This document shows, piece by piece, positions 1 through 64,000 of a stretch of 64,000 nt of DNA. Made by a program: the position numbers and the translations under genes. Each line of letters starts with the position of its first letter. Position 1 is the stretch's first letter. The notes below the pieces were generated by a model. It saw nothing but the letters and a program-made list of their open reading frames with translations. It did not search any database and was not told the origin of the DNA. The DNA is from Stigmatella ashevillena (lineage in GTDB: Bacteria; Myxococcota; Myxococcia; Myxococcales; Myxococcaceae), in assembly GCF_028368975.1 (NCBI RefSeq), contig NZ_JAQNDM010000002.1:7682425-7746424 (forward strand), in the 5' to 3' direction.

Positions 1-254
1 TGTGCCTCCCGGGCCACGCGGACCACCCGGTCCACCTCGGACGCGGGGGTGCGGTGGAAGCGGCCGAGCAGTTCGCGTGGGCTGGCGGGGTTGCGGCTCT
101 CCAGCAGGTCTCCGCTCCGGTAGGCCGCCCCCGCGATCCAGGAGGGGTATTCCGCGCCGAGCCCGGCCCTCACGGTGGAGAGCGTCTGATCAAACTGGGA
201 GTGCAGGACCGACAGGTCCGCATCGAGCATCGAATAGGTGATTCGAAAAGTCAT
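1..254 (-). CDS. Aldehyde dehydrogenase, N-terminal part (runs off the left edge)
   Basis: About 84 residues are present. The protein starts with ATG at 254, overlapping the stop of the upstream aminotransferase by an ATGA junction, which indicates translational coupling. The visible part reads MTFRITYSML, then YPSWIAGAAYRSGD, then LESRNPASP and LLGRFHR. The order of a 'YP..I.G' strand and an 'NPA....GR' strand is typical of the NAD(P)-binding entry of aldehyde dehydrogenases, closest in my reading to the RocA/1-pyrroline-5-carboxylate dehydrogenase branch. The catalytic Cys and Glu lie outside the window, so the substrate is not determinable. Its position suggests that it oxidises the semialdehyde made by the adjacent aminotransferase. 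The family call is fairly secure; the RocA-like assignment is inference. Confidence 0.75.
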   Translation of the reverse strand, partial: MTFRITYSMLDADLSVLHSQFDQTLSTVRAGLGAEYPSWIAGAAYRSGDLLESRNPASPRELLGRFHRTPASEVDRVVRVAREA

Positions 255-1612
255 AGCCGCTCCATGAAGGAGGTGATTCCCCGCGCGAGCTTCTCCACCA
301 GTTCATCCACCTCGGCCTCGGTGATGATGAGCGGGGGGCCGATCATCACGAGGTCTCCGTTCGTTCCGTCGGCATGGCCCGTGTTGGACCAGAGGACGAG
401 GCCCTGCGCGAAGAGCTCCGAGAGCAGCCCCTCCACCACCTTGCGCGAGCGCGCGAAGGGCTTCTTGCTGGCCTTGTCCTCCACGAGCTCCACGCCCGCC
501 ATCAGTCCGACGCCCTGAACGGAGCCCACGGACGGCAGGGGCAAGAGCACCTCGCGCAACCGGCGTTGCAGGTACTCGCCCACCCGCGCGGCGTTCGCCA
601 CCACCCCGTGGCGCTCGTAGTAGTCGAGCACCGCGAGCCCGGCGGCCGTCATGGCCGGGGCCTGCAAGTAGGTCTGGGCATGCATGAAGCCGCCGGAGCC
701 CAGACGCATCTTCTCGAGGTGCTCCTGGCGGATCAGCAGGGCGCTCAGCGGTGCGTAGCCGCCGCTGATGCCCTTGCCGAGCACGAGGACGTCCGGCGTG
801 AAGTCATACAGCTCGCTGGCGAAGAAGCGCCCCGTGCGGCCACATCCGCACATGACTTCGTCGGCGAGGGTGAGGATGCCGTACCGGCGGCAGATCTCCT
901 CCACGCGCGCGAAGTAGCCCGGTGGAGGGGGCGAGGCGCCCGCCGAGGAGCCGATGACCGGCTCGGCGATGAAGGCGGCGATCGTCTCGGGCCCTTCCCG
1001 CTGAACGGTCTCTTCCAGGAGCCGCGCGTAGTAGGAGGCCCCGTCTCGCGCATAGTCCTCGAGCCCCGAGCGGTAGGGGTAGGGCGCGGGCGTGGTGACG
1101 ACCTCGGACAACAGGGGGCCGAAGAACTTCTTGTAGTGAGGCCGCCCCGAGAGAGAGAGGGCGTACAGGGTATTGCCGTGGTAGCTGGGCACCCGGGTGA
1201 TGACCTTGGCGCGCTGGGGCTGGCCTCGCTCGACCCAGAGCTGCCGGATGAACTTGATGGCTGCCTCCACCGCCTCGGAGCCGGAGCCGAGGAATGCCGC
1301 CCGCGAGAGCCCTGCGGGGGCCAGGGCGCACAGGCGCGAGGCGAGCTGCTCCGTCACCTCGGTCGTGAAGTGGGTCCCGTTGACGTAGGAGACCCGGAGC
1401 AGCTGCTCGTGGATGCGGTCGGCCACCTCCCGGTTGCCGTGTCCCACACTGGCCACGAGCGCGCCGGCGGAGCCGTCGAGGTAGCGCTTTCCCTGGGTGT
1501 CGAAGAGGTAGATGCCCTCGCCGTGAGACACCACGGGAAAGTCGCGCGCCAGGTGGCGCAACAGGACGTTGCCCTCAGGGTAGCGGACAGGATGTCCCGC
1601 GTCGTTTTGCAT
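251..1612 (-). CDS. Class III PLP-dependent aminotransferase
   Basis: This 453-residue protein is of normal length for class III (omega-amino acid) aminotransferases. The ATG at 1612 is preceded by a GGAGGG ribosome binding site six bases away; an upstream in-frame codon at 1630 lacks one. Visible family marks are GSGSEAVEAAIKF for PLP phosphate binding, the ring-stacking Asp in DEVMCG (D251) and the Schiff-base Lys in LGKGISGGYAPLS (K280). Such enzymes move the terminal amino group of an amine or amino acid to pyruvate or 2-oxoglutarate, giving a semialdehyde. Here the next gene is an aldehyde dehydrogenase, overlapping by four bases, so the pair probably forms a catabolic module. The exact substrate cannot be read from the sequence. 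The leader contains a cobalamin riboswitch, which is unusual for this family. Confidence 0.9.
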   Translation of the reverse strand: MQNDAGHPVRYPEGNVLLRHLARDFPVVSHGEGIYLFDTQGKRYLDGSAGALVASVGHGNREVADRIHEQLLRVSYVNGTHFTTEVTEQLASRLCALAPAGLSRAAFLGSGSEAVEAAIKFIRQLWVERGQPQRAKVITRVPSYHGNTLYALSLSGRPHYKKFFGPLLSEVVTTPAPYPYRSGLEDYARDGASYYARLLEETVQREGPETIAAFIAEPVIGSSAGASPPPPGYFARVEEICRRYGILTLADEVMCGCGRTGRFFASELYDFTPDVLVLGKGISGGYAPLSALLIRQEHLEKMRLGSGGFMHAQTYLQAPAMTAAGLAVLDYYERHGVVANAARVGEYLQRRLREVLLPLPSVGSVQGVGLMAGVELVEDKASKKPFARSRKVVEGLLSELFAQGLVLWSNTGHADGTNGDLVMIGPPLIITEAEVDELVEKLARGITSFMERL

Positions 1613-1859
1613 CGGCCGCCCTCCACGCAATCCCGGGCGGCGCGGAGGCCGTCCGGTTCAAAGCCGTGTGGAGAAGCGTCCGTCGCCATGCCGCGGCACA
1701 TCCGGCTCGACCGAGCCCACGGACCGACCTTCGCCCCCACGGGCGAGCTGGTGACACGAGGGGGGGCGGAGGGGGGAGCCGAGACGCGCGTGCGGACACA
1801 CAGGAACTGCCGCGCTCGGACCTTCCCGCCTTCCCACGAGGCGCCAGGTCGAATGACCG

Positions 1860-1880
1860 CCCGTGGATGTCTCCCACGGG
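1860..1880 (-). promoter_or_regulatory. Hairpin directly after the riboswitch (possible expression platform)
   Basis: A perfect 7-bp inverted repeat, CCCGTGG and CCACGGG around a 7-base loop, sits immediately 3' of the aptamer on the transcribed strand. No T-rich tract follows, so a standard intrinsic terminator is not clear. It could be a Rho-linked or U-less terminator, or simply a structured leader. About 245 bases separate it from the aminotransferase start. Confidence 0.35.
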
Positions 1881-2066
1881 TGGATGCGGGCAGGTCTTCG
1901 GACTCGCGAGCACTCCGGCCCAGGGCCGGGTTCCTAGTCTTCGCCGCTTCCCAGCTCCCCAGGAGCCAGTGCCAATGGCGAGTTTCGTTCTCACTTACCG
2001 CTGCGGGGCAGTCCCGGAATCACACCGGGTTCCCTTTTAAGTCCAGGCGTGAGCCCAGACACCAGC
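1881..2066 (-). promoter_or_regulatory. Cobalamin (adenosylcobalamin-type) riboswitch
   Basis: Read on the minus strand the segment holds the conserved order of the B12 aptamer: an opening GGTGTCTGG arm; AAAAGGGAA; GGTGTGATTCCGGGACTG; CCCCGCAGCGGTAAG (the B12 box region); a GCCATTGGCACTGG-like element; GGGAAG with GCGAAGA; and a closing GAGTCCGAAGACCTGCC. Order, spacing and strand all fit the family. It lies in the leader of the aminotransferase/aldehyde dehydrogenase pair, about 270 bases upstream of the start codon. Cobalamin riboswitches normally shut off downstream genes when B12 is plentiful. A covariance-model search with the Rfam cobalamin model would confirm the exact ends. Confidence 0.93.
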
Positions 2067-2075
2067 ACAAGCGCG

Positions 2076-2105
2076 TCTATATGGTTGGCTTCTCGCGTGT
2101 GTCAA
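2076..2105 (-). promoter_or_regulatory. Sigma-70-like promoter of the riboswitch leader
   Basis: On the minus strand a perfect TTGACA (-35; bases 2105 to 2100) is followed after 18 bases by TATAGA (-10; bases 2081 to 2076). The predicted start point, around 2068, is within a few bases of the first paired base of the riboswitch aptamer. This agreement supports both calls. Confidence 0.7.
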
Positions 2106-2215
2106 TAGGTGCGCCCTGTGGAGTGGCGGCCCCTTCCTTCCGGAGGCAAGACGTGGGAAGCACCAAGAGGAGATGCGCCCGGGGTTGTCCCGCCTCAGGC
2201 AGAAGAGGAGTCGCC

Positions 2216-2557
2216 ATGACAGGCCCCGAACGCCGCCGCCACCGCCGCTTTCGCGTCCGCTTGAGCGTGCAGTTCCTGAGGGGAGAGGTGGAAGTCGCGG
2301 GGGAGATTTTCAACATCTCCTGCTCCGGCTGTTTGCTCGTCACCCCCGTGGCCCTGAAGCCTGGCGAGCAAGTGGCTGTCCACCTGCCCAGCCTGGGCAG
2401 CACGATGATGTCCTTCCGGGTGGTGCGGGTGCGCCCCGTGGGGCCCTGGTTCGCGGTGGCCACCGCCTTCGAGCCGAACCTGCCCAGCGAGGCCGTGCTG
2501 GAGGAACTCGCCACCCGTGAGCCCGCCTCGGACGACGAGCCCGAGCACCTCTTCTGA
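2216..2557 (+). CDS. Small PilZ-domain protein
   Basis: This 113-residue protein is essentially one PilZ domain, the cyclic-di-GMP-binding beta-barrel. The N-terminal arginine motif RRRHRRF (residues 6-12) and the second motif NISCSG (residues 33-38, of the [D/N]xSxxG type) are both intact, so c-di-GMP binding is plausible. The ATG at 2216 follows AGAGGAG at proper spacing. Single-domain PilZ proteins act as adaptors that change motility, polysaccharide export or transcription when they bind the nucleotide. The gene diverges from the riboswitch operon and converges with the next gene, four bases away, so it is probably transcribed alone. Its target is unknown. Confidence 0.88.
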   Translation: MTGPERRRHRRFRVRLSVQFLRGEVEVAGEIFNISCSGCLLVTPVALKPGEQVAVHLPSLGSTMMSFRVVRVRPVGPWFAVATAFEPNLPSEAVLEELATREPASDDEPEHLF

Positions 2558-2560
2558 GGC

Positions 2561-3652
2561 TCAGCCCGCCTTGCGGGCCAGCAGCAGGTGGAGGCAGCCG
2601 GTGTCCTCTGTGCGCACCTCGGCGTGGGCCACCCCGGGCAACCCCTCCACCAGTCGCAGCATGTCCGTGGGGCTGCGGTAGACGAGGTACCAATCCAGTG
2701 CACTCTCGGTGAAGTGGAGCATCGGGTTGTCCGCGTTGAAGTTGCCGAGCACCAGCAATCCTCCCGGCGCGACCCCTGCCCAGAGCCGCGTGGTGAGGCT
2801 CCGGGCAAAGCGCTCCGTGAGGTAGTCGTACAGGCCAATGGAGTAGAGGAAGTCCTGGGAGTCGCGCTCCAGCTCGCTGCGGTTGCGCAGCAGCGCGAGC
2901 ACCGAACCACACCACAAGCGCAGCGCCTCCAGCCGGGTGGCGGGCAGTGCGCCCACGCGGTGGAAGTGGGCCAGCGCCGAGTCCAGTGCACCTTGGTCCT
3001 GGTCCATCAGGGTGACGCTGTCGAAGCTCACCTCGCGCGCCACCGCCGCCAGCTCCGGCGCCGAGCCGGACGCCACGTTCATCACCCGCCGCGCCCCGCG
3101 TGCATGCTCCTCGCGCAGCAGGGTGCTGAGCATGTCACGGCGATTGCGCACCGCCTGGAATCCCGGCAAGTCCAGCGCCCAGGTGTCCAGCCAGAGGCCC
3201 AGGGGGCTCTCGCCCGCGGGGACGTGCCGGTAGAGGGCCTCCATCATGAGGAAGTCTCCGGCGTACCCGCGCGGCTTCTCCCAGCAGCGCTTCAGCACCG
3301 CGCTCTGCCAGAAGAAGGGGCCCACCTCGGCGCGGAAGCGGAGCTGGGCTTCCGAGGCCCGGGCCAGGCCCACGGTCCCTGCCGTTCCACCTGCACGCCA
3401 GACATCCATTAGGAGTGCACTGAGATGAGCAGAATCTTCAGGAAGCGGTGGATGGTGAACGCGTGCTGAGCTTGCCAGTGTGTTCAGCCAGTGGCTCAGG
3501 GTTGTTAATGTCTCAGTGAAGAGAGGTACCCTGGACACGGAGGAGGAATCGGAGATGGAGAACGTCAAGGGAACTCCGTTGGTGAGACATCCTGCGCCCC
3601 CCCCAACCAGCCCCTCAGGAGTGGACCGAGCTGTGACACAATCGAGGGACAT
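2561..3652 (-). CDS. Methyltransferase-fold protein, extracellular-factor/3-OH-PAME biosynthesis-like
   Basis: About 363 residues. The central part (about 110-340) looks like a class I SAM-dependent methyltransferase: RGYAGDFLMMEALY is a mark of a family often annotated as extracellular factor 3-hydroxypalmitic acid methyl ester biosynthesis protein, followed by a nucleotide-binding strand RVMNVASGSAPELAAVA, LMDQDQGALD and VAPGGLLVLGNFN. The start is uncertain. ATG 3652 has GAGGGA upstream, but it would touch the divergent start at 3651; a shorter GTG start at 3538 would leave a normal divergent promoter gap. The first 40 residues are low complexity and may not be translated. Substrate and product are unknown; the fold assignment is from motif recognition only. 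Confidence 0.7.
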   Translation of the reverse strand: MSLDCVTARSTPEGLVGGGAGCLTNGVPLTFSISDSSSVSRVPLFTETLTTLSHWLNTLASSARVHHPPLPEDSAHLSALLMDVWRAGGTAGTVGLARASEAQLRFRAEVGPFFWQSAVLKRCWEKPRGYAGDFLMMEALYRHVPAGESPLGLWLDTWALDLPGFQAVRNRRDMLSTLLREEHARGARRVMNVASGSAPELAAVAREVSFDSVTLMDQDQGALDSALAHFHRVGALPATRLEALRLWCGSVLALLRNRSELERDSQDFLYSIGLYDYLTERFARSLTTRLWAGVAPGGLLVLGNFNADNPMLHFTESALDWYLVYRSPTDMLRLVEGLPGVAHAEVRTEDTGCLHLLLARKAG

Positions 3653-4253
3653 GCCTTCCCTCATTCACGAGCGGGCTGTCAAGGAGTGCCGGGAGAGGCA
3701 GGTGTTCACCCCCGAGGTCGCCACCGTCCGTGGGCTGATCTTCAATGCGGTGCTCGGGCTGGTGAATCGGCATGAGGGAGAGGCCGCCGCGGCGGAGTTG
3801 CGCGGGCTCGTGTCGAAGAAGCCTTACATCGACTTTTTTCCCTATCCCGCCCGGGATTTCTTGCAGCTGCTCTACGGCGCCGCGGAGCGGCTCGCCCCGG
3901 CACATGGTGACTCGCTCGATGAGGCCATCCGGGCGTGTGGTGGCGCGGCCGTGTCGGGATTCTTCCAGTCGGCGGTGGGGCGCACGCTCACGAACCTCAT
4001 CGGACGGGGGGATCCCAAGCGGCTTTTCTCCAACGCCCCGACGGCCTACTCCACCACGGTGGGGTACGGACAGCGGACGTACACCCGGCTGACCGACCGT
4101 GCCGTGCGCTTGCACTTCCGGGGTGACATGCAGCCGGTGCAGTTTCACCAAGGGGTGCTGGAAGAGGCGCTCGCGGCGGTGGGCTGCAAGGGCCGGGTTC
4201 GCGTCCGGGCGCTCGGCCTGGATGAGGCCGAGTACACCATCGAGTGGGAGTAA
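3651..4253 (+). CDS. DUF2378 (TIGR02265) family protein
   Basis: This 200-residue protein has the usual size and opening (MPSLIHERAVK) of the TIGR02265/DUF2378 family, which is almost restricted to myxobacteria and occurs there in many copies. Other marks are YIDFFPYPARDFLQLLYGAA in the middle and the C-terminal half with RLTDRAVRLHFRGDM. No signal peptide or membrane segment is seen. The family has no established function. An upstream ATG at 3555 has a better ribosome binding site (GGAGGAGG), but it would add a proline-rich stretch unlike the family and overlap the divergent gene, so I prefer 3651. A polysaccharide locus begins about 100 bases downstream. Confidence 0.8.
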   Translation: MPSLIHERAVKECRERQVFTPEVATVRGLIFNAVLGLVNRHEGEAAAAELRGLVSKKPYIDFFPYPARDFLQLLYGAAERLAPAHGDSLDEAIRACGGAAVSGFFQSAVGRTLTNLIGRGDPKRLFSNAPTAYSTTVGYGQRTYTRLTDRAVRLHFRGDMQPVQFHQGVLEEALAAVGCKGRVRVRALGLDEAEYTIEWE

Positions 4254-4355
4254 GGGCCGCGGGGCGCTCGCGGCGGAGAGCAGGCGGGCAGGCACGCGTG
4301 GACTTCTTGTGAGGGAATGCCGCCCCCGGTACCATCCGGTTTTCCCTCTCTTTTG

Positions 4356-5867
4356 ATGAACGCGACCGACACCCCAGAAGTCTCCTCCTCCGAGGTGAAG
4401 GCCCGCGCCCAGAAGGGCATCGTCGTCCTGCTGGCCCGGACCGTGGCCTCCCAAGGGCTGCGTGTCATCAGCGCCCTGTGTCTGTCTCGCCTGTTGTTTC
4501 CTGGCGACTACGGCCTGTTCGGCATCGTGGCGTATGCCACGTCCCTGGGCGTCTTCCTGGGGGATCTGGGCTTGAGTGCCGCCCTCGTCCGCCAGGCGCA
4601 TGAGCCCACCGAGGACGAGACATCCACCATTTTCTGGTGTCACCAGGGGCTCACCGCCGTCATTGTCGCAACGGTCATGGCCCTGGCGCCCATCCTTGTG
4701 GAGGGCTACGCCCTGGGGGCGCAGGCCCTGCCCATGGTCTATACGATGACCCTGGGCCTGTTCTTCTCCTCCCTGCGCGTCATCCCCTTGATGATGCTGG
4801 AGCGGAAGCTGGCGTTTCCCGTCATCGCCCGCGCCGAGCTCATCGAGAACGTGGCGCAGGTGGTCACCACCATCGGTTTGGCCTCGCTGGGCGTGGGGGC
4901 CTGGGCGCTCGTGGGGGGCGGGTTGGTGCGCGGCGCGGTGGGGCTGGGCTGTATCTGGTGGGCGTCTCCCTGGAAGCCCCGGGGCGCCTTCCGGCTCGAT
5001 GTCGTCCGGCGCTTGCTGGGCTATGGCCTGGGCTTCCAGCTCCCGCCGCTGGTGGGGGCCGTGTCCGCGGGCTTCATCCCGCTGGTGGTGGGCCACTTTT
5101 TGGGCAAGGAGGCCGTGGGGCTGGTGAACTGGGCCTGGGCGCTGGCCTCCACGCCGATGATGCTCAGCATCATCCTCAACCGGGTGGCCTTTCCCGCGTA
5201 CTGCCGTTTGCAGGATGACCCGGCCGGTTTCGCGGACTACCTGAGGACGTCGCTGCGGCGCCTGTCCGCCGTGCTCTGCCTGTTCATTCCGCTGGCGGTG
5301 CTCGCTGTCCCGGTGGCCGTGCCGCTCTTCTTCGGGGAGCGATGGGTGCCCGCCGTGCCGCTCGTCCAGTGGTTCAGCCTGGAGTGCGTGCTCACCACGC
5401 TCACCGGTCTGCTGGCCACCGCGCAGAACGCGAGTGGCCGCCCCTGGGAGCGGCTGGCGGTCACCGTGGGGGTGGGGCTCACCCGGTGGGCGTTGGGGGC
5501 CTGGCTCGTCCATCGCTTCGGCCTCGCGGGCATTGGGCCCCTGGGCCTCATCGTCGGACTGGGCGAGCTGTGGGTCACCGCATGGCGCGTCACCCAGCTC
5601 AACGCCGCGCTCCGGGGGCTGGTGGCCGAGGTGGTGGAGCCTGTCGTCACGGTGAGCCTGTTGTTGCTGGGGGCCTTCGTGGCGGCCCCGTTTGTCAGCA
5701 AGGGGCTGCTGGCTCAGGCGCTGGTGGGGGCCGCGGTGTTCGCCGGGCTCGTCCTGCTGCGCGAGCAGCTCCCGGGGCCATTGCCCCTGGTGGCCGAATT
5801 GCGCGCCATCATTGCCCTGGTGAGCGCGCGGCGCGCTAGGGTCGCGCCCCAAGAGCCATCGCCATGA
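4356..5867 (+). CDS. Polysaccharide flippase (Wzx/MOP superfamily, lipopolysaccharide biosynthesis type)
   Basis: This 503-residue integral membrane protein has about 12-14 hydrophobic segments spread over the full length and the N-terminal pattern ARTVASQGLRVISALCLSRL then LFPGDYGLFGIV, typical of oligosaccharide flippases of the MOP superfamily (PF13440/PF01943). Such proteins move undecaprenyl-linked repeat units across the inner membrane. ATG 4356 is chosen because the residues before it in the same frame are not family-like. The stop overlaps the next glycosyltransferase start by ATGA, so the genes are coupled. It is the first gene of the polysaccharide block. Confidence 0.88.
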   Translation: MNATDTPEVSSSEVKARAQKGIVVLLARTVASQGLRVISALCLSRLLFPGDYGLFGIVAYATSLGVFLGDLGLSAALVRQAHEPTEDETSTIFWCHQGLTAVIVATVMALAPILVEGYALGAQALPMVYTMTLGLFFSSLRVIPLMMLERKLAFPVIARAELIENVAQVVTTIGLASLGVGAWALVGGGLVRGAVGLGCIWWASPWKPRGAFRLDVVRRLLGYGLGFQLPPLVGAVSAGFIPLVVGHFLGKEAVGLVNWAWALASTPMMLSIILNRVAFPAYCRLQDDPAGFADYLRTSLRRLSAVLCLFIPLAVLAVPVAVPLFFGERWVPAVPLVQWFSLECVLTTLTGLLATAQNASGRPWERLAVTVGVGLTRWALGAWLVHRFGLAGIGPLGLIVGLGELWVTAWRVTQLNAALRGLVAEVVEPVVTVSLLLLGAFVAAPFVSKGLLAQALVGAAVFAGLVLLREQLPGPLPLVAELRAIIALVSARRARVAPQEPSP

Positions 5868-6817
5868 AGAAGCCGGACCTGATCATCTCCATCGTCAACC
5901 ACAGCAACCCGGAGTTGCTGCACGACTGTCTGCGCACGCTGTTTCAGACGACGAAGGCGTGCACCTTCGAGGTGTGGGTGGTGGACAACGCCACGGGTGG
6001 GCGTGGGGTGGACGCCATGCGGCGGGACTTTCCCCAGGTGCGCTGGCTCTTCAACACCGCTCGCAAGGGCTTCTCCGCCAACCACAACCAGGTCCTCTCC
6101 CAGGCGCAGGGCCGCTACTTCTGCATCTTCAACGACGACACCCTCGTGCACGAGGGCGCCTTCGATGCGCTCGTCCGGTTCATGGATGAGAACCCCCGCG
6201 TGGGCATGGCGGGTGCCCGGCTGCTCAACGCGGATGGCACGCCCCAGGATTGCGTCTTCCGGGAGATGGGGCTCTCCACGGCGCTCTTCGACATCTGCTT
6301 CCTGCCGCGCTCCCTGCACTTCCTCAAGGCGCTGCACGTGGATCCGGCGCAGTACGGGAACGCGCAGGCCCGGGTGAGCTGGGTGCTGGGCGCGTGCATC
6401 GTCGTGCGCGAGGAGACGTTGGGCGAGGTGGGCTTGCTGGACGAGAAGCTCTCGCCCCTGGGCAACACCGAGGACACCGACTGGTGCGTCCGGGCGTGGA
6501 AGGCGGGCTGGGAGGTGGCGTTCTGTCCCGAGGCCGTCATCACCCACCTGACGAGCCGCTCCTTCCGGCCATCCGCGCGAGGGCATGACCGCGTCCGGGT
6601 GGAGCTGTGGCGCACGCGTCTGGCCTACTTCCGGAAGCACCATGGCCGGGTGCACGAGCAGCTCATGCGGCTCATCCTCGTGGGCACCCTGCCGTGGAAC
6701 TCGGCCGTCCTCACCCAGTCCCTGTTGCGGCGGCGCTTGAGCTTCGGCGAGTACCAGCGGCAGTTGTCCACCTTCGTGCGGATCTCCGAGATGGGGCTGC
6801 GCGCGAGGCTGGGGTAG
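5864..6817 (+). CDS. Family 2 glycosyltransferase (rhamnosyltransferase-like)
   Basis: 317 residues with a GT-A fold. Visible marks are the opening LIISIVNHSNPE, VWVVDNATGG for nucleotide-sugar binding, the metal-binding FNDDT near residue 87 and the acceptor-side EDTDWCVRAWKAGWEVAF near 205-222. The variant with 'NH' after the first strand and with NDD resembles cytoplasmic rhamnosyltransferases that extend O-antigen units. It would add a sugar to a lipid-linked acceptor on the inner face of the membrane. The start overlaps the flippase stop, and the next glycosyltransferase follows after six bases. Donor specificity cannot be told. Confidence 0.88.
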   Translation: MKKPDLIISIVNHSNPELLHDCLRTLFQTTKACTFEVWVVDNATGGRGVDAMRRDFPQVRWLFNTARKGFSANHNQVLSQAQGRYFCIFNDDTLVHEGAFDALVRFMDENPRVGMAGARLLNADGTPQDCVFREMGLSTALFDICFLPRSLHFLKALHVDPAQYGNAQARVSWVLGACIVVREETLGEVGLLDEKLSPLGNTEDTDWCVRAWKAGWEVAFCPEAVITHLTSRSFRPSARGHDRVRVELWRTRLAYFRKHHGRVHEQLMRLILVGTLPWNSAVLTQSLLRRRLSFGEYQRQLSTFVRISEMGLRARLG

Positions 6818-6823
6818 CCGGCC

Positions 6824-7735
6824 ATGCCCTTCTTCTCCATCATCATCCCCACCTACAACCGGGCCCGGTTGCTGGAGCGGACGCTCGCCTCTGTCTTCAC
6901 GCAGGAGTTCACCGATTACGAGGTGCTCGTCGTCGACGACGGCTCCACGGATGACACGGAGGACGTGCTGGCGCGCCACAGCGGCCGGGTGCGGGTGCTG
7001 CGCCAGCAGAACCAGGGCCAGGGGGTGGCCCGCAACCTGGCGATCCAGCACGCGGTCGGCACGTATGCCGTGTTCCTGGACAGCGACGACCTGTGGTTTC
7101 CGTGGACGCTCTCCACCTACCTCCAGGCCATCGACATGTACGTCAGCCCGTCGGTGGTGATGGGCACGGTCGCTTCCTTCGGACGTGAGGAGGAGCTGGC
7201 CTCGGTGTCGCAAGAGCCCTTCCGGGCCTGGGCGTTCACGGACTACCTGGCCAGCGCGCCGGAGCCGTTCATCCGCACCGCGTGCGTCATCGCCGTGCGC
7301 CTGGAGGCGCTCCGGCGGGTCGGGGGCTTCACCGCCCGGCGCATCGCCTCCGAGGATCATGATCTCCTCTTTCGACTGGGCACCGAGCCGGGCTTCGTGT
7401 GGATGCAGGCACCGATTGTGGTGGGCTACCGCCAGCATGACCACTCGTCCTCGCGCAGCCTCGAGCAGAGCCATCAGGGGCTGCGTTTCCAATTGGAGCA
7501 GGAGCAGGGGGGGCACTATCCCGGAGGGGCGTCCCGGCGCCGTGACCGGCTGACGCTCATCCTGCGGGGCGTGCGGCACGTGACGCGGTGGCTGACCGAG
7601 CACGGGCGCCCGGATCTGGCGATGGACCTGTACCGGCGCAGCCTCGGCGCGCACCTGGAGGTGCCGCGCTGGCGCTACCTGCTGGGCTTTCCTCCCTGGA
7701 TGATGGCGGCGTCGCTGCGGCACCTGCGCCGGTGA
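6824..7735 (+). CDS. Family 2 glycosyltransferase
   Basis: 303 residues. The classical GT2 opening FFSIIIPTYNRARLLERTL is followed by VLVVDDGSTDDT and the metal-binding FLDSDDLW near residue 85. The catalytic-base region is ASEDHDLLFRLG near 180. No membrane segments are seen, so it is likely a cytoplasmic enzyme working at the inner leaflet. It lies six bases after the previous glycosyltransferase and ends only four bases before a convergent acyltransferase gene. Its sugar donor and acceptor are not deducible. Confidence 0.9.
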   Translation: MPFFSIIIPTYNRARLLERTLASVFTQEFTDYEVLVVDDGSTDDTEDVLARHSGRVRVLRQQNQGQGVARNLAIQHAVGTYAVFLDSDDLWFPWTLSTYLQAIDMYVSPSVVMGTVASFGREEELASVSQEPFRAWAFTDYLASAPEPFIRTACVIAVRLEALRRVGGFTARRIASEDHDLLFRLGTEPGFVWMQAPIVVGYRQHDHSSSRSLEQSHQGLRFQLEQEQGGHYPGGASRRRDRLTLILRGVRHVTRWLTEHGRPDLAMDLYRRSLGAHLEVPRWRYLLGFPPWMMAASLRHLRR

Positions 7736-7739
7736 GGCC

Positions 7740-8861
7740 TCAGGGCGCGCGGGCAGGGGTGGAACGGCCGGAAGGCTCCAGCAACCATCCCCGCAGCTTC
7801 AGCCCAGGCTTCTCCACGGCCAGGTACGTTCCCCACGCCACGCCTACGGTCACCGCCAGGAAGAGCGCCAGGTCCAGCACCCAGAAGCCCAACGAGAAGT
7901 TCACCCGGTCGAAGGCCCGCACCACGAGCCCGTGCCACAGGTACGTCCCGTAGGACGTCACCGCCACCGTGTACACCGCCTTGCGCGCCCAGCCGGGCAG
8001 CCGCATCGCCTCCAGGCCCACCACGAGCAGGGCGAAGCCCACGCTCAACCCGGTGAACACCCACACCCGGGCATGGCCCAGGAGGGTGGGGCCACACAGC
8101 GTGAGCGTCACGGCCAGCACCCCGAGCCCCAGTGCCGCGCTCGCGGCCTTCCACTGGGCTGGCCACTGCCGCCAGCGGGGCGCCGTGCGGGCCAGGAACA
8201 CCCCGAGGGCCATCCCGTCCAGGTGCAGGTGGGTGGGCCATTGGAGCAAGGGGACCGCCTCCAGCACCGTCAGGCTCTCGGGCAGGGTGCGTGACACGAG
8301 CACCCGCCCCATCAGGCTCAGGGCCCCCGGCACCAGCCAGACCGCCGCGGGCCACCGTCTGCCGCCCAGCCCGAACGCCAGCACCGGCAGCACCAGGTAG
8401 AAGTGCTCTTCCACGCACAAGGACCAGCTCTGCACGAAGTCGGTCAGGGGGGTGTAGTTCTGGAGGAAGAGGGCGTAGTGCCAGCCCCCCCCGACGAAGG
8501 GGGCCCGGAAGACGAGGGGTTTGAGGAACGCGTAGGTTCCCAGCACCACGAAGTAGAGCGGCAGCGTGCGCGTCCAGCGCTTCACCCAGAACTCGCGCAG
8601 CAGCGCGCCCGTGGGGGCCTCCTGCCTCGCGGTGAAGACCTGGCGGCCGATGAGATAGCCCGAGAGCACGAAGAACAGGTCCACCCCCATCCACCCGAAG
8701 GTGAAGGCATGGCGCAGCGCCTCGGGCAGGGCATGGGTGACGCTCCCAGGGGCATGGAAGAGCAGCACCGGCAGGATGGCCAGCGCCCGGAGCAGGTCCA
8801 GCCCTTCTTGACGGGGCTCGAGCGCCGCCGGGACGGTGTGAGAGGGGGAGGCGAGGGACAT
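7740..8861 (-). CDS. Acyltransferase 3 family membrane protein (OafA/WecH-like)
   Basis: 373 residues with about ten hydrophobic segments. The N-terminus has the family pattern GLDLLRALAILPVLLFH (the R..A....V..FH motif), then FTFGWMGVDLFFVLSGYLIG and, near residue 145, WSLCVEEHFYLVLPVL. These define Acyl_transf_3 (PF01757), enzymes that O-acetylate surface sugars from cytoplasmic acetyl-CoA. It lies in the polysaccharide block but on the opposite strand, with 134 bases to the divergent GT4 gene that would hold both promoters. The target sugar is unknown. Confidence 0.9.
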   Translation of the reverse strand: MSLASPSHTVPAALEPRQEGLDLLRALAILPVLLFHAPGSVTHALPEALRHAFTFGWMGVDLFFVLSGYLIGRQVFTARQEAPTGALLREFWVKRWTRTLPLYFVVLGTYAFLKPLVFRAPFVGGGWHYALFLQNYTPLTDFVQSWSLCVEEHFYLVLPVLAFGLGGRRWPAAVWLVPGALSLMGRVLVSRTLPESLTVLEAVPLLQWPTHLHLDGMALGVFLARTAPRWRQWPAQWKAASAALGLGVLAVTLTLCGPTLLGHARVWVFTGLSVGFALLVVGLEAMRLPGWARKAVYTVAVTSYGTYLWHGLVVRAFDRVNFSLGFWVLDLALFLAVTVGVAWGTYLAVEKPGLKLRGWLLEPSGRSTPARAP

Positions 8862-8995
8862 GTCGGAGGCCCGGGGGCGAGGCCCAGTGTGGCCCGAACC
8901 TTCGTCTGCTCAAAGCCTCCCGGAGGCCGGTCCCTCGGTGGCCCGCCGCTCAGGCCGGGTGCCGGGTGCCTGCCCACCTCTGATATGGGGGCGGC

Positions 8996-10135
8996 GTGTC
9001 CCGCCTGCGCGTCCTCCTCGGCATCCATCACCCCCTCGACCCGAACCTGGGAGCCCCCGGCGTCACGTTGGCCCTGGGGCAGGCGCTCCAGGAGCTGGGC
9101 TGTGATGTCTCCTATTATGGATACGGTGAGGCCTTTCCGGGCGTCACCTCTCACTCGGCCTGGCACTCCGTCCGGTTTCCCTGGGCCTTGAGCGCATGGC
9201 TGGCCCGGCATGCCGGCCGTTTCGATGTGCTCGACATCACCACGGGAGACTGCTGGCCCTGGGCCCGCGTGGGGCGCCCGGGGGCGCGGCGCCGCCACGC
9301 CCTGGTGACGCGCAGCCATGGCCTGGAGCACGCCGTCTCGGAGCAGCTCCGCGTGGACGCACGCTCGGGCCAGGCTCGGCTGAGCTGGAAGTACCCGCTC
9401 TACCATGGCGGTTTCCGGCTCTGGGAGGTGCGCCAGTCCCTGCTGCTCGCCGACCACGCCGTGCTCCTCAACCCCATGGACCGCGACTTCGCCCGCGATC
9501 GGCTGGGCGTGCCGGGAGGGCAGCTCTCCGTCATCCCCCATGGGTTGTCCGAGCCCTTCCTCGCGCGCCCTGCCCCCGAGCCCTTCGAAGGGCCCCTGCG
9601 CGTCGCCTTCGTGGGCAGTTGGATTCAGCGCAAGGGCCGCGAGGAACTCGTGGCCGTGGCCAGCGCGTTGCGCACCCAGGAAGTCCCGTTCTCTCTGGGA
9701 TTGCTGGGCACGGGCACCCCGGAAGGGGAGGTCCGGCAGGCCTTTTCGGCGGAAGTGCGTGCCCAGGTCCACGTGGTGCCGCGCTACCGCAACGAGGAGC
9801 TTCCCGGGTTGCTCCGCGGGTATGAAGTCCTGCTCTTTCCCAGCCATGCGGAGGGCTATGGCATGGCGCTCGTCGAGGCCATGGCCTGTGGGCTTGCGCC
9901 CGTGACGACCCCGGTGGGCGTCGCCCCCGAGGTTGTTCAGGAGGGGCAGACGGGCAGGCTGCTCCCAGTGGGCGATGTGCCAGGCCTGACGCAGGCGGTA
10001 CGCGCCCTGGCCGAGGATCGCCTCCGCCTTATGGACTTGCGGCGAGCCGCTCAGCAGGCAGTGAAAGGTATGACGTGGAAGCAGGCGGGCGCACGCACAC
10101 TGCGCATGTATGAGTCAATTCTTGCCGTGAATTGA
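8996..10135 (+). CDS. Family 4 glycosyltransferase
   Basis: 379 residues with the GT-B architecture. The N-terminal acceptor domain starts at GTG 8996 with RLRVLLGIHHPLDPNLGAPG. The C-terminal donor domain starts near 190 with LRVAFVGSWIQRKGREEL, and the GT4 signature is FPSHAEGYGMALVEAMACG (E..G....EA.A.G) near residue 285. It probably transfers a sugar from a nucleotide donor with retention of configuration. The nearby ATG at 8985 is out of frame, so GTG is the likely start. A phosphosugar transferase gene follows after 94 bases. Confidence 0.88.
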   Translation: MSRLRVLLGIHHPLDPNLGAPGVTLALGQALQELGCDVSYYGYGEAFPGVTSHSAWHSVRFPWALSAWLARHAGRFDVLDITTGDCWPWARVGRPGARRRHALVTRSHGLEHAVSEQLRVDARSGQARLSWKYPLYHGGFRLWEVRQSLLLADHAVLLNPMDRDFARDRLGVPGGQLSVIPHGLSEPFLARPAPEPFEGPLRVAFVGSWIQRKGREELVAVASALRTQEVPFSLGLLGTGTPEGEVRQAFSAEVRAQVHVVPRYRNEELPGLLRGYEVLLFPSHAEGYGMALVEAMACGLAPVTTPVGVAPEVVQEGQTGRLLPVGDVPGLTQAVRALAEDRLRLMDLRRAAQQAVKGMTWKQAGARTLRMYESILAVN

Positions 10136-10229
10136 AAATAAAGCAGCTTGCCTGTACAGCGGCTGGGGGAGTTTCGAAGGCGACATTGACGCGTTTCGTT
10201 AAACGCGGCAACGATGGCCCGGTCTCCGA

Positions 10230-11717
10230 ATGATCACTTTTCTCGTCACTTTCCTGGTTGCACTGACGGTTTGCCTGGGACTCACGCTGGTCGTCCGCAA
10301 CAGGGCGTTGGCGTGGGGTTGGGTGGACCAGGCGAATTCGAGCCGCAAGGTTCACATCCGTCCCATTCCGCGGCTGGGAGGGGTGGCCATCGTGGCGGGC
10401 TTCTTCGCCCCGCTGTGTGCGCTGTTCCTGGTGGACTCGGGGGTGGGGCTGCTCTTCCAGTCCTACCGCGAGCTGCTCTGGGGCCTGTTCGGCGGGGGCG
10501 CGGTGATTGCGCTGCTCGGGCTGTATGACGACCTGAAGGGCGCCAATGCCCGGCTCAAGTTCGCCGTGCAGTTCGCGGTGGCCATTGGGCTGTACCGGCT
10601 GGGCTTTCGCGTGGAGCTGATCGCCAATCCGTTCGGCCCGGAGCTCTCCCTGGGGGTGTTGAGCCTGCCCTTCACCGTGCTGTGGGTCGTGGGCGTCATC
10701 AATGCCATCAACCTCATCGACGGGCTGGATGGCCTGGCGGGGGGCGTCGCCTTCTTTGGCGTGAGCACCAACTTCATCCTCTCGCTGGTGCGTGGGGACG
10801 TCGTCATGTGTCTGCTCATGGCCGCGCTGGCCGGAGCCATCCTGGGCTTCCTCGTCTTCAACTTCAATCCGGCCTCCATCTTCATGGGAGACACCGGCAG
10901 CATGTTCCTGGGCTTCGTGCTCGCCGCGGTCTCCCTCAAGACGTCCACCAAGAGCGGCACCGCGGTCGCCATGCTCGTGCCCATCATGGCGCTGGGGCTG
11001 CCCATCATGGACACGTTGATCGCCATGGTGCGCCGCACGCTGCTGGGTCGGCCCATGTTCAGTGCCGACAAGGAGCACATCCACCACCGGCTCATGAGCC
11101 GGATGGTGCTCAGCCACCGCTCCGCCGTGCTCGTGCTGTATGGCGTGTGTGGCCTGTTCATGCTCACCGCCCTGGGGCTCAACTTCGCTAACAGCGCCCA
11201 GAGCGCCCTGCTCCTCGTCGGCATGGGCATCGTCATCGTCGTGCTCATGCGCAAGCTGGGGTACCTGGACCTGCGCCGGGCCAGCGCGGTGGGGCAGACG
11301 CGGCGCAAGAACATCCGTCTGCACTCGCTGGTGAAGGACGTCACCCGGGCGTCGCGCCGGGCCGGCTCCTTGCAAGAGTTGTGGGGCGTCCTCCGTCCGC
11401 TCGCCGAGGTGCTGAATGCCTCCCGCCTGGAGCTGCGCTTCCAGCACCGCTGGGGCCCTGGGCTCTCCGAGGGCGTCGTCTTCGAGACGGAGCGCCCGGC
11501 GGGTTCCGCCGTGCCCTTGGACATGCGCATCGCGGTGAAGGACGACGATGTGCAGGTCGGGTGGCTGCGGCTCTCCTGGAAGGATGGGCGCGCCGAGGTC
11601 AACCGGGATGAGGAACTGGCGCTGGAGCTGGTGGCCGATGCGGTGGCCGAGCGGGCCCATCAGTTGATGGCCCTCGAAGAGGCCGAGCCCGGCCGCGTCG
11701 TCTCGCTCGGGCGGTAA
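10230..11717 (+). CDS. WecA/MraY-type undecaprenyl-phosphate sugar-1-phosphate transferase with a C-terminal cytoplasmic extension
   Basis: 495 residues. The first about 350 form a multi-span membrane core of the glycosyl transferase family 4 (PF00953) with its key motifs: KVHIRPIPRLGG, YDDLKG (D100, D101), NAINLIDGLDGLAGG, FNPASIFMGDTGSMFLGF and the substrate-specificity HIHHRL of the WecA type. It would link a sugar-1-phosphate, often GlcNAc-1-P, to undecaprenyl phosphate and so start the repeat unit made by this locus. The last about 140 residues are soluble, with a GAF-like look (SLQELWGVLRPLAEVLNASR and later WLRLSW), absent from standard WecA. The next gene starts six bases after the stop. 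Confidence 0.9.
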   Translation: MITFLVTFLVALTVCLGLTLVVRNRALAWGWVDQANSSRKVHIRPIPRLGGVAIVAGFFAPLCALFLVDSGVGLLFQSYRELLWGLFGGGAVIALLGLYDDLKGANARLKFAVQFAVAIGLYRLGFRVELIANPFGPELSLGVLSLPFTVLWVVGVINAINLIDGLDGLAGGVAFFGVSTNFILSLVRGDVVMCLLMAALAGAILGFLVFNFNPASIFMGDTGSMFLGFVLAAVSLKTSTKSGTAVAMLVPIMALGLPIMDTLIAMVRRTLLGRPMFSADKEHIHHRLMSRMVLSHRSAVLVLYGVCGLFMLTALGLNFANSAQSALLLVGMGIVIVVLMRKLGYLDLRRASAVGQTRRKNIRLHSLVKDVTRASRRAGSLQELWGVLRPLAEVLNASRLELRFQHRWGPGLSEGVVFETERPAGSAVPLDMRIAVKDDDVQVGWLRLSWKDGRAEVNRDEELALELVADAVAERAHQLMALEEAEPGRVVSLGR

Positions 11718-11722
11718 GGCCG

Positions 11723-12751
11723 GTGGGAGCGCGGGCGTTCCTGACGCTGCTCCGTGCCTGGCCCGAAGCGCCCAGCGGTCCCCTCTCGGGAGATGCCGAG
11801 GCCCTGGTGCGGGCCGCCGCCCGGCATGGGCTGGCGGGCTTCACCGAGCATGCCCTGGCGCAAGCGGGGTGGAGGTTGCCGGAGGCTTCACGCGACACCC
11901 TGCGCCGGGAGGCTCGCAGCAGCGCGGCGCGGGCCATCCGCGTGCACGCGCTCCTGCTGCGCAGCCTGGAGGCGCTCGGGGCGGAGGGCGTGGTGCCCGT
12001 GCTGCTCAAGGGCTACGGCCTGGCCCGGAGGCTCTACCCGGAGCCGTTTCACCGGGCCACCACCGACGTGGACCTGCTCGTGGCCCCCGCTCAGGTGGCA
12101 GCAGCCGCGCGGGCCCTGGAGGGACTGGGGCTCGTGCCCGTGGCGGAGCCGCCCGGCCATGGCGGAGAGCACGCGCACCACCGTGCGTTTCACGGCCCCG
12201 CGGGGCTGGTGGAGCTGCACTTCCGGGCGCTCGCGAGTGGGGGGCAGGCCCTGGAGGCGGAGCCGCTGCTGGCCCACGCCCGGGAGTTCGAGCTCGAGGG
12301 CCATCGTGTGCGGTACCTGCGCGTGGAGGAGGAGCTGGTCTACCTGGCCCTGCACGCGAGCAACCACCTGCTCCAGCGCCTCACTTGGTTGATGGACCTG
12401 AAGTTGCTCCTGCGGGCGAACCCAGGGCTGAGCTGGCGCCGGGTGGTGGAGGTGGCACAAGGGACGGCTTTCCCCCACCTGGCGTGGTACGCGCTGGAGG
12501 CCACGCACAGGTTGCTGGGGCTGGCCGTGCCGGAGGAAGTTCTCTCGGCGCTGGCCCCGCGGCGCTGGCAGCAGGGGCTGGCCGGGCGGTTTTTCTCCGA
12601 GGAACGGCTGCTGAGCGCGCGGCTCGCGGCGCACAAGGCGGAGTGGCTCCTGGCGAAGCTGCTGCTCGCGCCCCGGGTCAGGCCCCTGGCGCGCTACGTG
12701 CTGTGGCGGCTGGGGGAAACGCTCCCTTGGAAGAGACCCTCTCCTCATTAG
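11723..12751 (+). CDS. Nucleotidyltransferase family protein (PF14907-like)
   Basis: 342 residues from GTG 11723. The motif series VPVLLKGYGLA, then RATTDVDLLV (residues about 90-117), matches the minimal nucleotidyltransferases of PF14907, where LKG and the DxD metal site are the active centre. Next come HHRAFHGPAGLVELHF and an alpha-helical C-terminal half. These proteins are common in polysaccharide and natural-product loci, but their substrates are not established. It follows the initiating phosphosugar transferase by six bases, so it is probably in the same transcript. It ends at a hairpin shared with the convergent lipoprotein gene. Confidence 0.8.
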   Translation: MGARAFLTLLRAWPEAPSGPLSGDAEALVRAAARHGLAGFTEHALAQAGWRLPEASRDTLRREARSSAARAIRVHALLLRSLEALGAEGVVPVLLKGYGLARRLYPEPFHRATTDVDLLVAPAQVAAAARALEGLGLVPVAEPPGHGGEHAHHRAFHGPAGLVELHFRALASGGQALEAEPLLAHAREFELEGHRVRYLRVEEELVYLALHASNHLLQRLTWLMDLKLLLRANPGLSWRRVVEVAQGTAFPHLAWYALEATHRLLGLAVPEEVLSALAPRRWQQGLAGRFFSEERLLSARLAAHKAEWLLAKLLLAPRVRPLARYVLWRLGETLPWKRPSPH

Positions 12752-12853
12752 AGAGATGGAAGAGAGATGGAGGAAAAACAAGCCCCTTGGAAATGGATTT
12801 GGAAGCTCGATCTCGCGCCTCACCTGACCGGCGAAGAGCCAGAGACGGCGCCG

Positions 12854-12888
12854 AAGGGCCTCCCTCCTGTCAGGCGAGGAAGGCCCTT
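12854..12888. terminator. Hairpin between convergent genes, likely bidirectional terminator
   Basis: AAGGGCCT at 12854-12861 pairs perfectly with AGGCCCTT at 12881-12888, with partial pairing continuing inward, and a short run of T follows on the plus strand. It lies between the ends of a plus-strand gene (12751) and a minus-strand gene (12905). Confidence 0.55.
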
Positions 12889-12904
12889 TCCCTGAGGACA
12901 AGGG

Positions 12905-15817
12905 CTACGGCTGGGCGGTCCGTTGCGCGCGGGCGCTCTGGGCCTGGAGGCTCGCCCCCTTCTTCTTGTTGACCACCGTCACCGTGCGCGTCACCTGGGC
13001 GGTGAAGGGCACGGGGGTGGCGGAGTCCTGGACGGTGTACGTCAAGGGATAGGTCCCCGGGACGTCGGTGTTCAGCGTGCCTGTGCGGACGATGGCCTGG
13101 CTCAGGTTGCCGTAGCAGTTGTCGGTCGCGGACGCCCCAGGATCGCTGAAGCCCGCGCCGGCGGTGATCGTCACGTCCGCGGAGCCGTTGAGTGTCAGGA
13201 CGGGAGAGAGGGTGTCCTTCACCACCACGGTGCGGGTGACCTCCGCGGAATGCCACCAGCTGTCGGAGACCTGGTACTTCACCGAGTAGGTGCCCTCGGC
13301 CGAGGTGTTCGGGCCCGGACCGTGGTCATCGGGATCATCCTTGCCCGGGATTCCGTCGCCATCATCGTCTCCGGAGTTGAACTTGAGGACGGGAAGCGTT
13401 CCCTCGCATTCGTCGGTGGCGGTGGCGCCTGGGTCCACATAGGGGCTCGTGCCGCACTCCAGCACCATGTGCTCCTCGCCCAGCAGCGTCAGCGCGGGCA
13501 GGGTCTCATCTTCGATTTTCACGATGCGGACGTCGGAGGTGGTCTTGTTGCCGGCATCGTCCGTCACGCTGTAGGTGACTTCGGAGTTGGGCTTCTTGGA
13601 ATGGAAGCCATGCACCTGGATGCGCGAGGTGAGATCTCCCACGCAGGCATCCGAGGCCGTCACGTCCTGGGGCAGTTCGTCGCCGCAGTTCAGCACCAGG
13701 AACGAGGGGCCCGTCAGCTTCAGCTCAGGACGGGTGACATCCTCCACGTTCAGGGCCGCGGTGCAGACGGCGTTGGACAGTCCGTCCGAGACGGTCAGGG
13801 TGATGGTGTGCGAGCCGGGGCTGAACACCCCCGTCGCGGGGCTGTGGTTCCGGGTCAGCGGCTGGGGATAATCGTCCGGATCGTAGCTGCCGTTGTCCAC
13901 CGGCGCGCTCGCGGCGCTGTAGGTGGCCTTGCACGTCCGCGCATCGGCGTTCAGCGTGACGTTCTTGCACACCGCCACCGGCGCCAGGTTGTCATCGCCG
14001 CACCGCAGCCTCAGGTCCTTGGACAGGCTGTTGTTGTCCTCATGGCACTCCACCATCGTTCCTTCGTTGGCGCCGTTGTCATCCACCCGGGCGAAGTACG
14101 GCTGGGTCTGGGAAGTGGCCTGCGTCCCCAGCCCGACCTCCACGCTCGCGCCCGCGGGCAGGGGGTTCTCCAGTGCGGTCACGCCCAGCAGGGTGCCGCC
14201 CGTGGAGGGCGCTCCCTGATAGAAGGCGATGGGCACTCCCGCCGGGGCGCTCGCATCTCCCTGGTTGAGCACCGTGGCGACGATGCGGGGCGGCGCCCCG
14301 GACACATCACAGCCCAGGGCGAGCGCCGTGAGGGTGAGGTCCGGAATCGCGAAGGGGTTCACGCCATTGCCCTGCGTGTTGGCGCGGAAGGTGTTGAGGC
14401 CCTTGGAGAGCCAGTTGGTGGCAGGGTGGGTCGGCAGGGTGCCGTCGCTGTTCACCTGGGTGACGGCGTAGGCGTGCTGGTTCCAGATGCGGCGCGTGTT
14501 CACCCAGGCGCCGGTCTTCTCCCGGTACACGCGGATGCCCGCCACGCCCGACACGGTGGCGTTGTTGGAGGGCACGACGAGCTCCGCGTGGTTGTCGCCG
14601 TCCACATCCACGGTGATCGCGTTCTCGAAGGCGATGGCGGAGCTGTGCGTCAGCGACACGCGCACCGCGCCGCTCTCTCCGTTGTAGATGCGCAGCCGCG
14701 TCTGATCCGCGGAGACAATCTCCGTCTTGCCGTCCCCGTCGAAGTCGAACGCCGAAGAGCTGGCGGCCCCCGAGTTGGAGCCCTGGATGGGGCTGGTCCA
14801 CTTCACGGTGCCGTCCGTCTCGAGCACCGTGTAGCGGGCGCTGCCCGCCACGCCAATCTCGGGTTGCCCGTCGTGGTCGACGTCCGCGATGGTGGGCGCG
14901 CCCCCGGCGCCGCCGCCTTGCAGGCTCACCCGCCACTTGGGCGTACAGTCACTGTCCATCAGCGCCACGACACCGCCCGAGACGATGACCACCTCGCCGG
15001 CGGGGTCGGCATCGAAGTTGCCCACGCCCGCCAGCCCCTGGCCCATCTCCGGGTGGGTGCACCGCAGCGAGCCATCGTGCTCGTAGATGGCGCGGCCGTT
15101 GATGACCTCCTGGAGGCCATCCCCGTCCAGGTCCGCCGCGAACGAGATGGGGCCGAAGGAGCTGGGGCCTCCCGTGCCATCACCCCCCACCCACTTCAGG
15201 GTGCCATTGGCGGTGAACACGTGGTTGCCGTTGAGGATCTCCACGCTCCCGTCGCCGTCCAGGTCCGCCAAGGACGGGCCTCCCCAGGAGTTGGTGGAGA
15301 CCGTGGTGCGGAACTTGAAAGTGCCGTCGTGCTCGAAGCAGATGACGCCGGTGCCGTCCTCGGGCACGGTGCACAGCTCCACCTTCCCATCCTGGTCGAT
15401 GTCGCCCGCGGCAATCTGGGCCGAGCCCCGGACCCGGTGGGAGGCATTCGTCACCGTCCACAGCTCCGTCCCCGTGGCCCCATTCAGGGCGCGCAGCACG
15501 CCGTTGGTCTGGGCGTTGCTGCCGGTGAAGGAGCTGAAGACGACGTCCGGGGTGCCATCCTGGTTCACATCCACCACCACCGGGGTGGACATCACCTGCC
15601 GGGAATCCGGCAGGGTGGTGCTGCCCGTCCACTCCCACTTCAATTCGGTCTGAAAGCTGGGGGCGGTGGGCGGAAGGAGGACGCACTGCTCTTGAAGCGC
15701 CGCACGCTGCTGTCCCTCCGCCTCCAGTGGAAGGAGAGGGGGGGCGGTTTCAGACCCGCAGGCGACCAAAGCCAGGGTCGTTACGACACCGATACGCTCA
15801 CTTAAGACTCGAATCAC
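12905..15817 (-). CDS. Large lipoprotein with FG-GAP/VCBS propeller repeats and C-terminal HYR/DUF5011-like Ig modules
   Basis: 970 residues from GTG 15817, preceded by GGGAG. A lipoprotein signal ends in LALVAC (Cys20). Residues about 60-430 contain repeated Ca-binding-like FG-GAP/VCBS stretches such as VVVDVNQDGTPDVVF, IAAGDIDQDGKVEL and LADLDGDGSVEI, forming a probable seven-bladed beta-propeller. Residues about 500-600 look like a CARDB-type domain. The C-terminal third holds one HYR-like module and three Ig-like modules, two with the C-Y-x-DPGA-x-A-x-D pattern (YVDPGATATDECEG, FSDPGASATDNCYG). These C-terminal modules resemble those of the two giant lipoproteins at 49-63 kb. It is probably an outer-membrane surface protein. 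It lies inside the polysaccharide block, but its role there is unknown. Confidence 0.85.
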   Translation of the reverse strand: MIRVLSERIGVVTTLALVACGSETAPPLLPLEAEGQQRAALQEQCVLLPPTAPSFQTELKWEWTGSTTLPDSRQVMSTPVVVDVNQDGTPDVVFSSFTGSNAQTNGVLRALNGATGTELWTVTNASHRVRGSAQIAAGDIDQDGKVELCTVPEDGTGVICFEHDGTFKFRTTVSTNSWGGPSLADLDGDGSVEILNGNHVFTANGTLKWVGGDGTGGPSSFGPISFAADLDGDGLQEVINGRAIYEHDGSLRCTHPEMGQGLAGVGNFDADPAGEVVIVSGGVVALMDSDCTPKWRVSLQGGGAGGAPTIADVDHDGQPEIGVAGSARYTVLETDGTVKWTSPIQGSNSGAASSSAFDFDGDGKTEIVSADQTRLRIYNGESGAVRVSLTHSSAIAFENAITVDVDGDNHAELVVPSNNATVSGVAGIRVYREKTGAWVNTRRIWNQHAYAVTQVNSDGTLPTHPATNWLSKGLNTFRANTQGNGVNPFAIPDLTLTALALGCDVSGAPPRIVATVLNQGDASAPAGVPIAFYQGAPSTGGTLLGVTALENPLPAGASVEVGLGTQATSQTQPYFARVDDNGANEGTMVECHEDNNSLSKDLRLRCGDDNLAPVAVCKNVTLNADARTCKATYSAASAPVDNGSYDPDDYPQPLTRNHSPATGVFSPGSHTITLTVSDGLSNAVCTAALNVEDVTRPELKLTGPSFLVLNCGDELPQDVTASDACVGDLTSRIQVHGFHSKKPNSEVTYSVTDDAGNKTTSDVRIVKIEDETLPALTLLGEEHMVLECGTSPYVDPGATATDECEGTLPVLKFNSGDDDGDGIPGKDDPDDHGPGPNTSAEGTYSVKYQVSDSWWHSAEVTRTVVVKDTLSPVLTLNGSADVTITAGAGFSDPGASATDNCYGNLSQAIVRTGTLNTDVPGTYPLTYTVQDSATPVPFTAQVTRTVTVVNKKKGASLQAQSARAQRTAQP

Positions 15818-16016
15818 GAGGGACTCCCGGTAATTTTTTCAGCCCCGTGCGGGCGGCAGTTCCAAGAGCTACGATTTTTTACGGTTTCCGCGCAATTATA
15901 TATTTCCACGGTAAGCAAAGCGTCATAAATGAAGCGTTCAAATTTCCGACTTCCTGCGTCGAGGTGGGATCGGGTGGGTTGATTCCCATGCGAGGGGCTC
16001 CTAAAGGTGCGCCTCG
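15818..16016. promoter_or_regulatory. AT-rich divergent promoter region
   Basis: The 199 bases between two divergent genes include a distinctly A/T-rich stretch (about 15870-15950, with ATTATATATTT) that stands out in this high-GC window. It should contain promoters for both the lipoprotein gene and the gene starting at 16017. I could not fix clear -35/-10 pairs. Confidence 0.45.
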
Positions 16017-16988
16017 ATGGCGCCCAGCCTGCTCGACATGTTCCGGAACCTGACCTCCTTCGAGCCGCAGCGTGGCTCGCTTCGCGGTGCACCGTGGGAG
16101 GGCTTCGTGGATTGGGCCATCGCGCAGGGACTGGCGCCCCTGGCGGCCTACAACTTGGAGTATCGGCTCGGGGGCGCGGACGCACCGGAATGGGCACGGG
16201 ACCGGTTGCTTTCGGTCTACCAAGGCACCGTCAACGACAACGTGATGAGGCTGGTCTACTTCAAGCGGCTGGTGAGCGCGCTGGAGGGACGCAAGATGCT
16301 GCTGCTCGGAGGGGTGGCTTTCGCCGACTCACTCTATCCACACGGTGGTTTTCGCCCGGTGTTGGAGATCCACATCCTTCTGCGGCGGTTGGATGTGGAG
16401 GGCTTCTCGGGCTTCCTGGCGCAGCAGGAGTTCCGGCCCGAGCCCGAGGAGGAGAACCTCGGCGCGACCCGGGTGCTGTCGGATGGGCGCACCCTCATCG
16501 CGCTCTTCTCGGATGTGTTGGGGCCCGAGCGGCGCGAGGAGCTCAAGGGCGTCTTCGAGCGGGCGCACCCCCAGAAGCTCTATGGCCCGTCCATCTTCCG
16601 GCCGGACCTGGAGGACGCGGTGCTGCTCTTGTGCCTGGAGCAGGCGCGCCAGGGGTATCAGATGCCGTGGCTGTCCTTCGTGGACCTGCGGGAGTTGGTG
16701 ACGGGGGCCTCCTGGATGGAGGGGCCCTATTCGCGGCCGTTGAACGGGGAGGTGCTGAAGGAGCGCGCCCGGGCGTGGCGGCTGGAGCGGGCGCTCTACG
16801 CCTCGCTGTCGATCCTCGCGCGGCTCTACCCCCAGACGGCGCAGGCGGTGGAGGCCGCCTTGCCGCCGCTGCGCCGGGCCACGCGCGAGCTGTTGAACCG
16901 GCTGGTGGTGGAGCCCTCGAGCGTGGCGGGCCGCCGCGAGGCACTCCGGGGCACCGACCGACTCCGTCGCCTGTTGACCGGGCAGTGA
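16017..16988 (+). CDS. Degenerate nucleotidyltransferase-family protein
   Basis: 323 residues, soluble and alpha/beta. The layout matches the nucleotidyltransferase encoded at 11723-12751. The position of VLLKGYGLARRLYP is taken here by MLLLGGVAFADSLYP, and the metal-binding TDVDLLV by VLEIHILL. The lysine and both acidic residues are therefore replaced, so catalysis is unlikely. The helical C-terminal half with LEDAVLLLCLEQAR and WLSFVDLREL is kept. It may be a structural or regulatory partner of the active paralogue. ATG 16017 is the only plausible start. The gene precedes ugd by about 100 bases. Family membership is inferred from this motif comparison. Confidence 0.6.
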   Translation: MAPSLLDMFRNLTSFEPQRGSLRGAPWEGFVDWAIAQGLAPLAAYNLEYRLGGADAPEWARDRLLSVYQGTVNDNVMRLVYFKRLVSALEGRKMLLLGGVAFADSLYPHGGFRPVLEIHILLRRLDVEGFSGFLAQQEFRPEPEEENLGATRVLSDGRTLIALFSDVLGPERREELKGVFERAHPQKLYGPSIFRPDLEDAVLLLCLEQARQGYQMPWLSFVDLRELVTGASWMEGPYSRPLNGEVLKERARAWRLERALYASLSILARLYPQTAQAVEAALPPLRRATRELLNRLVVEPSSVAGRREALRGTDRLRRLLTGQ

Positions 16989-17091
16989 GCCCGCTCGCCC
17001 GCTGGAAGGGGATGCCCGGCGGGCGGAGACTTTCCTGATCCGCCACTCCCGCGTATGAGTCGTGACGCGCCCTGGGCGCCAGGAGGGTGTC

Positions 17092-18393
17092 ATGCGCATC
17101 GCCATCATCGGCACAGGCTACGTGGGGCTCGTGGCTGGGACGTGCTTCGCGGACTCTGGCAACGAAGTCACCTGTGTGGACATCGACGCGCGGAAGATCC
17201 ACCTGTTGCAGGAGGGCGGAATGCCGCTCTTCGAACCGGGGCTGGAGGAGCTGATCCGCAAGAACGTCCGGGAGCGGCGATTGTCCTTCGGCACGGACCT
17301 GGCGGCGGCGGTGGGTCCTGCCCAGGTGGTGTTCATCGCGGTGGGCACGCCCGAGGGAGAGTCCGGCGACGCGGACCTCCAGTACGTGCTGGCGGCGGCG
17401 GAGGGGATTGGCCAGGCGCTGCGCCAGTACACGGTGGTGGTGGACAAGAGCACGGTGCCCGTGGGGACGGCGGACAAGGTGGCGGAGGTGCTCGCCCGGA
17501 CGGCGCGGGTGGAGTTCGACGTCGTCTCCAACCCGGAGTTTCTCAAGGAGGGGGCCGCGCTGGAGGACTTCCTGAAGCCGGACCGGGTCGTCATCGGGAC
17601 GTCGTCCGAGCGGGCGCGCCGCCTCATGGGCGAGCTGTACGCGCCATTCGTCCGCACCGAGAACCCCATCCTCTACATGGACACGCGCTCGGCGGAGCTG
17701 ACGAAGTATGCGGCCAACGCGATGCTGGCCACGCGCATCTCGTTCATGAACGACGTGGCGGCGCTCTGCGAGAAGGTGGGCGCGGACGTGGACTTCGTGC
17801 GCAAGGCGATGGGGGCGGACCGGCGCATCGGCTACCCGTTTCTCTTTCCGGGGGTGGGGTACGGCGGCTCGTGCTTCCCGAAGGACGTGAAGGCGCTGGT
17901 GGCCACGGGGCGGGAGCACGGCCTGGAGCTGGACCTGCTGCGCGCGGTGGAGCGCACCAACGAGCGGCAGAAGAAGCTGCTGGTGACCAAGGCGCTCAAG
18001 CACTTCGGCGGCTCGCTCGCGGGGCGCACCTTGGGCGTGTGGGGGCTCTCGTTCAAACCCAAGACAGACGACATGCGCGAGGCGCCCTCACTGGAAGTGA
18101 TTGAGGGGCTGTTGGGAAAAGGCGCGCAGGTGGTGGCGCATGATCCGGTGGCCGGGCGTGGAGCGAGGCGCTACTTCGGCGATCGCATCCGCTACGCGGC
18201 ACTGCCCTACGAGGCCCTGGAGGGGGTGGACGCGCTCTGCATCGTCACCGAGTGGAACGAGTTCCGGCACCCGGATTTCGAGCGGATGAAGGCGCTGATG
18301 AAGACGCCGGTCATCCTGGATGGGCGCAACATCTACGATCCTGCCCGGATGCGCGAGCTGGGCTTCACATACCTGGGCATCGGCCGGCGGTAA
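17092..18393 (+). CDS. ugd: UDP-glucose 6-dehydrogenase
   Basis: 433 residues, normal for the family. The ATG at 17092 follows AGGAGG by five bases, which decides against the upstream in-frame start at 17062. The NAD-binding Rossmann motif is IIGTGYVGLVAGTCFAD at the N-terminus. The central domain has NPEFLKEGAA and a Lys/Asn-rich helix ELTKYAANAMLATRISFMN. The catalytic Cys is C261 in GYGGSCFPKDV, and the C-terminal UDP-binding domain has GLSFKPKTDDMREAPS. It oxidises UDP-glucose to UDP-glucuronate in two NAD-dependent steps, supplying acidic sugar for the polysaccharide built by this locus. This is the most certain enzyme of the block. Confidence 0.96.
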   Translation: MRIAIIGTGYVGLVAGTCFADSGNEVTCVDIDARKIHLLQEGGMPLFEPGLEELIRKNVRERRLSFGTDLAAAVGPAQVVFIAVGTPEGESGDADLQYVLAAAEGIGQALRQYTVVVDKSTVPVGTADKVAEVLARTARVEFDVVSNPEFLKEGAALEDFLKPDRVVIGTSSERARRLMGELYAPFVRTENPILYMDTRSAELTKYAANAMLATRISFMNDVAALCEKVGADVDFVRKAMGADRRIGYPFLFPGVGYGGSCFPKDVKALVATGREHGLELDLLRAVERTNERQKKLLVTKALKHFGGSLAGRTLGVWGLSFKPKTDDMREAPSLEVIEGLLGKGAQVVAHDPVAGRGARRYFGDRIRYAALPYEALEGVDALCIVTEWNEFRHPDFERMKALMKTPVILDGRNIYDPARMRELGFTYLGIGRR

Positions 18394-18432
18394 AACGAGA
18401 CAGGGTGTGTTGGGTGACGGGCGGGTGTCCTG

Positions 18433-18447
18433 AGGGTCACGGACCCT
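18433..18447 (+). terminator. Small hairpin after ugd
   Basis: AGGGTC and GACCCT form a 6-bp stem with a 3-base loop, 40 bases after the ugd stop. It lacks a strong T tract, so it is only a weak terminator candidate. Confidence 0.25.
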
Positions 18448-18501
18448 TGCTTGGAGAACGGCCAGGAGGACACATCGGGTCCGGGCTGCGTCCGCTGCCT
18501 C

Positions 18502-18554
18502 CAGTGCGGCGCAATCTTTCGTGTCTTTCACGACGTATGACTCAGTGCGGCGCA
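18502..18554. repeat. Pair of 12-bp direct repeats
   Basis: CAGTGCGGCGCA occurs at 18502-18513 and again at 18543-18554, 41 bases apart (about four helical turns), in the 267-base gap between ugd and the next gene. The spacing would suit a regulator binding the same helix face, but chance cannot be excluded in GC-rich DNA. Confidence 0.3.
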
Positions 18555-18660
18555 GACCTGTGACTTGTCTCTCGTGTGTCATCGCTCCACAATCCGTCCC
18601 CCTTCCTGGTGATCTTCCTCCTGGTTCGGTTGTTAACCCCCGTTCCCCAGAGACACATTC

Positions 18661-19737
18661 ATGTCCCAGCTTGTGACGAAGAGCATTTGCTCGGCCGCGA
18701 TGGCCGTGGTCTTCACCGCTGCACCGGCCGCCTGGGCGGGCGCTTCGGATACCTCGGACGGCGCGTGCGGTAGCACCTCCGCGGGGTGGAACGCGCCCAA
18801 TGGCGCGCTCGTGCTCACGCGAGGCAGCGGCGGTCCCGTGACGTCGGTGCTGAGCGGCGTCGGCGAGTACCGGACGCACTCCCTGCTGTCACATGGCCCG
18901 GGCGGAGAGGTGACCCACGAGACGATGTACACCCCGGGCACCAACGGGTGGCCCACCTACTGCAGCACGCCCCTGAAGGTGAACGAGCTGACGTCCGGCT
19001 ATCCGGGCGCGGCGCGCGTCAACCAGGGAGCCATCTACCAGTACCTCTATGGCGGCGGGGGGCTCGAGTACATCGCCTACCAACGCAGTCGCTCCTCGGC
19101 CGGGTACGACACCAAGGGGGAATCCATCACCAACTGGATTCTCAACTCGATGCCCACGGTCGCCACCGCCTCGAAGAAGGATGGGAGCCAGTCGCTTCAG
19201 CGCATCAAGGGCGACAATGGTTACCCTCTCAACTACACGCTGTATCAATACCGCGACCTTGAGAACGTCCACCTGGGAGCGGCCGGGTGGAACAACGGCA
19301 TGGTGTGTTCGACGATGATCGCCTATGGCCAATACAAGGCGGGTTTCGGGGTGGTCTCGTCCTTCACCTACGACCATGCCACGCTCGTGAGCGCGGGCAA
19401 CTCGCTCTACAACGCGGTCGAGAACGAGTGCAACACGGGCCTGGGCTTCTGGACGGACATCGGCTCCAAGGCCACCTGCTTCGAGGGCATCTGTGACGAT
19501 GCCGCGCGGCAGGTCCGCAATTGTATGGCGGCGGGACAGTGTGGCACCGACAGCAGCAGCGTCTGGTCCAACATCGCCAATGATCCGAACACGGTGTCCC
19601 GGTCCATCAGCCCGGACCGGCTCGGGGGCTGGAGTGGGCACCCGTACTCCGGCGCTGGCACGAGCGTCTGGTCCTACGACACCACGAACACCGTGCAGTG
19701 GAACTCGGGCGGCAACGTCTACGGCTGCTGGTTCTGA
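18661..19737 (+). CDS. Secreted protein, possible papain-like (permuted NlpC/P60) peptidase or amidase
   Basis: 358 residues with a clear Sec signal peptide (hydrophobic stretch then APAAWAGAS, cleavage near residue 26). The mature part has an N-terminal HSLLSHGPGGEVTHETM block and a later NNGMVCSTMIAYGQY block. This His-first, Cys-later order is what circularly permuted papain-fold enzymes such as the YiiX/PF05708 group show, so a peptidase or amidase role is possible but unproven. The C-terminal 100 residues hold several Cys that could form disulfides. The next gene, starting 15 bases after the stop, encodes another exported protein, so they are probably co-expressed. Confidence 0.6.
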   Translation: MSQLVTKSICSAAMAVVFTAAPAAWAGASDTSDGACGSTSAGWNAPNGALVLTRGSGGPVTSVLSGVGEYRTHSLLSHGPGGEVTHETMYTPGTNGWPTYCSTPLKVNELTSGYPGAARVNQGAIYQYLYGGGGLEYIAYQRSRSSAGYDTKGESITNWILNSMPTVATASKKDGSQSLQRIKGDNGYPLNYTLYQYRDLENVHLGAAGWNNGMVCSTMIAYGQYKAGFGVVSSFTYDHATLVSAGNSLYNAVENECNTGLGFWTDIGSKATCFEGICDDAARQVRNCMAAGQCGTDSSSVWSNIANDPNTVSRSISPDRLGGWSGHPYSGAGTSVWSYDTTNTVQWNSGGNVYGCWF

Positions 19738-19752
19738 CCGGTGGAGGCCCGC

Positions 19753-21219
19753 GTGAGCCGGAAGCGTCAGGTGGGAGCGGCAGTGCTGGGGGTGTGTGTC
19801 CTGGCGGCGCTCGGGGTCTGGCTGGGAAGCGGGGATGCGCCCGCGGCGGTGGCCTCCCCGCCTCCGCCTCCCATGCCCGGCCCGAGGCAGATGGCCTCCG
19901 AGCCTGCCGCCGTGGCCACGGCGCCCTCCGCCCCGGAGCGTCCCGGGGTGCCCCCGCCGGTCCCGGCAGATCCGGCCGCGCCCGTCATCGACGAAATCTC
20001 CGTCGAGAAGAGCGAGGTGTGCGAGGGGGAGGAGAACCTCATCAGCCTGAAGGCGCACACGCCGGATGGGAAGGATGCCTTCCTGCATTACTCGGTGGGC
20101 GGACGGCAGGGGCAGCGCATTCCGGTGCGCTCGTGGATCGCCGATGACGGGGAGTCTCCGAAGCTCGAGGTGAAGGTGTTCGGCCGTGACGGCAAGGTCA
20201 CGGTGGCCGAAGTGCCGCACTTCACGGTGAAGCCGTGCAAGCCCGCCCGCTCGGCGTTCATCACCGCGCGGGTGCGTGCCAATACCTGGAGCGAGTTCGA
20301 GTTCGAGGCGAAGGTGGTCGAGAACGCGCTCCCCGAGGGCGCTCTGGCGTTCCAGCCTCGCTCCTACGAGTGGACCTTCGGAGATGGGGAGACGGCGGTC
20401 ACCCAGACGCCGTATGTCCTGCACAGCTACGAGGGCCGGAAGCAGGACGCGATGTTCTCCCACCTCCTGGTCGAGGTGAGGGTGCGGGGAGATGCGGGAG
20501 AGCCCTTGGTGGGGCGCACCGCGCTCCAACTCGTCAATCCAGCCTTCGAGGATCTGGCCACCAAGGGCGTGGTGACGCTCCTGGTGCAGTTCACGCCGCG
20601 CTTCCCGGAGCTGGGCAGCGATGGGGTGGTGCGCCAGAAGGTGCGGCTGTTCCACCACCAGGATCGTCCCGTCTTCATCCACAACGCGCTGCGCTTCCCC
20701 CACCGCAGGGCGCCCACTGAGCCCACCGGGCACCAGGTGGTGGATCCCTCGGCGTTGCTCGGCTCGAGCACCATTCCTCCGGGCCGCGGGCTGGAGTTCG
20801 AAGTGCGGCTGGACACGCGCAAGGATCCGGACGTGTTCTCCCTGGAGCACTCCCTGGAGGGCAAGGACTCGGAGGGCCGTCCCGTCCGGGGCGCGTTCTC
20901 GGTGATGCGGCCTCCGCCCCGGCCCACGCGGGAGAACAGCAACCCGGTGGAGGATCCCCTGCTCAAGGCGAAGATCCTGACGGCGCGCAAGCTCCTCAAC
21001 CGGCCCTATGTGACGGATGAGGACCTCTGGCAGCTTCAGCGCCAGGGAAAGTTCGCGGACCTCGAGGCGAGTGCTCAGGCCACGCAGGGAATGCAGCGCC
21101 CGGACGAGGGACGGGACGCACCGGCGAAGGACCCAGGGCTTCCGCCTCCAGGCCCGACGGCCACTCCCGGAGCGCTGGACGGGCGAAACCAGGCGCCCCC
21201 GAAGCCCCGGACGCCGTAG
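19753..21219 (+). CDS. Membrane-anchored periplasmic or surface protein with a PKD-like domain
   Basis: 488 residues. GTG 19753 follows GGAGG by five bases, preferred over GTG 19741. An N-terminal hydrophobic anchor (AAVLGVCVLAALGVWLG) is followed by a proline/alanine-rich linker to about residue 75. Residues about 75-160 form a beta-rich domain with two Cys. YEWTFGDGETAVTQTPYVLHSY near 200-220 is a PKD-like signature. The C-terminus is charged and proline-rich. It follows the papain-like secreted protein by 15 bases. I do not recognise a characterised homologue; a role in cell-envelope protein maturation together with its neighbour is only a guess. Confidence 0.65.
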   Translation: MSRKRQVGAAVLGVCVLAALGVWLGSGDAPAAVASPPPPPMPGPRQMASEPAAVATAPSAPERPGVPPPVPADPAAPVIDEISVEKSEVCEGEENLISLKAHTPDGKDAFLHYSVGGRQGQRIPVRSWIADDGESPKLEVKVFGRDGKVTVAEVPHFTVKPCKPARSAFITARVRANTWSEFEFEAKVVENALPEGALAFQPRSYEWTFGDGETAVTQTPYVLHSYEGRKQDAMFSHLLVEVRVRGDAGEPLVGRTALQLVNPAFEDLATKGVVTLLVQFTPRFPELGSDGVVRQKVRLFHHQDRPVFIHNALRFPHRRAPTEPTGHQVVDPSALLGSSTIPPGRGLEFEVRLDTRKDPDVFSLEHSLEGKDSEGRPVRGAFSVMRPPPRPTRENSNPVEDPLLKAKILTARKLLNRPYVTDEDLWQLQRQGKFADLEASAQATQGMQRPDEGRDAPAKDPGLPPPGPTATPGALDGRNQAPPKPRTP

Positions 21220-21240
21220 GGGCGGGGCCCGCGGACGGCC

Positions 21241-21513
21241 TCAGCGCGACAGGCCGCAGGCCGCCTTGCCTTCGTCGGTTTCGATCTTCCGGCAGTCGCA
21301 CGTCTCCAGCTTCTGCTCGCACAGGGCCTCGTCGTCCGCGGTGGGCTCGGTGCGGGCCTCGGAGTTGGCGGCGATCTGGACGCACTGCTCCCGGGCAACG
21401 GAGCTGACGGCGCAGTCACACAGCTTCTCGGACAGCTCTCGGCAGGGCCCCTTGCAGCCAAACAGGCCAAGGAGGGCGGCGGACAGCACGGTGGTTGCGG
21501 CAAGGCGGCGCAT
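21241..21513 (-). CDS. Small cysteine-rich lipoprotein
   Basis: 90 residues from ATG 21513. A short lipoprotein signal ends in GLFGC (Cys20). The mature part is acidic and has nine further Cys in pairs (GPCRELSEKLCDCAVSS, CEQKLETCDCRK), suggesting several disulfides in the periplasm or on the surface. It converges with the preceding plus-strand gene (21 bases) and diverges from the ligase gene (155 bases). Its function is unknown. Cys-rich small lipoproteins of this kind are frequent in myxobacterial genomes. Confidence 0.7.
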   Translation of the reverse strand: MRRLAATTVLSAALLGLFGCKGPCRELSEKLCDCAVSSVAREQCVQIAANSEARTEPTADDEALCEQKLETCDCRKIETDEGKAACGLSR

Positions 21514-21668
21514 GGGCGGGCCGAAGATGCCAGATGCCACTCCGGATGCAAGCGGCCCGCTTCACGGAGCGGCGCTCTTTCGTGGCGGGGCCGCCTGCCC
21601 GCCCCTCGGCCTTGGACGGGGCCAGAAGAGGCATTCGCGAGGGCCCGTGCGATAGTCACGGCGCCGTC

Positions 21669-24284
21669 ATGCCCTCTCCGTCCCGCCGTACGTCGCGGTT
21701 CAGCCTTGGCGCCGAAGTGTTGCTGGCAGGGCTCATGGTCCTGGGGCCGCTGGCCCTGGGAGGTGCGCCCGCGTGGATGCCGTGGCCCTTGGTGGGGCTC
21801 TCGGCGGTGGCGGCCGTGCTGGCGGCGGTCGGGGCGCGGCGCCAGGGGCGCAAGCTCCACGTGCCCCTGCTCGCACTGCCCTTCGTGGCGGGCGCGGGGC
21901 TCTGCCTCGTGCAGTTGGTGCCTCTGCCGCCGGGACTGCTCGCGTGGGTGAGCCCCGAGGCGGCCGAGCTGCGCGAGTTTGCCTTGGTTCCGCTGGGGCT
22001 TCCGGCGGCGGGTCCCGTCTCCCTGGATCCGCCCGCCACCTGGCGCGAGTTGGCCAAGTCCCTGGCCTATGGGCTGGCTTTTCTGGCCGCCGTGGAGGTG
22101 TGCCGCTCGCAGCGCTCGCGACGGCGGTTGCTGGCCACCCTGGCCTTCACTGGCGCCGGGGTGGCGCTCGTGGGGCTGGGACACGCGATGCTCGGCCTCG
22201 ACCTGCTGTTCGGCGTCCGCTCCTATGCGCACGTGCAGCCTCCCCTGGTGACGCCCTTCGGCAACCCGAACCACCTCGCCGGATTCCTGGGATTGTCGGC
22301 CACGGTGGCGCTCGGTCTGGCGCTCACCCATGAGCGGTTGAAGCGGGTGGCCTTCTTCGCCGCGGCGGTGCTCTCCGGGGTGGGGGTGCTCCTGTCCCTG
22401 TCGCGCGCGGGCATCTTCTTCTTCCTCGTGGGGCAGGTCCTCGTCGCGCTGGGGGTGCTGCGCCAGCGCCAGCAGGGCTCGGGACGGCGCCCTTCACGTT
22501 CCGCCTGGGGTGGGGGCCTCGCGGTGCTGCTCGTGCTCTGCGCCTCCCTGGGGGCGGGTGGCTATGTGGCCTGGGAGAAGCTGGTGGCGGAGATGTCCAC
22601 CGCGGGGAGCGTGGAGGGGCTGCGGCGGGGCAAGGTCGAGCTGTGGCCGATGATGGCCGAGGCCGCCCGGGCCTTCCCCGTGCTGGGCATGGGCCGGGGA
22701 GCGTTCGAGGCCGCCTTTCCTCGCTACCAGTCAGAGCCCAATCCGAACACCCTCACCCACCCGGAGAATGTGGTGTTGCAGCTCGCGGCGGAGTTCGGCG
22801 TGCCCGGACTGGTGCTGCTGGCGGTGATGGGATGGGGTTTCGCGCGCCTGTTCCTGCGCAGGAGGCTGGAGCGCGTGGAGTTGGCGGTGCTCGCGGGGCT
22901 GCTCGCGCTCGGGCTGCACAACCTCTTCGACTTCAGCCTGGAGCTGCCTGCGTGTGCCGTGGCCGCGCTGGTGGCGCTCGCCACCGTGGTCCGGCCGGAA
23001 GCGGGGGAGCGCCTGGATGGCGCGGTCTCTCCCGAGCGCTGGAGCGTGTCCCCCCAGTGGGGTGGGGTGGGGGCCGTGGGGCTTGGCATCCTGGGCTTCG
23101 GGGCGCTCGTTCCCGGTCGGCACACGCTCGCGGCGTCGGAGGCGGAGCTGACGGCGCTCATCGCGTCCCGGGCACCGCTCGAGGAGGTGCGGGCCCGCGG
23201 GGTGAGCCTCATGGGTCGGCACCCGGCGGATTACTTGCTCTATGAGATTGTCGGGACGGCGTATGCGGGGGCGGGCGACGCCCGGGCGGGAGAGGCGCTC
23301 GCCTTCATCAACCGCGCTCTTTATTTGAAGCCTGTGGATGCGGGCTCGCACCGGGTGGCTGCCCGGGCACTGCTGGTGTTGGGACGCCGCCAACAGGCCT
23401 TCTTGGAGTACCGCCTGGCCCGGGAGGCCGGGGATTCGGAGGCGCTGAGTCACGAGGCGCTGCGGCGGGCGCGGACGGTGGAGGAACTTCAGACGCTCAC
23501 CCCCGAGAAGGGGGCGCTGGCCTGGGAGCTGGCCGCGGCGCTGGTGGCCCAGCCCAACCCGATGGAACGGACGCTGGCCTGGTTCGCCTGGGCTCGCGAG
23601 CACTTCGCCACGGTGGAGGGCTCGGAGAGTCTCTGGATGCATGAGGCGCGCTTGCGCCTGGGGCGTGGCGAGCTGCGAGAGGCGGAGGTGCTCTGCGACG
23701 AGCTCGAACGGCGGGCTCCGGACAGGCTTGAGTTTCAGGTGCTCCGCGCGGAGGTGCTCCGGGCGCAAGGACGGGGCCTGGAGTCGATTCAGAGCCTGGA
23801 GCGACTCGTGCCGCGCTACCCGGAGGACGTGGGTCTGGCGTTCACGTTGGCGAGCCAGCTTCTCGAAGCGGGGCTGACCCGCCGGGCCCGCGAGGTGGTG
23901 GGGCGGGCCGCGCCCTTCGTCATAGACTCTTCTCAGCGGGCGCGGCTGCTGACGCTGGAGGGGGCCTGCTTCGAGCGGGAGGGCATGCTGTCTCGCGCGC
24001 TGGAGCGGTACCAGACGGTGACGTGGCTCGTTCCCAGCGCGGAGGCCCACTTCACGGTGGCCCGGCTCCAGGAAACCATGGGCCGTTATGGCGATGCGGC
24101 CCGGTCCGCGCGGGAAGGAGGGCAGCGGTTGCCTGCCGAGGCTCGAAAGGAATGGGAGGCGTGGGTGGCGCGGCTGGAGGATCGGCAGCGTCAGCTCATG
24201 GAGGATCGGCGGCAGGAGTTGCTGAGCAATCCGCACGAGCAGGAGGCTGAGCACTTGCTGCGGACTGCGGATGAGCCGCCGTAA
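21669..24284 (+). CDS. O-antigen ligase/polymerase family membrane protein with C-terminal TPR-like repeats
   Basis: 871 residues from ATG 21669. The first about 450 form roughly 12 membrane spans with an O-antigen ligase (PF04932) core. The key loop has TPFGNPNHLAGFLGLSATVAL, LSLSRAGIFFFLVGQ and the periplasmic MGRGAFEAAFPRYQ...THPENVVLQLAAEFGVPGLV. Residues about 540-870 are helical repeats with a tetratricopeptide look (ALAFINRALYLKPVDAGSHRVAARALL, EVLCDELERRAPDRLEFQVLRAEVL). The polymerase-plus-TPR arrangement is found in deltaproteobacterial Wzy/WaaL-like proteins. It would polymerise or ligate the sugar units made by the upstream enzymes, using the C-terminal domain for protein contacts. 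It ends the polysaccharide block. Confidence 0.85.
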   Translation: MPSPSRRTSRFSLGAEVLLAGLMVLGPLALGGAPAWMPWPLVGLSAVAAVLAAVGARRQGRKLHVPLLALPFVAGAGLCLVQLVPLPPGLLAWVSPEAAELREFALVPLGLPAAGPVSLDPPATWRELAKSLAYGLAFLAAVEVCRSQRSRRRLLATLAFTGAGVALVGLGHAMLGLDLLFGVRSYAHVQPPLVTPFGNPNHLAGFLGLSATVALGLALTHERLKRVAFFAAAVLSGVGVLLSLSRAGIFFFLVGQVLVALGVLRQRQQGSGRRPSRSAWGGGLAVLLVLCASLGAGGYVAWEKLVAEMSTAGSVEGLRRGKVELWPMMAEAARAFPVLGMGRGAFEAAFPRYQSEPNPNTLTHPENVVLQLAAEFGVPGLVLLAVMGWGFARLFLRRRLERVELAVLAGLLALGLHNLFDFSLELPACAVAALVALATVVRPEAGERLDGAVSPERWSVSPQWGGVGAVGLGILGFGALVPGRHTLAASEAELTALIASRAPLEEVRARGVSLMGRHPADYLLYEIVGTAYAGAGDARAGEALAFINRALYLKPVDAGSHRVAARALLVLGRRQQAFLEYRLAREAGDSEALSHEALRRARTVEELQTLTPEKGALAWELAAALVAQPNPMERTLAWFAWAREHFATVEGSESLWMHEARLRLGRGELREAEVLCDELERRAPDRLEFQVLRAEVLRAQGRGLESIQSLERLVPRYPEDVGLAFTLASQLLEAGLTRRAREVVGRAAPFVIDSSQRARLLTLEGACFEREGMLSRALERYQTVTWLVPSAEAHFTVARLQETMGRYGDAARSAREGGQRLPAEARKEWEAWVARLEDRQRQLMEDRRQELLSNPHEQEAEHLLRTADEPP

Positions 24285-24642
24285 CCCATGTTCTGGCTCG
24301 GCCTTGTCTAAGAGGCTGTTTCGGCAGGTGGCTTCGCCAGTTTTTCGCCCGACCAGCGCGTTGTAACACTTGAGACATTCCGAAATTGATGCGGAAAGCA
24401 CAGGGTACTCAGCGGGCGATGTGGAGCCAGTGGCGCCATTGCCGAGGGTCGCCGACTCTGGCTGACCCTTTTTGTGTATTGCTTGGAGACTATGGCGCTG
24501 GTAGGGCTGAGCGCATGCGAGTTGTCGCACATGTGCGGACAGAGTCTATCGCCGAGCAGCGGGTGTCCGTCGGGGATATCGTCGCGCCTGCCCACACGAT
24601 GGGCAGGCGCTGGAAATGTAAGAATCCCGCGAGAAATACGAA
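24285..24642. other. Compositionally distinct junction without a gene, carrying palindromes
   Basis: These 358 bases are less GC-rich than the flanks and hold no convincing gene. They contain a CGCATGCG palindrome (24512-24519), a perfect 12-bp palindrome CGCACATGTGCG (24526-24537) and a long hairpin (24584-24610). A minus-strand frame ending near 24308 shows no recognisable product. The position at the left edge of an atypical two-gene cassette suggests an insertion boundary plus its control region. Confidence 0.5.
24584..24610 (+). promoter_or_regulatory. Strong hairpin upstream of the DUF488 gene
   Basis: GCGCCTGCCC and GGGCAGGCGC form a perfect 10-bp inverted repeat around a 7-base loop, ending 32 bases before the start codon of the DUF488 gene. 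It could be a leader hairpin, an operator or the end of an upstream transcript; no T tract follows. Confidence 0.45.
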
Positions 24643-25575
24643 ATGACGATGGTATCAGCCCGCCCACCAGCGAGGACTTCGCCCGTCCTCTTTGCACGCC
24701 AGCGGTTGCTGCTGCTCCTCCTCGACGCGATTGGGGGCTCGGCTGGGAAGCTCGACTTCCAGAAGCTGCTATTTCTGTACTGTGAAGAACCCGCGTCGAG
24801 CAGGCCGTACGACTTCGTCCCGTACAAGTTCGGGGCGTTCTCGTTCACCTCATATGCGGACCGACGCAAGCTCATCGAGCATGGGCTCCTCGTCGATGAC
24901 GAGCATCTCTGGCAGCTGACTGACAAAGGCCGATGTGCCGTCGGGCTCACGCCAGACATTCATCTGGCTGGCTTTGCGAGGCGCTACCGTACGCTCCGAG
25001 GCGATGACTTGGTCGCTGACACCTACCGCCGCTTTCCCTATTTCGCGACGCGCAGTGACATTGCCGAGCGTGTCCTCAAGGGAGATCGTGAGGCTCTGGC
25101 TCGCATCGAATCCGCGCGCCCGCCCGCCCACGGACCGGCTGTGCAGACCCTTGGGTACGAAGGGCATACCTTGGAGAGCTACATCAACATCCTGCTTCGC
25201 GCAGGTGTCACGCTCCTTTGCGATGTGCGTCGAAATCCCATCAGCCGCAAGTACGGCTTCGCCAAGAGCACGCTCTCGCGGGGATGCGAGGGCGTGGGGA
25301 TTCGCTACGAGCACTTACCCGAGCTTGGCATCGCGTCCGCGCAGCGTCAGCACCTCAACTCCCAGGAAGATTACGACTCGCTCTTCGAAGAGTACGAGCG
25401 CACTTGGCTGCCGAAGCAGACCGAAGCGCTGGACAAAATTCGAGGATGGGCTCGTGGAGGCGATCGTATCGCGCTCACCTGCTACGAACACCTACCGCAC
25501 CAGTGCCACCGCCACTGCGTCTCGGAGGCGCTTGAGGCACGCTTCGGGAAGGACTTTATCGCCAATCACCTTTGA
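24643..25575 (+). CDS. DUF488 protein with an N-terminal winged-helix-like domain
   Basis: 310 residues. Residues about 20-105 (KLDFQKLLFLYC, then YDFVPYKFGAFSFTSY and LIEHGLL) look like a small helical domain of the kind seen in YwgA/DUF4065-like proteins. Residues about 165-305 are DUF488: TLGYEGHTLESYINILLRAG, LLCDVRRNPISRKYGF, IRYEHLPELGIA and the C-terminal ALTCYEHLPHQCHRHCVSEAL, with its conserved Cys and His residues. DUF488 proteins have no settled function. Some occur near DNA-modification or defence genes. Lower GC content than the neighbours points to acquisition. The partner gene starts ten bases after the stop. Confidence 0.75.
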   Translation: MTMVSARPPARTSPVLFARQRLLLLLLDAIGGSAGKLDFQKLLFLYCEEPASSRPYDFVPYKFGAFSFTSYADRRKLIEHGLLVDDEHLWQLTDKGRCAVGLTPDIHLAGFARRYRTLRGDDLVADTYRRFPYFATRSDIAERVLKGDREALARIESARPPAHGPAVQTLGYEGHTLESYINILLRAGVTLLCDVRRNPISRKYGFAKSTLSRGCEGVGIRYEHLPELGIASAQRQHLNSQEDYDSLFEEYERTWLPKQTEALDKIRGWARGGDRIALTCYEHLPHQCHRHCVSEALEARFGKDFIANHL

Positions 25576-25585
25576 GGGGGGGGAC

Positions 25586-26410
25586 ATGAATAAAGAGCGC
25601 GTTCTCATCACCGTGAAGACGTACCCGACCCTGTCGCGGAAGTACGGCGAGACCGTGTGCACGGCTGGCGTGCGCGAAGACGGCTCGTGGGTTCGCATCT
25701 ACCCGGTGCCTTTCCGGCGCCTCGACGAGGCGGAGCAGTACAAGAAGTTCGACTGGATCGAATGTCGTCTCGTTCGCAACTCGTCGGACCCTCGACCAGA
25801 AACGTTTCGACCGCTCGACGAGAGCGAACTGCATTCGGTCGGGCACATTGACACAGCGGATAACTGGCGCGAACGGCGTCGCATCTTGTTGAGGACCGCG
25901 CGAGTCTACGATCGGCTTGACGAACTCATCGCGGGCGCCAAGGCGAACCAAACCTCTCTCGCGGTGTTCAAACCCACCAAGATCATCGACTTCGTTTGGG
26001 AGCAGGAGGCACGCGAATGGGATCAAAACAAGCTCCGAGAGATGCGTGAGCTAACCAGCCAGTTCGACCTGTTCGCCGACAACCACTGGCGCAAAACCTT
26101 TCAGGTGATCCCCAAGCTCCCGTACAGCTATTCGTACCGCTTCGAGGATGCCACAGGGAAGCGCAGTGAGATGCAGGTGCTCGACTGGGAGGCCGGGGCT
26201 CTGTTCTGGAACTGCCTGCGCTCGGCAGATGGCGATGAGCCGGAGGCTCTCGCCAAGGTTCGGCAGAAGTACTTCGATGCGTTCCTGAAGACCGACCTGC
26301 ACTTCTTCCTTGGGACGACGCAGCAGTTCCACTTCGTCGCCCCCAACCCGTGGGTGATCATCGGGGTGTTGCCCACGCCTCATGAGCGACAACTCGGGCT
26401 ATTTACTTAG
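25586..26410 (+). CDS. Conserved protein of unknown function, partner of the DUF488 gene
   Basis: 274 residues from ATG 25586, preceded by a run of G. It begins with KERVLITVKTYPTLSRKYGE, then VCTAGVREDGSWVRIYPVPFR and FDWIECRLVRNSSDPRPETF. Aromatic and charged residues are abundant and no signal or membrane segment is present, so it is probably cytoplasmic. The C-terminal part has FFLGTTQQFHFVAPNPWVIIGV. I do not recognise a named family with certainty. The composition matches the DUF488 gene and not the surroundings, and the ten-base gap makes a two-gene operon very likely. Possible roles include nucleic acid recognition or processing, but this is unsupported by a motif I can name. Confidence 0.7.
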   Translation: MNKERVLITVKTYPTLSRKYGETVCTAGVREDGSWVRIYPVPFRRLDEAEQYKKFDWIECRLVRNSSDPRPETFRPLDESELHSVGHIDTADNWRERRRILLRTARVYDRLDELIAGAKANQTSLAVFKPTKIIDFVWEQEAREWDQNKLREMRELTSQFDLFADNHWRKTFQVIPKLPYSYSYRFEDATGKRSEMQVLDWEAGALFWNCLRSADGDEPEALAKVRQKYFDAFLKTDLHFFLGTTQQFHFVAPNPWVIIGVLPTPHERQLGLFT

Positions 26411-26411
26411 C

Positions 26412-26471
26412 GCTCTTCGGCAGTGGTTCTGCTCATGGACGCGCAGCTCGAAGCCGCGCTGAGCGAAGAGC
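26412..26471. terminator. Long-loop inverted repeat between convergent genes
   Basis: GCTCTTCG at 26412-26419 is repeated inverted as CGAAGAGC at 26464-26471, with some inner pairing (CAG with CTG), between the end of the cassette and the end of astB. It is a possible bidirectional terminator or cassette edge. Confidence 0.3.
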
Positions 26472-26477
26472 CCCATC

Positions 26478-27800
26478 TCACTGCTGGAAGTCGTAGACGC
26501 TGCCAAGCTTGAGGATGCGGGTCAGCGCGTCGAGCGCCGTCATCGTCTCCCGGGCGAGCGCCGGATCCTTCAGGTCCTCCGGATACAGCGTCTCGCGGTA
26601 GTGCTTCGTCACCCAGTCCGCCAGAGCCTCGTGCAGGGCCGGGGAGTAGAAGACGTTGGCCTTCACCGCGGCGCACTCGGCATCGGTGAGGCAGATGCGC
26701 TGACGCAGGCACGCGGGGCCGCCGCCGTTGTTCATGGATTGGCGCAAGTCCAGGTAGTGGACCTGCTTCACCGGGTTGCGCTCGGCCACCACGCGCTCCA
26801 GGAAGCGCCGGGCCGTCTCCGTCTCCTGGCTCTCCACCGGGGCAATGATGGCCATGGAGCCGTCCGGCAGGGTGAGCACCTGGGAGTTGAAGGGGTACGC
26901 CTTCACGGCGTCCTTCGAGGGCAACTCTGCCTCCGTGGCGAGGATGGAGGTGAAGTCTTCCCCCAGCTTCTCCCGGAGGGCGCTCAGCAGCCCGGCGGAG
27001 TCCACGAAGGCCCGCTCGTGGAGCATGAGGAAGCCGCCGTTGCCCACGGCGACCACGTCGGTGTGAAAGGCCCCCGCGTCGATGCCCTCCGGGTGCTGCT
27101 GGGGAAAGAGGGTGCGCTCCGGATCGAGCTGGTGCAGCCGGGCGAGTGCCTGGCTGGCCTCCAACGTCTGCCGGGCGGGGAAGCGCTGGGGGCCCGTGAA
27201 CTCCTTCCAACTGCTGCGGCCCCAGGCGAGCAGGTGCACCGCGGCGCGGCCGGGCGTGAACAGGCGGGTGTGGTTTGCCGCCCCTTCATCTGCGAACTGG
27301 CCTCCTCCAGGCAGGGGCGCATGGACGGCGAAGCGGGCCTCGTCCGCGAAGATGGCGCTCAGGACGGCGTGGGTGGTCTCGGCCTCCAGGGCCCGGTGGA
27401 ACATCTGCTGGAGGTTGGCGGGGGTCAGGTGCATCCGCTGATCGCCCGTGTCCGAGGAGGGGGCGCAGGTGGCGGCGTTGGCCGTCCACATGGCCGCCGC
27501 GCTGGAGGTGAGCCGCAGCAGGTGCTCGGCCTCGCGGGCGGCCCGGGTGATGACCGCCTCGTCTGAGCCGGTGAAGCCCAGCCTCCGCAGGTTTCTCAAG
27601 GAGGGGCGTGGCTGGGGCGGCAGCACGGCTTGGCCTATCCCCAGGCCCGCGACGAAGCGCATCTTCTCCAACCCCTGGAGCGCCGCCTGGCGCGGGTGGC
27701 TGGGCTTGCCCCCGTGCGAGGTGGACGCCAGGTTGCCGGCCGAGAGACCGCCGTAATTGTGGGTAGGACCGACGAGGCCGTCGAAGTTGTACTCGCGCAT
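26478..27800 (-). CDS. astB: N-succinylarginine dihydrolase
   Basis: 440 residues, the usual length. It starts with the family opening MREYNFDGLVGPTHNYGGLS at ATG 27800; thirteen upstream in-frame codons are not family-like. Other marks are SSAAAMWTANAATCAPSSDT, FADEGAANHTRLF, EGIDAGAFHTDVVAVGNG with the catalytic His, and the nucleophile C364 in NNGGGPACLRQRI. It hydrolyses N2-succinylarginine to succinylornithine with release of CO2 and two ammonia, step two of the AST arginine pathway. No other ast gene is adjacent, which is notable because the enterobacterial genes form an operon. It diverges from the lipid A acyltransferase gene by only 17 bases. Confidence 0.95.
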   Translation of the reverse strand: MREYNFDGLVGPTHNYGGLSAGNLASTSHGGKPSHPRQAALQGLEKMRFVAGLGIGQAVLPPQPRPSLRNLRRLGFTGSDEAVITRAAREAEHLLRLTSSAAAMWTANAATCAPSSDTGDQRMHLTPANLQQMFHRALEAETTHAVLSAIFADEARFAVHAPLPGGGQFADEGAANHTRLFTPGRAAVHLLAWGRSSWKEFTGPQRFPARQTLEASQALARLHQLDPERTLFPQQHPEGIDAGAFHTDVVAVGNGGFLMLHERAFVDSAGLLSALREKLGEDFTSILATEAELPSKDAVKAYPFNSQVLTLPDGSMAIIAPVESQETETARRFLERVVAERNPVKQVHYLDLRQSMNNGGGPACLRQRICLTDAECAAVKANVFYSPALHEALADWVTKHYRETLYPEDLKDPALARETMTALDALTRILKLGSVYDFQQ

Positions 27801-27817
27801 TGGGTATAGAACCCCTT

Positions 27818-28777
27818 GTGGACCGTCCTCCCTTAGCAAAGCGGCTCAAGCGTTTCCTCCGCTACCTGCTTGTCCGTGCCGCGCTGGCCCTGGTGCACCC
27901 GCTGCCCCTGGGGCTGGCGGGGTGGCTGGGGGTGCGCTTTGGCGCGCTGGCCTTCCTCCTGGCCGGAGGTGAGCGGCGCAAGGCCTTGAAGTCCCTCGCC
28001 CGGGCTTTTCCCGAGAAGTCCGAGGCCGAGCGGCTCACTCTAGCGAGGGCCGCCTTCCGCCACCTGGGCGCCGCCATGTTCGAGGTGGGCTGCACGGCGG
28101 CGCTCGACCGGGAGTTGAAGCAGCGCGTCACGTGGCCCGAGTCCGAGCGCCGCGTGCTGGAGGAGGCGCTCGCCCGGGGCAAGGGCGTGGTGTTCGTTTC
28201 TGGGCATGTGGGCAACTGGGAACTGCTGGCCCGGCGGGTGGCCAGCGAGGGCTTCCCCTGCCAGAGCATCGCCAAGGAGACCTCGGACCCGCGGCTCACC
28301 GCGCTCGTGGCGCGCTTCCGGCAGCGAGGCGGGGTGCGCAGCATCTGGCGAGGGCAGGAGGGCGCGGCCCGGCACATGCTCCGGGCCCTCAAGGGCGGAG
28401 AAATCCTGGGGCTCCTCATCGATCAGGACACCAAGGTGCAGTCCTTCTTCGTGCCCTTCTTCGGAGAGCTGGCCGCCACGCCTCGGGCGGCGGCGGACCT
28501 GGCGCTGCGCACCGGCGCGGCGGTGGTGGTGGGCTTCTGCCAACGCCAGGAGGCGGGGGACTACCTGCTGACGATGCGCGATGTGCCCCTGCCTTCCGGG
28601 GAGGACCGCGAGGAGGCGGCGCTGGCGTTGACCGCGGCGCTCTCCCGGCACATTGAAGAAGCCATCCGCCGCACACCCGAGCAGTGGGTGTGGATGCACC
28701 AGCGGTGGAAGACCCGGCCCTCGGGTGAACCTTCGACACTCGCCTCACGCGGCAGCGCGCCCGTACCGGCCCGGTGA
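27818..28777 (+). CDS. Lipid A biosynthesis lauroyl-type acyltransferase (LpxL/HtrB family)
   Basis: 319 residues from GTG 27818. An N-terminal hydrophobic segment (LLVRAALALVHPLPLGLAGWL) anchors it to the inner membrane. The catalytic HX4E motif is H130-VGNW-E135 inside VVFVSGHVGNWELLARR, followed by the family blocks QSIAKETSDPRL, GGEILGLLIDQDT and FFVPFFGELAATPRAAADLALRTGA. The C-terminus has TPEQWVWMHQRWKTRP. Members add secondary acyl chains to lipid A from acyl-ACP. Its stop overlaps the start region of lptC, placing lipid A acylation and LPS export in one operon. The chain-length preference cannot be told. Confidence 0.92.
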   Translation: MDRPPLAKRLKRFLRYLLVRAALALVHPLPLGLAGWLGVRFGALAFLLAGGERRKALKSLARAFPEKSEAERLTLARAAFRHLGAAMFEVGCTAALDRELKQRVTWPESERRVLEEALARGKGVVFVSGHVGNWELLARRVASEGFPCQSIAKETSDPRLTALVARFRQRGGVRSIWRGQEGAARHMLRALKGGEILGLLIDQDTKVQSFFVPFFGELAATPRAAADLALRTGAAVVVGFCQRQEAGDYLLTMRDVPLPSGEDREEAALALTAALSRHIEEAIRRTPEQWVWMHQRWKTRPSGEPSTLASRGSAPVPAR

Positions 28778-28791
28778 TAGGAAGAGCCCCC

Positions 28792-29334
28792 GTGTCCCGT
28801 CTCCTGCCCTTCCTCCTCCTCGTCCTCCTGGCCGCCTGTGGTCGGCCGCAGGCCGCGTCAGGACCGGCTACTGAGCCGCCCCAGGTGGTGCTGCACGGCG
28901 TGGAGATCCAGTCCTTCGAGGCCGACCGGTTGGTGCTTTCCGGGCGGGCCGAGCGAATGACCTACCAGCGGGCCGAGGGGATGTTCGCGGCCACGGACAC
29001 CGTGCTGCGCCTCCCCAGCCGGGGCGGTGCCCCGAGGGCCTCTTCGGGGCCCAAGGGCACCATGGAGATTCGCGCGCCGCTGATGGAGGGCAGCCTCTCC
29101 ACGCGCCAACTGGAGGCGTCGGGCGGCGTGGTCCTCCGGAACGCGGAGGGCCTGGTGGCTCGCACGCCCCGGGCCACCTATGACGCGCCAGCCCAGACGG
29201 TCCGTGGGCGCGAGGGCGTGGCGATGCAGGGGCCGGACTACGCGCTCCGGGCCGACCAGTTCAACCTGTCCCTGCCAGAGGGGACCTTCTCCTTCGAAGG
29301 CTCGGTCGAGACCGTGGTGGGAGGCGCACCGTGA
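28792..29334 (+). CDS. lptC: LptC-like LPS export protein, lipoprotein form
   Basis: 180 residues from GTG 28792, with AGGAAGAG just upstream; GTG 28774 is also possible. A lipoprotein signal ends in VLLAAC (Cys16). Classical LptC is instead held by one membrane span. The mature part is a beta-jellyroll of repeated strands (VVLHGVEIQSFEADRLVLSG, GTMEIRAPLMEGSLSTRQLEA, GVVLRNAEGLVARTPRATYD) as in LptC/OstA proteins. It would receive LPS from the LptB2FG transporter and pass it to LptA in the periplasm. Its stop overlaps the lptA start. Position between the acyltransferase gene and lptA-lptB supports the call strongly. Confidence 0.85.
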   Translation: MSRLLPFLLLVLLAACGRPQAASGPATEPPQVVLHGVEIQSFEADRLVLSGRAERMTYQRAEGMFAATDTVLRLPSRGGAPRASSGPKGTMEIRAPLMEGSLSTRQLEASGGVVLRNAEGLVARTPRATYDAPAQTVRGREGVAMQGPDYALRADQFNLSLPEGTFSFEGSVETVVGGAP

Positions 29335-29849
29335 TTGAGTTTCTCGCGATGGCATTCCTCGTCGCCGAGCCGACGGCCGTGGCCGATGGCGGGGCGGATG
29401 GGGGCACGCGTCCTCCCATGCTCGGGTCCGTGGCGCTGAGGGACCCCGTGGAGATCACCGCCGGGCTCGTCACCGGCGGCCGGGACTCGACGACCTTCAC
29501 CGGCAACGTGCAGGTGAAGCACCGCACGATGGACCTGCGCTGCCAGAAGATGACGGCCTTCTACACCGCGAGCCGCGAGGTGACGCGCGTGGAGTGCACC
29601 GGCGGCGTGGAGGCCCAGGACGGGGATCGGTATGCCCGGGGCGACCGGGCGGAGTACAACGTGTCCAGCGGGGTGCTGGTGGTGACGGGCTCGCCGGAGG
29701 CACGGCAGGGCGCCACCTACATGACGGGGACGAAGGTCCGCCTGACGCTGGGCAGCGAGCGCGTCGAGGTGGAGAACGCCCGCATCGTCGTCGAGACCGC
29801 CCCCAAGGCCCCCCTGCCGCGCGGCAAGCCCGCCCCGAAGAAGCCATGA
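29331..29849 (+). CDS. lptA: LptA/OstA-like periplasmic LPS transport protein
   Basis: 172 residues from GTG 29331, overlapping the lptC stop. A short hydrophobic N-terminus ([19 protein letters not shown]) is probably a signal peptide. The mature protein has the OstA_N strand pattern: [39 protein letters not shown] and [21 protein letters not shown]. This matches the family blocks 'GNV....D..I.A', 'A.G.V.....' and 'A.GD.A.Y....'. LptA forms the bridge that carries LPS across the periplasm. Its stop overlaps lptB by ATGA. The C-terminal tail is basic and proline-rich. Confidence 0.88.
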
Positions 29850-30586
29850 GCCGCGGGCAACTGTGGGCCGAGGGCCTCCAGAAGAGCTTCCGCAAGCGCC
29901 AGGTTGTCCGCGGCGTCTCCTTTAATGTCACCCAAGGGGAAGTGGTGGGGCTGCTCGGGCCCAACGGCGCCGGGAAGACGACCAGCTTCAACATGGTGGT
30001 GGGGCTCGTCACCCCGGATGCGGGCCGCGTGCGCGTGGAGGACGAGGAGCTCACGCACCTGCCCATGCACCGGCGCGCCCGCCGAGGGCTGGGGTACCTC
30101 CCGCAGGAAGCCTCGGTGTTCCGCAAGCTCACGGTGCGGCAGAACTTCCTGGCCGTGCTGGAGCTTCAGAAGGACCTGGACCGCAAGGCGCGCGAGGCCC
30201 GCGCCACGGCGCTCATCGAGGAGTTCGGCCTGGGCCACGTGGCGGACTCCTTGGGGGAGACGCTCTCGGGCGGGGAGCGGCGGCGCGCGGAGATCGCTCG
30301 CTCCCTCATCCCCAACCCGCGCTTCATCCTCTTCGACGAGCCCTTCGCCGGGGTGGACCCCATCAATGTGGGAGATCTCCAGAAGCAGATCGCCCTGCTC
30401 CGGGAGCGCGGCCTGGGGGTGCTCATCACCGACCACAACGTCCAGGACACCCTGGGCATCTGTGACCGGGCGTACATCATTGCCCAGGGGCAGATCCTCG
30501 AGGAGGGCACTCCCGCGCAGATCGCCGCCTCTCCCCGGGCGCGCGCCGTCTACCTGGGAGAGCGCTTCCGGCTGCTGGTTCCCTGA
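29846..30586 (+). CDS. lptB: LPS export ABC transporter ATP-binding protein
   Basis: 246 residues, standard LptB size, from ATG 29846. All ATPase motifs are present: Walker [12 protein letters not shown], the Q-loop YLPQEASVF, the signature [15 protein letters not shown], Walker [14 protein letters not shown] and the switch His in [10 protein letters not shown]. The LptB-specific run of [14 protein letters not shown] and the 'FAGVDPINV' block identify it among ABC proteins. It powers extraction of LPS from the inner membrane with LptF/LptG, which are not in this window. The gene closes the acyltransferase-lptC-lptA-lptB operon; rpoN follows after 235 bases. Confidence 0.95.
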
Positions 30587-30746
30587 GGTTCCAAGGGGTT
30601 GGCCCAGCCTTTGCGTCAACAGGTGAACAGCCGGCCGCTGTTGCCCAAAGGCGCTCTAACTCTGTGATTCCACAGAGGAAATTCACTAATGCAAGCAAGA
30701 GGCCACACTGACAGACACTAGACGAACCGGAGGGGTCTTGCTAGTT

Positions 30747-30762
30747 TGGCACGGTCCTTGAT
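30747..30762 (+). promoter_or_regulatory. Sigma-54-type -24/-12 promoter upstream of rpoN
   Basis: TGGCACG, four bases, then TTGAT matches the sigma-54 consensus TGGCACG-N4-TTGCW except for A in place of C at the -12 dinucleotide. The expected start point is near 30774, about 50 bases before the rpoN ATG at 30822. This would make rpoN, the sigma-54 gene itself, sigma-54-dependent. No enhancer-binding site was identified. Confidence 0.5.
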
Positions 30763-30821
30763 TGGTGGCGGTCCTCGTCCCCGTCAAGGCCCTGTCTCAC
30801 CGCGGTGGGGAGTCCTCGTTC

Positions 30822-32336
30822 ATGGGTATGGAACTCAAGCAAAGCCTGAAACTCACGCAGCAGCTGGTGATGACACCGCAGCTGCAACAGGCGATCAAGC
30901 TTCTCCAGCTTTCCAGGATGGAACTGCTGGAGCAGGTCCGGGAGGAGATGGAGCAGAACCCGCTGCTGGAGCAGCCGGAAGAGCAGGCCCCGGGCGATGT
31001 GTCGGACAAGGAGCCCGGGGAGGCCTCGCTTGAGGCCGCCAACATGGAGGTCCCCCAGGACCGGGATGCCACCCCGGTGGGCGACAGCACCCCGGAGTTC
31101 AAGGGCGACGCGGACAACCCCCCGGAGATCGACTGGGAGGCGTACCTCAACAGCTACCAGTTCAACGAGCAGAGCACCGCCTCCAACCGCGGCAACGTGG
31201 CCACGGAGGACATGCCGTCCTTCGAAGCCAACATGGTGAAGAAGGAGGACCTGGTCGACCATCTGCAAGAGCAGATGGGGATGCTGCGCCTGAACGAGGC
31301 CGAGCGCCGGGTGGCCATGCTCATCATCGGCAACCTGGATGACGACGGCTACCTGAAGCTGCCGGACGTGGAGGGAGATCCGCTCATCCGCCTGACCAAC
31401 GAGGCGGACGTGCCCATGCACGTGGCGGAGCGGACGCTGCGGCGCATCCAGAACCTGGAGCCCAAGGGCTGCGGCGCGAGAGACTTGCAGGAGTGCCTGC
31501 TCATCCAGGTGCAGGGCTTGAAGGACCGCAGCGCGCCCCTGCTGGGCATGATGATCAAGCGGTACATGAAGTACCTGGAGAGCAAGAACCTGCCGGCCAT
31601 CGCCAAGGAGCTGAAGGTTCCGATGGACGACGTGGTGGCGGCGGCGAAGCTCTTGCCCAAGCTGGATCCGAAGCCGGGCCGCAACTTCAGCGGCGATGAC
31701 GCGCCGTACATCACCCCGGATGTCTTCATCTACAAGATGGGGGACGAGTACACGGTGGTGCTCAATGACGACGGCTTGTCCAAGCTGCGCATCTCCGGTG
31801 CGTACCGGAACGCGCTGAAGAACGGCGCGGTGTCGCCGGGGCAGGCCAAGGAGTTCATCCAGGACAAGCTGCGCAGCGCGCAGTGGCTCATCCGCTCCAT
31901 CCACCAGCGCCAGCGCACCATCTTCAAGGTGACCGAGAGCATCGTGAAGTTCCAGCGCGACTTCCTGGAGAAGGGCATCGCTCACCTGCGGCCGCTCATC
32001 CTCCGGGATGTGGCCGAGGACATCGGCATGCACGAGTCCACGGTGTCGCGCGTCACGACGAGCAAGTACGTGCACACCCCTCAGGGCATCTTCGAGCTGA
32101 AGTACTTCTTCAACTCGTCCATCGCGCGCGTGTCGGGCGACGACACGGCCAGCGAGGCGGTGAAGCACCACATCAAGCAGCTCGTGTCCCAGGAGAACCC
32201 GCGCGAGCCGTACTCGGACCAGAAGATCGTCGAGCTGCTCAAGTCCCAGGGCACCGAGATTGCCCGGCGCACGGTGGCCAAGTACCGCGAGGTGCTCGGC
32301 ATCCTCCCCAGCAGCAAGCGCAAGCGCTACTTCTGA
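30822..32336 (+). CDS. rpoN: RNA polymerase sigma-54 factor
   Basis: 504 residues from ATG 30822. Region I has the family opening MELKQSLKLTQQLVMTPQLQ and QQAIKLLQLSRMELLEQV, followed by an acidic region II. Later come the core-binding domain (HLQEQMGMLRLNEAERRVAM, LEPKGCGARDLQECLLIQ), KPGRNFSGDDAPYITPDVF, the helix-turn-helix DVAEDIGMHESTVSRVTTSK and the RpoN box ARRTVAKYRE near residue 480. It directs polymerase to -24/-12 promoters that require enhancer-binding activators, central to myxobacterial development. The place between lptB and the hpf/ptsN region is conserved in many proteobacteria. A sigma-54-like promoter lies just upstream. Confidence 0.97.
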   Translation: MGMELKQSLKLTQQLVMTPQLQQAIKLLQLSRMELLEQVREEMEQNPLLEQPEEQAPGDVSDKEPGEASLEAANMEVPQDRDATPVGDSTPEFKGDADNPPEIDWEAYLNSYQFNEQSTASNRGNVATEDMPSFEANMVKKEDLVDHLQEQMGMLRLNEAERRVAMLIIGNLDDDGYLKLPDVEGDPLIRLTNEADVPMHVAERTLRRIQNLEPKGCGARDLQECLLIQVQGLKDRSAPLLGMMIKRYMKYLESKNLPAIAKELKVPMDDVVAAAKLLPKLDPKPGRNFSGDDAPYITPDVFIYKMGDEYTVVLNDDGLSKLRISGAYRNALKNGAVSPGQAKEFIQDKLRSAQWLIRSIHQRQRTIFKVTESIVKFQRDFLEKGIAHLRPLILRDVAEDIGMHESTVSRVTTSKYVHTPQGIFELKYFFNSSIARVSGDDTASEAVKHHIKQLVSQENPREPYSDQKIVELLKSQGTEIARRTVAKYREVLGILPSSKRKRYF

Positions 32337-32510
32337 CCGTCCAGCCGGGGACTCACCCCTGGTGAAAAGAAGGTGGGCGCTGGGGCTCAGGCAGGCAAGC
32401 AGGGGCGCTGTGGGCTGTAGGCTCACCGCTCGCCCGGGGCTTTGAAAACTTTGTGTGAACATCCGCGGAGGTCATCAGCCTGTCACATGGGCCTTCTAGG
32501 TTGATGGGCG

Positions 32511-33506
32511 ATGAAAGGCCCGTCACCCATGGTTCTTGCGACCCCCCGGCCCTTGTTCGCTGCCATCGACGTTGGCACCAATGCCGCCCGCCTGGAAATG
32601 GCCCGTTTGGGCCCCGGTGGCGGGCTGGAGCGAGTCCTCAAGGAGCGGGAGGCCATCTGTCCCGGTGAGGGCGTCTTCGCCCGGGGGGCCATGTCGTCCG
32701 AGGCGGTGGAGCGGCTGGTGAGCACGCTGCGGCGCTACGCGGCGTTGTGCCGCCGCCACGATGCCCGGGTGCGTGCGGTGGCGACCAGCGCCCTGCGAGA
32801 GGCGCGCAACCAGACGAAAGTTCTCCGGCGGGTGCGCGAGGAGACGGGCCTGGAACTGGAGGTGGTGAGCGGTGAGGAGGAAGCCCGGCTCATCTGCCTG
32901 GGCGTGCTGCACCGCACGCCGGTCTGGGAGCGCTCGCTGCTGGTGGACATCGGCGGGGGCTCCACCGAAATCGTCCTCGCCACGGGAGAGCAGCCCCAAG
33001 GGCTGTGGAGCTTGCCTCTGGGCGCGGTGCGGTTGACGCAGCACTTCGACACCTCGGCAGAGGTGCCGTCCGCCCAACTGCGGCGGATGCGCGAGGACAT
33101 CGACGCGCGGCTGCGCGAGTCCCTGCCGGGCTTCGTGCCGCGGCTGCCCCGGGTGGCGTTGGGCTCTTCGGGCACCATCCGCGCGGTGGTGGAGTTCGCG
33201 GCCCGCGACGGCGAAGAGGGCGCCTCCCGGGAGGAACTCACGCGGGCCGTGGAGACGCTGGCGCGGATGTCCCCTCGGGTGCGGCGCGAGTACTTCGAGG
33301 AGCGGCGCGCGGACATCATCGTGGCGGGGGCCCTTCTGCTGGAGCGGGTGGTTCGGCACTTGGGCGTGGAGCGCGTCCTCGCCGTCAAGCGCGGCCTGCG
33401 GGATGGCGTGCTCGCAGACCTGGTCCGGGAGGGACTCGTTTCTCGGCTCCGGCACGCCGAGGGCGTCCCCGCGCACCGCCGGGCCACGGGCTCTCGCGGG
33501 GCCTGA
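32511..33506 (+). CDS. Ppx/GppA family phosphatase
   Basis: 331 residues. It has the ASKHA-fold phosphate motifs: FAAIDVGTNAARLEMA at the N-terminus, VRAVATSALREARN, EVVSGEEEARLICLGV and LLVDIGGGSTEIVLA, then GSSGTIRAV and a C-terminal RRADIIVAGALLLERV. The family hydrolyses inorganic polyphosphate or pppGpp. The length fits the short single-module form without the HD-like C-terminal domain, so exopolyphosphatase versus guanosine pentaphosphatase cannot be decided. ATG 32511 is used; ATG 32529 is possible. It lies 174 bases after rpoN and may have its own promoter. Confidence 0.9.
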   Translation: MKGPSPMVLATPRPLFAAIDVGTNAARLEMARLGPGGGLERVLKEREAICPGEGVFARGAMSSEAVERLVSTLRRYAALCRRHDARVRAVATSALREARNQTKVLRRVREETGLELEVVSGEEEARLICLGVLHRTPVWERSLLVDIGGGSTEIVLATGEQPQGLWSLPLGAVRLTQHFDTSAEVPSAQLRRMREDIDARLRESLPGFVPRLPRVALGSSGTIRAVVEFAARDGEEGASREELTRAVETLARMSPRVRREYFEERRADIIVAGALLLERVVRHLGVERVLAVKRGLRDGVLADLVREGLVSRLRHAEGVPAHRRATGSRGA

Positions 33507-33556
33507 CGCGAAAACCAGTGCTTTCGACGGGCCGGGCGCACGGGCACGATGCGCCC

Positions 33557-34183
33557 ATGAGCACGACCGTGGAGCTTCCCCGCAGAGCCCTCATTCCCCT
33601 GGTGGTTCCTCCCGTGACGCTGGAAGGACACGGGGTGAGGCTCGAGCCGCTGCGGCCAGAGCATGCCGGGGAGCTGGCCTCCCTCTGTGAGGACACCGTC
33701 TTCGAGTTCACCGTCCAGGTGTTGAGGACGCAGGCGGACCTGGAGCGCTACATCGCCGGGGCGATGGAGGCGCAGGCGCGAGGCACGGAGCAGCCCTTTC
33801 TCATCCGGAAGCAAGAGACGGGCGAGCCGCTGGGCACCACGCGCTACATGACCATCTCCCGCCATGACCGGACGCTGGAGATTGGACATACGTGGCTGGC
33901 GCGCGCCGCGTGGCGCACGCCGGTCAACACCGGGTGCAAGTTCCTGTTGCTGCGCCATGCCTTCGAGGTGCTCCAGGTGATGCGGGTCCAGCTCAAGACG
34001 GACCAGCGCAACGCACGCTCGCGCGCCGCCATCGAGCGGATTGGCGCGAAGTTCGAGGGGATTCTCCGCCACCACATGCTGGTCCGGGACGGCGTGGTGC
34101 GGGACACGGCGCACTATTCCATCCTGGACACCGAGTGGCCGGAGGTGAAGGCCCGGTTGGAGGAGCGGCTGGGGCGAGGGTGA
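33557..34183 (+). CDS. GNAT acetyltransferase (RimJ/RimL-like)
   Basis: 208 residues from ATG 33557. The RimL-type N-acetyltransferase pattern is clear: VTLEGHGVRLEPLRPEHAGE at the start, GTTRYMTISRHDRTLEIGHT in the middle, the acetyl-CoA-binding helix NTGCKFLLLRHAFEVL and the terminal block VQLKTDQRNARSRAAIERIG, KFEGILRHHMLVRDG. Relatives acetylate ribosomal protein N-termini, small molecules or other proteins. The substrate here is unknown. The gene lies about 50 bases after ppx/gppA and 16 bases before a lipoprotein gene. Confidence 0.9.
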   Translation: MSTTVELPRRALIPLVVPPVTLEGHGVRLEPLRPEHAGELASLCEDTVFEFTVQVLRTQADLERYIAGAMEAQARGTEQPFLIRKQETGEPLGTTRYMTISRHDRTLEIGHTWLARAAWRTPVNTGCKFLLLRHAFEVLQVMRVQLKTDQRNARSRAAIERIGAKFEGILRHHMLVRDGVVRDTAHYSILDTEWPEVKARLEERLGRG

Positions 34184-34199
34184 TAGGGTGCCGGGCCCC

Positions 34200-34994
34200 A
34201 TGATTCGCTCTTGCCCGTTGCTTCTGTCCTCCCCCCTCGTGGGGGTCTCCCTGCTCCTGTCCGGAGGGCTCGCTGGCTGCGGCGGCCGTACCGAGGCGAC
34301 CTCCGTGCCCCTGGCCGAATTCGCCAGCCGCACGCTGGCGTACACCCTGGTGGACACGGATCTGCTCGAAACGCCGGATGCGGCCGGTTCCCATCGCTTC
34401 ACGGTGACCTTCTCCCAGGCGGACCGGGGCTGTACGCGGCTCAATGAGGGCGTGGTGGCCACCTTCAACGGCCAGCCCATGAACCTGAACCTGGGAGGCG
34501 TTCCGGACACCGAGGGAGGCCGCGATTCCTGCGAGCAGACGCAGGCATGGTTCAACTTCGAGCCCGAGGTCTGGGCAGCCGAGCCCATCGAGGACATCCG
34601 TGTTTTCCTGGAGGAGCCTGCGGGGACGGACACGGTGTCCCTCATCCTCCGGCGGGCGAAGACCAAGCGCCGCTTCGCGTACCAGGGGGCAGGCAGTGGG
34701 ACGACGCTGCGGCGGGGGCAGACCTACTCGTACCGCTGGGAACCGGAGGAGGAGGTGCCTGGGCCCGCGACGGTCACCCTGCTGAGGGAGGAGGGACGGG
34801 CGCCCGCGACCTTGGAGGTGACGCAAGAAGGGGGCGCCGTGAGCTTCAAGATTCCGTCCGCGACCCCCCCGGCCATCCACTTGCTGCGCCTGCTCGCCAT
34901 CACGCCGGGCGAAGTGGCCGAGTGCGAGGGGGTGGCGAAGTGCGAGGGCTCCTTCCTCCACTCCAGCGACTACGAGGTGAACGTGGCGCAGTAA
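34200..34994 (+). CDS. Lipoprotein of unknown function
   Basis: 264 residues from ATG 34200. The lipoprotein signal has a long hydrophobic stretch ending in GGLAGC (Cys27). The mature part is beta-rich, with two internal Cys pairs (GCTRLNEG with DSCEQTQ, and ECEGVAKCEG near the C-terminus). A region around RRGQTYSYRWEPEEEVPGP may be an Ig-like strand pair. No family is recognised. A hairpin at 35027-35042 follows the stop and probably ends the transcript with the upstream acetyltransferase gene. Confidence 0.7.
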   Translation: MIRSCPLLLSSPLVGVSLLLSGGLAGCGGRTEATSVPLAEFASRTLAYTLVDTDLLETPDAAGSHRFTVTFSQADRGCTRLNEGVVATFNGQPMNLNLGGVPDTEGGRDSCEQTQAWFNFEPEVWAAEPIEDIRVFLEEPAGTDTVSLILRRAKTKRRFAYQGAGSGTTLRRGQTYSYRWEPEEEVPGPATVTLLREEGRAPATLEVTQEGGAVSFKIPSATPPAIHLLRLLAITPGEVAECEGVAKCEGSFLHSSDYEVNVAQ

Positions 34995-35026
34995 GCCGCC
35001 CGGCTGGCGGGTGTCCGGGGGACGGA

Positions 35027-35042
35027 GCCTGAGGCTTCAGGC
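35027..35042 (+). terminator. Hairpin after the lipoprotein gene
   Basis: GCCTGA and TCAGGC pair around a 4-base GGCT loop, 33 bases after the stop. There is no T tract; it is a modest terminator candidate. Confidence 0.3.
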
Positions 35043-35119
35043 GGCGCAGGGACGGGGCCGGTTGCCGGGGGCGCCGGGCACCCCCACCGTGCTGGGGAAC
35101 CCTTTGGACCGGAAGACCC

Positions 35120-36001
35120 ATGCCCCCCAATCCTGATCCGCGAACCGCTGGACCGCAGACCCCCTTTCCCGAGCAGACCCAGGCCCACCCTGGCATCGAA
35201 GAGCGCATGTCGCCGGCGCCGGACTACGGGGAGGACTCCTATAAGGGACTGGGCCGCATGAAGGACCGGGTGGCGCTCGTGACCGGTGGGGACAGTGGCA
35301 TCGGCCGTGCGGTGTGCCTGTCCTTCGCCCGGGAAGGCGCGGATGTGGCCTTCGGCTACCTCAACGAGCACGAGGACGCGGAGAAGACCCAGCGCGTCAT
35401 TCGGGACGCGGGGCGCCAGGTGCTGGCGATGCCGGGGGATCTGGCCATTGAGGCGCACTGCCGCGAGCTCATCGAGAACACGGTGAAGCGCTTCGGCCGC
35501 ATCGACGTGCTGGTGAACAACGCCGCCTTCCAGGGCAAAGCCGTGGAGAAGTTCGAGGAGCTGGACGCCGAGCGCATCGAGCGGACCTTCCGGGTGAACA
35601 TCCTGGCCATGTTCCACCTGGCGCGCCTGGCGCTGCCGCACATGAAGCCGGGCAGCTCCATCATCAACGTCGCCTCCATCCAGGCGTATCAGCCTTCCCC
35701 CCCCATCCTCGACTACGCGAGCACCAAGGGCGCCATCGTCACCTTCACCAAGGGGCTGGCGCAGTCGCTCATCGAGCGCGGCATCCGCGTCAACTGCGTG
35801 GCGCCGGGGCCCGTGTGGACGCCCATCATTCCTCAGTCTTACGAGGGCGAGAAGGTGAAGAAGTTCGGCGAGAACACGCCCATGGGCCGTCCCGCCCAGC
35901 CTGCGGAGCTGGCGCCCTCCTTCGTGTTCCTCGCTTGCGATGAATCCCGCTACGTCAACGGTGAAATCCTCGGTGTGACTGGTGGAAAGGTGCTCGCCTG
36001 A
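35120..36001 (+). CDS. Short-chain dehydrogenase/reductase (YdaD/YhdF general-stress type)
   Basis: 293 residues. An N-terminal arm of about 45 residues (PFPEQTQAHPGIEERM, PAPDYGEDSYKGLGRM) is characteristic of the general-stress SDR subgroup related to Bacillus YdaD/YhdF. The Rossmann motif is VALVTGGDSGIGRAV (TGxxxGIG), then LVNNAAFQ, the catalytic Ser in INVASIQAY and the YxxxK pair in LDYASTKGAIV, followed by VNCVAPGPVWTPI. It is an NAD(P)-dependent oxidoreductase of unknown substrate, by family often stress-induced. It is transcribed with no near neighbour, 118 bases after the previous hairpin. Confidence 0.92.
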   Translation: MPPNPDPRTAGPQTPFPEQTQAHPGIEERMSPAPDYGEDSYKGLGRMKDRVALVTGGDSGIGRAVCLSFAREGADVAFGYLNEHEDAEKTQRVIRDAGRQVLAMPGDLAIEAHCRELIENTVKRFGRIDVLVNNAAFQGKAVEKFEELDAERIERTFRVNILAMFHLARLALPHMKPGSSIINVASIQAYQPSPPILDYASTKGAIVTFTKGLAQSLIERGIRVNCVAPGPVWTPIIPQSYEGEKVKKFGENTPMGRPAQPAELAPSFVFLACDESRYVNGEILGVTGGKVLA

Positions 36002-36214
36002 GGTCCACGCCCGGTCGGCAAGCGCAACCGGGGGAAGGGAAAAAGGGCCAAGTCAACGTGGGAATAAGGTCTTTTTTCACATGTCGGATGGATGGCAGTC
36101 CCAATCCCTGGGGCAGCCATCGAGCAAGCGGGAGTCAGGGCGGGTTGATTTTGTCCCCGCAGACCGTTTCTGATCTGTGACGGAGCACCGTCCTACCCAC
36201 GGAGGCAGCTACGC

Positions 36215-36883
36215 ATGCAGATGAACATCACCTTCCGTCAGTTCGGAGCGTCGGATTCCCTCAAGGAGTACGCGCGCGAAAAGGTCGACCGGGTCAACCG
36301 GTTGCTGGACCGAGCCGGGGAGGCGCACGTGGTGCTCTCGCTGGAGCGCCATCTGCATCACGCAGACATCACGATCCACTCGGGCGCGTGGGTCCTGCGC
36401 GGGCGCGAGAAAAGCGAGGACATGTACGCGTCCATTGATCTGGCGATGGACAAGATCGAACGGCAGTTGCGCCGCTACAAGGACAAGCTGAAGACGCACC
36501 ACGGCCGTGAGCGGGTGCACCACCGGCAGGACCTGATGAGCCAGTTGGCGCGCGGGGTGCGCCACGCGGTCTTCGACATGCCCCAGGATCCGGAGACGGC
36601 CTCGGCCACCCCTCCCGAAGCGGCGACCCCGGCCCCCGTGGCGTCCGAGTCCGGCAAGGAGGAGAGCACCCACCGCGTGCTTCGCACCACGCACCTGACC
36701 GTCAAGCCGATGCGGGTGGACGAGGCGGTGATGCAGATGAACCTGATGGGCAACGACTTCTACGTGTTCCACAGCATGGAGACGGACACGATGTGCGTCC
36801 TCTACCGCCGCAAGGATGGGCAGTACGGCCTCATCGAGCCCCACGAGCCCCCGGCTGTTGCGGCGGCGGCGGCAGCCCGGTAG
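36215..36883 (+). CDS. hpf: Ribosome hibernation promoting factor, long form
   Basis: 222 residues. GGAGG precedes the ATG by nine bases. The N-terminal S30AE domain has MNITFRQFGASDSLKEYARE, AHVVLSLERHLHHADITI and ASIDLAMDKIERQLRRYKDK. After an alanine/proline-rich linker the C-terminal dimerisation domain has TTHLTVKPMRVDEAVMQMN and FYVFHSMETDTMCVLYRRKDGQYGLIEP, as in long HPF. It binds idle ribosomes and joins them into 100S dimers during starvation. Position downstream of rpoN and before a ptsN-like gene is conserved in proteobacteria, though here separated by inserted genes. Confidence 0.94.
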   Translation: MQMNITFRQFGASDSLKEYAREKVDRVNRLLDRAGEAHVVLSLERHLHHADITIHSGAWVLRGREKSEDMYASIDLAMDKIERQLRRYKDKLKTHHGRERVHHRQDLMSQLARGVRHAVFDMPQDPETASATPPEAATPAPVASESGKEESTHRVLRTTHLTVKPMRVDEAVMQMNLMGNDFYVFHSMETDTMCVLYRRKDGQYGLIEPHEPPAVAAAAAAR

Positions 36884-36926
36884 CACCTCCACCGCACGGG
36901 CGCGCGCCGCGGTCTCACAGTGGGAC

Positions 36927-36942
36927 GCGGGGCGCGCCCCGC
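36927..36942. terminator. GC-rich palindrome between convergent hpf and nagZ-like genes
   Basis: GCGGGGCGCGCCCCGC is a perfect 16-base palindrome located between the hpf stop (36883) and the end of the minus-strand hydrolase gene (36953). It is a likely shared terminator structure without a T tract. Confidence 0.35.
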
Positions 36943-36952
36943 GCGCCTCCAT

Positions 36953-38761
36953 TCAACGCGTGGCCTCCTGGGAAATGAAGGGGGGCCCGGAGGGGGAAGG
37001 GGGCCCCGGGTTTGCCGCGGCTTGCTTGCGCCCCGTGAGCTCCAGTCCGTGGCCGAAGTTGAGCTCGCGCAGGTTGACGGGCAGCCGTCCCGGCGTGCCG
37101 ATCTCTCCGAAGAGGGCCGCTGCTGCGGCGTCCGTGGCGGCGGGCTGGTACGAGTAGACCGCGAGCACGGCGCGGGCCTCCTCCACCTGCTCTACGAGGT
37201 AGGGCAGCCCCATGGACACCACGGCCACGGGGCGCCCCGTGGCGGCGGCCGCGGTGACAAGCTCCAACTGCCGGGCGTTGATGACGCCGACCACCACCAC
37301 CTCCGCCGCGAGCGCGGCCTTCCGGGCCTTCCGGCGCAGGGCGGCTCGCTGCGAGGCCGAGGGATAGGCGGGCACGGTGAGCTGGGTGACACGGGGGGCC
37401 CGGGAAGCGAGCGCCTCCCCCAGGGACGGCTCTGCGGTAATGACGGCGATGCGGGCCTCGCGGGACAAGGGCAGGGTCCCGTCCTGGGTGCGCAGCAGGG
37501 TGACGGAGGCGCGGGCAATGAGGTGGGCCACCTCGTCGTTGCCGGGGGGAGGGGGGGAGGCCAGCCGTTCCTCGAGCAGGGGCGGGGGGTCGAAGAGCCC
37601 CCGGCGCAGCTTGGCGATGAGGATGCGGCGCACGGCCTGCTCCAGGCGTCCCGCGGGCAGCTCGCCATCGTGCGTGGCGGCGAGCAGGGCCTCGTACACC
37701 TCCGTCTTCTTCTCGGGACGCCAGGGGACAAGCACCATGTCCGCCCCCGCCTTCATCGCCAGCACGGCCGCGCGGCCCACGCCATAGCGCTGGACGATGG
37801 CCTCCATCTCCAACTCATCGGTCAGGACGAGCCCATCGAAGCCCAGCTCCCGGCGCAGCAGCCCCTCCAGCACCTGGGGGCTCAAGGTGGCCGGCACGCC
37901 GTCGCCGGTCAGGTGGGGAATGGCCACATGGGCCGTCATCAGCCCATCCAGCCCCTCCTGGAGGACGGCGCGGAAGGGCTCCATCTGCGCGAGCACCTCC
38001 TCGCGCGTCTCGCTCATGACGGGCAGGACCTCGTGGCTGTCCGTGCTCGTGGAGCCATGCCCGGGAAAGTGCTTGGCCACGGTGACGAGCCCGGCCTCCT
38101 GCTGGCCCCGCGCGAACGCCCGGCCCATTTCCGAGACCAGGGACACGCTGTCCCCATAGGAGCGGATGCCAATGACGGGGTTGTGGGGATTGAGGTTCAC
38201 ATCCAGCACGGGGGCCAGGTTCATGTTGAAGCCCAGCCGTCGCAGGTCCTCCCCCTGCGCACGACCCGCGGCGTAGGCCAGCTCGGCGGAGCGGGTGGCC
38301 CCCAGGGCCATGTTGCCCGGCAGCCGCACCACCTGATCGCTGACGCGCACCACGTTGCCCCCCTCTTGATCCAACGCGACGAAGGGGGGGATGTGGTCGG
38401 CCAGCAGCCGGCGGAGGCCGTCATTGAGGCGGGCCACCTGCCGGGCGCTGGCGATATTGTGCTTGAAGAGGCACACGCCCCCCACCCGTCGGCCGCGCAC
38501 CAGGGACTCCACGTCCTCGTCGAGGGTGGTCCCCCGGAAGCCCACCATCATCACCTGGCCGATCCGATCCTCCAGGGAGAGGTTGGAGAGCAGGGCCTCC
38601 ACGCGTTCCAGGTCCACGGGGGCGCTGGGGCCGGGGGGGGAGGCAAGCGCGGAGGCCCACGTGCCGAGGAACACCAGGAGAAGGACAGGGGGGAGAGGAC
38701 GAACGGGCACGCGGGGGGGGATGCTAGTCGAGGGGGCCTCCCCCCTCCATCTTCCTGCCAT
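36953..38761 (-). CDS. Family 3 glycoside hydrolase, probable beta-N-acetylhexosaminidase (NagZ-like), exported
   Basis: Up to 602 residues. A signal-like segment (LPPVLLLVFLGTWASALASP) follows either ATG 38761 or GTG 38710, so the start is uncertain. The GH3 barrel has IGQVMMVGFRGT, FVALDQEGGNVVR, LGFNMNLAPVLDVN and the NagZ signature KHFPGHGSTSTDSHEVLP, which holds the His/Asp acid-base pair of this subfamily. GLVLTDELEMEAI carries the nucleophile Asp. Residues about 400-580 form the second GH3 domain, absent from small cytoplasmic NagZ. It probably cleaves GlcNAc from muropeptides or glycans in the periplasm or outside. Confidence 0.88.
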   Translation of the reverse strand: MAGRWRGEAPSTSIPPRVPVRPLPPVLLLVFLGTWASALASPPGPSAPVDLERVEALLSNLSLEDRIGQVMMVGFRGTTLDEDVESLVRGRRVGGVCLFKHNIASARQVARLNDGLRRLLADHIPPFVALDQEGGNVVRVSDQVVRLPGNMALGATRSAELAYAAGRAQGEDLRRLGFNMNLAPVLDVNLNPHNPVIGIRSYGDSVSLVSEMGRAFARGQQEAGLVTVAKHFPGHGSTSTDSHEVLPVMSETREEVLAQMEPFRAVLQEGLDGLMTAHVAIPHLTGDGVPATLSPQVLEGLLRRELGFDGLVLTDELEMEAIVQRYGVGRAAVLAMKAGADMVLVPWRPEKKTEVYEALLAATHDGELPAGRLEQAVRRILIAKLRRGLFDPPPLLEERLASPPPPGNDEVAHLIARASVTLLRTQDGTLPLSREARIAVITAEPSLGEALASRAPRVTQLTVPAYPSASQRAALRRKARKAALAAEVVVVGVINARQLELVTAAAATGRPVAVVSMGLPYLVEQVEEARAVLAVYSYQPAATDAAAAALFGEIGTPGRLPVNLRELNFGHGLELTGRKQAAANPGPPSPSGPPFISQEATR

Positions 38762-38877
38762 CCTGCTGGCTGGTGAGCGAAGCGGACGAGAAGCGATCCG
38801 GGGAGGGCAGGCGACCCTTGCACGAAAGGGTATCGAGGAGTAATTGCCCGGCGAGGAGCGCCACCGCGGGAGCGTCA

Positions 38878-39339
38878 GTGAGAATCGCCGAGTTTCTCAG
38901 CCCTCAAGCCATCATCGCGGACATGCAAGCGCGCACCAAACCCGAGGTGTTGCGCGAGCTGAGCGCGGCGCTGGTGCGTGCGCACCCGAACCTCCAGGAG
39001 GACAAGCTGGTCGAGGTGTTGCGCGAGCGGGAGAAGCTCGGCTCCACGGGCATTGGCGAGGGGGTGGCCATCCCCCATGGCAAGCTGGGGGGCATGACGC
39101 AGCTGCTGGCCACCTTCGGCGTGTCGCGCGAGGGGCTGGACTTCGAGGCGATTGACGGCAAGCCCACGCACCTGTTCTTCGCGCTGGTGGCGCCCGAGAA
39201 CAGCGCCGGGGTGCACCTCAAGGCGCTGGCGAGAATCTCCCGGCTCTTCAAGAACCCCCGCTTCCGGACCGCCATCCTGGAGGCCCCCACCGCGGCGGAC
39301 ATTCACGCCCTCATCGTCCAGGAAGACGCGCGCCCCTGA
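38878..39339 (+). CDS. ptsN: PTS EIIA protein of the nitrogen type (PtsN-like)
   Basis: 153 residues from GTG 38878; longer in-frame starts add unrelated residues. It has the fructose/mannitol EIIA fold: IAEFLSPQAIIADMQARTKPEVLREL, REREKLGSTGIGEGVAIPHGKL with the phosphorylated H67, and FFALVAPENSAGVHLKALARISRLF. EIIANtr proteins take phosphate from the PTS and control potassium and nitrogen responses, and often lie near rpoN and hpf, as here. I use ptsN by context; a sugar-specific IIA is less likely because no IIB/IIC genes are nearby. The next gene starts 33 bases downstream. Confidence 0.88.
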   Translation: MRIAEFLSPQAIIADMQARTKPEVLRELSAALVRAHPNLQEDKLVEVLREREKLGSTGIGEGVAIPHGKLGGMTQLLATFGVSREGLDFEAIDGKPTHLFFALVAPENSAGVHLKALARISRLFKNPRFRTAILEAPTAADIHALIVQEDARP

Positions 39340-39372
39340 CGAAGGGGCCAGGCCCCTGGGCCGAGGAGCACC

Positions 39373-40218
39373 ATGGACGTCGTCCTTCGGCCCCTCAGCG
39401 AGCGGTTCTTCCAGGAAACGGTCCTGCCGTTTCTCACCCAGGCCATGACGGACGCCCCCGGGGCCCTGGAGGCGTTGGGGCCCCAGGTGGCCGACGAGGA
39501 GGTCCGCTTCCTCTGTGAGCGGCTGCTGGCCTCGGCCCTCCCGGGTGGGCTGCAAGCGGTGGAGCCGGAGCCCTGGACGCAGCTGGTGGAACGGCTCGTC
39601 TTCCTCCAGTGGCGCGAGGGCCCTTCCGGGTGGGAGCTCGGGGGCGCCCGGGCGGGCTATGCGGGGGATTGGGACGAAGCGCTGCACCTGGCCCTGATGG
39701 TGGAAGCGCCCGAGTACCCCTACTGGGATGCCCGGGCGGCCCGGGCCGAGCGGGATGCTTGCCGGCTCAAGCCCCCGGAGAGCCTAGGGCTGGCCTCGAT
39801 GGTGGCCGGGCTCTGGGAGCCCTTCCCGGCGTTTCCCCCGGATCAAGTCTTCTCCACGCAGGGACGGGGGGGCTACGTGTCGACGGAGCGCTTCGCCTTC
39901 GCGGATTGGACCTGGCGGCCCTCGCCCACCGTGTTGCAGTGGCACGTGAACCTGTTCCGGAAGCTGGAGCGGCTCCTGGCCCGGGAGCAGGCACGGCTGA
40001 AGCTGCCCTCGCTGCCAGAGCGGGACGAGGTGCTGGCCTACTGGGCGGGCAAGGTGCCCCAGCCTCCCCCCCTGGTGGTGAGCTTCTCCGGGCTGGGGGT
40101 TCGCGCCACCCAGTGGATCCGGGAGCTGGGGGTCATCACCGGCCATGTCCGGGAGGCGGCGCTGGGCCGGACGGCCCTGGTCTCGATGGTGACCCAGGGC
40201 AGCCACGCCCGGTTCTGA
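39373..40218 (+). CDS. Conserved hypothetical protein
   Basis: 281 residues from ATG 39373, with GAGGAG four bases upstream. No signal peptide or membrane span is seen. It is rich in Trp and acidic residues, with blocks such as WELGGARAGYAGDWDEALHL, EAPEYPYWDARAARAERDA and FAFADWTWRPSPTVLQWHVN. I do not recognise a family. It follows the ptsN-like gene closely, so the two are probably co-transcribed, and it converges with dtd, ending 13 bases away. Function unknown. Confidence 0.7.
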   Translation: MDVVLRPLSERFFQETVLPFLTQAMTDAPGALEALGPQVADEEVRFLCERLLASALPGGLQAVEPEPWTQLVERLVFLQWREGPSGWELGGARAGYAGDWDEALHLALMVEAPEYPYWDARAARAERDACRLKPPESLGLASMVAGLWEPFPAFPPDQVFSTQGRGGYVSTERFAFADWTWRPSPTVLQWHVNLFRKLERLLAREQARLKLPSLPERDEVLAYWAGKVPQPPPLVVSFSGLGVRATQWIRELGVITGHVREAALGRTALVSMVTQGSHARF

Positions 40219-40231
40219 GGGTCGGGAGGGC

Positions 40232-40693
40232 TCAGGCCGCGGGCGCCGCTGGGCCGGGAGTCTCCAGAAGCAGGGTGACGGGGCCATCGTTGACGAGGGC
40301 CACCTTCATGTCCGCGGCGAAGATGCCCGTGCCCACCGTGAGCCCCCGGGTCCGGAGCCCTTCGCAGACGCGCTCGTAGAGCCCCTTGGCTCCCACGGGC
40401 TCCATCGCCTCGATGAAGCTCGGCCGCCGGCCTTTGCGCGTATCGCCATAGAGGGTGAACTGGCTGACGACGATGAGCTGCCGGTGCGTGTCCTCCAGGG
40501 ACAGGTTCATCTTCCCCGCCGCATCCTCGAAAATGCGCAAGGTGGCCAACTTCTCCACCATCCAGGGAATGTCCGCTTCCGAGTCCCCCTTGCCCACCCC
40601 TAGCAGCACCAACAAGCCGGGACCGATCTGGCTGACCTTCTCCCCATTCACCGAGACGGACGCCTCGAGCACCCGCTGCACCACCGCGCGCAT
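40232..40693 (-). CDS. dtd: D-aminoacyl-tRNA deacylase
   Basis: 153 residues, normal length. The ATG at 40693 follows AGGAGG by eight bases, excluding upstream in-frame starts. It has the family opening [37 protein letters not shown], the catalytic [17 protein letters not shown] and the cis Gly-Pro motif in [14 protein letters not shown]. It removes D-amino acids wrongly charged onto tRNA. It diverges from the carboxypeptidase gene by 136 bases. Confidence 0.96.
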
Positions 40694-40829
40694 TGCACAC
40701 CTCCTGGAAGGACCGAGGGCTATGTACGCTGCTGTCATGAGAGAGGCCAAGGGGCTTGCCCGAGGAGCGAGCGCCCAACCATCGACGCATGCTCCCTTCC
40801 TCACTTGACCCCCTGACACCGCCTTTTCC

Positions 40830-43097
40830 ATGATGGCCACCGACTTCCCCGGAGAGCGTGTGCAGGATCATCGAGCCAAATCCATCTTGGCCGCGGCGGC
40901 CGTATTCATCCTATCGCTTCCCTCGGCTCATGCGGCGCCCCCGGCGGACAAACGGGCGGAGCGCGAGGCGCTGAAATCTGCATTGCTCGACGTCATCCAG
41001 ACGACGCCCTTGAAGACCAGCCGCGTGGGCATCCACATGGTGAGCGTGGACGACGGCTCGGTGGTGTTCAGCCAGAACGCGGACGAACTGCTCAACCCCG
41101 CTTCGAACGTGAAGCTCGTCACCGCCGCGGCGGCCTTGGTGACGTTGGGGCCCGAGTTCCGTTTCGACACCGAGTTCATCATCGAGGCGGATCTGCCGGC
41201 AGACGGCAAGGTCAAGACGCTCTTCGTGCGCGGCAAGGGCGATCCGTCCATGACGACGGAGCGCCTGTACGCCAGCGTCTCGGAGCTGTTCCACACCGGC
41301 CTGCGCGAGGTGCAGGACATCGTCATCGACGACTCCTGGTTCGACACCGAGCGCACCCCGCCTGGGTATGACCAGGAAGACTCGGACCGGGCGTACATGG
41401 CGCCCACGGGCGCGGTGAGCCTCAACTGGAACGCGGCGGCCATCTACCTGCGCCCGGGCAGCGCGCCCGGAGCCAAGGGCACGGTGGAGATGGAGCCCCC
41501 GAGCGACTACTTCGTCGTGGAGAACAACCTGACGACGGGCAGCAGCCGGGCCCGCCGGGTCTCCGTTACCAGCAAGCCCGGAGGAGAGAAGCAGAAGATC
41601 CTCGTGCGCGGACAGCTGCCGGACAACGAGGGCAGCCTGAGTGTCTGGAAGAAGATCGACAACCCTCCGATGTACTTCGGCTACACGCTCAAGCAGCTGC
41701 TGATCACCCGGGGCATCAAGGTCAAGGGCCGGGTGAAGCAGGGCCTGGCGCCCTCGCGGGCGAAGCTGCTGCACGTGGCCCAGTCGGAGACGTTCGACAT
41801 CGTCCTGAAGCGGCTCAACAAGCTCTCCAGCAACTTCGTGGCGGAGATGCTGCTGAAGGCCATGGGCGCGGAGCGGGGCGGGGCCCCGGGCTCCTTCCAG
41901 AAGGGCGTCGCGGTGGTGGAGGCGTTCCTCGAGCGCGACGTGGGCATTCCCAGCGGCACCTACGTGATGAAGAACGGCAGCGGCCTGAACGACGCCAACC
42001 GGTTCTCCGCCGCGCACCTCAACCGCATCCTGCGCCACATGTACGAGCGCTTCCCGCTGTCCCCCGAGTACCTGTCCTCGCTGGGAATCGCCGGCAAGGA
42101 CGGGACGCTGAAGTACCGCTTCGAGGGCAGCGAGGCGGTGGGCCGGTTGCGCGCGAAGACGGGCACGCTGGAGAACGTGTCCGCGCTGAGCGGCTACGTG
42201 CAGGCGGCCGGCGGGGAGCGGTTCATCTTCGCGATGATGGTGAATGACTATGCCGGCCGCTCGGGCCCGGTGGTGCGGGGGCTGGACGCCCTGGGGGCCG
42301 CAGTGGCCGCCAGCGGCTCGGTGATGGGCCCGTCCCGCGCGGTGGCGGCCATCTCGGACAGCACCCGTCCCGCGGCGGACGGAGGCGAGGTGGCCAGCCG
42401 CATCAAGACGTACCTGGAGCTGGGCAAGCAGCGTGACCAGCGCAACATCAGCTTCCTGCGCACGGCGTGGCGCAGCGAGAAGGATCCCGCGGTGCGCGCG
42501 GTGCTGGCCGAGAGCCTCTACCAGTCCAACCCGAACGACTACCTGGGCGCCCGGACCTTGCTCGACAGCTACTCGGCGGGGGCGGACGTCTATGGGCGGC
42601 TGCGCGTGGTGGCCAAGGCCCTGTCGATGGAAGTCCCCGGCGTGACGAGCATGGTGGAGCTGGCGGCGGGCGGCAACGCGGAGGCGCTCGTGCGCGTGGT
42701 GGAGCTGGCAGGGGCCTCCCGGGGCGACATGACGGCCGAGGCGGAGCTGGCCATGGCCCTGGGGGAGGTGGCCCGCACGGCGCCCGAGGAGCTGGTGGTG
42801 GCCCTGCGCGAGGCGGGAGGGGCGGAGCGGGACGTGTCCGTCTCGTTGCTGGCCCGCGGCCTGGTGCAATCGGGCGAGGCGGAGCACCCCTTCTGGAAGT
42901 CGCTGCGCAAGCAGCTCGGGGCCACGGACCCGACGCTGGCCGCATTCGCCCGGGGCCTGGATGCGACGCTGTCGCAGAAGGTGGCCGAGGCCAAGGCGCC
43001 CCAGGGGCCGATCGTCCTTCCCAACGTGGTGCCGGGTTCGGTCATCCCCGGCGGCAGCGCGCCCGCCCAGACCGCCGAGTCGCGTCCGGGCGGGTAG
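40830..43097 (+). CDS. dacB: D-alanyl-D-alanine carboxypeptidase/endopeptidase (PBP4, S13 family) with a C-terminal extension
   Basis: 755 residues, about 250 more than standard PBP4. A signal peptide ends near LPSAHAAPP. The three penicillin-binding motifs are intact: S92-N-V-K95 in [11 protein letters not shown]333-S-N335 in [10 protein letters not shown], and K443-TG in [16 protein letters not shown]. The S13-specific insertion domains lie between the first two. Residues about 510-740 form an alpha-helical extension ([46 protein letters not shown]) with a HEAT- or TPR-like rhythm, probably for protein contacts. It trims or cross-link-cleaves peptidoglycan in the periplasm. ATG 40833 is an equally possible start. 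Confidence 0.92.
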
Positions 43098-43299
43098 CGG
43101 CAACATCTCGTGACAGGGCTGTTGCCTGACCCGGAGGGCGCCTCCGGGCAGGCAGGCAGGCAGGCACCGGGGGCGCCGCGCGTCAAGAACGCGCTGGGGT
43201 GACAGTCCCAGGGTATAGCTTCAGTATTCCACCGGTAGCATCCGGTGGATGGAGCCGCTCCGTGGTGGAGAGGCTATCGGCAGGAAAGGAAGAGCAGTC

Positions 43300-43782
43300 A
43301 TGGCTGGAGGCGTCAACAAGGTCATTCTCATCGGCAACCTCGGTGCGGACCCCGAGGTGCGGTTCACGCCGGGTGGGCAAGCGGTCGCCAACTTCCGGAT
43401 CGCCACCAGCGACAGCTGGACGGACAAGAACGGACAGAAGCAGGAGCGGACCGAGTGGCACCGCATCGTCGTCTGGGGAAAGCTCGCGGAGCTGTGCGGC
43501 GAGTACCTGAAGAAGGGTCGGCAGTGCTTCGTCGAGGGCCGGCTCCAGACGCGCGAGTGGACGGACAAGGAGAACCGGAAGAACTACACCACCGAGGTGG
43601 TGGCCAGCTCGGTCACCTTCCTGGGGGGGCGTGACGCGGGCGAGGGCTCGGGCATGGGGAGCCGCCGCAGCGGAGGCGCTTCTTCCCGAGGCGGCGAGCC
43701 CGACTACGGCGCTCCGCCTCCGGGAATGGACGACGGGATGAACCAGGGCGGCGGCAGCGGGGACGACGACATCCCGTTCTAG
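43300..43782 (+). CDS. ssb: Single-stranded DNA-binding protein
   Basis: 160 residues from ATG 43300, with GGAAAGGAAGAG upstream. The OB fold is clear: [60 protein letters not shown] and [18 protein letters not shown] glycine-rich linker leads to the acidic tail GDDDIPF that recruits repair and replication proteins. It is a standard bacterial SSB. It stands alone between the carboxypeptidase gene and a convergent channel gene. Confidence 0.97.
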
Positions 43783-43819
43783 CGCGCCCGCTTCAGGGGC
43801 CCCGGACCGGAGGGCTCGG

Positions 43820-44683
43820 TCAGGGGCCTTTCCAGTCCAGGGCCGTCCCGCACCGTTTGCAGAAGCGCGCATCCAGGTCATGCCCTTGGGTGCCACAGCC
43901 CGGGCAGGCCTGGGTGTCGGGGCGCTGACGGGTGGCGGCGGCCAGCTCCACGGACACGATGCCGGTGGGCACCGCGATGATGCCGTAGCCCATCACCATC
44001 AACACCGAGGCGATGAGCTGCCCATAGACGGTCTTCGGGGTGATGTCGCCAAAGCCCACCGTCGTCATCGTCACGATGGCCCAGTACATGGAGCGGGGGA
44101 TGTTGTCGAAGCCGTTCTCCTCGCCCTCCACCATGTACATCACCGCGCCCATGATGATGTCGATGGTCAGCACCGTGCCGAGGAAGACCGTGATTTTCGG
44201 TCGGCTCGCCCTCAGGGCCGTCAGCAGCACCTCCGCCTGCCCCAGCAGGTGTCCCAGCTTGAGGATCCGGAAGACGCGCAGCAACCGGAGCACGCGCACC
44301 ACCAGCAGCGTCTGGGCTCCGGGCAGGAGCACGCTCAGGAAGGACGGCAAGAGCGCCATCAGGTCCACGATGCCGAAGAAGCTGCGCGCGTAGTCCAGGG
44401 GGCGGCGCACCGCCACGAGCCGCAGCACGTACTCCCCCGCGAAGAGCAGGGTGAAGGCCCACTCGGCGACGTGCAACGCGTGGCCGAAGCGCGTGCGCAC
44501 CTGCGCGACGCTCTCCAGCATCACCGCGCCCACGCTCAACACGATGGCCCCCAGGAGGGCCAGGTCGAACGCCTTCCCCGCGGGGGTGTCCGCCTCGAAG
44601 ATGATGGTGTGCAGGCGGGCGCGAAGGCCGCCCACGGGACTCTGTTCGGAGGGCCGGTTCAAGGCCGCGCAGCTTAGTCCCAA
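43820..44683 (-). CDS. Voltage-gated-type potassium channel with a C-terminal zinc ribbon
   Basis: About 287 residues. Six hydrophobic segments follow the voltage-gated channel plan: S1 (LALLGAIVLSVGAVML), S4 with regularly spaced Arg in VVRVLRLLRVFRILKL, the pore helix and K+ selectivity filter TMTTVGFGDITP, and S6. The last 40 residues carry two CxxC knuckles (CPGCG and CKRCG), a zinc-ribbon tail, unusual for such channels. The start is uncertain: TTG 44683 gives the full length, while GTG 44635 would begin just before RLHTIIFEADTPAGKAF, where similarity should start. Ion selectivity for K+ is inferred from the filter. Confidence 0.88.
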   Translation of the reverse strand: MGLSCAALNRPSEQSPVGGLRARLHTIIFEADTPAGKAFDLALLGAIVLSVGAVMLESVAQVRTRFGHALHVAEWAFTLLFAGEYVLRLVAVRRPLDYARSFFGIVDLMALLPSFLSVLLPGAQTLLVVRVLRLLRVFRILKLGHLLGQAEVLLTALRASRPKITVFLGTVLTIDIIMGAVMYMVEGEENGFDNIPRSMYWAIVTMTTVGFGDITPKTVYGQLIASVLMVMGYGIIAVPTGIVSVELAAATRQRPDTQACPGCGTQGHDLDARFCKRCGTALDWKGP

Positions 44684-44808
44684 GAAGAAGCGGGGGCGTG
44701 GCTCATTCGCTCACACGAGGGCTTATGACTTTGTGCACATGTCTCTTTTGACAAAGGTATGTACGGTTGGACCCATCACAGCGAGATGCATCACCAGGAG
44801 GTTTCACC

Positions 44809-45486
44809 ATGCATTGGATGGGAAAGCTTGCCGTTGGGGTTGCTGCGGTTGTGTGTGCTCCGGTTTGGGCGGCTGAGTCGGCTGGGGAGGATGCGTTCAA
44901 CACAGCGGAGATTGTGTTCACCAAACAGGTCTCCGCCACCTGGAATGGCTGTACGTACACGCTCCTGGTGGAGCGAGAGCGGCAGACGTCTTACCCCCCT
45001 CCCGATTACATGATCTCCCTGCGGAGCACGGCGGACGCTTCGGGCACATGCCTGGCAACGACGGCAAGCCGCAGCCTCGGAAGCTCTCAGGCCGAGCCGA
45101 CCCTCGCGATCGTAGCGGAGTCCGCGGGGCTCGTGGTGGCCTATTCCACCGGGGGGTATTTCCATGGCGTGGGAGGGGAGGGCACCCAGGTGCACCGGGT
45201 CGATCCGATCACACTGGGCACCTTGAGAAGCGTCTGGGTGAACGGCTCGCATACGACGGACACGTGCGGAGCGGGCGGCGGGGGCGTCGCCCGGGTGGCG
45301 CAACTGACCATCTACAACCATGCGATCCTGGCCATTCAGGGCCCCTTCGGCGGGAACTGGCTCACGGTCTCAGGCGGACAGACTGTGACGCTGTGCACGG
45401 GGCCCGTGCGCACCCTCCCCAATTACACGGTCCTCATTCCCGAGTTCTTTACCAGCCAGCAAACGCCCATCCTCTATACGTACTGA
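44809..45486 (+). CDS. Small secreted protein of unknown function
   Basis: 225 residues from ATG 44809, with AGGAGG seven bases upstream. A signal peptide (KLAVGVAAVVCAPVWAAES) precedes a beta-rich mature domain containing four Cys that could pair. No family is recognised. The gene sits alone between the channel gene, from which it diverges by about 125 bases, and a convergent hypothetical gene. Composition is close to the genome average but with many Thr, Ser and Gly, as in surface-exposed proteins. Confidence 0.7.
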   Translation: MHWMGKLAVGVAAVVCAPVWAAESAGEDAFNTAEIVFTKQVSATWNGCTYTLLVERERQTSYPPPDYMISLRSTADASGTCLATTASRSLGSSQAEPTLAIVAESAGLVVAYSTGGYFHGVGGEGTQVHRVDPITLGTLRSVWVNGSHTTDTCGAGGGGVARVAQLTIYNHAILAIQGPFGGNWLTVSGGQTVTLCTGPVRTLPNYTVLIPEFFTSQQTPILYTY

Positions 45487-45532
45487 CGCTGGGCTCGGGC
45501 GGCGGACCGGCATGAGCCTCCAGGAGGGAGGC

Positions 45533-46225
45533 TCAGAGCACCTTCTCGATCGCGCCGCGCAGCTCCTCCTGGGTCATCCTGCCCACGGCGCCCACCGGCG
45601 TGATCAGCCGCAAGGACTCTTGCTGCCGGAGCACCTGCGCGGCCGAGCCCACCGCCAAGTGCAGCTTGCGCACATGGGTGCGCAAGGCCTCCAGCCCGAG
45701 CAGCTCGCGGGTTAGCCCCTCCAATACGCCAAATGCCCGCGTGCCCAGCACGTCCAGGGCTTCCAAGGCGTCGGGCTCTGGAGGGAGCCGGTCCCAGTCC
45801 ACCTCGAGCTCCAACGGGGTGCCCAGCGCCGCGGCCAGGGAGTCCCGGCGCTGGGCGAGCTTCCGCCGCAGCTCCAGCTTGTTGGGGGGCGGCGGGAGGT
45901 CCCTCGCGGGCTGGCCAAGGGAGGGAAGGTCATGCACGGTGATGGCCTCGATGGCCTCCGGCCGGACGAAGATGGCATCCGGCTCGGACCGCCGCGTGTG
46001 GGCGCTCATCGCGTGGAGCACGACGGCCTTGCCTCCTGGAGACTCCCCGCGCAGCTCCAGAAGGAACCCCTGGAGTTCCCTGCCGCTGCGCAGGTGGAGC
46101 GTCACCTGGGGCAGCCGCACCGGCTCGCCCCGGGCGCGCAGGGACTGAAGCTCGGCCAGTCGTGTGAGCAGCTCCTCGAGGGTGCGGGCCTCCAGGCCCT
46201 TCAGCGCTTTCTCCAGGGGATCCAC
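45533..46225 (-). CDS. Conserved hypothetical protein
   Basis: 230 residues from GTG 46225, preceded by GGAG at seven bases. Cytoplasmic in appearance. The first 40 residues are helical (LEKALKGLEARTLEELLTRL), then VTLHLRSGRELQGFLLELRG and AVVLHAMSAHTRRSEPDAIF suggest a small beta-barrel of Sm/Hfq-like character, followed by a helical C-terminal half. I cannot name a family. The gene starts 18 bases after the end of the next upstream minus-strand gene, so the two form a probable operon. Confidence 0.65.
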   Translation of the reverse strand: MDPLEKALKGLEARTLEELLTRLAELQSLRARGEPVRLPQVTLHLRSGRELQGFLLELRGESPGGKAVVLHAMSAHTRRSEPDAIFVRPEAIEAITVHDLPSLGQPARDLPPPPNKLELRRKLAQRRDSLAAALGTPLELEVDWDRLPPEPDALEALDVLGTRAFGVLEGLTRELLGLEALRTHVRKLHLAVGSAAQVLRQQESLRLITPVGAVGRMTQEELRGAIEKVL

Positions 46226-46243
46226 GCGGCGGCTCCAGGGCTG

Positions 46244-46654
46244 TCAGAGCTTGGATTCGAGCAGCTTGCGGATGCCCTCGGTGCGATCCCGGACATCATC
46301 CACGTTCGTGTGGGGCTGGTGGTCCAGCAGGAGGGTGCCGCCGTCGAAGGTAGCCATCCGATCACCGTAGATGACGCCCGCACGGTTCTGGATCTCGATC
46401 TTCTTCAGGCCAGCCTTGAGCGCCTCCTTGCCCATGGCGTCGAAGGTGATGCCCTTGAGCGCCGCGATGAGCGGCTCGAAGTACACCTTGGGCCAGCACT
46501 CGTCATACAGGTGCGACTCTTCCTCCTTGGCCAGTGAGTCCCATTGCACCGTCACCGGCACTTCGAAGCCCGCGGCCTCGTCAATGTCCTTCTTGAACTG
46601 GGGAAAGCGCTTGGTCTCGAATTCCTTGGCGGCCCGACGCTCGGTAAGTCCCAT
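46244..46654 (-). CDS. Conserved hypothetical protein
   Basis: 136 residues from ATG 46654, with AGGAG six bases upstream. Soluble alpha/beta protein with KRFPQFKKDIDEAAGFEVPV, VQWDSLAKEEESHLYDECWP and IEIQNRAGVIYGDRMATFDG, ending in a helical tail. No signal peptide. I recognise no named function, though the compact size and many charged residues suggest a conserved cytoplasmic domain. It is upstream of, and probably co-transcribed with, the hypothetical gene at 45533-46225. Confidence 0.7.
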   Translation of the reverse strand: MGLTERRAAKEFETKRFPQFKKDIDEAAGFEVPVTVQWDSLAKEEESHLYDECWPKVYFEPLIAALKGITFDAMGKEALKAGLKKIEIQNRAGVIYGDRMATFDGGTLLLDHQPHTNVDDVRDRTEGIRKLLESKL

Positions 46655-46784
46655 GGTTGCTCCTGACGAAGAGTGGATGGCCGCGCAGCCGGGGCCGCGC
46701 GGAGCGCCTGGGACGCTAGCCCGGGCCCCGGCGGGTGGCTACACCGGCGGAGCTGTCCAACGCCCTGGGCCCCGCTCTCCCGGC

Positions 46785-47975
46785 TCAGGCCGGGATGAAC
46801 CGAAGCGGCAGGCTGTGGGGGCCCCGGACCGTGATGGCCTGACTCCAGGTGAGCTCCGCGGAGGTTCGCTGGAAGTGGCTGAAGCGGGAGAGCAGCGCCT
46901 CCAGGCCGCAGCGGGCCTCCAGCCGGGCCAGCTGCGCGCCAATGCAGTAGTGGGCGCCATACCCAAAGGAGAGGCTGGGCTGCTCGCGGTGGAGATCGAA
47001 CCGATCGGGCTCGGGGTATTGGCGCTCATCCCGGTTGGCCGAGGCGATGAGGGCGAGCACCACCTCTCCCTTGGGAATCGTCACTCCGGAGAGGGTGATG
47101 TCGGAGGTGACGATGCGCAACAGGGTTTGGACGGGAGCGTCGTAGCGCAACATCTCCTCGATGAACTTGGGGACCAGCGTGGGGTCTGCGCGCAAGCGCG
47201 CATACTCCGCGGGACGCTCCGCCAGAAAGAGCAGCGAGTTGGCCAGCAGGTGGACCGTGGTCTCCAGGCCCGCGACGAGCAGGAGCACCAGGAAGTCGAC
47301 GATCTCCTGGCTTGTCAAGGACTGTCCCTCCACCTCTGCGCGGACCAGATCGCTGACCAGATCATCTGCGGGCGAGCGGCGGCGGGCCTCGATGACCTCG
47401 GTGATGTAGCGCGTCGCGTCCGCGATCGAGGTCCGCGTGCGTTGGGCGTGCTCGGGATTCAGGGGCTCGGGGGTGACGCTGGCGAAGTCGTCCGACCAGC
47501 TCTTGAACCGATGATGGAGGGAGACGTCCAGCCCGAGCAGCTCACCGATGACGAAGGCCGGCAGCGGCATGGCGAACTGAGAGACGAAGTCCGCCTCTCC
47601 CTGCTGCGCCAACTCATCCGCGAGCCGGTGAGAGAGCTTCCGGATGCGGGCCTCCAGCCGCTGGATGGCGCTGGCGTTGAAGGCCCGGCTCACCAGGGTC
47701 CGCATCCGGGTGTGCCCTGCCCCGTCCGAGGCGATCATCGAGTTGGCCAGGGGGTTGTACCCCACCCACGCCGGCTGCCACGCCGCTTTGAAGCCCTGGG
47801 AAGAGAACAGCTGCGGGTTCTTGATGACGAAGGCCACGTCTTCATAGCGGGAGATGGCCCAGAACCCGGCGGGCTCTACCTGGATGACGGGGGCGTCGCG
47901 GCGCAACTGGGCATAGCCGGGATAGGGATTGGCCTGGAACTCAGGAGACAGGATGTTCACGCGTTGAGTCGTCAC
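46785..47975 (-). CDS. Cytochrome P450
   Basis: 396 residues from GTG 47975, with GGAG ten bases upstream; further in-frame residues upstream are not P450-like. The heme-ligand loop is FGYGAHYCIGAQLARLEA with the Cys near residue 345. The I-helix oxygen-activation motif reads LLVAGLETTVHLL, the ExxR pair is in EEMLRYDAPVQTLLR, and the N-terminus has SPEFQANPYPGYAQLRRDAP. Length and soluble character fit bacterial class I P450s, which need separate ferredoxin partners not found here. The substrate is unknown; neighbours do not form a recognisable biosynthetic cluster. Confidence 0.93.
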   Translation of the reverse strand: MTTQRVNILSPEFQANPYPGYAQLRRDAPVIQVEPAGFWAISRYEDVAFVIKNPQLFSSQGFKAAWQPAWVGYNPLANSMIASDGAGHTRMRTLVSRAFNASAIQRLEARIRKLSHRLADELAQQGEADFVSQFAMPLPAFVIGELLGLDVSLHHRFKSWSDDFASVTPEPLNPEHAQRTRTSIADATRYITEVIEARRRSPADDLVSDLVRAEVEGQSLTSQEIVDFLVLLLVAGLETTVHLLANSLLFLAERPAEYARLRADPTLVPKFIEEMLRYDAPVQTLLRIVTSDITLSGVTIPKGEVVLALIASANRDERQYPEPDRFDLHREQPSLSFGYGAHYCIGAQLARLEARCGLEALLSRFSHFQRTSAELTWSQAITVRGPHSLPLRFIPA

Positions 47976-48084
47976 GGAGGGTCTCCAGGTCTGCTCACCC
48001 TCGAGCGACCACAGGGAGCGGGTTCCACGGCAAGAGAATCCGCTCATACCTTATGTGTGATACTTCATCCAGGTGTCCTCAAAC

Positions 48085-48124
48085 GCCAATCCCCCCGGAG
48101 GGAAACCCTCCGAAGGGATTTGGC
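48085..48124 (-). terminator. Long hairpin between the lipoprotein and P450 genes
   Basis: CGGAGGG and CCCTCCG (48096-48112) form an inner stem with an AAA loop. AATCCC and GGGATT extend it across a 2x2 internal bulge, and GCC/GGC closes the base. It lies 37 bases after the minus-strand lipoprotein gene and probably ends its transcript before the P450 gene. Confidence 0.55.
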
Positions 48125-48161
48125 CTTGCCTACACCTCTTGGGGCGGAGGGGAGCCGGACC

Positions 48162-49121
48162 TCAGATCCGGGCCCGGCGGCGCATCAGGCCCAGCAGACC
48201 GACCAATCCCAGGCTCCACATCGCCAGGGTGGGACCGTTGGAGGCCGAGCAGCTGATGCCCTCCAACTCGCCCTGGGCCGCACCGTCCAGGCTCCAATTC
48301 ACGGTGGCCGTGGCGTCGCAGTCCGTGGCGCCGTCGTACTGGATTTCGACCTTGTGGCCATCCGTGGTGAGCGTCGTCTTGCCGGAGAGCGCCTCGGAGC
48401 CACACGTCTCGGAGTGAATCACCTCGTTCTGCGTCACCGCGGAGATGACCCCCGTGTCCCCGTAGCCGATGCGCCCCGAGCCATTCCAGGTGCTCGGCTC
48501 GGACTCATCCTCCGAACTCGCGCCGGAGGAGGACCCCTTGTAGTCCACGGCGGCGACCGTGGTTGTCTCCGCGCACGTCTGCTTATCCACCTCGGTGGTG
48601 TCCATGACGAGTTGGATCTCGAACCCCTGCGTCGTCTCGGTCCCCGACATCTTCAGGTTGCCATCGTAGACGAGCTTGCTCTTGGCGCTCTTCCCGTCAC
48701 AGGTCACGGTCTGGGAGTAGCCAAAGCCCGAATAGACATAGGTGATGCCCGCAGTGCTGATCTTCGTCTGCATCGAGCCCACCCACTCCACCCCATTCTT
48801 GTCGGTGCAGCCGCCCGTCACGCGCGAGGTGAGGCCCTCCTCGGAGGTAACAGGGCAGTTGGGATCTTCCTCTCCCCCGGTGGTCGGGCCCGAGGAGATG
48901 AGCGAGAGCGTATTGACCAACGTATAGATGTTGGGGGCACTGGCCTTGGTAGCCCAGTACTTCGCTTCCTCGCCATTGGCGAGCGAGCCCTTCTTGAAGC
49001 TGTCCAGCCGCGGAGCGGCGGGATTGGGCGTCTCCCCCGGATTCTCGGGATCCTTCGGATCATCGCCACACGCCACGAACAACCAGGACATCGCGACCAT
49101 GGACAACCAACGTGCTTGCAT
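48162..49121 (-). CDS. Lipoprotein with a C-terminal MYXO-CTERM-like anchor
   Basis: 319 residues from ATG 49121, preceded by GGGGGAGGG. The N-terminal lipoprotein signal ends in LFVAC (Cys18), followed by a Pro/Asp-rich spacer. The mature domain is beta-rich with six or more Cys (DPNCPVTSEEG, TGGCTDKNGVEW, QTCAETT, SETCGSEAL). The last 35 residues have a Cys-containing segment (GISCSASNGPT), a transmembrane stretch (LAMWSLGLVGLLGLM) and a terminal RRRARI, the plan of MYXO-CTERM sorting signals that are processed by a rhomboid-like myxosortase. Having both lipid and sorting anchors is odd. Function unknown. Confidence 0.75.
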   Translation of the reverse strand: MQARWLSMVAMSWLFVACGDDPKDPENPGETPNPAAPRLDSFKKGSLANGEEAKYWATKASAPNIYTLVNTLSLISSGPTTGGEEDPNCPVTSEEGLTSRVTGGCTDKNGVEWVGSMQTKISTAGITYVYSGFGYSQTVTCDGKSAKSKLVYDGNLKMSGTETTQGFEIQLVMDTTEVDKQTCAETTTVAAVDYKGSSSGASSEDESEPSTWNGSGRIGYGDTGVISAVTQNEVIHSETCGSEALSGKTTLTTDGHKVEIQYDGATDCDATATVNWSLDGAAQGELEGISCSASNGPTLAMWSLGLVGLLGLMRRRARI

Positions 49122-49446
49122 ACAACCCTCCCCCCGGAGTGAATCCGGGACCGTTGTGGAAAGCTCGCGGCGGTCACGGCATGAGCGGCAGGGTGAAGGG
49201 CCGGTCGGTGTCCGTCGCGGAGCAGCCTCATGACGCGACGAAGTGACCGGTATTCAATGCCCGTTCACACGATTCCGGGCACCGGCTCCTGGAGATCAAG
49301 AGCCGGATCCAGATGGATGATCCGGGATACCAGGACATCCGAGTTCTTACAGCGGATCCGGGCAAGTCGACGTGTGCACGGACTTGAGCCCCGAGGCCCT
49401 GCGCTCTGGGGCCCCTCCCCGTGGGGGGAGGGGCTTGAGCGTCGGG
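49122..49446. other. Intergenic region
   Basis: These 325 bases upstream of the MYXO-CTERM-type gene and downstream of the first giant gene hold the promoter for the former (not resolved) and a terminator-like hairpin for the latter (49411-49434). No credible gene was seen; short plus-strand open frames show no family likeness. Confidence 0.5.
49411..49434 (-). terminator. Perfect hairpin after the first giant lipoprotein gene
   Basis: GCCCCTCCCC and GGGGAGGGGC form a perfect 10-bp stem with a GTGG loop, 12 bases beyond the stop codon. A closely similar hairpin follows the second giant gene (56162-56187), so it was part of the duplicated unit. No T tract follows. Confidence 0.55.
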
Positions 49447-52400
49447 TCAGTGTGAGGAGAGAGCCAGCGGTTGAACCGGAGCGCGGAGGAGGGAAGGAGC
49501 GCAGAAGTCCCAGTCCCCGAGAGGATTGAGGTGCCCCTCGGCGTTGCCCGACAGGGACTTGGCATAGAGACCGCCATCGAAGCTGCCGTTCGTGAAGTTC
49601 ACGTGGGCGTTGGGAGCCAGCAGGGTGCCCCACAAGCTGTAGCGATTGGCATTGATGGAAGTGGCATCCACGAAGTTGAAGAGGACGCCCCGCTGATCGA
49701 TGCCGCCGCTGAAGGAATGTCCACCGGAGAGGGTGGCCGAGGCGCCCCGGATGTTGATCACAGCGAGGGAGCCAGTGGGAGCGTCGATGGACAGGAGCAC
49801 GGTGCCGGTGAAGTCACTGGCATTCACGTCGAAAACGTTCACAGAGGGCGAAGCGCCCGAGAGCATGAGACCGCCCCAAGACTCGCGGCGGGTGAGGCTG
49901 TTGGCGGGCAGGGAGGCCAGGCGGGTGGACAAGGTGCGGATCTGGGAGGCGCGGGTGGCGAAGTCCACGGGAGAGCCCTGGGAGGGAGCGCCGCGGACAT
50001 ACGTCACGTTGTTGGCCTTGTAGGTGCCGCCGTAAGCAGCATCGCCCCAGACGCCGCCCTGGGAGAGCGTCAGGTTGCCACCGGCCACCAGCACCGGCGC
50101 GGTGTCCGAGGGCGGCAGCTTCCAGCCCACGGAGAAGTTCGTCATGGAGATATTGCCGCCAGCGGCGACGCGGCCCTCCACATCGGTGCCCAGGGTGTAG
50201 TCCTCCAGGAGGAACACGTTGTAGTCATTGAGGTGGACGGAGATGTCGCTCTCGGTGACGGTGCGGGTGACGGGAGCCACGGCTTTGTTGCCGGAGGGAT
50301 CCTGCACGCTGTAGGTGATGGTGAAGGTGCCGGGCTTGCCCGGAACGGGTGCGCGAGTGGCCACGACGTGGCTGGTCAAGTTGCCCGCGCAGACATCGGT
50401 GGCAATGGCGCCCGGGTCGGCGTATTCGCCGCCGCAGGCAAAGGTGTCGGAGAGAGGGCCCTGAACGGCGATGGCGGGGGCGAGGGTGTCGCTCACGGTC
50501 ACGGTGCGGTTGACGGGGGTGGTCGTGTAGCCGCTCGGATCGGTCACGGAGTAGGAAACCGTCTGGGCGCCGAGGTGCTTGTTGTCGATGGAGCCTGAGC
50601 GCTGGACGGAGGCCGTCAAGTCACCGAAGCACAGATCGTTGGCGGTGGCGCCCGGGTCGGTGTACGGCGTGCCGCACTCCAGTGGCTGATGGGCAGGACC
50701 CACCAGGGCCAAGGCGGGAGGCAGGGTGTCCACCACGTTCACATCGCGAATCGCGGAGCTCTGCCGGCCGCTCTTGTCCGTGGCGGTGTAGTTGACCGCG
50801 TAGTTCCCCGGGATCGCCGGGTTGACGCTCGAGGAGTCCGCGACGACGGTCGAGGAACCGGAGCACAGGTCGTTGGCCGTGGCGCCGGGCTCCACGTACG
50901 TGTCGCGCTTGCACTCCAGGCTCATCGGGTTGTCACCCAGCAGGGTGATGGCGGGAGGCTGGGAGTCGTTCACCTGCACCGTGCGGGTGACCGTCGGCGA
51001 GGTGTTCCCGGCCATGTCCTGGGCGCTGTAGCTCAGGACGTAGTTGCCTGCCTTGGTGGTGTCCACATTGCCCGTCACCGTCACGGGCAGGTCGCCCGCG
51101 CACAGGTCCACCGCGAGGGCACCCGGATCCACGAAGGGCTCCGAGCACTCGACCGTGATGTAGTTCGGACCATTGAGCGAGATGCTGGGGGGCGTATCGT
51201 CGTCCACCTTCACCGTGCGGCTGACCGGCGAGGTGGCCGTGTTGCCGGCCGGATCCTGCACGCTGTAGGTGATGGTGAAGTTGCCCGGCTGGCCCGGGAC
51301 CGTGGTGCGCGTGGCGACCACGGCGCCCGTCAGGTTGCCGTAGCACAGGTCGTTGGCCGTGGCGCCCGGATCAGAGTACTCGCCGCCACACTCGAAGGTG
51401 TCGTTGAGAGGACCCTGGACGGTGATGACCGGCGCCAGCGAGTCGCTGACGTTCACCTCGCGGGTGACCGACGGCGCGCTCTGACCGGACGGATCCGACA
51501 CGTTGTAGATGACCGTGTAGAGGTTCGGCACGTTCGGGTTGACCGTGCCCGACCGGGTGATGCTAGCCGTCAGGTCTCCCACGCACGCGTCCTGCGCCGT
51601 GGCGCCCGGGTCGGTGTACGGCGTGCCGCACTCCAGGCCCTGCGTCGCGGGACCATTGAGCGCCAGCACCGGCGCCTCGTTGTCCTCCACGTGCACCGTG
51701 CGGCTCGAGGTGGACGTCGCCGTGTTGCCCGAGGGGTCCGTCACGCTGTAGCTGACGGTGAAGGAGCCCGGCTGGCCCGCGATCGGCGTGCGCGTGGCCA
51801 CGATGTTCGCCGTCAGGTCATCGGCGCACAGGTCGTTGGCCGTGGCACCGGGATCCACGTAGGTGGAGCCGCACTCGAACACCTGGTCGAGCGGACCGTT
51901 GACCGCGATGGTCGGCGCCAGCGAGTCGTCCACCGTCACCGTGCGGCTGACCGGCCCGGCGGTACGGCCGCCCGGATCCGACACGGTGTAGGAGACCGTC
52001 TGGGCACCGAGCTGCTTGTTATTGATGGAGCCCGTCCGCTGGATGGAGCCCGTCAGGTCGCCCGCGCACTGGTCATCCGCAGTGGCCCCCGGATCGTTGT
52101 ACGGCGTACCGCACTCCAGCGGCTGGTTGCCAGGGCCCAGCAGGGCCAGTTCTGGCGGCAGGGTGTCCTTGACCGTGACGGTGCGCCCGGTCCCGACGCC
52201 CGTGTTCCCCGAGGGGTCCGTGGCGCTGTAGGTGATGGCCACCACGCCCGGCACGGTAGGATCCACCGCAGTGCTCGGCACCGCGGGCAGGGTCCCCGCG
52301 CAGGCATCCTCCGCCGTCGCGCCCGGATCCTGGAACCCGCCGTCACCGCACTCCACGGCCAGCGAGGCCGGACCATTGACCGTGACCACCGGGGCCAGCG

Positions 52401-55400
52401 AGTCGCTCACCGCCACCGTGCGGCTGACCGGTGCGGCCGTGTGGCCTCCCGGATCCGCCACGTTGTAAGTCAGCGTGTAATTGCCCACCGCGCCCTGGTT
52501 GAGCGTGCCGGTGCGAACCACCTCGCCGGACAGATCGCCCGCGCACAGGTCGTTGGCCGTGGCACCCGGATCGCTGAACGGCGTGCCGCACTCCAGTCCC
52601 GCGGTGGCCGGACCGATGAGCGCCAGCGTAGGGCCCTGAGTGTCCTGCACCGTCACCGTGCGGTGGAGCGGCGCGGCAGCGTTGGCCGCCGAGTCGGTCA
52701 CGTTGTAGGTGAGCGTGTACTGGGCAGGCACCGCGGGGTCCACCGTGCCCGTCACGGTGATGTTCAGGTTGTCGTCGCACACGTCCTCGGCGATGGCGCC
52801 CGGGTCCGTGAAGGAGGTGCCGCACTCCAGGGGCAGGTTGGCCGGACCATTGAGGGCCAGCACCGGCGGCGTGTTGTCATCCGACTTCACCGTGCGGGTC
52901 ACAGGCGAAGCCACGCTGTTGCCCGATGGGTCCGTCACAGTGTAGGTGATGGTGAATCCGCCCGGGATGGAGGTCCTTGAGGGCACCACTGCGCTGGTTA
53001 GGTCGCCCGCGCACGCGTCGTTGGCCGTCGCGCCCGGATCCACGTAGGCGGCACCGCACTCGAACGTGTCGTTGGAATTCCCGTTGAGGGCGAGCACCGG
53101 CGCCAGCGTGTCGGACACCGTCACCGTGCGGTTGACGGGGGCAGGAGCACGGCCGCCCGGATCGGTCACGGTGTAGGTGATCGTCTGGGGGTTGGTGAGC
53201 AGCTTGTTGTCGATGGTGCCCGAGGTCTGGATGCGGCTGCTCACATCGCCGGCGCACTGGTCGTTGGCCGTAGCGCCCGGATCGTTGAACGGTGAGGCGC
53301 ACTCCAGCGGCAGGTTGGCCGGACCGTTGAGGGCCAGCGTCGGAGGCAGGGTGTCGGCCACCGTCACGATGCGGCTGGCGTCGGAAGTGACCGTGTTGCC
53401 GGAGGTGTCTTGCGCCGTGTACTTGATGCTGACGGTGCCCTCCTGGCCCGGATTGACGACGGTGGTCGGCACTGCGGGAACGGTCCCGATGCACGCGTCA
53501 TTGGCCGTGGCACCCGGGTCCACAAAGGGAGAGCCACCGCACTCGATGGAGGCGGCCAGAGGACCGGTCACCGTGATGAGGGGGGCCAGCGAGTCACCGA
53601 CGTTCACCGTGCGGCTCACCGCCGGAGCACTCTGCCCGGCCGGGTCGGTCACGTTGTAGGTGAGCGTCTGGGTGCCGAGCTGCTTGTTGTTGATGGCGCC
53701 CGTGACGGTGATGCGGTGGGTCACATCGCCGAAGCACGCATCGTTGGCGATGGCGCCGGGGTCCGCGTAGGGATTGCCGCACTCGAGTGCCTCGGTGGCG
53801 AGGCCCCGGAGCGCCAGCGTGGGCGGCGCGTTGTCGTCCACCGTCACATGGCGGGTGGTGGGGGACGTGACGCTGTTGCCCGAGGGGTCCGTGGCGCTGT
53901 AGCTGATGATGAAGGAGCCCGGCTGGTTGGCATCCCCCACTTGGGTGGCCGTGACTGGCACGGCGCCGACGCAGGCGTCATTGGCCGTGGCACCCTGATC
54001 TGTATAGGGCGCGCCACACTCGAAGGAGTCCTCGAGCGGCCCGGTGATGGTGATGACCGGCGCCAGCGTGTCGTCCACTTCCACCGTGCGGCTGATCTCC
54101 GGGGCCTTGTTTCCCTCGGGATCCTGCACGTTGTACTGGATGGGGTAGGTGCCCAGCACGGCGGTGTTCACCGAGCCGGTCTGGACGATGGCTGAGTTGA
54201 GATTGCCCGCGCACACATCACTGGCCGTGGCGCCCGGGTCGACGTATGGAGAGGCGCACTCGGCCGAGGTATTGGCCAGACCGTTGAGGGCCAGAGTCGG
54301 CGGCTGCGTGTCCGACACCGCTACGGTGCGCTTCACCGGGGTGGCCGCGTTACCCGAGGTATCCTTCACGTTGTAGGTCAGCTCGTAATGGCCCACCGCG
54401 CCCGGGTTGACCGAGCCGCTCACGGCCACCTTGCTAGACAGATTTCCTTCGCAGACATCCGCAGCGGTGGCACCCGGATCGGCGTAGGTGCCAGGAGCGC
54501 ACTCGAGCTGCTCGTTCCCACCCACCAGGGTCAGCGTGGGAGCGTTCTTGTCGAGCACGGTGATGGTGGCGGAGCACGAGTCGGTATTGCCCTTCGAATC
54601 GGTGCAGGTGAGGGTGACGGTGGTGGTCCCCACGGGATAAGGACCGATGGGACGCTGCTGGCAGCCGATCAGGTCCTCATCCGGGTCCCAAGACCCATCA
54701 TTGACCGTGCCGTCCGCGCCGCAGGTGAGGTTCGCGACGAGTTCGAGATTCTTGCAGATGGCGTCGGGAGGTGAATCGGTTTCGAAGTTGGGGAGCTTGC
54801 AGAACTCGGTGCAGGCCCCGATGGAGCCGCTGGCATCCTCAGCGCGGCCATTGAGGATGCCATCGTCGCACTCTTCCCCATGTTCCGCGTCCACATGGCC
54901 ATCGCCGCACCACTGCTGCTGGCAGGAGAACGAGCATGTCTGATCGGCCGGGGTTCCGGGCACCGCCGGCCGACCGTTGCCCTCAAGGCCCTGTTCACAT
55001 GCCAGCCCGGCCAGGCCAATGCCACAGCCCGAGCTGAGGGCCATGGCGCCGTTCGTCACGATGTACGGGGTACCAGTGTAGACCTTCGGATTCCCATCAT
55101 CGTCCGTCTCGAGCCACTCCATGTACGAACTCGTATTGGGCAGCGTCCCCGACGAGTCCACGGCGAGGGCCACGGGGGCGAAGGTGTTCTGCGGGTAGCT
55201 GCTGAACACCGCGCGTGTCACACAGCCCTTGGCGCCACCCAGGGCACCGTCGTTCGAGACAAGACCATCCGAGAGCAAGGACGGCTCCATCTGGAAGATG
55301 TGGCCGCCGCTGGCGTAGCACCCTGTGCCTGCTACGGTGAAGTCGCCGAACGGCTTCAGCAGGGGCACTGGGGTATTCGGGGCCACGTTCTGATAGGCGC

Positions 55401-55908
55401 AGCCCAACGAGATGTACATACCAGTCCGGGCCGGCTGCGCGACAATGTAGGAGACGGCGTTCTCAAGGAACTGAGGCGTCCCGTTGTTCGTGGTGTCTGA
55501 GCCGGTGATGACGACGTTGCCGTCGACGGCAGCGCCCCAGATGTTGCTGTTGTCGATGGCGGCCTGCACCGCGCTCGTATCGCCCTGGCAAGCCGTATCC
55601 CCGATGATGATGCCGTTGTACTTCTGGAAATCCTCTGGCGTCATCGCCTTCCACTGCGCGGGCGTGACGATGGTGACCGGAAAGCCCCGGTTCGTCGCGG
55701 CCTGCGCCTCCCGGCTGGCCTGCCCGCCAGTGACGGTCGTACCGAGAATCAGCACCTTGCCGGTGGGATTGGCCTCTTGCCGGAGGGTGCGCGCTGTCGC
55801 CGGGGTCGGCTGTTTCAGCGGCGCGCCCTGGTCCTTGTCGCAGGAAAGAGCAAGGGCAGACAGAGCGACAAAGAGGACGCAAGAGCTTTTGATTTCGGCC
55901 CGCCGCAC
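49447..55908 (-). CDS. Giant modular surface lipoprotein, copy 1 (18 Ig-like modules, choice-of-anchor-A C-terminus)
   Basis: 2153 residues from GTG 55908, with AAGGAG five bases upstream. A lipoprotein-like signal ends in ALALSC (Cys23). Residues about 50-270 look like a flavodoxin/glutamine-amidotransferase-type alpha/beta fold (KVLILGTTVTGGQASREA, NGIIIGDTACQG, NVVITGSDTTNNG). About 330-390 hold a Myxococcus Cys-rich disulfide repeat (WCGDGHVDAEHGEECDDG), followed by an HYR-like module. Then 18 DUF5011-like Ig modules of about 79 residues follow, each with ECG.PY.DPGATA.D.C.G and a final SRTV.V.D. The last 260 residues are a choice-of-anchor-A domain (YNVFLLEDYTLGTDVEGRVA, GGLYAKSLSGNAEGHLNPLG). 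It is a probable long surface stalk or adhesin. Its paralogue lies directly upstream. Confidence 0.9.
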   Translation of the reverse strand: MRRAEIKSSCVLFVALSALALSCDKDQGAPLKQPTPATARTLRQEANPTGKVLILGTTVTGGQASREAQAATNRGFPVTIVTPAQWKAMTPEDFQKYNGIIIGDTACQGDTSAVQAAIDNSNIWGAAVDGNVVITGSDTTNNGTPQFLENAVSYIVAQPARTGMYISLGCAYQNVAPNTPVPLLKPFGDFTVAGTGCYASGGHIFQMEPSLLSDGLVSNDGALGGAKGCVTRAVFSSYPQNTFAPVALAVDSSGTLPNTSSYMEWLETDDDGNPKVYTGTPYIVTNGAMALSSGCGIGLAGLACEQGLEGNGRPAVPGTPADQTCSFSCQQQWCGDGHVDAEHGEECDDGILNGRAEDASGSIGACTEFCKLPNFETDSPPDAICKNLELVANLTCGADGTVNDGSWDPDEDLIGCQQRPIGPYPVGTTTVTLTCTDSKGNTDSCSATITVLDKNAPTLTLVGGNEQLECAPGTYADPGATAADVCEGNLSSKVAVSGSVNPGAVGHYELTYNVKDTSGNAATPVKRTVAVSDTQPPTLALNGLANTSAECASPYVDPGATASDVCAGNLNSAIVQTGSVNTAVLGTYPIQYNVQDPEGNKAPEISRTVEVDDTLAPVITITGPLEDSFECGAPYTDQGATANDACVGAVPVTATQVGDANQPGSFIISYSATDPSGNSVTSPTTRHVTVDDNAPPTLALRGLATEALECGNPYADPGAIANDACFGDVTHRITVTGAINNKQLGTQTLTYNVTDPAGQSAPAVSRTVNVGDSLAPLITVTGPLAASIECGGSPFVDPGATANDACIGTVPAVPTTVVNPGQEGTVSIKYTAQDTSGNTVTSDASRIVTVADTLPPTLALNGPANLPLECASPFNDPGATANDQCAGDVSSRIQTSGTIDNKLLTNPQTITYTVTDPGGRAPAPVNRTVTVSDTLAPVLALNGNSNDTFECGAAYVDPGATANDACAGDLTSAVVPSRTSIPGGFTITYTVTDPSGNSVASPVTRTVKSDDNTPPVLALNGPANLPLECGTSFTDPGAIAEDVCDDNLNITVTGTVDPAVPAQYTLTYNVTDSAANAAAPLHRTVTVQDTQGPTLALIGPATAGLECGTPFSDPGATANDLCAGDLSGEVVRTGTLNQGAVGNYTLTYNVADPGGHTAAPVSRTVAVSDSLAPVVTVNGPASLAVECGDGGFQDPGATAEDACAGTLPAVPSTAVDPTVPGVVAITYSATDPSGNTGVGTGRTVTVKDTLPPELALLGPGNQPLECGTPYNDPGATADDQCAGDLTGSIQRTGSINNKQLGAQTVSYTVSDPGGRTAGPVSRTVTVDDSLAPTIAVNGPLDQVFECGSTYVDPGATANDLCADDLTANIVATRTPIAGQPGSFTVSYSVTDPSGNTATSTSSRTVHVEDNEAPVLALNGPATQGLECGTPYTDPGATAQDACVGDLTASITRSGTVNPNVPNLYTVIYNVSDPSGQSAPSVTREVNVSDSLAPVITVQGPLNDTFECGGEYSDPGATANDLCYGNLTGAVVATRTTVPGQPGNFTITYSVQDPAGNTATSPVSRTVKVDDDTPPSISLNGPNYITVECSEPFVDPGALAVDLCAGDLPVTVTGNVDTTKAGNYVLSYSAQDMAGNTSPTVTRTVQVNDSQPPAITLLGDNPMSLECKRDTYVEPGATANDLCSGSSTVVADSSSVNPAIPGNYAVNYTATDKSGRQSSAIRDVNVVDTLPPALALVGPAHQPLECGTPYTDPGATANDLCFGDLTASVQRSGSIDNKHLGAQTVSYSVTDPSGYTTTPVNRTVTVSDTLAPAIAVQGPLSDTFACGGEYADPGAIATDVCAGNLTSHVVATRAPVPGKPGTFTITYSVQDPSGNKAVAPVTRTVTESDISVHLNDYNVFLLEDYTLGTDVEGRVAAGGNISMTNFSVGWKLPPSDTAPVLVAGGNLTLSQGGVWGDAAYGGTYKANNVTYVRGAPSQGSPVDFATRASQIRTLSTRLASLPANSLTRRESWGGLMLSGASPSVNVFDVNASDFTGTVLLSIDAPTGSLAVINIRGASATLSGGHSFSGGIDQRGVLFNFVDATSINANRYSLWGTLLAPNAHVNFTNGSFDGGLYAKSLSGNAEGHLNPLGDWDFCAPSLLRAPVQPLALSSH
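50250..54545 (-). repeat. Array of 18 Ig-like (DUF5011-like) coding modules, copy 1
   Basis: Each unit of roughly 235-240 bases encodes P-x-(L/I)-(A/T)-(L/V)-x-GP, a Cys, (Y/F)xDPGA, a second Cys about 18 residues on, and a YxVxDPSGN/RTVxVxD end. Neighbouring units alternate between 'TVxGP' and 'ALxGP' types, and many fall into a recurring four-unit order. The paired Cys suggest one disulfide per module. Confidence 0.85.
52640..54080 (-). repeat. Near-identical module block shared with the other giant gene, here encoding modules 3-8
   Basis: About 1.44 kb that matches 57481-58923 almost base for base. In this gene the block encodes modules 3-8 of 18 (VITITGPLEDSFECG through the start of module 9). 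In the other gene the same block encodes modules 11-16. Outside the block the aligned modules differ much more. The edges were set by eye. Confidence 0.8.
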
Positions 55909-56076
55909 AGAGACTCCTTGGAAAAGACAGAGAAAAGGCAAAGCTGTCCAAGACCAAGGAGACCCGGAGATGTGAAGTTATGCACGATTCGCACGAATAC
56001 GGTTGCTGGCGCTGAGTCCCTGGATGGGCGCGCGACGGTAAGGCCCAGTGCCCGCAGCCATTGCCAGACAGTACGG
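55909..56076 (-). repeat. Duplicated leader/promoter segment of the first giant gene
   Basis: These bases match 62662-62829 with only scattered changes, including the ribosome binding site and the stretch GAGATGTGAAGTTATGCACG (plus strand). The duplication therefore covered the upstream control region of the giant genes as well as the coding part. Confidence 0.75.
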
Positions 56077-56077
56077 A

Positions 56078-56149
56078 GAGGGAAGCGCTCTCGATGGGTG
56101 GGTTTGAGCGCAACCTCTCAGCTCCCGCCAGGTGCTCCGTCTCTTGGCT
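56078..56149 (+). pseudogene. Remnant of a Ser/Thr kinase gene (duplicated copy)
   Basis: In one plus-strand frame the 72 bases read EGSALDGWV, a TGA stop, then AQPLSSRQVLRLLA. The intact kinase downstream of the second giant gene reads EGKSLDGWARAQPLSSGQVF and RVLA at 63222-63293. The same residues occur in the same order with a stop codon replacing Arg. The rest of the kinase gene is gone on both sides. It lies at the same place relative to its giant gene as the intact kinase does, so it is the decayed partner of the duplicated unit. Confidence 0.8.
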
Positions 56150-56161
56150 CCGCTCCGTGGC

Positions 56162-56187
56162 GCCCCTCCCTTCGTGGAGGGAGGGGC
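56162..56187 (-). terminator. Perfect hairpin after the second giant lipoprotein gene
   Basis: GCCCCTCCCT and AGGGAGGGGC form a perfect 10-bp stem with a 6-base loop, 12 bases beyond the stop codon of the second giant gene. It is the counterpart of the hairpin at 49411-49434, with compensating change at the stem's inner pair (C-G there, T-A here), which supports a selected structure. Confidence 0.6.
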
Positions 56188-56199
56188 AGGAGCGTGAGG

Positions 56200-59100
56200 T
56201 CAGTGAGTAGAGGAGAGCGCCCAGGGTTGGGCCTGAGGGCGGAGGAGGGAGGGAATGCAAATGTCCCAGTCGCCGAGAGGATTGAGGTGACCTTCTGCAT
56301 TGCCAGAGAGAGACTTGGCGTAGAGGCCGCCATCGAAGCTGCCGTTCGTGAAGTTCACGTGAGCGTTGGGAGCCAGCAGGGTGCCCCACAAGCTGTAGCG
56401 GTTGGCATTGATGGAAGTGGCATCCACGAAGTTGAAGAGGACACCGCGCTGGTCGATGCCGCCGCTGAAGGAATGTCCGCCAGAGAGGGTGGCCGATGCG
56501 CCCCGGATGTTGATGACGGCCAGGGAGCCAGTGGGAGCATCGATGGACAGGAGTACGGTGCCGGTGAAGTCGCTGGCATTGACGTTGAAGACATTCACAT
56601 GAGGAGAGGAGCCAGTGAGCATGAGGCCGCCCCAGGACTCGCGGCGGGTGAGGCTGTTGGCGGGCAGGGAGGCCAGCTGAGAGGACAGGGTGCGGACCTG
56701 GGAGGCGCGGGTGGCGAAGTCCACGGGAGAGCCCTGGGAGGGAGAGCCGCGGACGTACGTCACGTTGTTGGCCTTGTAGGTGCTGCCGTAAGCAGCATCG
56801 CCCCAGACGCCGCCCTGGGAGAGCGTCAGGTTGCCACCGGCCACCAGCACCGGAGCGGTGTCGTAGGCAGGCAGGTTCCAGCCCACGGAGAAGTTCGTCA
56901 TGGAGATATTGCCGCCAGCGGCGACACGGCCCTCCACATCGGTGCCCAGGGTGTAGTCCTCGGTGAGGAAGACGTTGTAGTCATTGAGGCGGACGGAGAT
57001 GTCGCTCTCGGTGACGGTGCGGGTGACGGGAGCCACGGCTTTGTTGCCGGAGGGATCCTGGACGCTGTAGGTGATGGTAAAGGTGCCGGGTTTGCCCGGG
57101 ACGGGTGCGCGAGTGGCCACGACGTGGCCGGTCAAGTTGCCCGCGCAGACATCGGTGGCAATGGCGCCCGGGTCGGCGTATTCGCCGCCGCAGGCAAAGG
57201 TGTCAGAGAGAGGGCCCAGGACTGCGATGGCGGGGGCGAGGGTGTCGCTGACGGCCACAGTGCGGTTGACGGGGGTTGCGGAAAAGCCAGAGGGATCCTG
57301 AACGGAGTAGGAGAGTGTCTGGAGGCCGAGCTGCGTGTTGTCGATGGCGCCTGAGCGCTGGATGGAAGCCGTCAAGTCACCGAAGCACAGGTCGTTGGCG
57401 GTGGCACCCGGGTCGGTGTACGGCGTGCCGCACTCCAGCCCCGCAGTGGCAGGACCGTTGAGGGTCAGCGTCGGGCCCTGCGTGTCCTGCACCGTCACCG
57501 TGCGGTGGAGCGGCGCGGCAGCGTTGGCCGCCGAGTCAGTCACGTTGTAGGTGAGCGTGTACTGGGCAGGCACCGCAGGGTCCACCGTACCCGTCACGGT
57601 GATGTTCAGGTTGTCGTCGCACACGTCCTCGGCGATGGCGCCCGGGTCCGTGAACGAGGTACCGCACTCCAGGGGCAGGTTGGCCGGACCATTGAGGGCC
57701 AGCACCGGCGGCGTGTTGTCATCCGACTTCACCGTGCGGGTCACAGGCGAAGCCACGCTGTTGCCCGATGGGTCCGTCACAGTGTAGGTGATGGTGAATC
57801 CGCCCGGGATGGAGGTCCTTGAGGGCACCACTGCGCTGGTTAGGTCGCCCGCGCACGCGTCGTTGGCCGTCGCGCCCGGATCCACGTAGGCGGCACCGCA
57901 CTCGAACGTGTCGTTGGAATTCCCGTTGAGGGCGAGCACCGGCGCCAGCGTGTCGGACACCGTCACCGTGCGGTTGACGGGGGCAGGAGCACGGCCGCCC
58001 GGATCCGTCACGGTGTAGGTGATCGTCTGGGGATTGGCGAGCAGCTTGTTGTCGATGGTGCCCGAGGTCTGGATGCGGTTGCTCACATCGCCGGCGCACT
58101 GGTCGTTGGCCGTGGCGCCCGGATCGTTGAACGGCGAGGCGCACTCCAGGGGCAGGTTGGCCGGGCCCAGCAGGGCCAGCGTCGGCGGCAGGGTGTCGGC
58201 CACCGTCACGATGCGGCTGGCGTCCGAAGTGGCCGTGTTGCCGGAGGTGTCCTGAGCCGTGTACTTGATGCTGACGGTGCCCTCCTGGCCCGGATTGACG
58301 ACGGTGGTCGGCACCGCGGGAACGGTCCCGATGCACGTGTCATTGGCCGTGGCGCCCGGATCCACATAGGGAGCGCCACCGCACTCGATGGTGGCGGCCA
58401 GAGGACCGGTCACCGTGATGACGGGGGCCAGCGAGTCACCGACGTTCACCGTACGGCTCACCGCCGGAGCACTCTGCCCGGCCGGGTCGGTCACGTTGTA
58501 GGTGAGCGTCTGGCTGCCGAGCTGCTTGTTGTTAATGGAGCCCGTGACGGTGATGCGGTGGGTCACATCGCCGAAGCACGCATCGTTGGCGATGGCGCCG
58601 GGGTCCGCGTAGGGATTGCCACACTCGAGTGCCTCGGTGGCGAGGCCCCGGAGCGCCAGCGTGGGCGGAGCGTTGTCGTCCACCGTCACATGGCGGGTGG
58701 TGGGGGACGTGACGCTGTTGCCCGAGGGGTCGGTGGCGCTGTAGCTGATGATGAAGGAGCCCGGCTGGTTGGCATCCCCCACCTGGGTGGCCGTGACCGG
58801 CACGGCGCCAACGCAGGCGTCATTGGCCGTGGCACCCTGATCCGTGTAGGGCGCGCCACACTCGAAGGAGTCCTCGAGCGGCCCGGTGATGGTGATGACC
58901 GGCGCCAGCGTGTCGTCCACTGCCACCGTGCGGCTGGCGGAGGCTGTACGGCCCGACGGGTCCGTCACGCTGTAGCCCAGCACGTGGTTGCCGAGCTGCT
59001 TGTTGTTGACCGTGCCCGTCTTGACGATGTCATCGGTCAGGTCGCCCGCGCACTGGTCGTTGGCCGTGGCGCCCGGGTCGTTGAACGGCGAGGCGCACTC

Positions 59101-62100
59101 CAGCCCCATGGCGGCATCACCCAACAGGGTCAGCGCCGGAGGCAGGGTGTCCTGCACGTTGACGGTGCGGCCCGTGGCCGAGACGCCCGTGTTGCCCGAG
59201 GGGTCCGTGGCGCTGTAGGTGACAGTCACCGCGCCTGGCTGGCCCGGGTTCACCGCGGGGCTGGCCACCGTCGGCAGTGCACCGGCGCACGCATCGTTCG
59301 CCGTGGCGCCCGGATCGTTGAACGGCCCGCTGTTGCACTCGACGTTCACGGAGGCGGGACCCGTCACCGTCACCACAGGCTTCTGGGTGTCGGCGACGTT
59401 CACCTGGCGGGAGACAGACGGAGCGCTCAGGCCCGCGATGTCCGTCACGTTGTAGGTGACCGTGTAGCTGTTCGGCACGTTCGGATCGACCGTGCCTGTC
59501 ACGGTGATGCGGTCGTTGATGTCCTCGGTGCACACATCGCTGGCGAGGGCGCCCAGGTCATTGTACGGCGTGGCGCACTCCACGGCCTGAACGGCAGGGC
59601 CCGTGAGAGCCAGCACCGGCGGCGTATTGTCGCCCGACTTCACCGTGCGGCGGGTGGGCGACGTCACCGTATTGCCCGAGGGATCCGTCACGCTGTAGGT
59701 GATGGTGAAGGCACCCGGCTGGCCGGGGACCGGCGTCCGCGTGGACACGATCTCGCCCGTCAGGTCGTCAGCGCACAGATCGTTGGCCGTGGCACCGGGA
59801 TCCACGTAGGCCGAGCCGCACTCGAACGTCTGATTGAGCGGACCGTTGACCGTGATGGCCGGCGCCAGGGTGTCATCCACCGTCACCGTGCGGGTGACCG
59901 GCCCGGCGGTACGTCCACCCGGATCCTGCACGGTGTAGGAGAGGCTCTGAGCGCCGAGCTGCTTGTTGTTGATGGAGCCCGTCTTCTGGATGGCGGCCGT
60001 CAGGTTGCCGAAGCACTGGTCGTTGGCCGTGGCCCCCGGATCCGTGAACGGCGTACCGCACTCCAGGCCCTGCGGCCCAGGCGTCAGGGTCAGCGTCGGC
60101 GGCAGCGTGTCCGCCACCGTGACGGTGCGGCCCGTGGCCGACGTTCCCACGTTGCCCGAGGAGTCCGTGGCCTTGTAAGTGACGGTCACCGCGCCCGGCA
60201 CGGTCGGATCCACCTCGTCGCTCGGAACCACCGCCAGCGCGCCTTCGCACGCATCGTTGGCCGTGGCGCCCGGATCGTCATAGTTGCCGCTGCCGCACTC
60301 GATCTGCTGCGACAGCTCGCCCTGGACCGTGACGGTCGGCGCCAGCGTGTCCCGGACCGTTACCGCGCGGTCGGCCGAGGCGCTGCGGCCACTCGGATCC
60401 TGCACGGTGTAGTGGAGCGTCTGGGTGCTGAGGTGGCGGTTGTCGATGGTGCCCGTCTTCTGGATGGAGCCCGTCAGGTCTCCGGCGCACACGTCGCTGG
60501 CCGAAGCACCGGGATCCACGAAGGGCGTGGCGCACTCCAGGTTCTGCGCACCACCCGCCAGGGTCAGCGTCGGAGGCAGGGTGTCTTCCACCGTGACGGT
60601 GCGGCCCGTGGCCGAGACGCCCGTGTTCCCCGAGGGGTCCGTGGCGCTGTAGGTGATGGTCACCGTGCCCGGCTGATTCGGATTCACAGTGGAGTTCTGG
60701 TCCGTCGACAGGATACCGGCGCACGCATCGTTGGCCGTGGCCCCCTCATCGTTGTACTCGCCGGTGCCGCACTCGAATTTCACGTTGGTGGGACCGTTCA
60801 CCGTCACCGTGGGTTTCAGCGTGTCCTTTACCTCGACGACTCGGCTGATCTCCGGGGCCTTGTTTCCCTCGGGATCCTGCACGTTGTACTGGATGGGGTA
60901 GGTGCCCAGCGCGGCGGTGTTCACCGAGCCCGTCTTGACGATGGCCGAGTCGAGGTTGCCCGCGCACACGTCACTGGCCGTGGCCCCCTGATCGGTGTAG
61001 GGCGAGGCGCACTCGGCCGTGGTGTTGGCCAGACCCTTGAGCGCCAAGGTCGGCTTCTGCGTGTCCGACACCGCCACGGTGCGCTTCACCGGGGTGGCCG
61101 CGTTGCCCGAGGTATCCTTCACGTTGTAGGTCAGCTCGTAATGGCCCACCGTGCCCGGCTTCACCGAGCCGCTCACGGTCACCTTGCTGGACAAGTTTCC
61201 TTCGCAGATATCCGCAGCGGTGGCGCCCGGATCGGCGTAGGTGCCAGGAGCGCACTCGAGCTGCTGGTTGCCGCCCACCAGGGTCAGCGTGGGCGTGTTC
61301 GTGTCGAGCACGGTGATGGTGGCGGAGCAGGAGTCGGTATTGCCCTTCGAGTCGGTGCAGGTGAGGGTGACGGTGGTCGTCCCCACGGGGTAAGGACCGA
61401 TGGGACGCTGCTGGCAGCCAATCAGGTCCTCATCCGAGTCCCAGGAGCCATCGTTGACCGTGCCGTCCGCGCCGCAGGTGAGGTCCGCGACGAGTTCGAG
61501 ATTCTTGCAGATGGCGTCAGGCGGCTCGTCGGTCTCAAGAACGGGAATCTTGCAGAACTGGGTGCAAGTCCCGATGGAGCCGCTGGCGTCCCCACTGCGT
61601 CCATTGAAGAAACCCTCGTCGCACTCTTCCCCATGTTCCGCATCCACATGGCCGTCACCGCACCACTGCTGCTGGCAGGAGAACGAGCACGTCTGCTCGG
61701 GCGGGGTTCCTGGCACCGCCGGTTTGCCGTTGCCCTCCAGGCCCTGTTCACACGCCAACCCAGCAGCGCCAATGCCACAACCCGAGCTGAGGGCCATGGC
61801 GCCGTTCGTCACGATGTACGGGGTACCGGTGTAGGCCTTCGGATTCCCATCATCGTCCGTCTCGAGCCACTCAAAATACGAACTCGTATTGGGCAGCGTC
61901 CCCGACGAGTCCACGGCGAGGGCCACGGGGGCGAAGGTGTTCTGCGGGTAGCTGCTGAACACCGTGCGCGTCACACAGCCCTTGGTACCGCCCAGGGCAC
62001 CATCGTTCGAGACGAGACCGTCCGAGAGCAAGGACGGCTCCATCTGAAAGATGTGGCCGCCGCTGGCGTAGCACCCCGTGCCTGCCACGGTGAAGTCGCC

Positions 62101-62661
62101 GAACGGCTTCAGCAGGGGCACCGGCGTATTCGGGGCGGCGTTCTGATAGGCGCAGCCCAGCGAGATGTACATACCGGTCCGGTCCCCCACCGCGACGATG
62201 GAGGAGACGGCGTTCTCAAGGAACTGAGGCGTCCCGTTGTTCGTGGTGTCCGAGCCGGTGATGACGACGTTGCCGTCGACGGCGGCGCCCCAGATGTTGC
62301 TGTTGTCGATGGCGGCCTGAATCGCGCTCGTATCGCCCTGGCAGGCCGCATCCCCGATGATGATGCCGTTGTACTTCTGGAAATCCTCCGGCGTCATCGC
62401 CTTCCACTGCGCGGGCGTGGCGATGGTGACCGGATAGCCCCGGTTCATCGCGGCCTGTGCCTCCCGGCTGGCCTGCCCACCGGTGACGGTCGTGCCGAGA
62501 ATCAGCACCTTATTGGTGACATTGGCCTCTTGTCGGACGGTGCGCGCTGTCGCCGGTGCCGACTTCATCAGCGGCGTGCCCTGGTCCTTGTCACAGGAGA
62601 GAGAAAGAGCAGACAGAGCGACAATGAGGACGCAAGAGCTTTTGATTTCGGCCCGCTGCAC
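56200..62661 (-). CDS. Giant modular surface lipoprotein, copy 2 (18 Ig-like modules, choice-of-anchor-A C-terminus)
   Basis: 2153 residues from GTG 62661, exactly the length of its neighbour, with the same AAGGAG site. The signal ends in ALSLSC (Cys23). The N-terminal alpha/beta fold, the disulfide repeat (WCGDGHVDAEHGEECDEG), the HYR-like module and the C-terminal choice-of-anchor-A domain are nearly identical to copy 1. The 18 Ig-like modules between them are partly different: modules 3-10 are diverged types with their own order, while 11-16 copy modules 3-8 of the other protein. It diverges from a Ser/Thr kinase gene. A cell-surface role in contact or matrix binding is likely by architecture; no ligand can be named. 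Confidence 0.9.
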   Translation of the reverse strand: MQRAEIKSSCVLIVALSALSLSCDKDQGTPLMKSAPATARTVRQEANVTNKVLILGTTVTGGQASREAQAAMNRGYPVTIATPAQWKAMTPEDFQKYNGIIIGDAACQGDTSAIQAAIDNSNIWGAAVDGNVVITGSDTTNNGTPQFLENAVSSIVAVGDRTGMYISLGCAYQNAAPNTPVPLLKPFGDFTVAGTGCYASGGHIFQMEPSLLSDGLVSNDGALGGTKGCVTRTVFSSYPQNTFAPVALAVDSSGTLPNTSSYFEWLETDDDGNPKAYTGTPYIVTNGAMALSSGCGIGAAGLACEQGLEGNGKPAVPGTPPEQTCSFSCQQQWCGDGHVDAEHGEECDEGFFNGRSGDASGSIGTCTQFCKIPVLETDEPPDAICKNLELVADLTCGADGTVNDGSWDSDEDLIGCQQRPIGPYPVGTTTVTLTCTDSKGNTDSCSATITVLDTNTPTLTLVGGNQQLECAPGTYADPGATAADICEGNLSSKVTVSGSVKPGTVGHYELTYNVKDTSGNAATPVKRTVAVSDTQKPTLALKGLANTTAECASPYTDQGATASDVCAGNLDSAIVKTGSVNTAALGTYPIQYNVQDPEGNKAPEISRVVEVKDTLKPTVTVNGPTNVKFECGTGEYNDEGATANDACAGILSTDQNSTVNPNQPGTVTITYSATDPSGNTGVSATGRTVTVEDTLPPTLTLAGGAQNLECATPFVDPGASASDVCAGDLTGSIQKTGTIDNRHLSTQTLHYTVQDPSGRSASADRAVTVRDTLAPTVTVQGELSQQIECGSGNYDDPGATANDACEGALAVVPSDEVDPTVPGAVTVTYKATDSSGNVGTSATGRTVTVADTLPPTLTLTPGPQGLECGTPFTDPGATANDQCFGNLTAAIQKTGSINNKQLGAQSLSYTVQDPGGRTAGPVTRTVTVDDTLAPAITVNGPLNQTFECGSAYVDPGATANDLCADDLTGEIVSTRTPVPGQPGAFTITYSVTDPSGNTVTSPTRRTVKSGDNTPPVLALTGPAVQAVECATPYNDLGALASDVCTEDINDRITVTGTVDPNVPNSYTVTYNVTDIAGLSAPSVSRQVNVADTQKPVVTVTGPASVNVECNSGPFNDPGATANDACAGALPTVASPAVNPGQPGAVTVTYSATDPSGNTGVSATGRTVNVQDTLPPALTLLGDAAMGLECASPFNDPGATANDQCAGDLTDDIVKTGTVNNKQLGNHVLGYSVTDPSGRTASASRTVAVDDTLAPVITITGPLEDSFECGAPYTDQGATANDACVGAVPVTATQVGDANQPGSFIISYSATDPSGNSVTSPTTRHVTVDDNAPPTLALRGLATEALECGNPYADPGAIANDACFGDVTHRITVTGSINNKQLGSQTLTYNVTDPAGQSAPAVSRTVNVGDSLAPVITVTGPLAATIECGGAPYVDPGATANDTCIGTVPAVPTTVVNPGQEGTVSIKYTAQDTSGNTATSDASRIVTVADTLPPTLALLGPANLPLECASPFNDPGATANDQCAGDVSNRIQTSGTIDNKLLANPQTITYTVTDPGGRAPAPVNRTVTVSDTLAPVLALNGNSNDTFECGAAYVDPGATANDACAGDLTSAVVPSRTSIPGGFTITYTVTDPSGNSVASPVTRTVKSDDNTPPVLALNGPANLPLECGTSFTDPGAIAEDVCDDNLNITVTGTVDPAVPAQYTLTYNVTDSAANAAAPLHRTVTVQDTQGPTLTLNGPATAGLECGTPYTDPGATANDLCFGDLTASIQRSGAIDNTQLGLQTLSYSVQDPSGFSATPVNRTVAVSDTLAPAIAVLGPLSDTFACGGEYADPGAIATDVCAGNLTGHVVATRAPVPGKPGTFTITYSVQDPSGNKAVAPVTRTVTESDISVRLNDYNVFLTEDYTLGTDVEGRVAAGGNISMTNFSVGWNLPAYDTAPVLVAGGNLTLSQGGVWGDAAYGSTYKANNVTYVRGSPSQGSPVDFATRASQVRTLSSQLASLPANSLTRRESWGGLMLTGSSPHVNVFNVNASDFTGTVLLSIDAPTGSLAVINIRGASATLSGGHSFSGGIDQRGVLFNFVDATSINANRYSLWGTLLAPNAHVNFTNGSFDGGLYAKSLSGNAEGHLNPLGDWDICIPSLLRPQAQPWALSSTH
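57003..61298 (-). repeat. Array of 18 Ig-like (DUF5011-like) coding modules, copy 2
   Basis: The unit structure is the same as in copy 1. Modules 3-16 read as two types followed by three rounds of a four-type order: one with 'VNPGQxG...YxAxDxSGN', one with 'NNKQLG', one with 'TRTxxPGxFTITY', one with 'VTGTVDPxVP'. This higher-order repeat suggests growth of the array by duplication of four-module blocks. Confidence 0.8.
57481..58923 (-). repeat. Near-identical module block shared with the other giant gene, here encoding modules 11-16
   Basis: This is the partner of 52640-54080. The offset between the two blocks is about 4.84 kb, whereas the offset between the genes is exactly 6753 bases, so the block does not sit at the equivalent place in the two genes. 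Confidence 0.8.
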
Positions 62662-62829
62662 AGAGACTCCTTGGAAAAGACAGAGAAAAGGCAAAGCTGT
62701 CCAAGACCAAGGAGACCCGGAGATGTGAAGTTATGCACGATTCGCGCGAATACTATTGCTGGCGCTGAGTCCTTGGATGGGCGAGCGACGGTGAGGTCCA
62801 GCGCCCACAGCCATTGCCAGACAATACGG
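62662..62829 (-). repeat. Duplicated leader/promoter segment of the second giant gene
   Basis: This is the partner of 55909-56076. Similarity stops near 62830, beyond which this copy continues into the intact kinase gene while the other copy jumps to the kinase remnant. The segment must hold the promoters for the giant gene (minus) and perhaps for the kinase (plus). Confidence 0.7.
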
Positions 62830-62921
62830 GACTACCCACAAGGCAGGGCTGACAGGCCGTGACTCAGGGAGTAGGGTGCGGGATAGTGGCGTGAACCCAT
62901 TCACCCTCCGAGCCTCACTCT

Positions 62922-64000
62922 ATGGACACAGCTCTTCCAGAAAACCTTTCCCCTGGCACCATCCTGGGACCTTGGCGTCTGACATGTCGTGCTGGCAGAG
63001 GCGCTTACGGCGCCATCTACCGGGCCGAGAGGGTGGGGCAGGAGGCGGCGGGGCCAGTGGCCCTCAAACTCTCCCTGCACTCTCGTGAAGAACGCTTCGA
63101 GCGCGAAGCAGAGGTGCTGTCTCGGGTTCGTCACCCAGGGATTCCTCGTCTGCTCGACAGAGGTGAGTGGGTCGGCGGTCCTTGGAGGGTGGCCTATCCC
63201 TATCTCGTCATGGATTGGGTGGAGGGAAAATCCCTCGATGGGTGGGCTCGGGCGCAACCGCTCAGCTCAGGCCAGGTGTTCCGTGTCTTGGCGCAACTCA
63301 GCCGTGCCCTCCAGGCGGCGCACGAGGCGCACTGTCTGCACCGGGACGTCAAAGGGGACAATGTCCTCGTGGGGCCGGACGGACGGGTCTTCCTGGTGGA
63401 CTTCGGCTGCGGGACGTACCCGGAGGCTTCTCCTCTCACGGTCGGCCCTCTGGCTCCGGGGACGCTGCCCTATCGGAGCCCCCAATCCCTTCGCCACCAA
63501 TGGGCTCATCGGAAGGATGGGGCCTCTTATGAGGCCGGGCCGGAGGACGATGTGTATGCGTTGGGTGTCACCGCCTATCGCCTGGTCACTGGGATGTACC
63601 CTCCTCCGGGAACGGCTCTGGAAGCGAGGCAGGGAGAGCGCCGTGAAGTCCGGCCCCTCCGGCAACCGGCTCACAAACTGGTTCCTTGGGTGAGTCCAGG
63701 GCTCTCGGCCCTCATTGAGCGGATGTTGGACGAGGCGCCTGAGGCGAGGGGCCGCGCCCGCGAGTTGGCGGAGGCGCTGGAGGCGGAGGCCGCCAGTGCG
63801 GGCTCTGAAGCGGAAGTCTCTCCGAAGCCCTTCGAGGCCATCCGCCTGGAGTCAGCCCTGCCTCCAAAGCCACCCGGCAGGCGCGCGCCCGTGTGGGCCG
63901 CTCTGGCCGCAACGGGCTTGGTGGGCATGGGGACTTGGCACTTGTCCAAGGGGGCGCTCCATGGCCTCGCGGGCCTGGGGCCCCTGGAGGCGATGAAGGT
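62922..64000 (+). CDS. Ser/Thr protein kinase (partial, runs off the right edge)
   Basis: 359 residues are visible from ATG 62922. The Hanks-type kinase domain (about 15-275) has a glycine loop GRGAYGAIYRAE, the ATP Lys in GPVALKLSLHS, the catalytic loop HRDVKGDNVLV, the magnesium motif VDFGCG (DFG), PGTLPYRSPQ as the activation/APE-like segment and DDVYALGVTAYRLVTG. All catalytic residues are present. A proline-rich linker leads to a probable membrane span (VWAALAATGLVGMGTW, about 330-345), so an extracytoplasmic C-terminal part should follow outside the window. It diverges from the giant lipoprotein gene by 260 bases, and a decayed copy lies beside the other giant gene, hinting at a functional link. 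Confidence 0.92.
   Translation, partial: MDTALPENLSPGTILGPWRLTCRAGRGAYGAIYRAERVGQEAAGPVALKLSLHSREERFEREAEVLSRVRHPGIPRLLDRGEWVGGPWRVAYPYLVMDWVEGKSLDGWARAQPLSSGQVFRVLAQLSRALQAAHEAHCLHRDVKGDNVLVGPDGRVFLVDFGCGTYPEASPLTVGPLAPGTLPYRSPQSLRHQWAHRKDGASYEAGPEDDVYALGVTAYRLVTGMYPPPGTALEARQGERREVRPLRQPAHKLVPWVSPGLSALIERMLDEAPEARGRARELAEALEAEAASAGSEAEVSPKPFEAIRLESALPPKPPGRRAPVWAALAATGLVGMGTWHLSKGALHGLAGLGPLEAMK

Follow-up and report, generated by a model that had tools for sequence, protein, structure and literature searches.

A Dead Kinase Gene Remnant in the Spacer Between Two Giant Surface-Protein Genes of Stigmatella ashevillena

Structure of the Locus

The window, by which we mean the whole stretch of 64,000 nucleotides that was analysed (G000:C2:7682425-7746424), comes from a genome of 10.95 Mb, referred to here as G000. 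Read along the plus strand, the features of interest follow each other in the order giant gene 1, a 258-base spacer, giant gene 2, a second spacer and a kinase gene. These and the elements between them are as follows.

49402..49441, minus strand: hairpin 3' of giant gene 1, matching that of giant gene 2; the homology of the 3' flanks starts three bases outside it (49399 / 56148)
49447..55941, minus strand: giant gene 1, 2164 aa, encoding repeats of the bacterial surface Ig-like and HYR types and, at the C-terminus, a putative ice-binding-like adhesive domain
55942..56076, plus strand: spacer beside copy 1, aligning with 62695-62829; differences 1/59 (55942-56000) and 9/76 (56001-56076)
56078..56148, plus strand: kinase relic, homologous to kinase codons 101-124, with one in-frame stop; it lacks the kinase start and all remaining parts of the gene
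56151..56194, minus strand: stable hairpin 3' of the stop codon of giant gene 2 (-33.8 kcal/mol, z -5.5); the relic stops three bases outside it
56200..62694, minus strand: giant gene 2, 2164 aa, with the architecture of gene 1 and another choice of repeats
62830..63221, plus strand: segment missing beside copy 1, 392 bases, comprising kinase upstream DNA and kinase codons 1-100
62922..64000, plus strand: intact kinase gene, 453 aa, with a Pkinase domain; it extends past the window end and is complete in the extended locus L020

The C-terminal domain of the giant proteins was identified as pAdhesive_15 in a Pfam search, and a cysteine at residue 34 was noted by reading the sequence. The two genes are identical in length (2164 aa) despite their differing repeat content. 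A third giant copy (L017:11090-19642), which encodes 2850 aa and is located about 0.87 Mb away, shares 96% identity with copy 2 across 5215 bases.

The intact kinase was matched by the profile PF00069 with 97 bits, against a curated cut-off of 31.7. At least 151 kinase matches were obtained in the 10.95 Mb genome, a count that is rather a lower bound since 150 of 306 candidates were scored, and in which one gene may yield two matches. A block at 62848-62877, upstream of the kinase, could be recognised by eye upstream of each of the eight related kinase genes for which upstream DNA was inspected and is possibly a promoter of this subfamily; it falls in the segment that is absent beside copy 1.

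A Kinase Fragment Beside Giant Gene 1

The segment at 56078-56148 is a dead 71-base remnant of the kinase gene lying next to giant gene 2 in divergent orientation. It aligns without gaps to the intact kinase at 63222-63292, with identity at 59 of 71 positions (59/72 if the full 56078-56149 is set against 63222-63293). Frame 1 of 56078-56149 reads EGSALDGWV, a TGA stop codon and then AQPLSSRQVLRLLA, the counterpart in the intact kinase at 63222-63293 being EGKSLDGWARAQPLSSGQVFRVLA. The original prediction of a kinase remnant in the spacer between the giant genes, with a translation interrupted by a stop and matching 63222-63293, is thereby borne out, with the correction that this reading had left out the V that precedes the stop as well as the final residues. 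Besides the stop, the disabling changes include the loss of codons 1-100 and of anything recognisable past codon 124, local alignment having revealed no kinase base beyond that codon beside giant gene copy 1. The motifs in the intact protein that we take to be HRD and DFG fall outside codons 101-124.

Chance similarity might be invoked to account for the match, given that the stretch is short, but this is highly improbable in view of the scores. Alignment of 56078-56199 with the kinase region gave a score of 82, as compared with a mean of 22 (sd 2.6) and a maximum of 38 when 1000 shuffles that approximately preserve dinucleotides were scored, and with a maximum of 48 among 1608 control segments taken from both strands of the first 49 kb of the window. 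In a search of the whole genome with the 71 relic bases, the best match besides themselves was the neighbouring kinase, at 83% identity over the full length (E 1.8e-14), and the runners-up were 41-base matches at two places (E 0.0012). A base-by-base comparison with 12 kinases also identified the neighbouring kinase as the nearest sequence (83%), followed by its ortholog in G005, the nearest relative compared (79%).

The remnant was predicted to lie at the place beside copy 1 that corresponds to the kinase beside copy 2, and the alignment agrees. The DNA at 53001-56076 is alignable with copy-2 DNA up to 62829; the 392 bases at 62830-63221 are without a counterpart, and the relic follows. At the other end, base 56148 is both the last relic base homologous to the kinase and the first base of the homology between the 3' flanks of the giant genes (56148/49399). 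Microhomology at the junctions, checked by eye, amounts to a few bases at most. No match was found when a plasmid collection was searched with the 258-base spacer.

The Locus in Related Genomes

The relative G005 belongs to the same genus and is the sole relative with this kinase among those compared. It contains the giant gene pair and an intact kinase (77.7% amino acid identity) that diverges from copy 2. The spacer between its giant genes is 1011 bases long. A decayed insertion sequence of IS4/5 type (L060:7496-8232), 737 bases long with inverted ends and a match to Pfam DUF4096, is located in this spacer, and another stretch of about 160 bases matches neither the kinase region nor the left flank. 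A sensitive search for a kinase relic in this spacer, with the insertion left out, gave nothing above shuffles in four comparisons; tblastx of the spacers produced many weak scattered matches and was used for the G000 relic alone. In G004, the giant pair occupies the same interval, a short-chain dehydrogenase gene is found at the expected place of the kinase, and the 19.5 kb examined contain no kinase. A relic was not detectable in the spacers of the two pair-sharing relatives found, G005 and G004, of which that of G005 is disturbed.

Other relatives have different contents at this place. In G001, the interval holds a cytochrome P450 gene and the succinate dehydrogenase membrane subunit gene, together with dehydrogenase-type and regulator-type genes (both by reading of the translations), and neither a kinase (profile search) nor a giant gene match (tblastn) was found in 6 kb of sequence. 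The distance between the left-flank gene and the right flank is about 100 bases in G002 and G003 and about 2 kb in G006. The interval by the succinate dehydrogenase membrane subunit gene (43000-49446 plus the right flank in L020) thus varies in content among the relatives (P450, dehydrogenase, giant genes, kinase), as would be expected of an insertion-prone site.

Kinase Neighbours in the Giant Gene Family

The presence of the remnant had also been taken to suggest that the kinase and the giant protein belong together functionally. With the first 450 residues of the giant protein as query, we examined 98 genomes and retained 62 family members from 18 of them, with E values from 0 to 1.1e-57; weaker matches, which were short or covered mainly the repeat end, were dropped. 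At least 2.5 kb of upstream DNA was examined for all 62 members with a kinase profile that recovered 8 of 8 control loci, these being its own building sequences and so showing only that the profile works.

A divergent kinase adjoins two of the 62 members, namely copy 2 of G000 and copy 2 of G005, which represent one orthologous locus. Kinase sequences of any kind within 3 kb were found at 4/62 sites, the two further ones both being co-oriented, namely a decayed piece (G006) and a kinase (G041). About 3/62 would be expected by chance, assuming the kinase density of G000 in all genomes, and kinase neighbours are therefore not enriched. The decayed piece in G006 (L066:8680-8832) is about 150 bases long and lies about 1.9 kb upstream of the giant gene, with a gene in between that is amidohydrolase-like by reading.

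Apart from the sister locus in G005, no conserved pairing was observed elsewhere among the 62 members from 18 genomes. A functional partnership of the kinase and the giant protein is not supported by these comparisons, because the divergent pairing is confined to a single orthologous locus and the giant pair in G004 is without a kinase. Rather, the comparison with the relatives points to a bystander role for the kinase, which is a member of a very large kinase family in this genome.

Age of the Giant Genes and Their Flanks

In view of copy-specific repeat blocks that the two genomes have in common at corresponding positions, the giant gene pair is probably older than the split between G000 and G005. 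The blocks of copy 1 are common to G000c1 2851-5100 and G005c1 1891-4144 (85-95%), and those of copy 2, at G000c2 1651-3700, are shared with G005c2 (86-95%). Both sets of blocks also occur in the third giant copy, and the pattern could in principle have been sampled twice from this copy, which is a weaker alternative to an old pair.

The front ends of the genes show another pattern. Within the first 1500 bases, 101 sites group the copies by genome, 7 by position and 4 crosswise, from which it follows that the front ends were homogenised within each genome at a later time. In a tree of 11 N-terminal sequences, the copies group by genome, including the third copy, with supports of 0.995 for G000, 0.978 for G005 and 0.838 for G004. 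The N-terminal region of the third copy is 92.7% identical to copy 2 of its own genome, as compared with 85.7% to its positional counterpart in G005, a pattern of similarity that points to gene conversion between distant loci.

The 76 non-coding bases beside the relic differ at 9/76 positions within G000 and at 23/76 and 23/76 positions between the two G000 copies and G005, and both G000 copies are without 10 bases that are present in G005. Of the 26 informative sites in this segment, 18 join the two copies of G000, for which p is 0.0002 if a clock-like three-way split is assumed. From these differences and informative sites, we infer that the split from G005 preceded the copying or homogenisation of the flank beside gene 1. 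The first 59 spacer bases, with 1 difference versus 21/147 for the remainder including the relic (Fisher p 0.006), form a younger tract.

With the relic sites added to the non-coding segment, 26/44 informative sites join the G000 copies (p 0.0004, or 0.01 if the G005 branch evolved 1.36 times faster); for the relic alone, the informative sites are divided 8, 5 and 5 among the three groupings (8/18, p 0.22). Topology tests on the kinase sites gave AU p values of 0.51 for the relic with G000, 0.62 for the relic with G005 and 0.09 for a position outside both, a slight preference for the G005 kinase that does not decide between them. When the non-coding segment was added, the values were 0.83, 0.24 and 0.08, respectively, none of the topologies being rejected at 0.05. 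FastTree placed the relic with the G000 kinase (support 0.785). The simplest reading is that the relic most likely arrived with the re-copied flank; its own 71 bases cannot date it.

Discussion

We lean toward the hypothesis, which we consider somewhat more probable than all others combined, that the relic was left by a later re-copying of the upstream flank of gene 2 beside gene 1, in the G000 lineage after the split from G005. This origin is suggested because G005 has the kinase without a detectable relic, and because the flank differs at 9/76 positions within G000 versus 23/76 to G005. The copied tract, placed beside giant gene 1, would have included the spacer and no fewer than 371 bases from the start of the kinase. 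One possible mechanism is gene conversion, with a tract that entered through the near-identical gene starts and was terminated by end joining beside the hairpin; another is amplification of gene 2 together with the kinase start, after which the product collapsed with gene 1. The surplus piece of kinase, being functionless, would then have lost 392 bases including the start and gained a stop, and what remains would now do no more than fill the space that separates the end of gene 2 from the upstream side of gene 1. As a limit on this model, homogenisation may have ended near 56076 and left an older relic in place, and a relic in G005 could have been lost, given the insertion sequence and the roughly 160 unexplained bases in its spacer.

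Two other scenarios place the origin of the relic in the duplication that founded the pair. The original prediction was that a whole unit of giant gene and kinase had been duplicated and that one kinase was then mostly deleted. The part of this proposal that stands is that the copied DNA once ran into the kinase, in agreement with the presence of the relic and its flank at the corresponding place; a whole kinase is not needed, because no kinase base past codon 124 is recognisable beside copy 1 and a breakpoint inside the gene therefore suffices. The absence of such sequence is in itself compatible with copying of the whole kinase as well as of a part of it, but the former requires an extra deletion. 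The original tandem duplication may instead have broken inside the kinase, the unit consisting of the hairpin, the giant gene, the spacer and the first 371 or so kinase bases, so that the relic is the truncated end of the unit at the junction, later minus 392 bases. Two events suffice for this, and base 56148, which ends the relic and opens the 3'-flank homology at 49399, is placed as at a head-to-tail junction, although the same geometry would result from a later deletion or end joining.

Both scenarios are difficult to reconcile with the timing, in that the pair in G005 has no detectable relic, the pair in G004 has no kinase and, in the flanking DNA, the G000 copies share an ancestor younger than the split from G005, all of which speak against a relic dating from the founding duplication. 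For the whole-unit duplication, there is the additional problem that the kinase at the locus split from the paralogue in L018 inside the G000/G005 lineage in a nucleotide tree of 12 kinases (support 0.996), a split for which the protein tree of the same kinases is not resolving (0.538). We therefore regard a breakpoint inside the kinase as a minority possibility, perhaps one chance in a handful, and the duplication of the whole unit as slightly less probable again. Retention of the relic for a function, for example within a promoter or terminator serving the giant genes, is very unlikely: it does sit between a stable hairpin and a block upstream of gene 1 with a near-identical counterpart in copy 2, but the block (about 55942-56000) and the hairpin are both outside the relic, and the matching spacers in G005 and G004 show no kinase sequence.

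The locus is one of fast-recombining surface-protein genes, and the relic is no more than ordinary gene debris within it. Pseudogene relics in the form of gene fragments are known at the boundaries of duplications and gene conversions, and here, too, a short, stop-bearing piece of an intact neighbour is found at a recombination boundary. There is no difference in principle, the host in this case being a giant, repeat-rich surface-protein pair with strong homogenisation. More speculatively, and with a probability that we place well below one half, the relic could be a fossil of recombination overshoot, whereby homogenisation copies single-copy flanks outward until it is terminated by end joining at the 3' hairpin, and neighbouring genes are repeatedly sampled as spacer fragments.

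A review describes extensive duplication of kinase genes in some lineages, with paralogues that are often nearby (PMC8538405). The intact kinase resembles the myxobacterial Ser/Thr kinases of such lineage-specific duplications in belonging to a large family, whereas the extra copy here is a fragment beside the flank of another gene, without a second kinase. A real relic can thus mislead, in that it seemed to link the kinase to the giant genes, yet the relatives indicate a bystander.

As in the concerted evolution of tandem or dispersed copies, the giant gene copies group by genome though their positions predate the species split, with the difference that a third copy with other ends, about 0.87 Mb away, is included in the process. 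The locus is a clear example of this mode of evolution, in which the copy-specific repeat arrays have been retained while the front ends and spacers have been homogenised in each genome.
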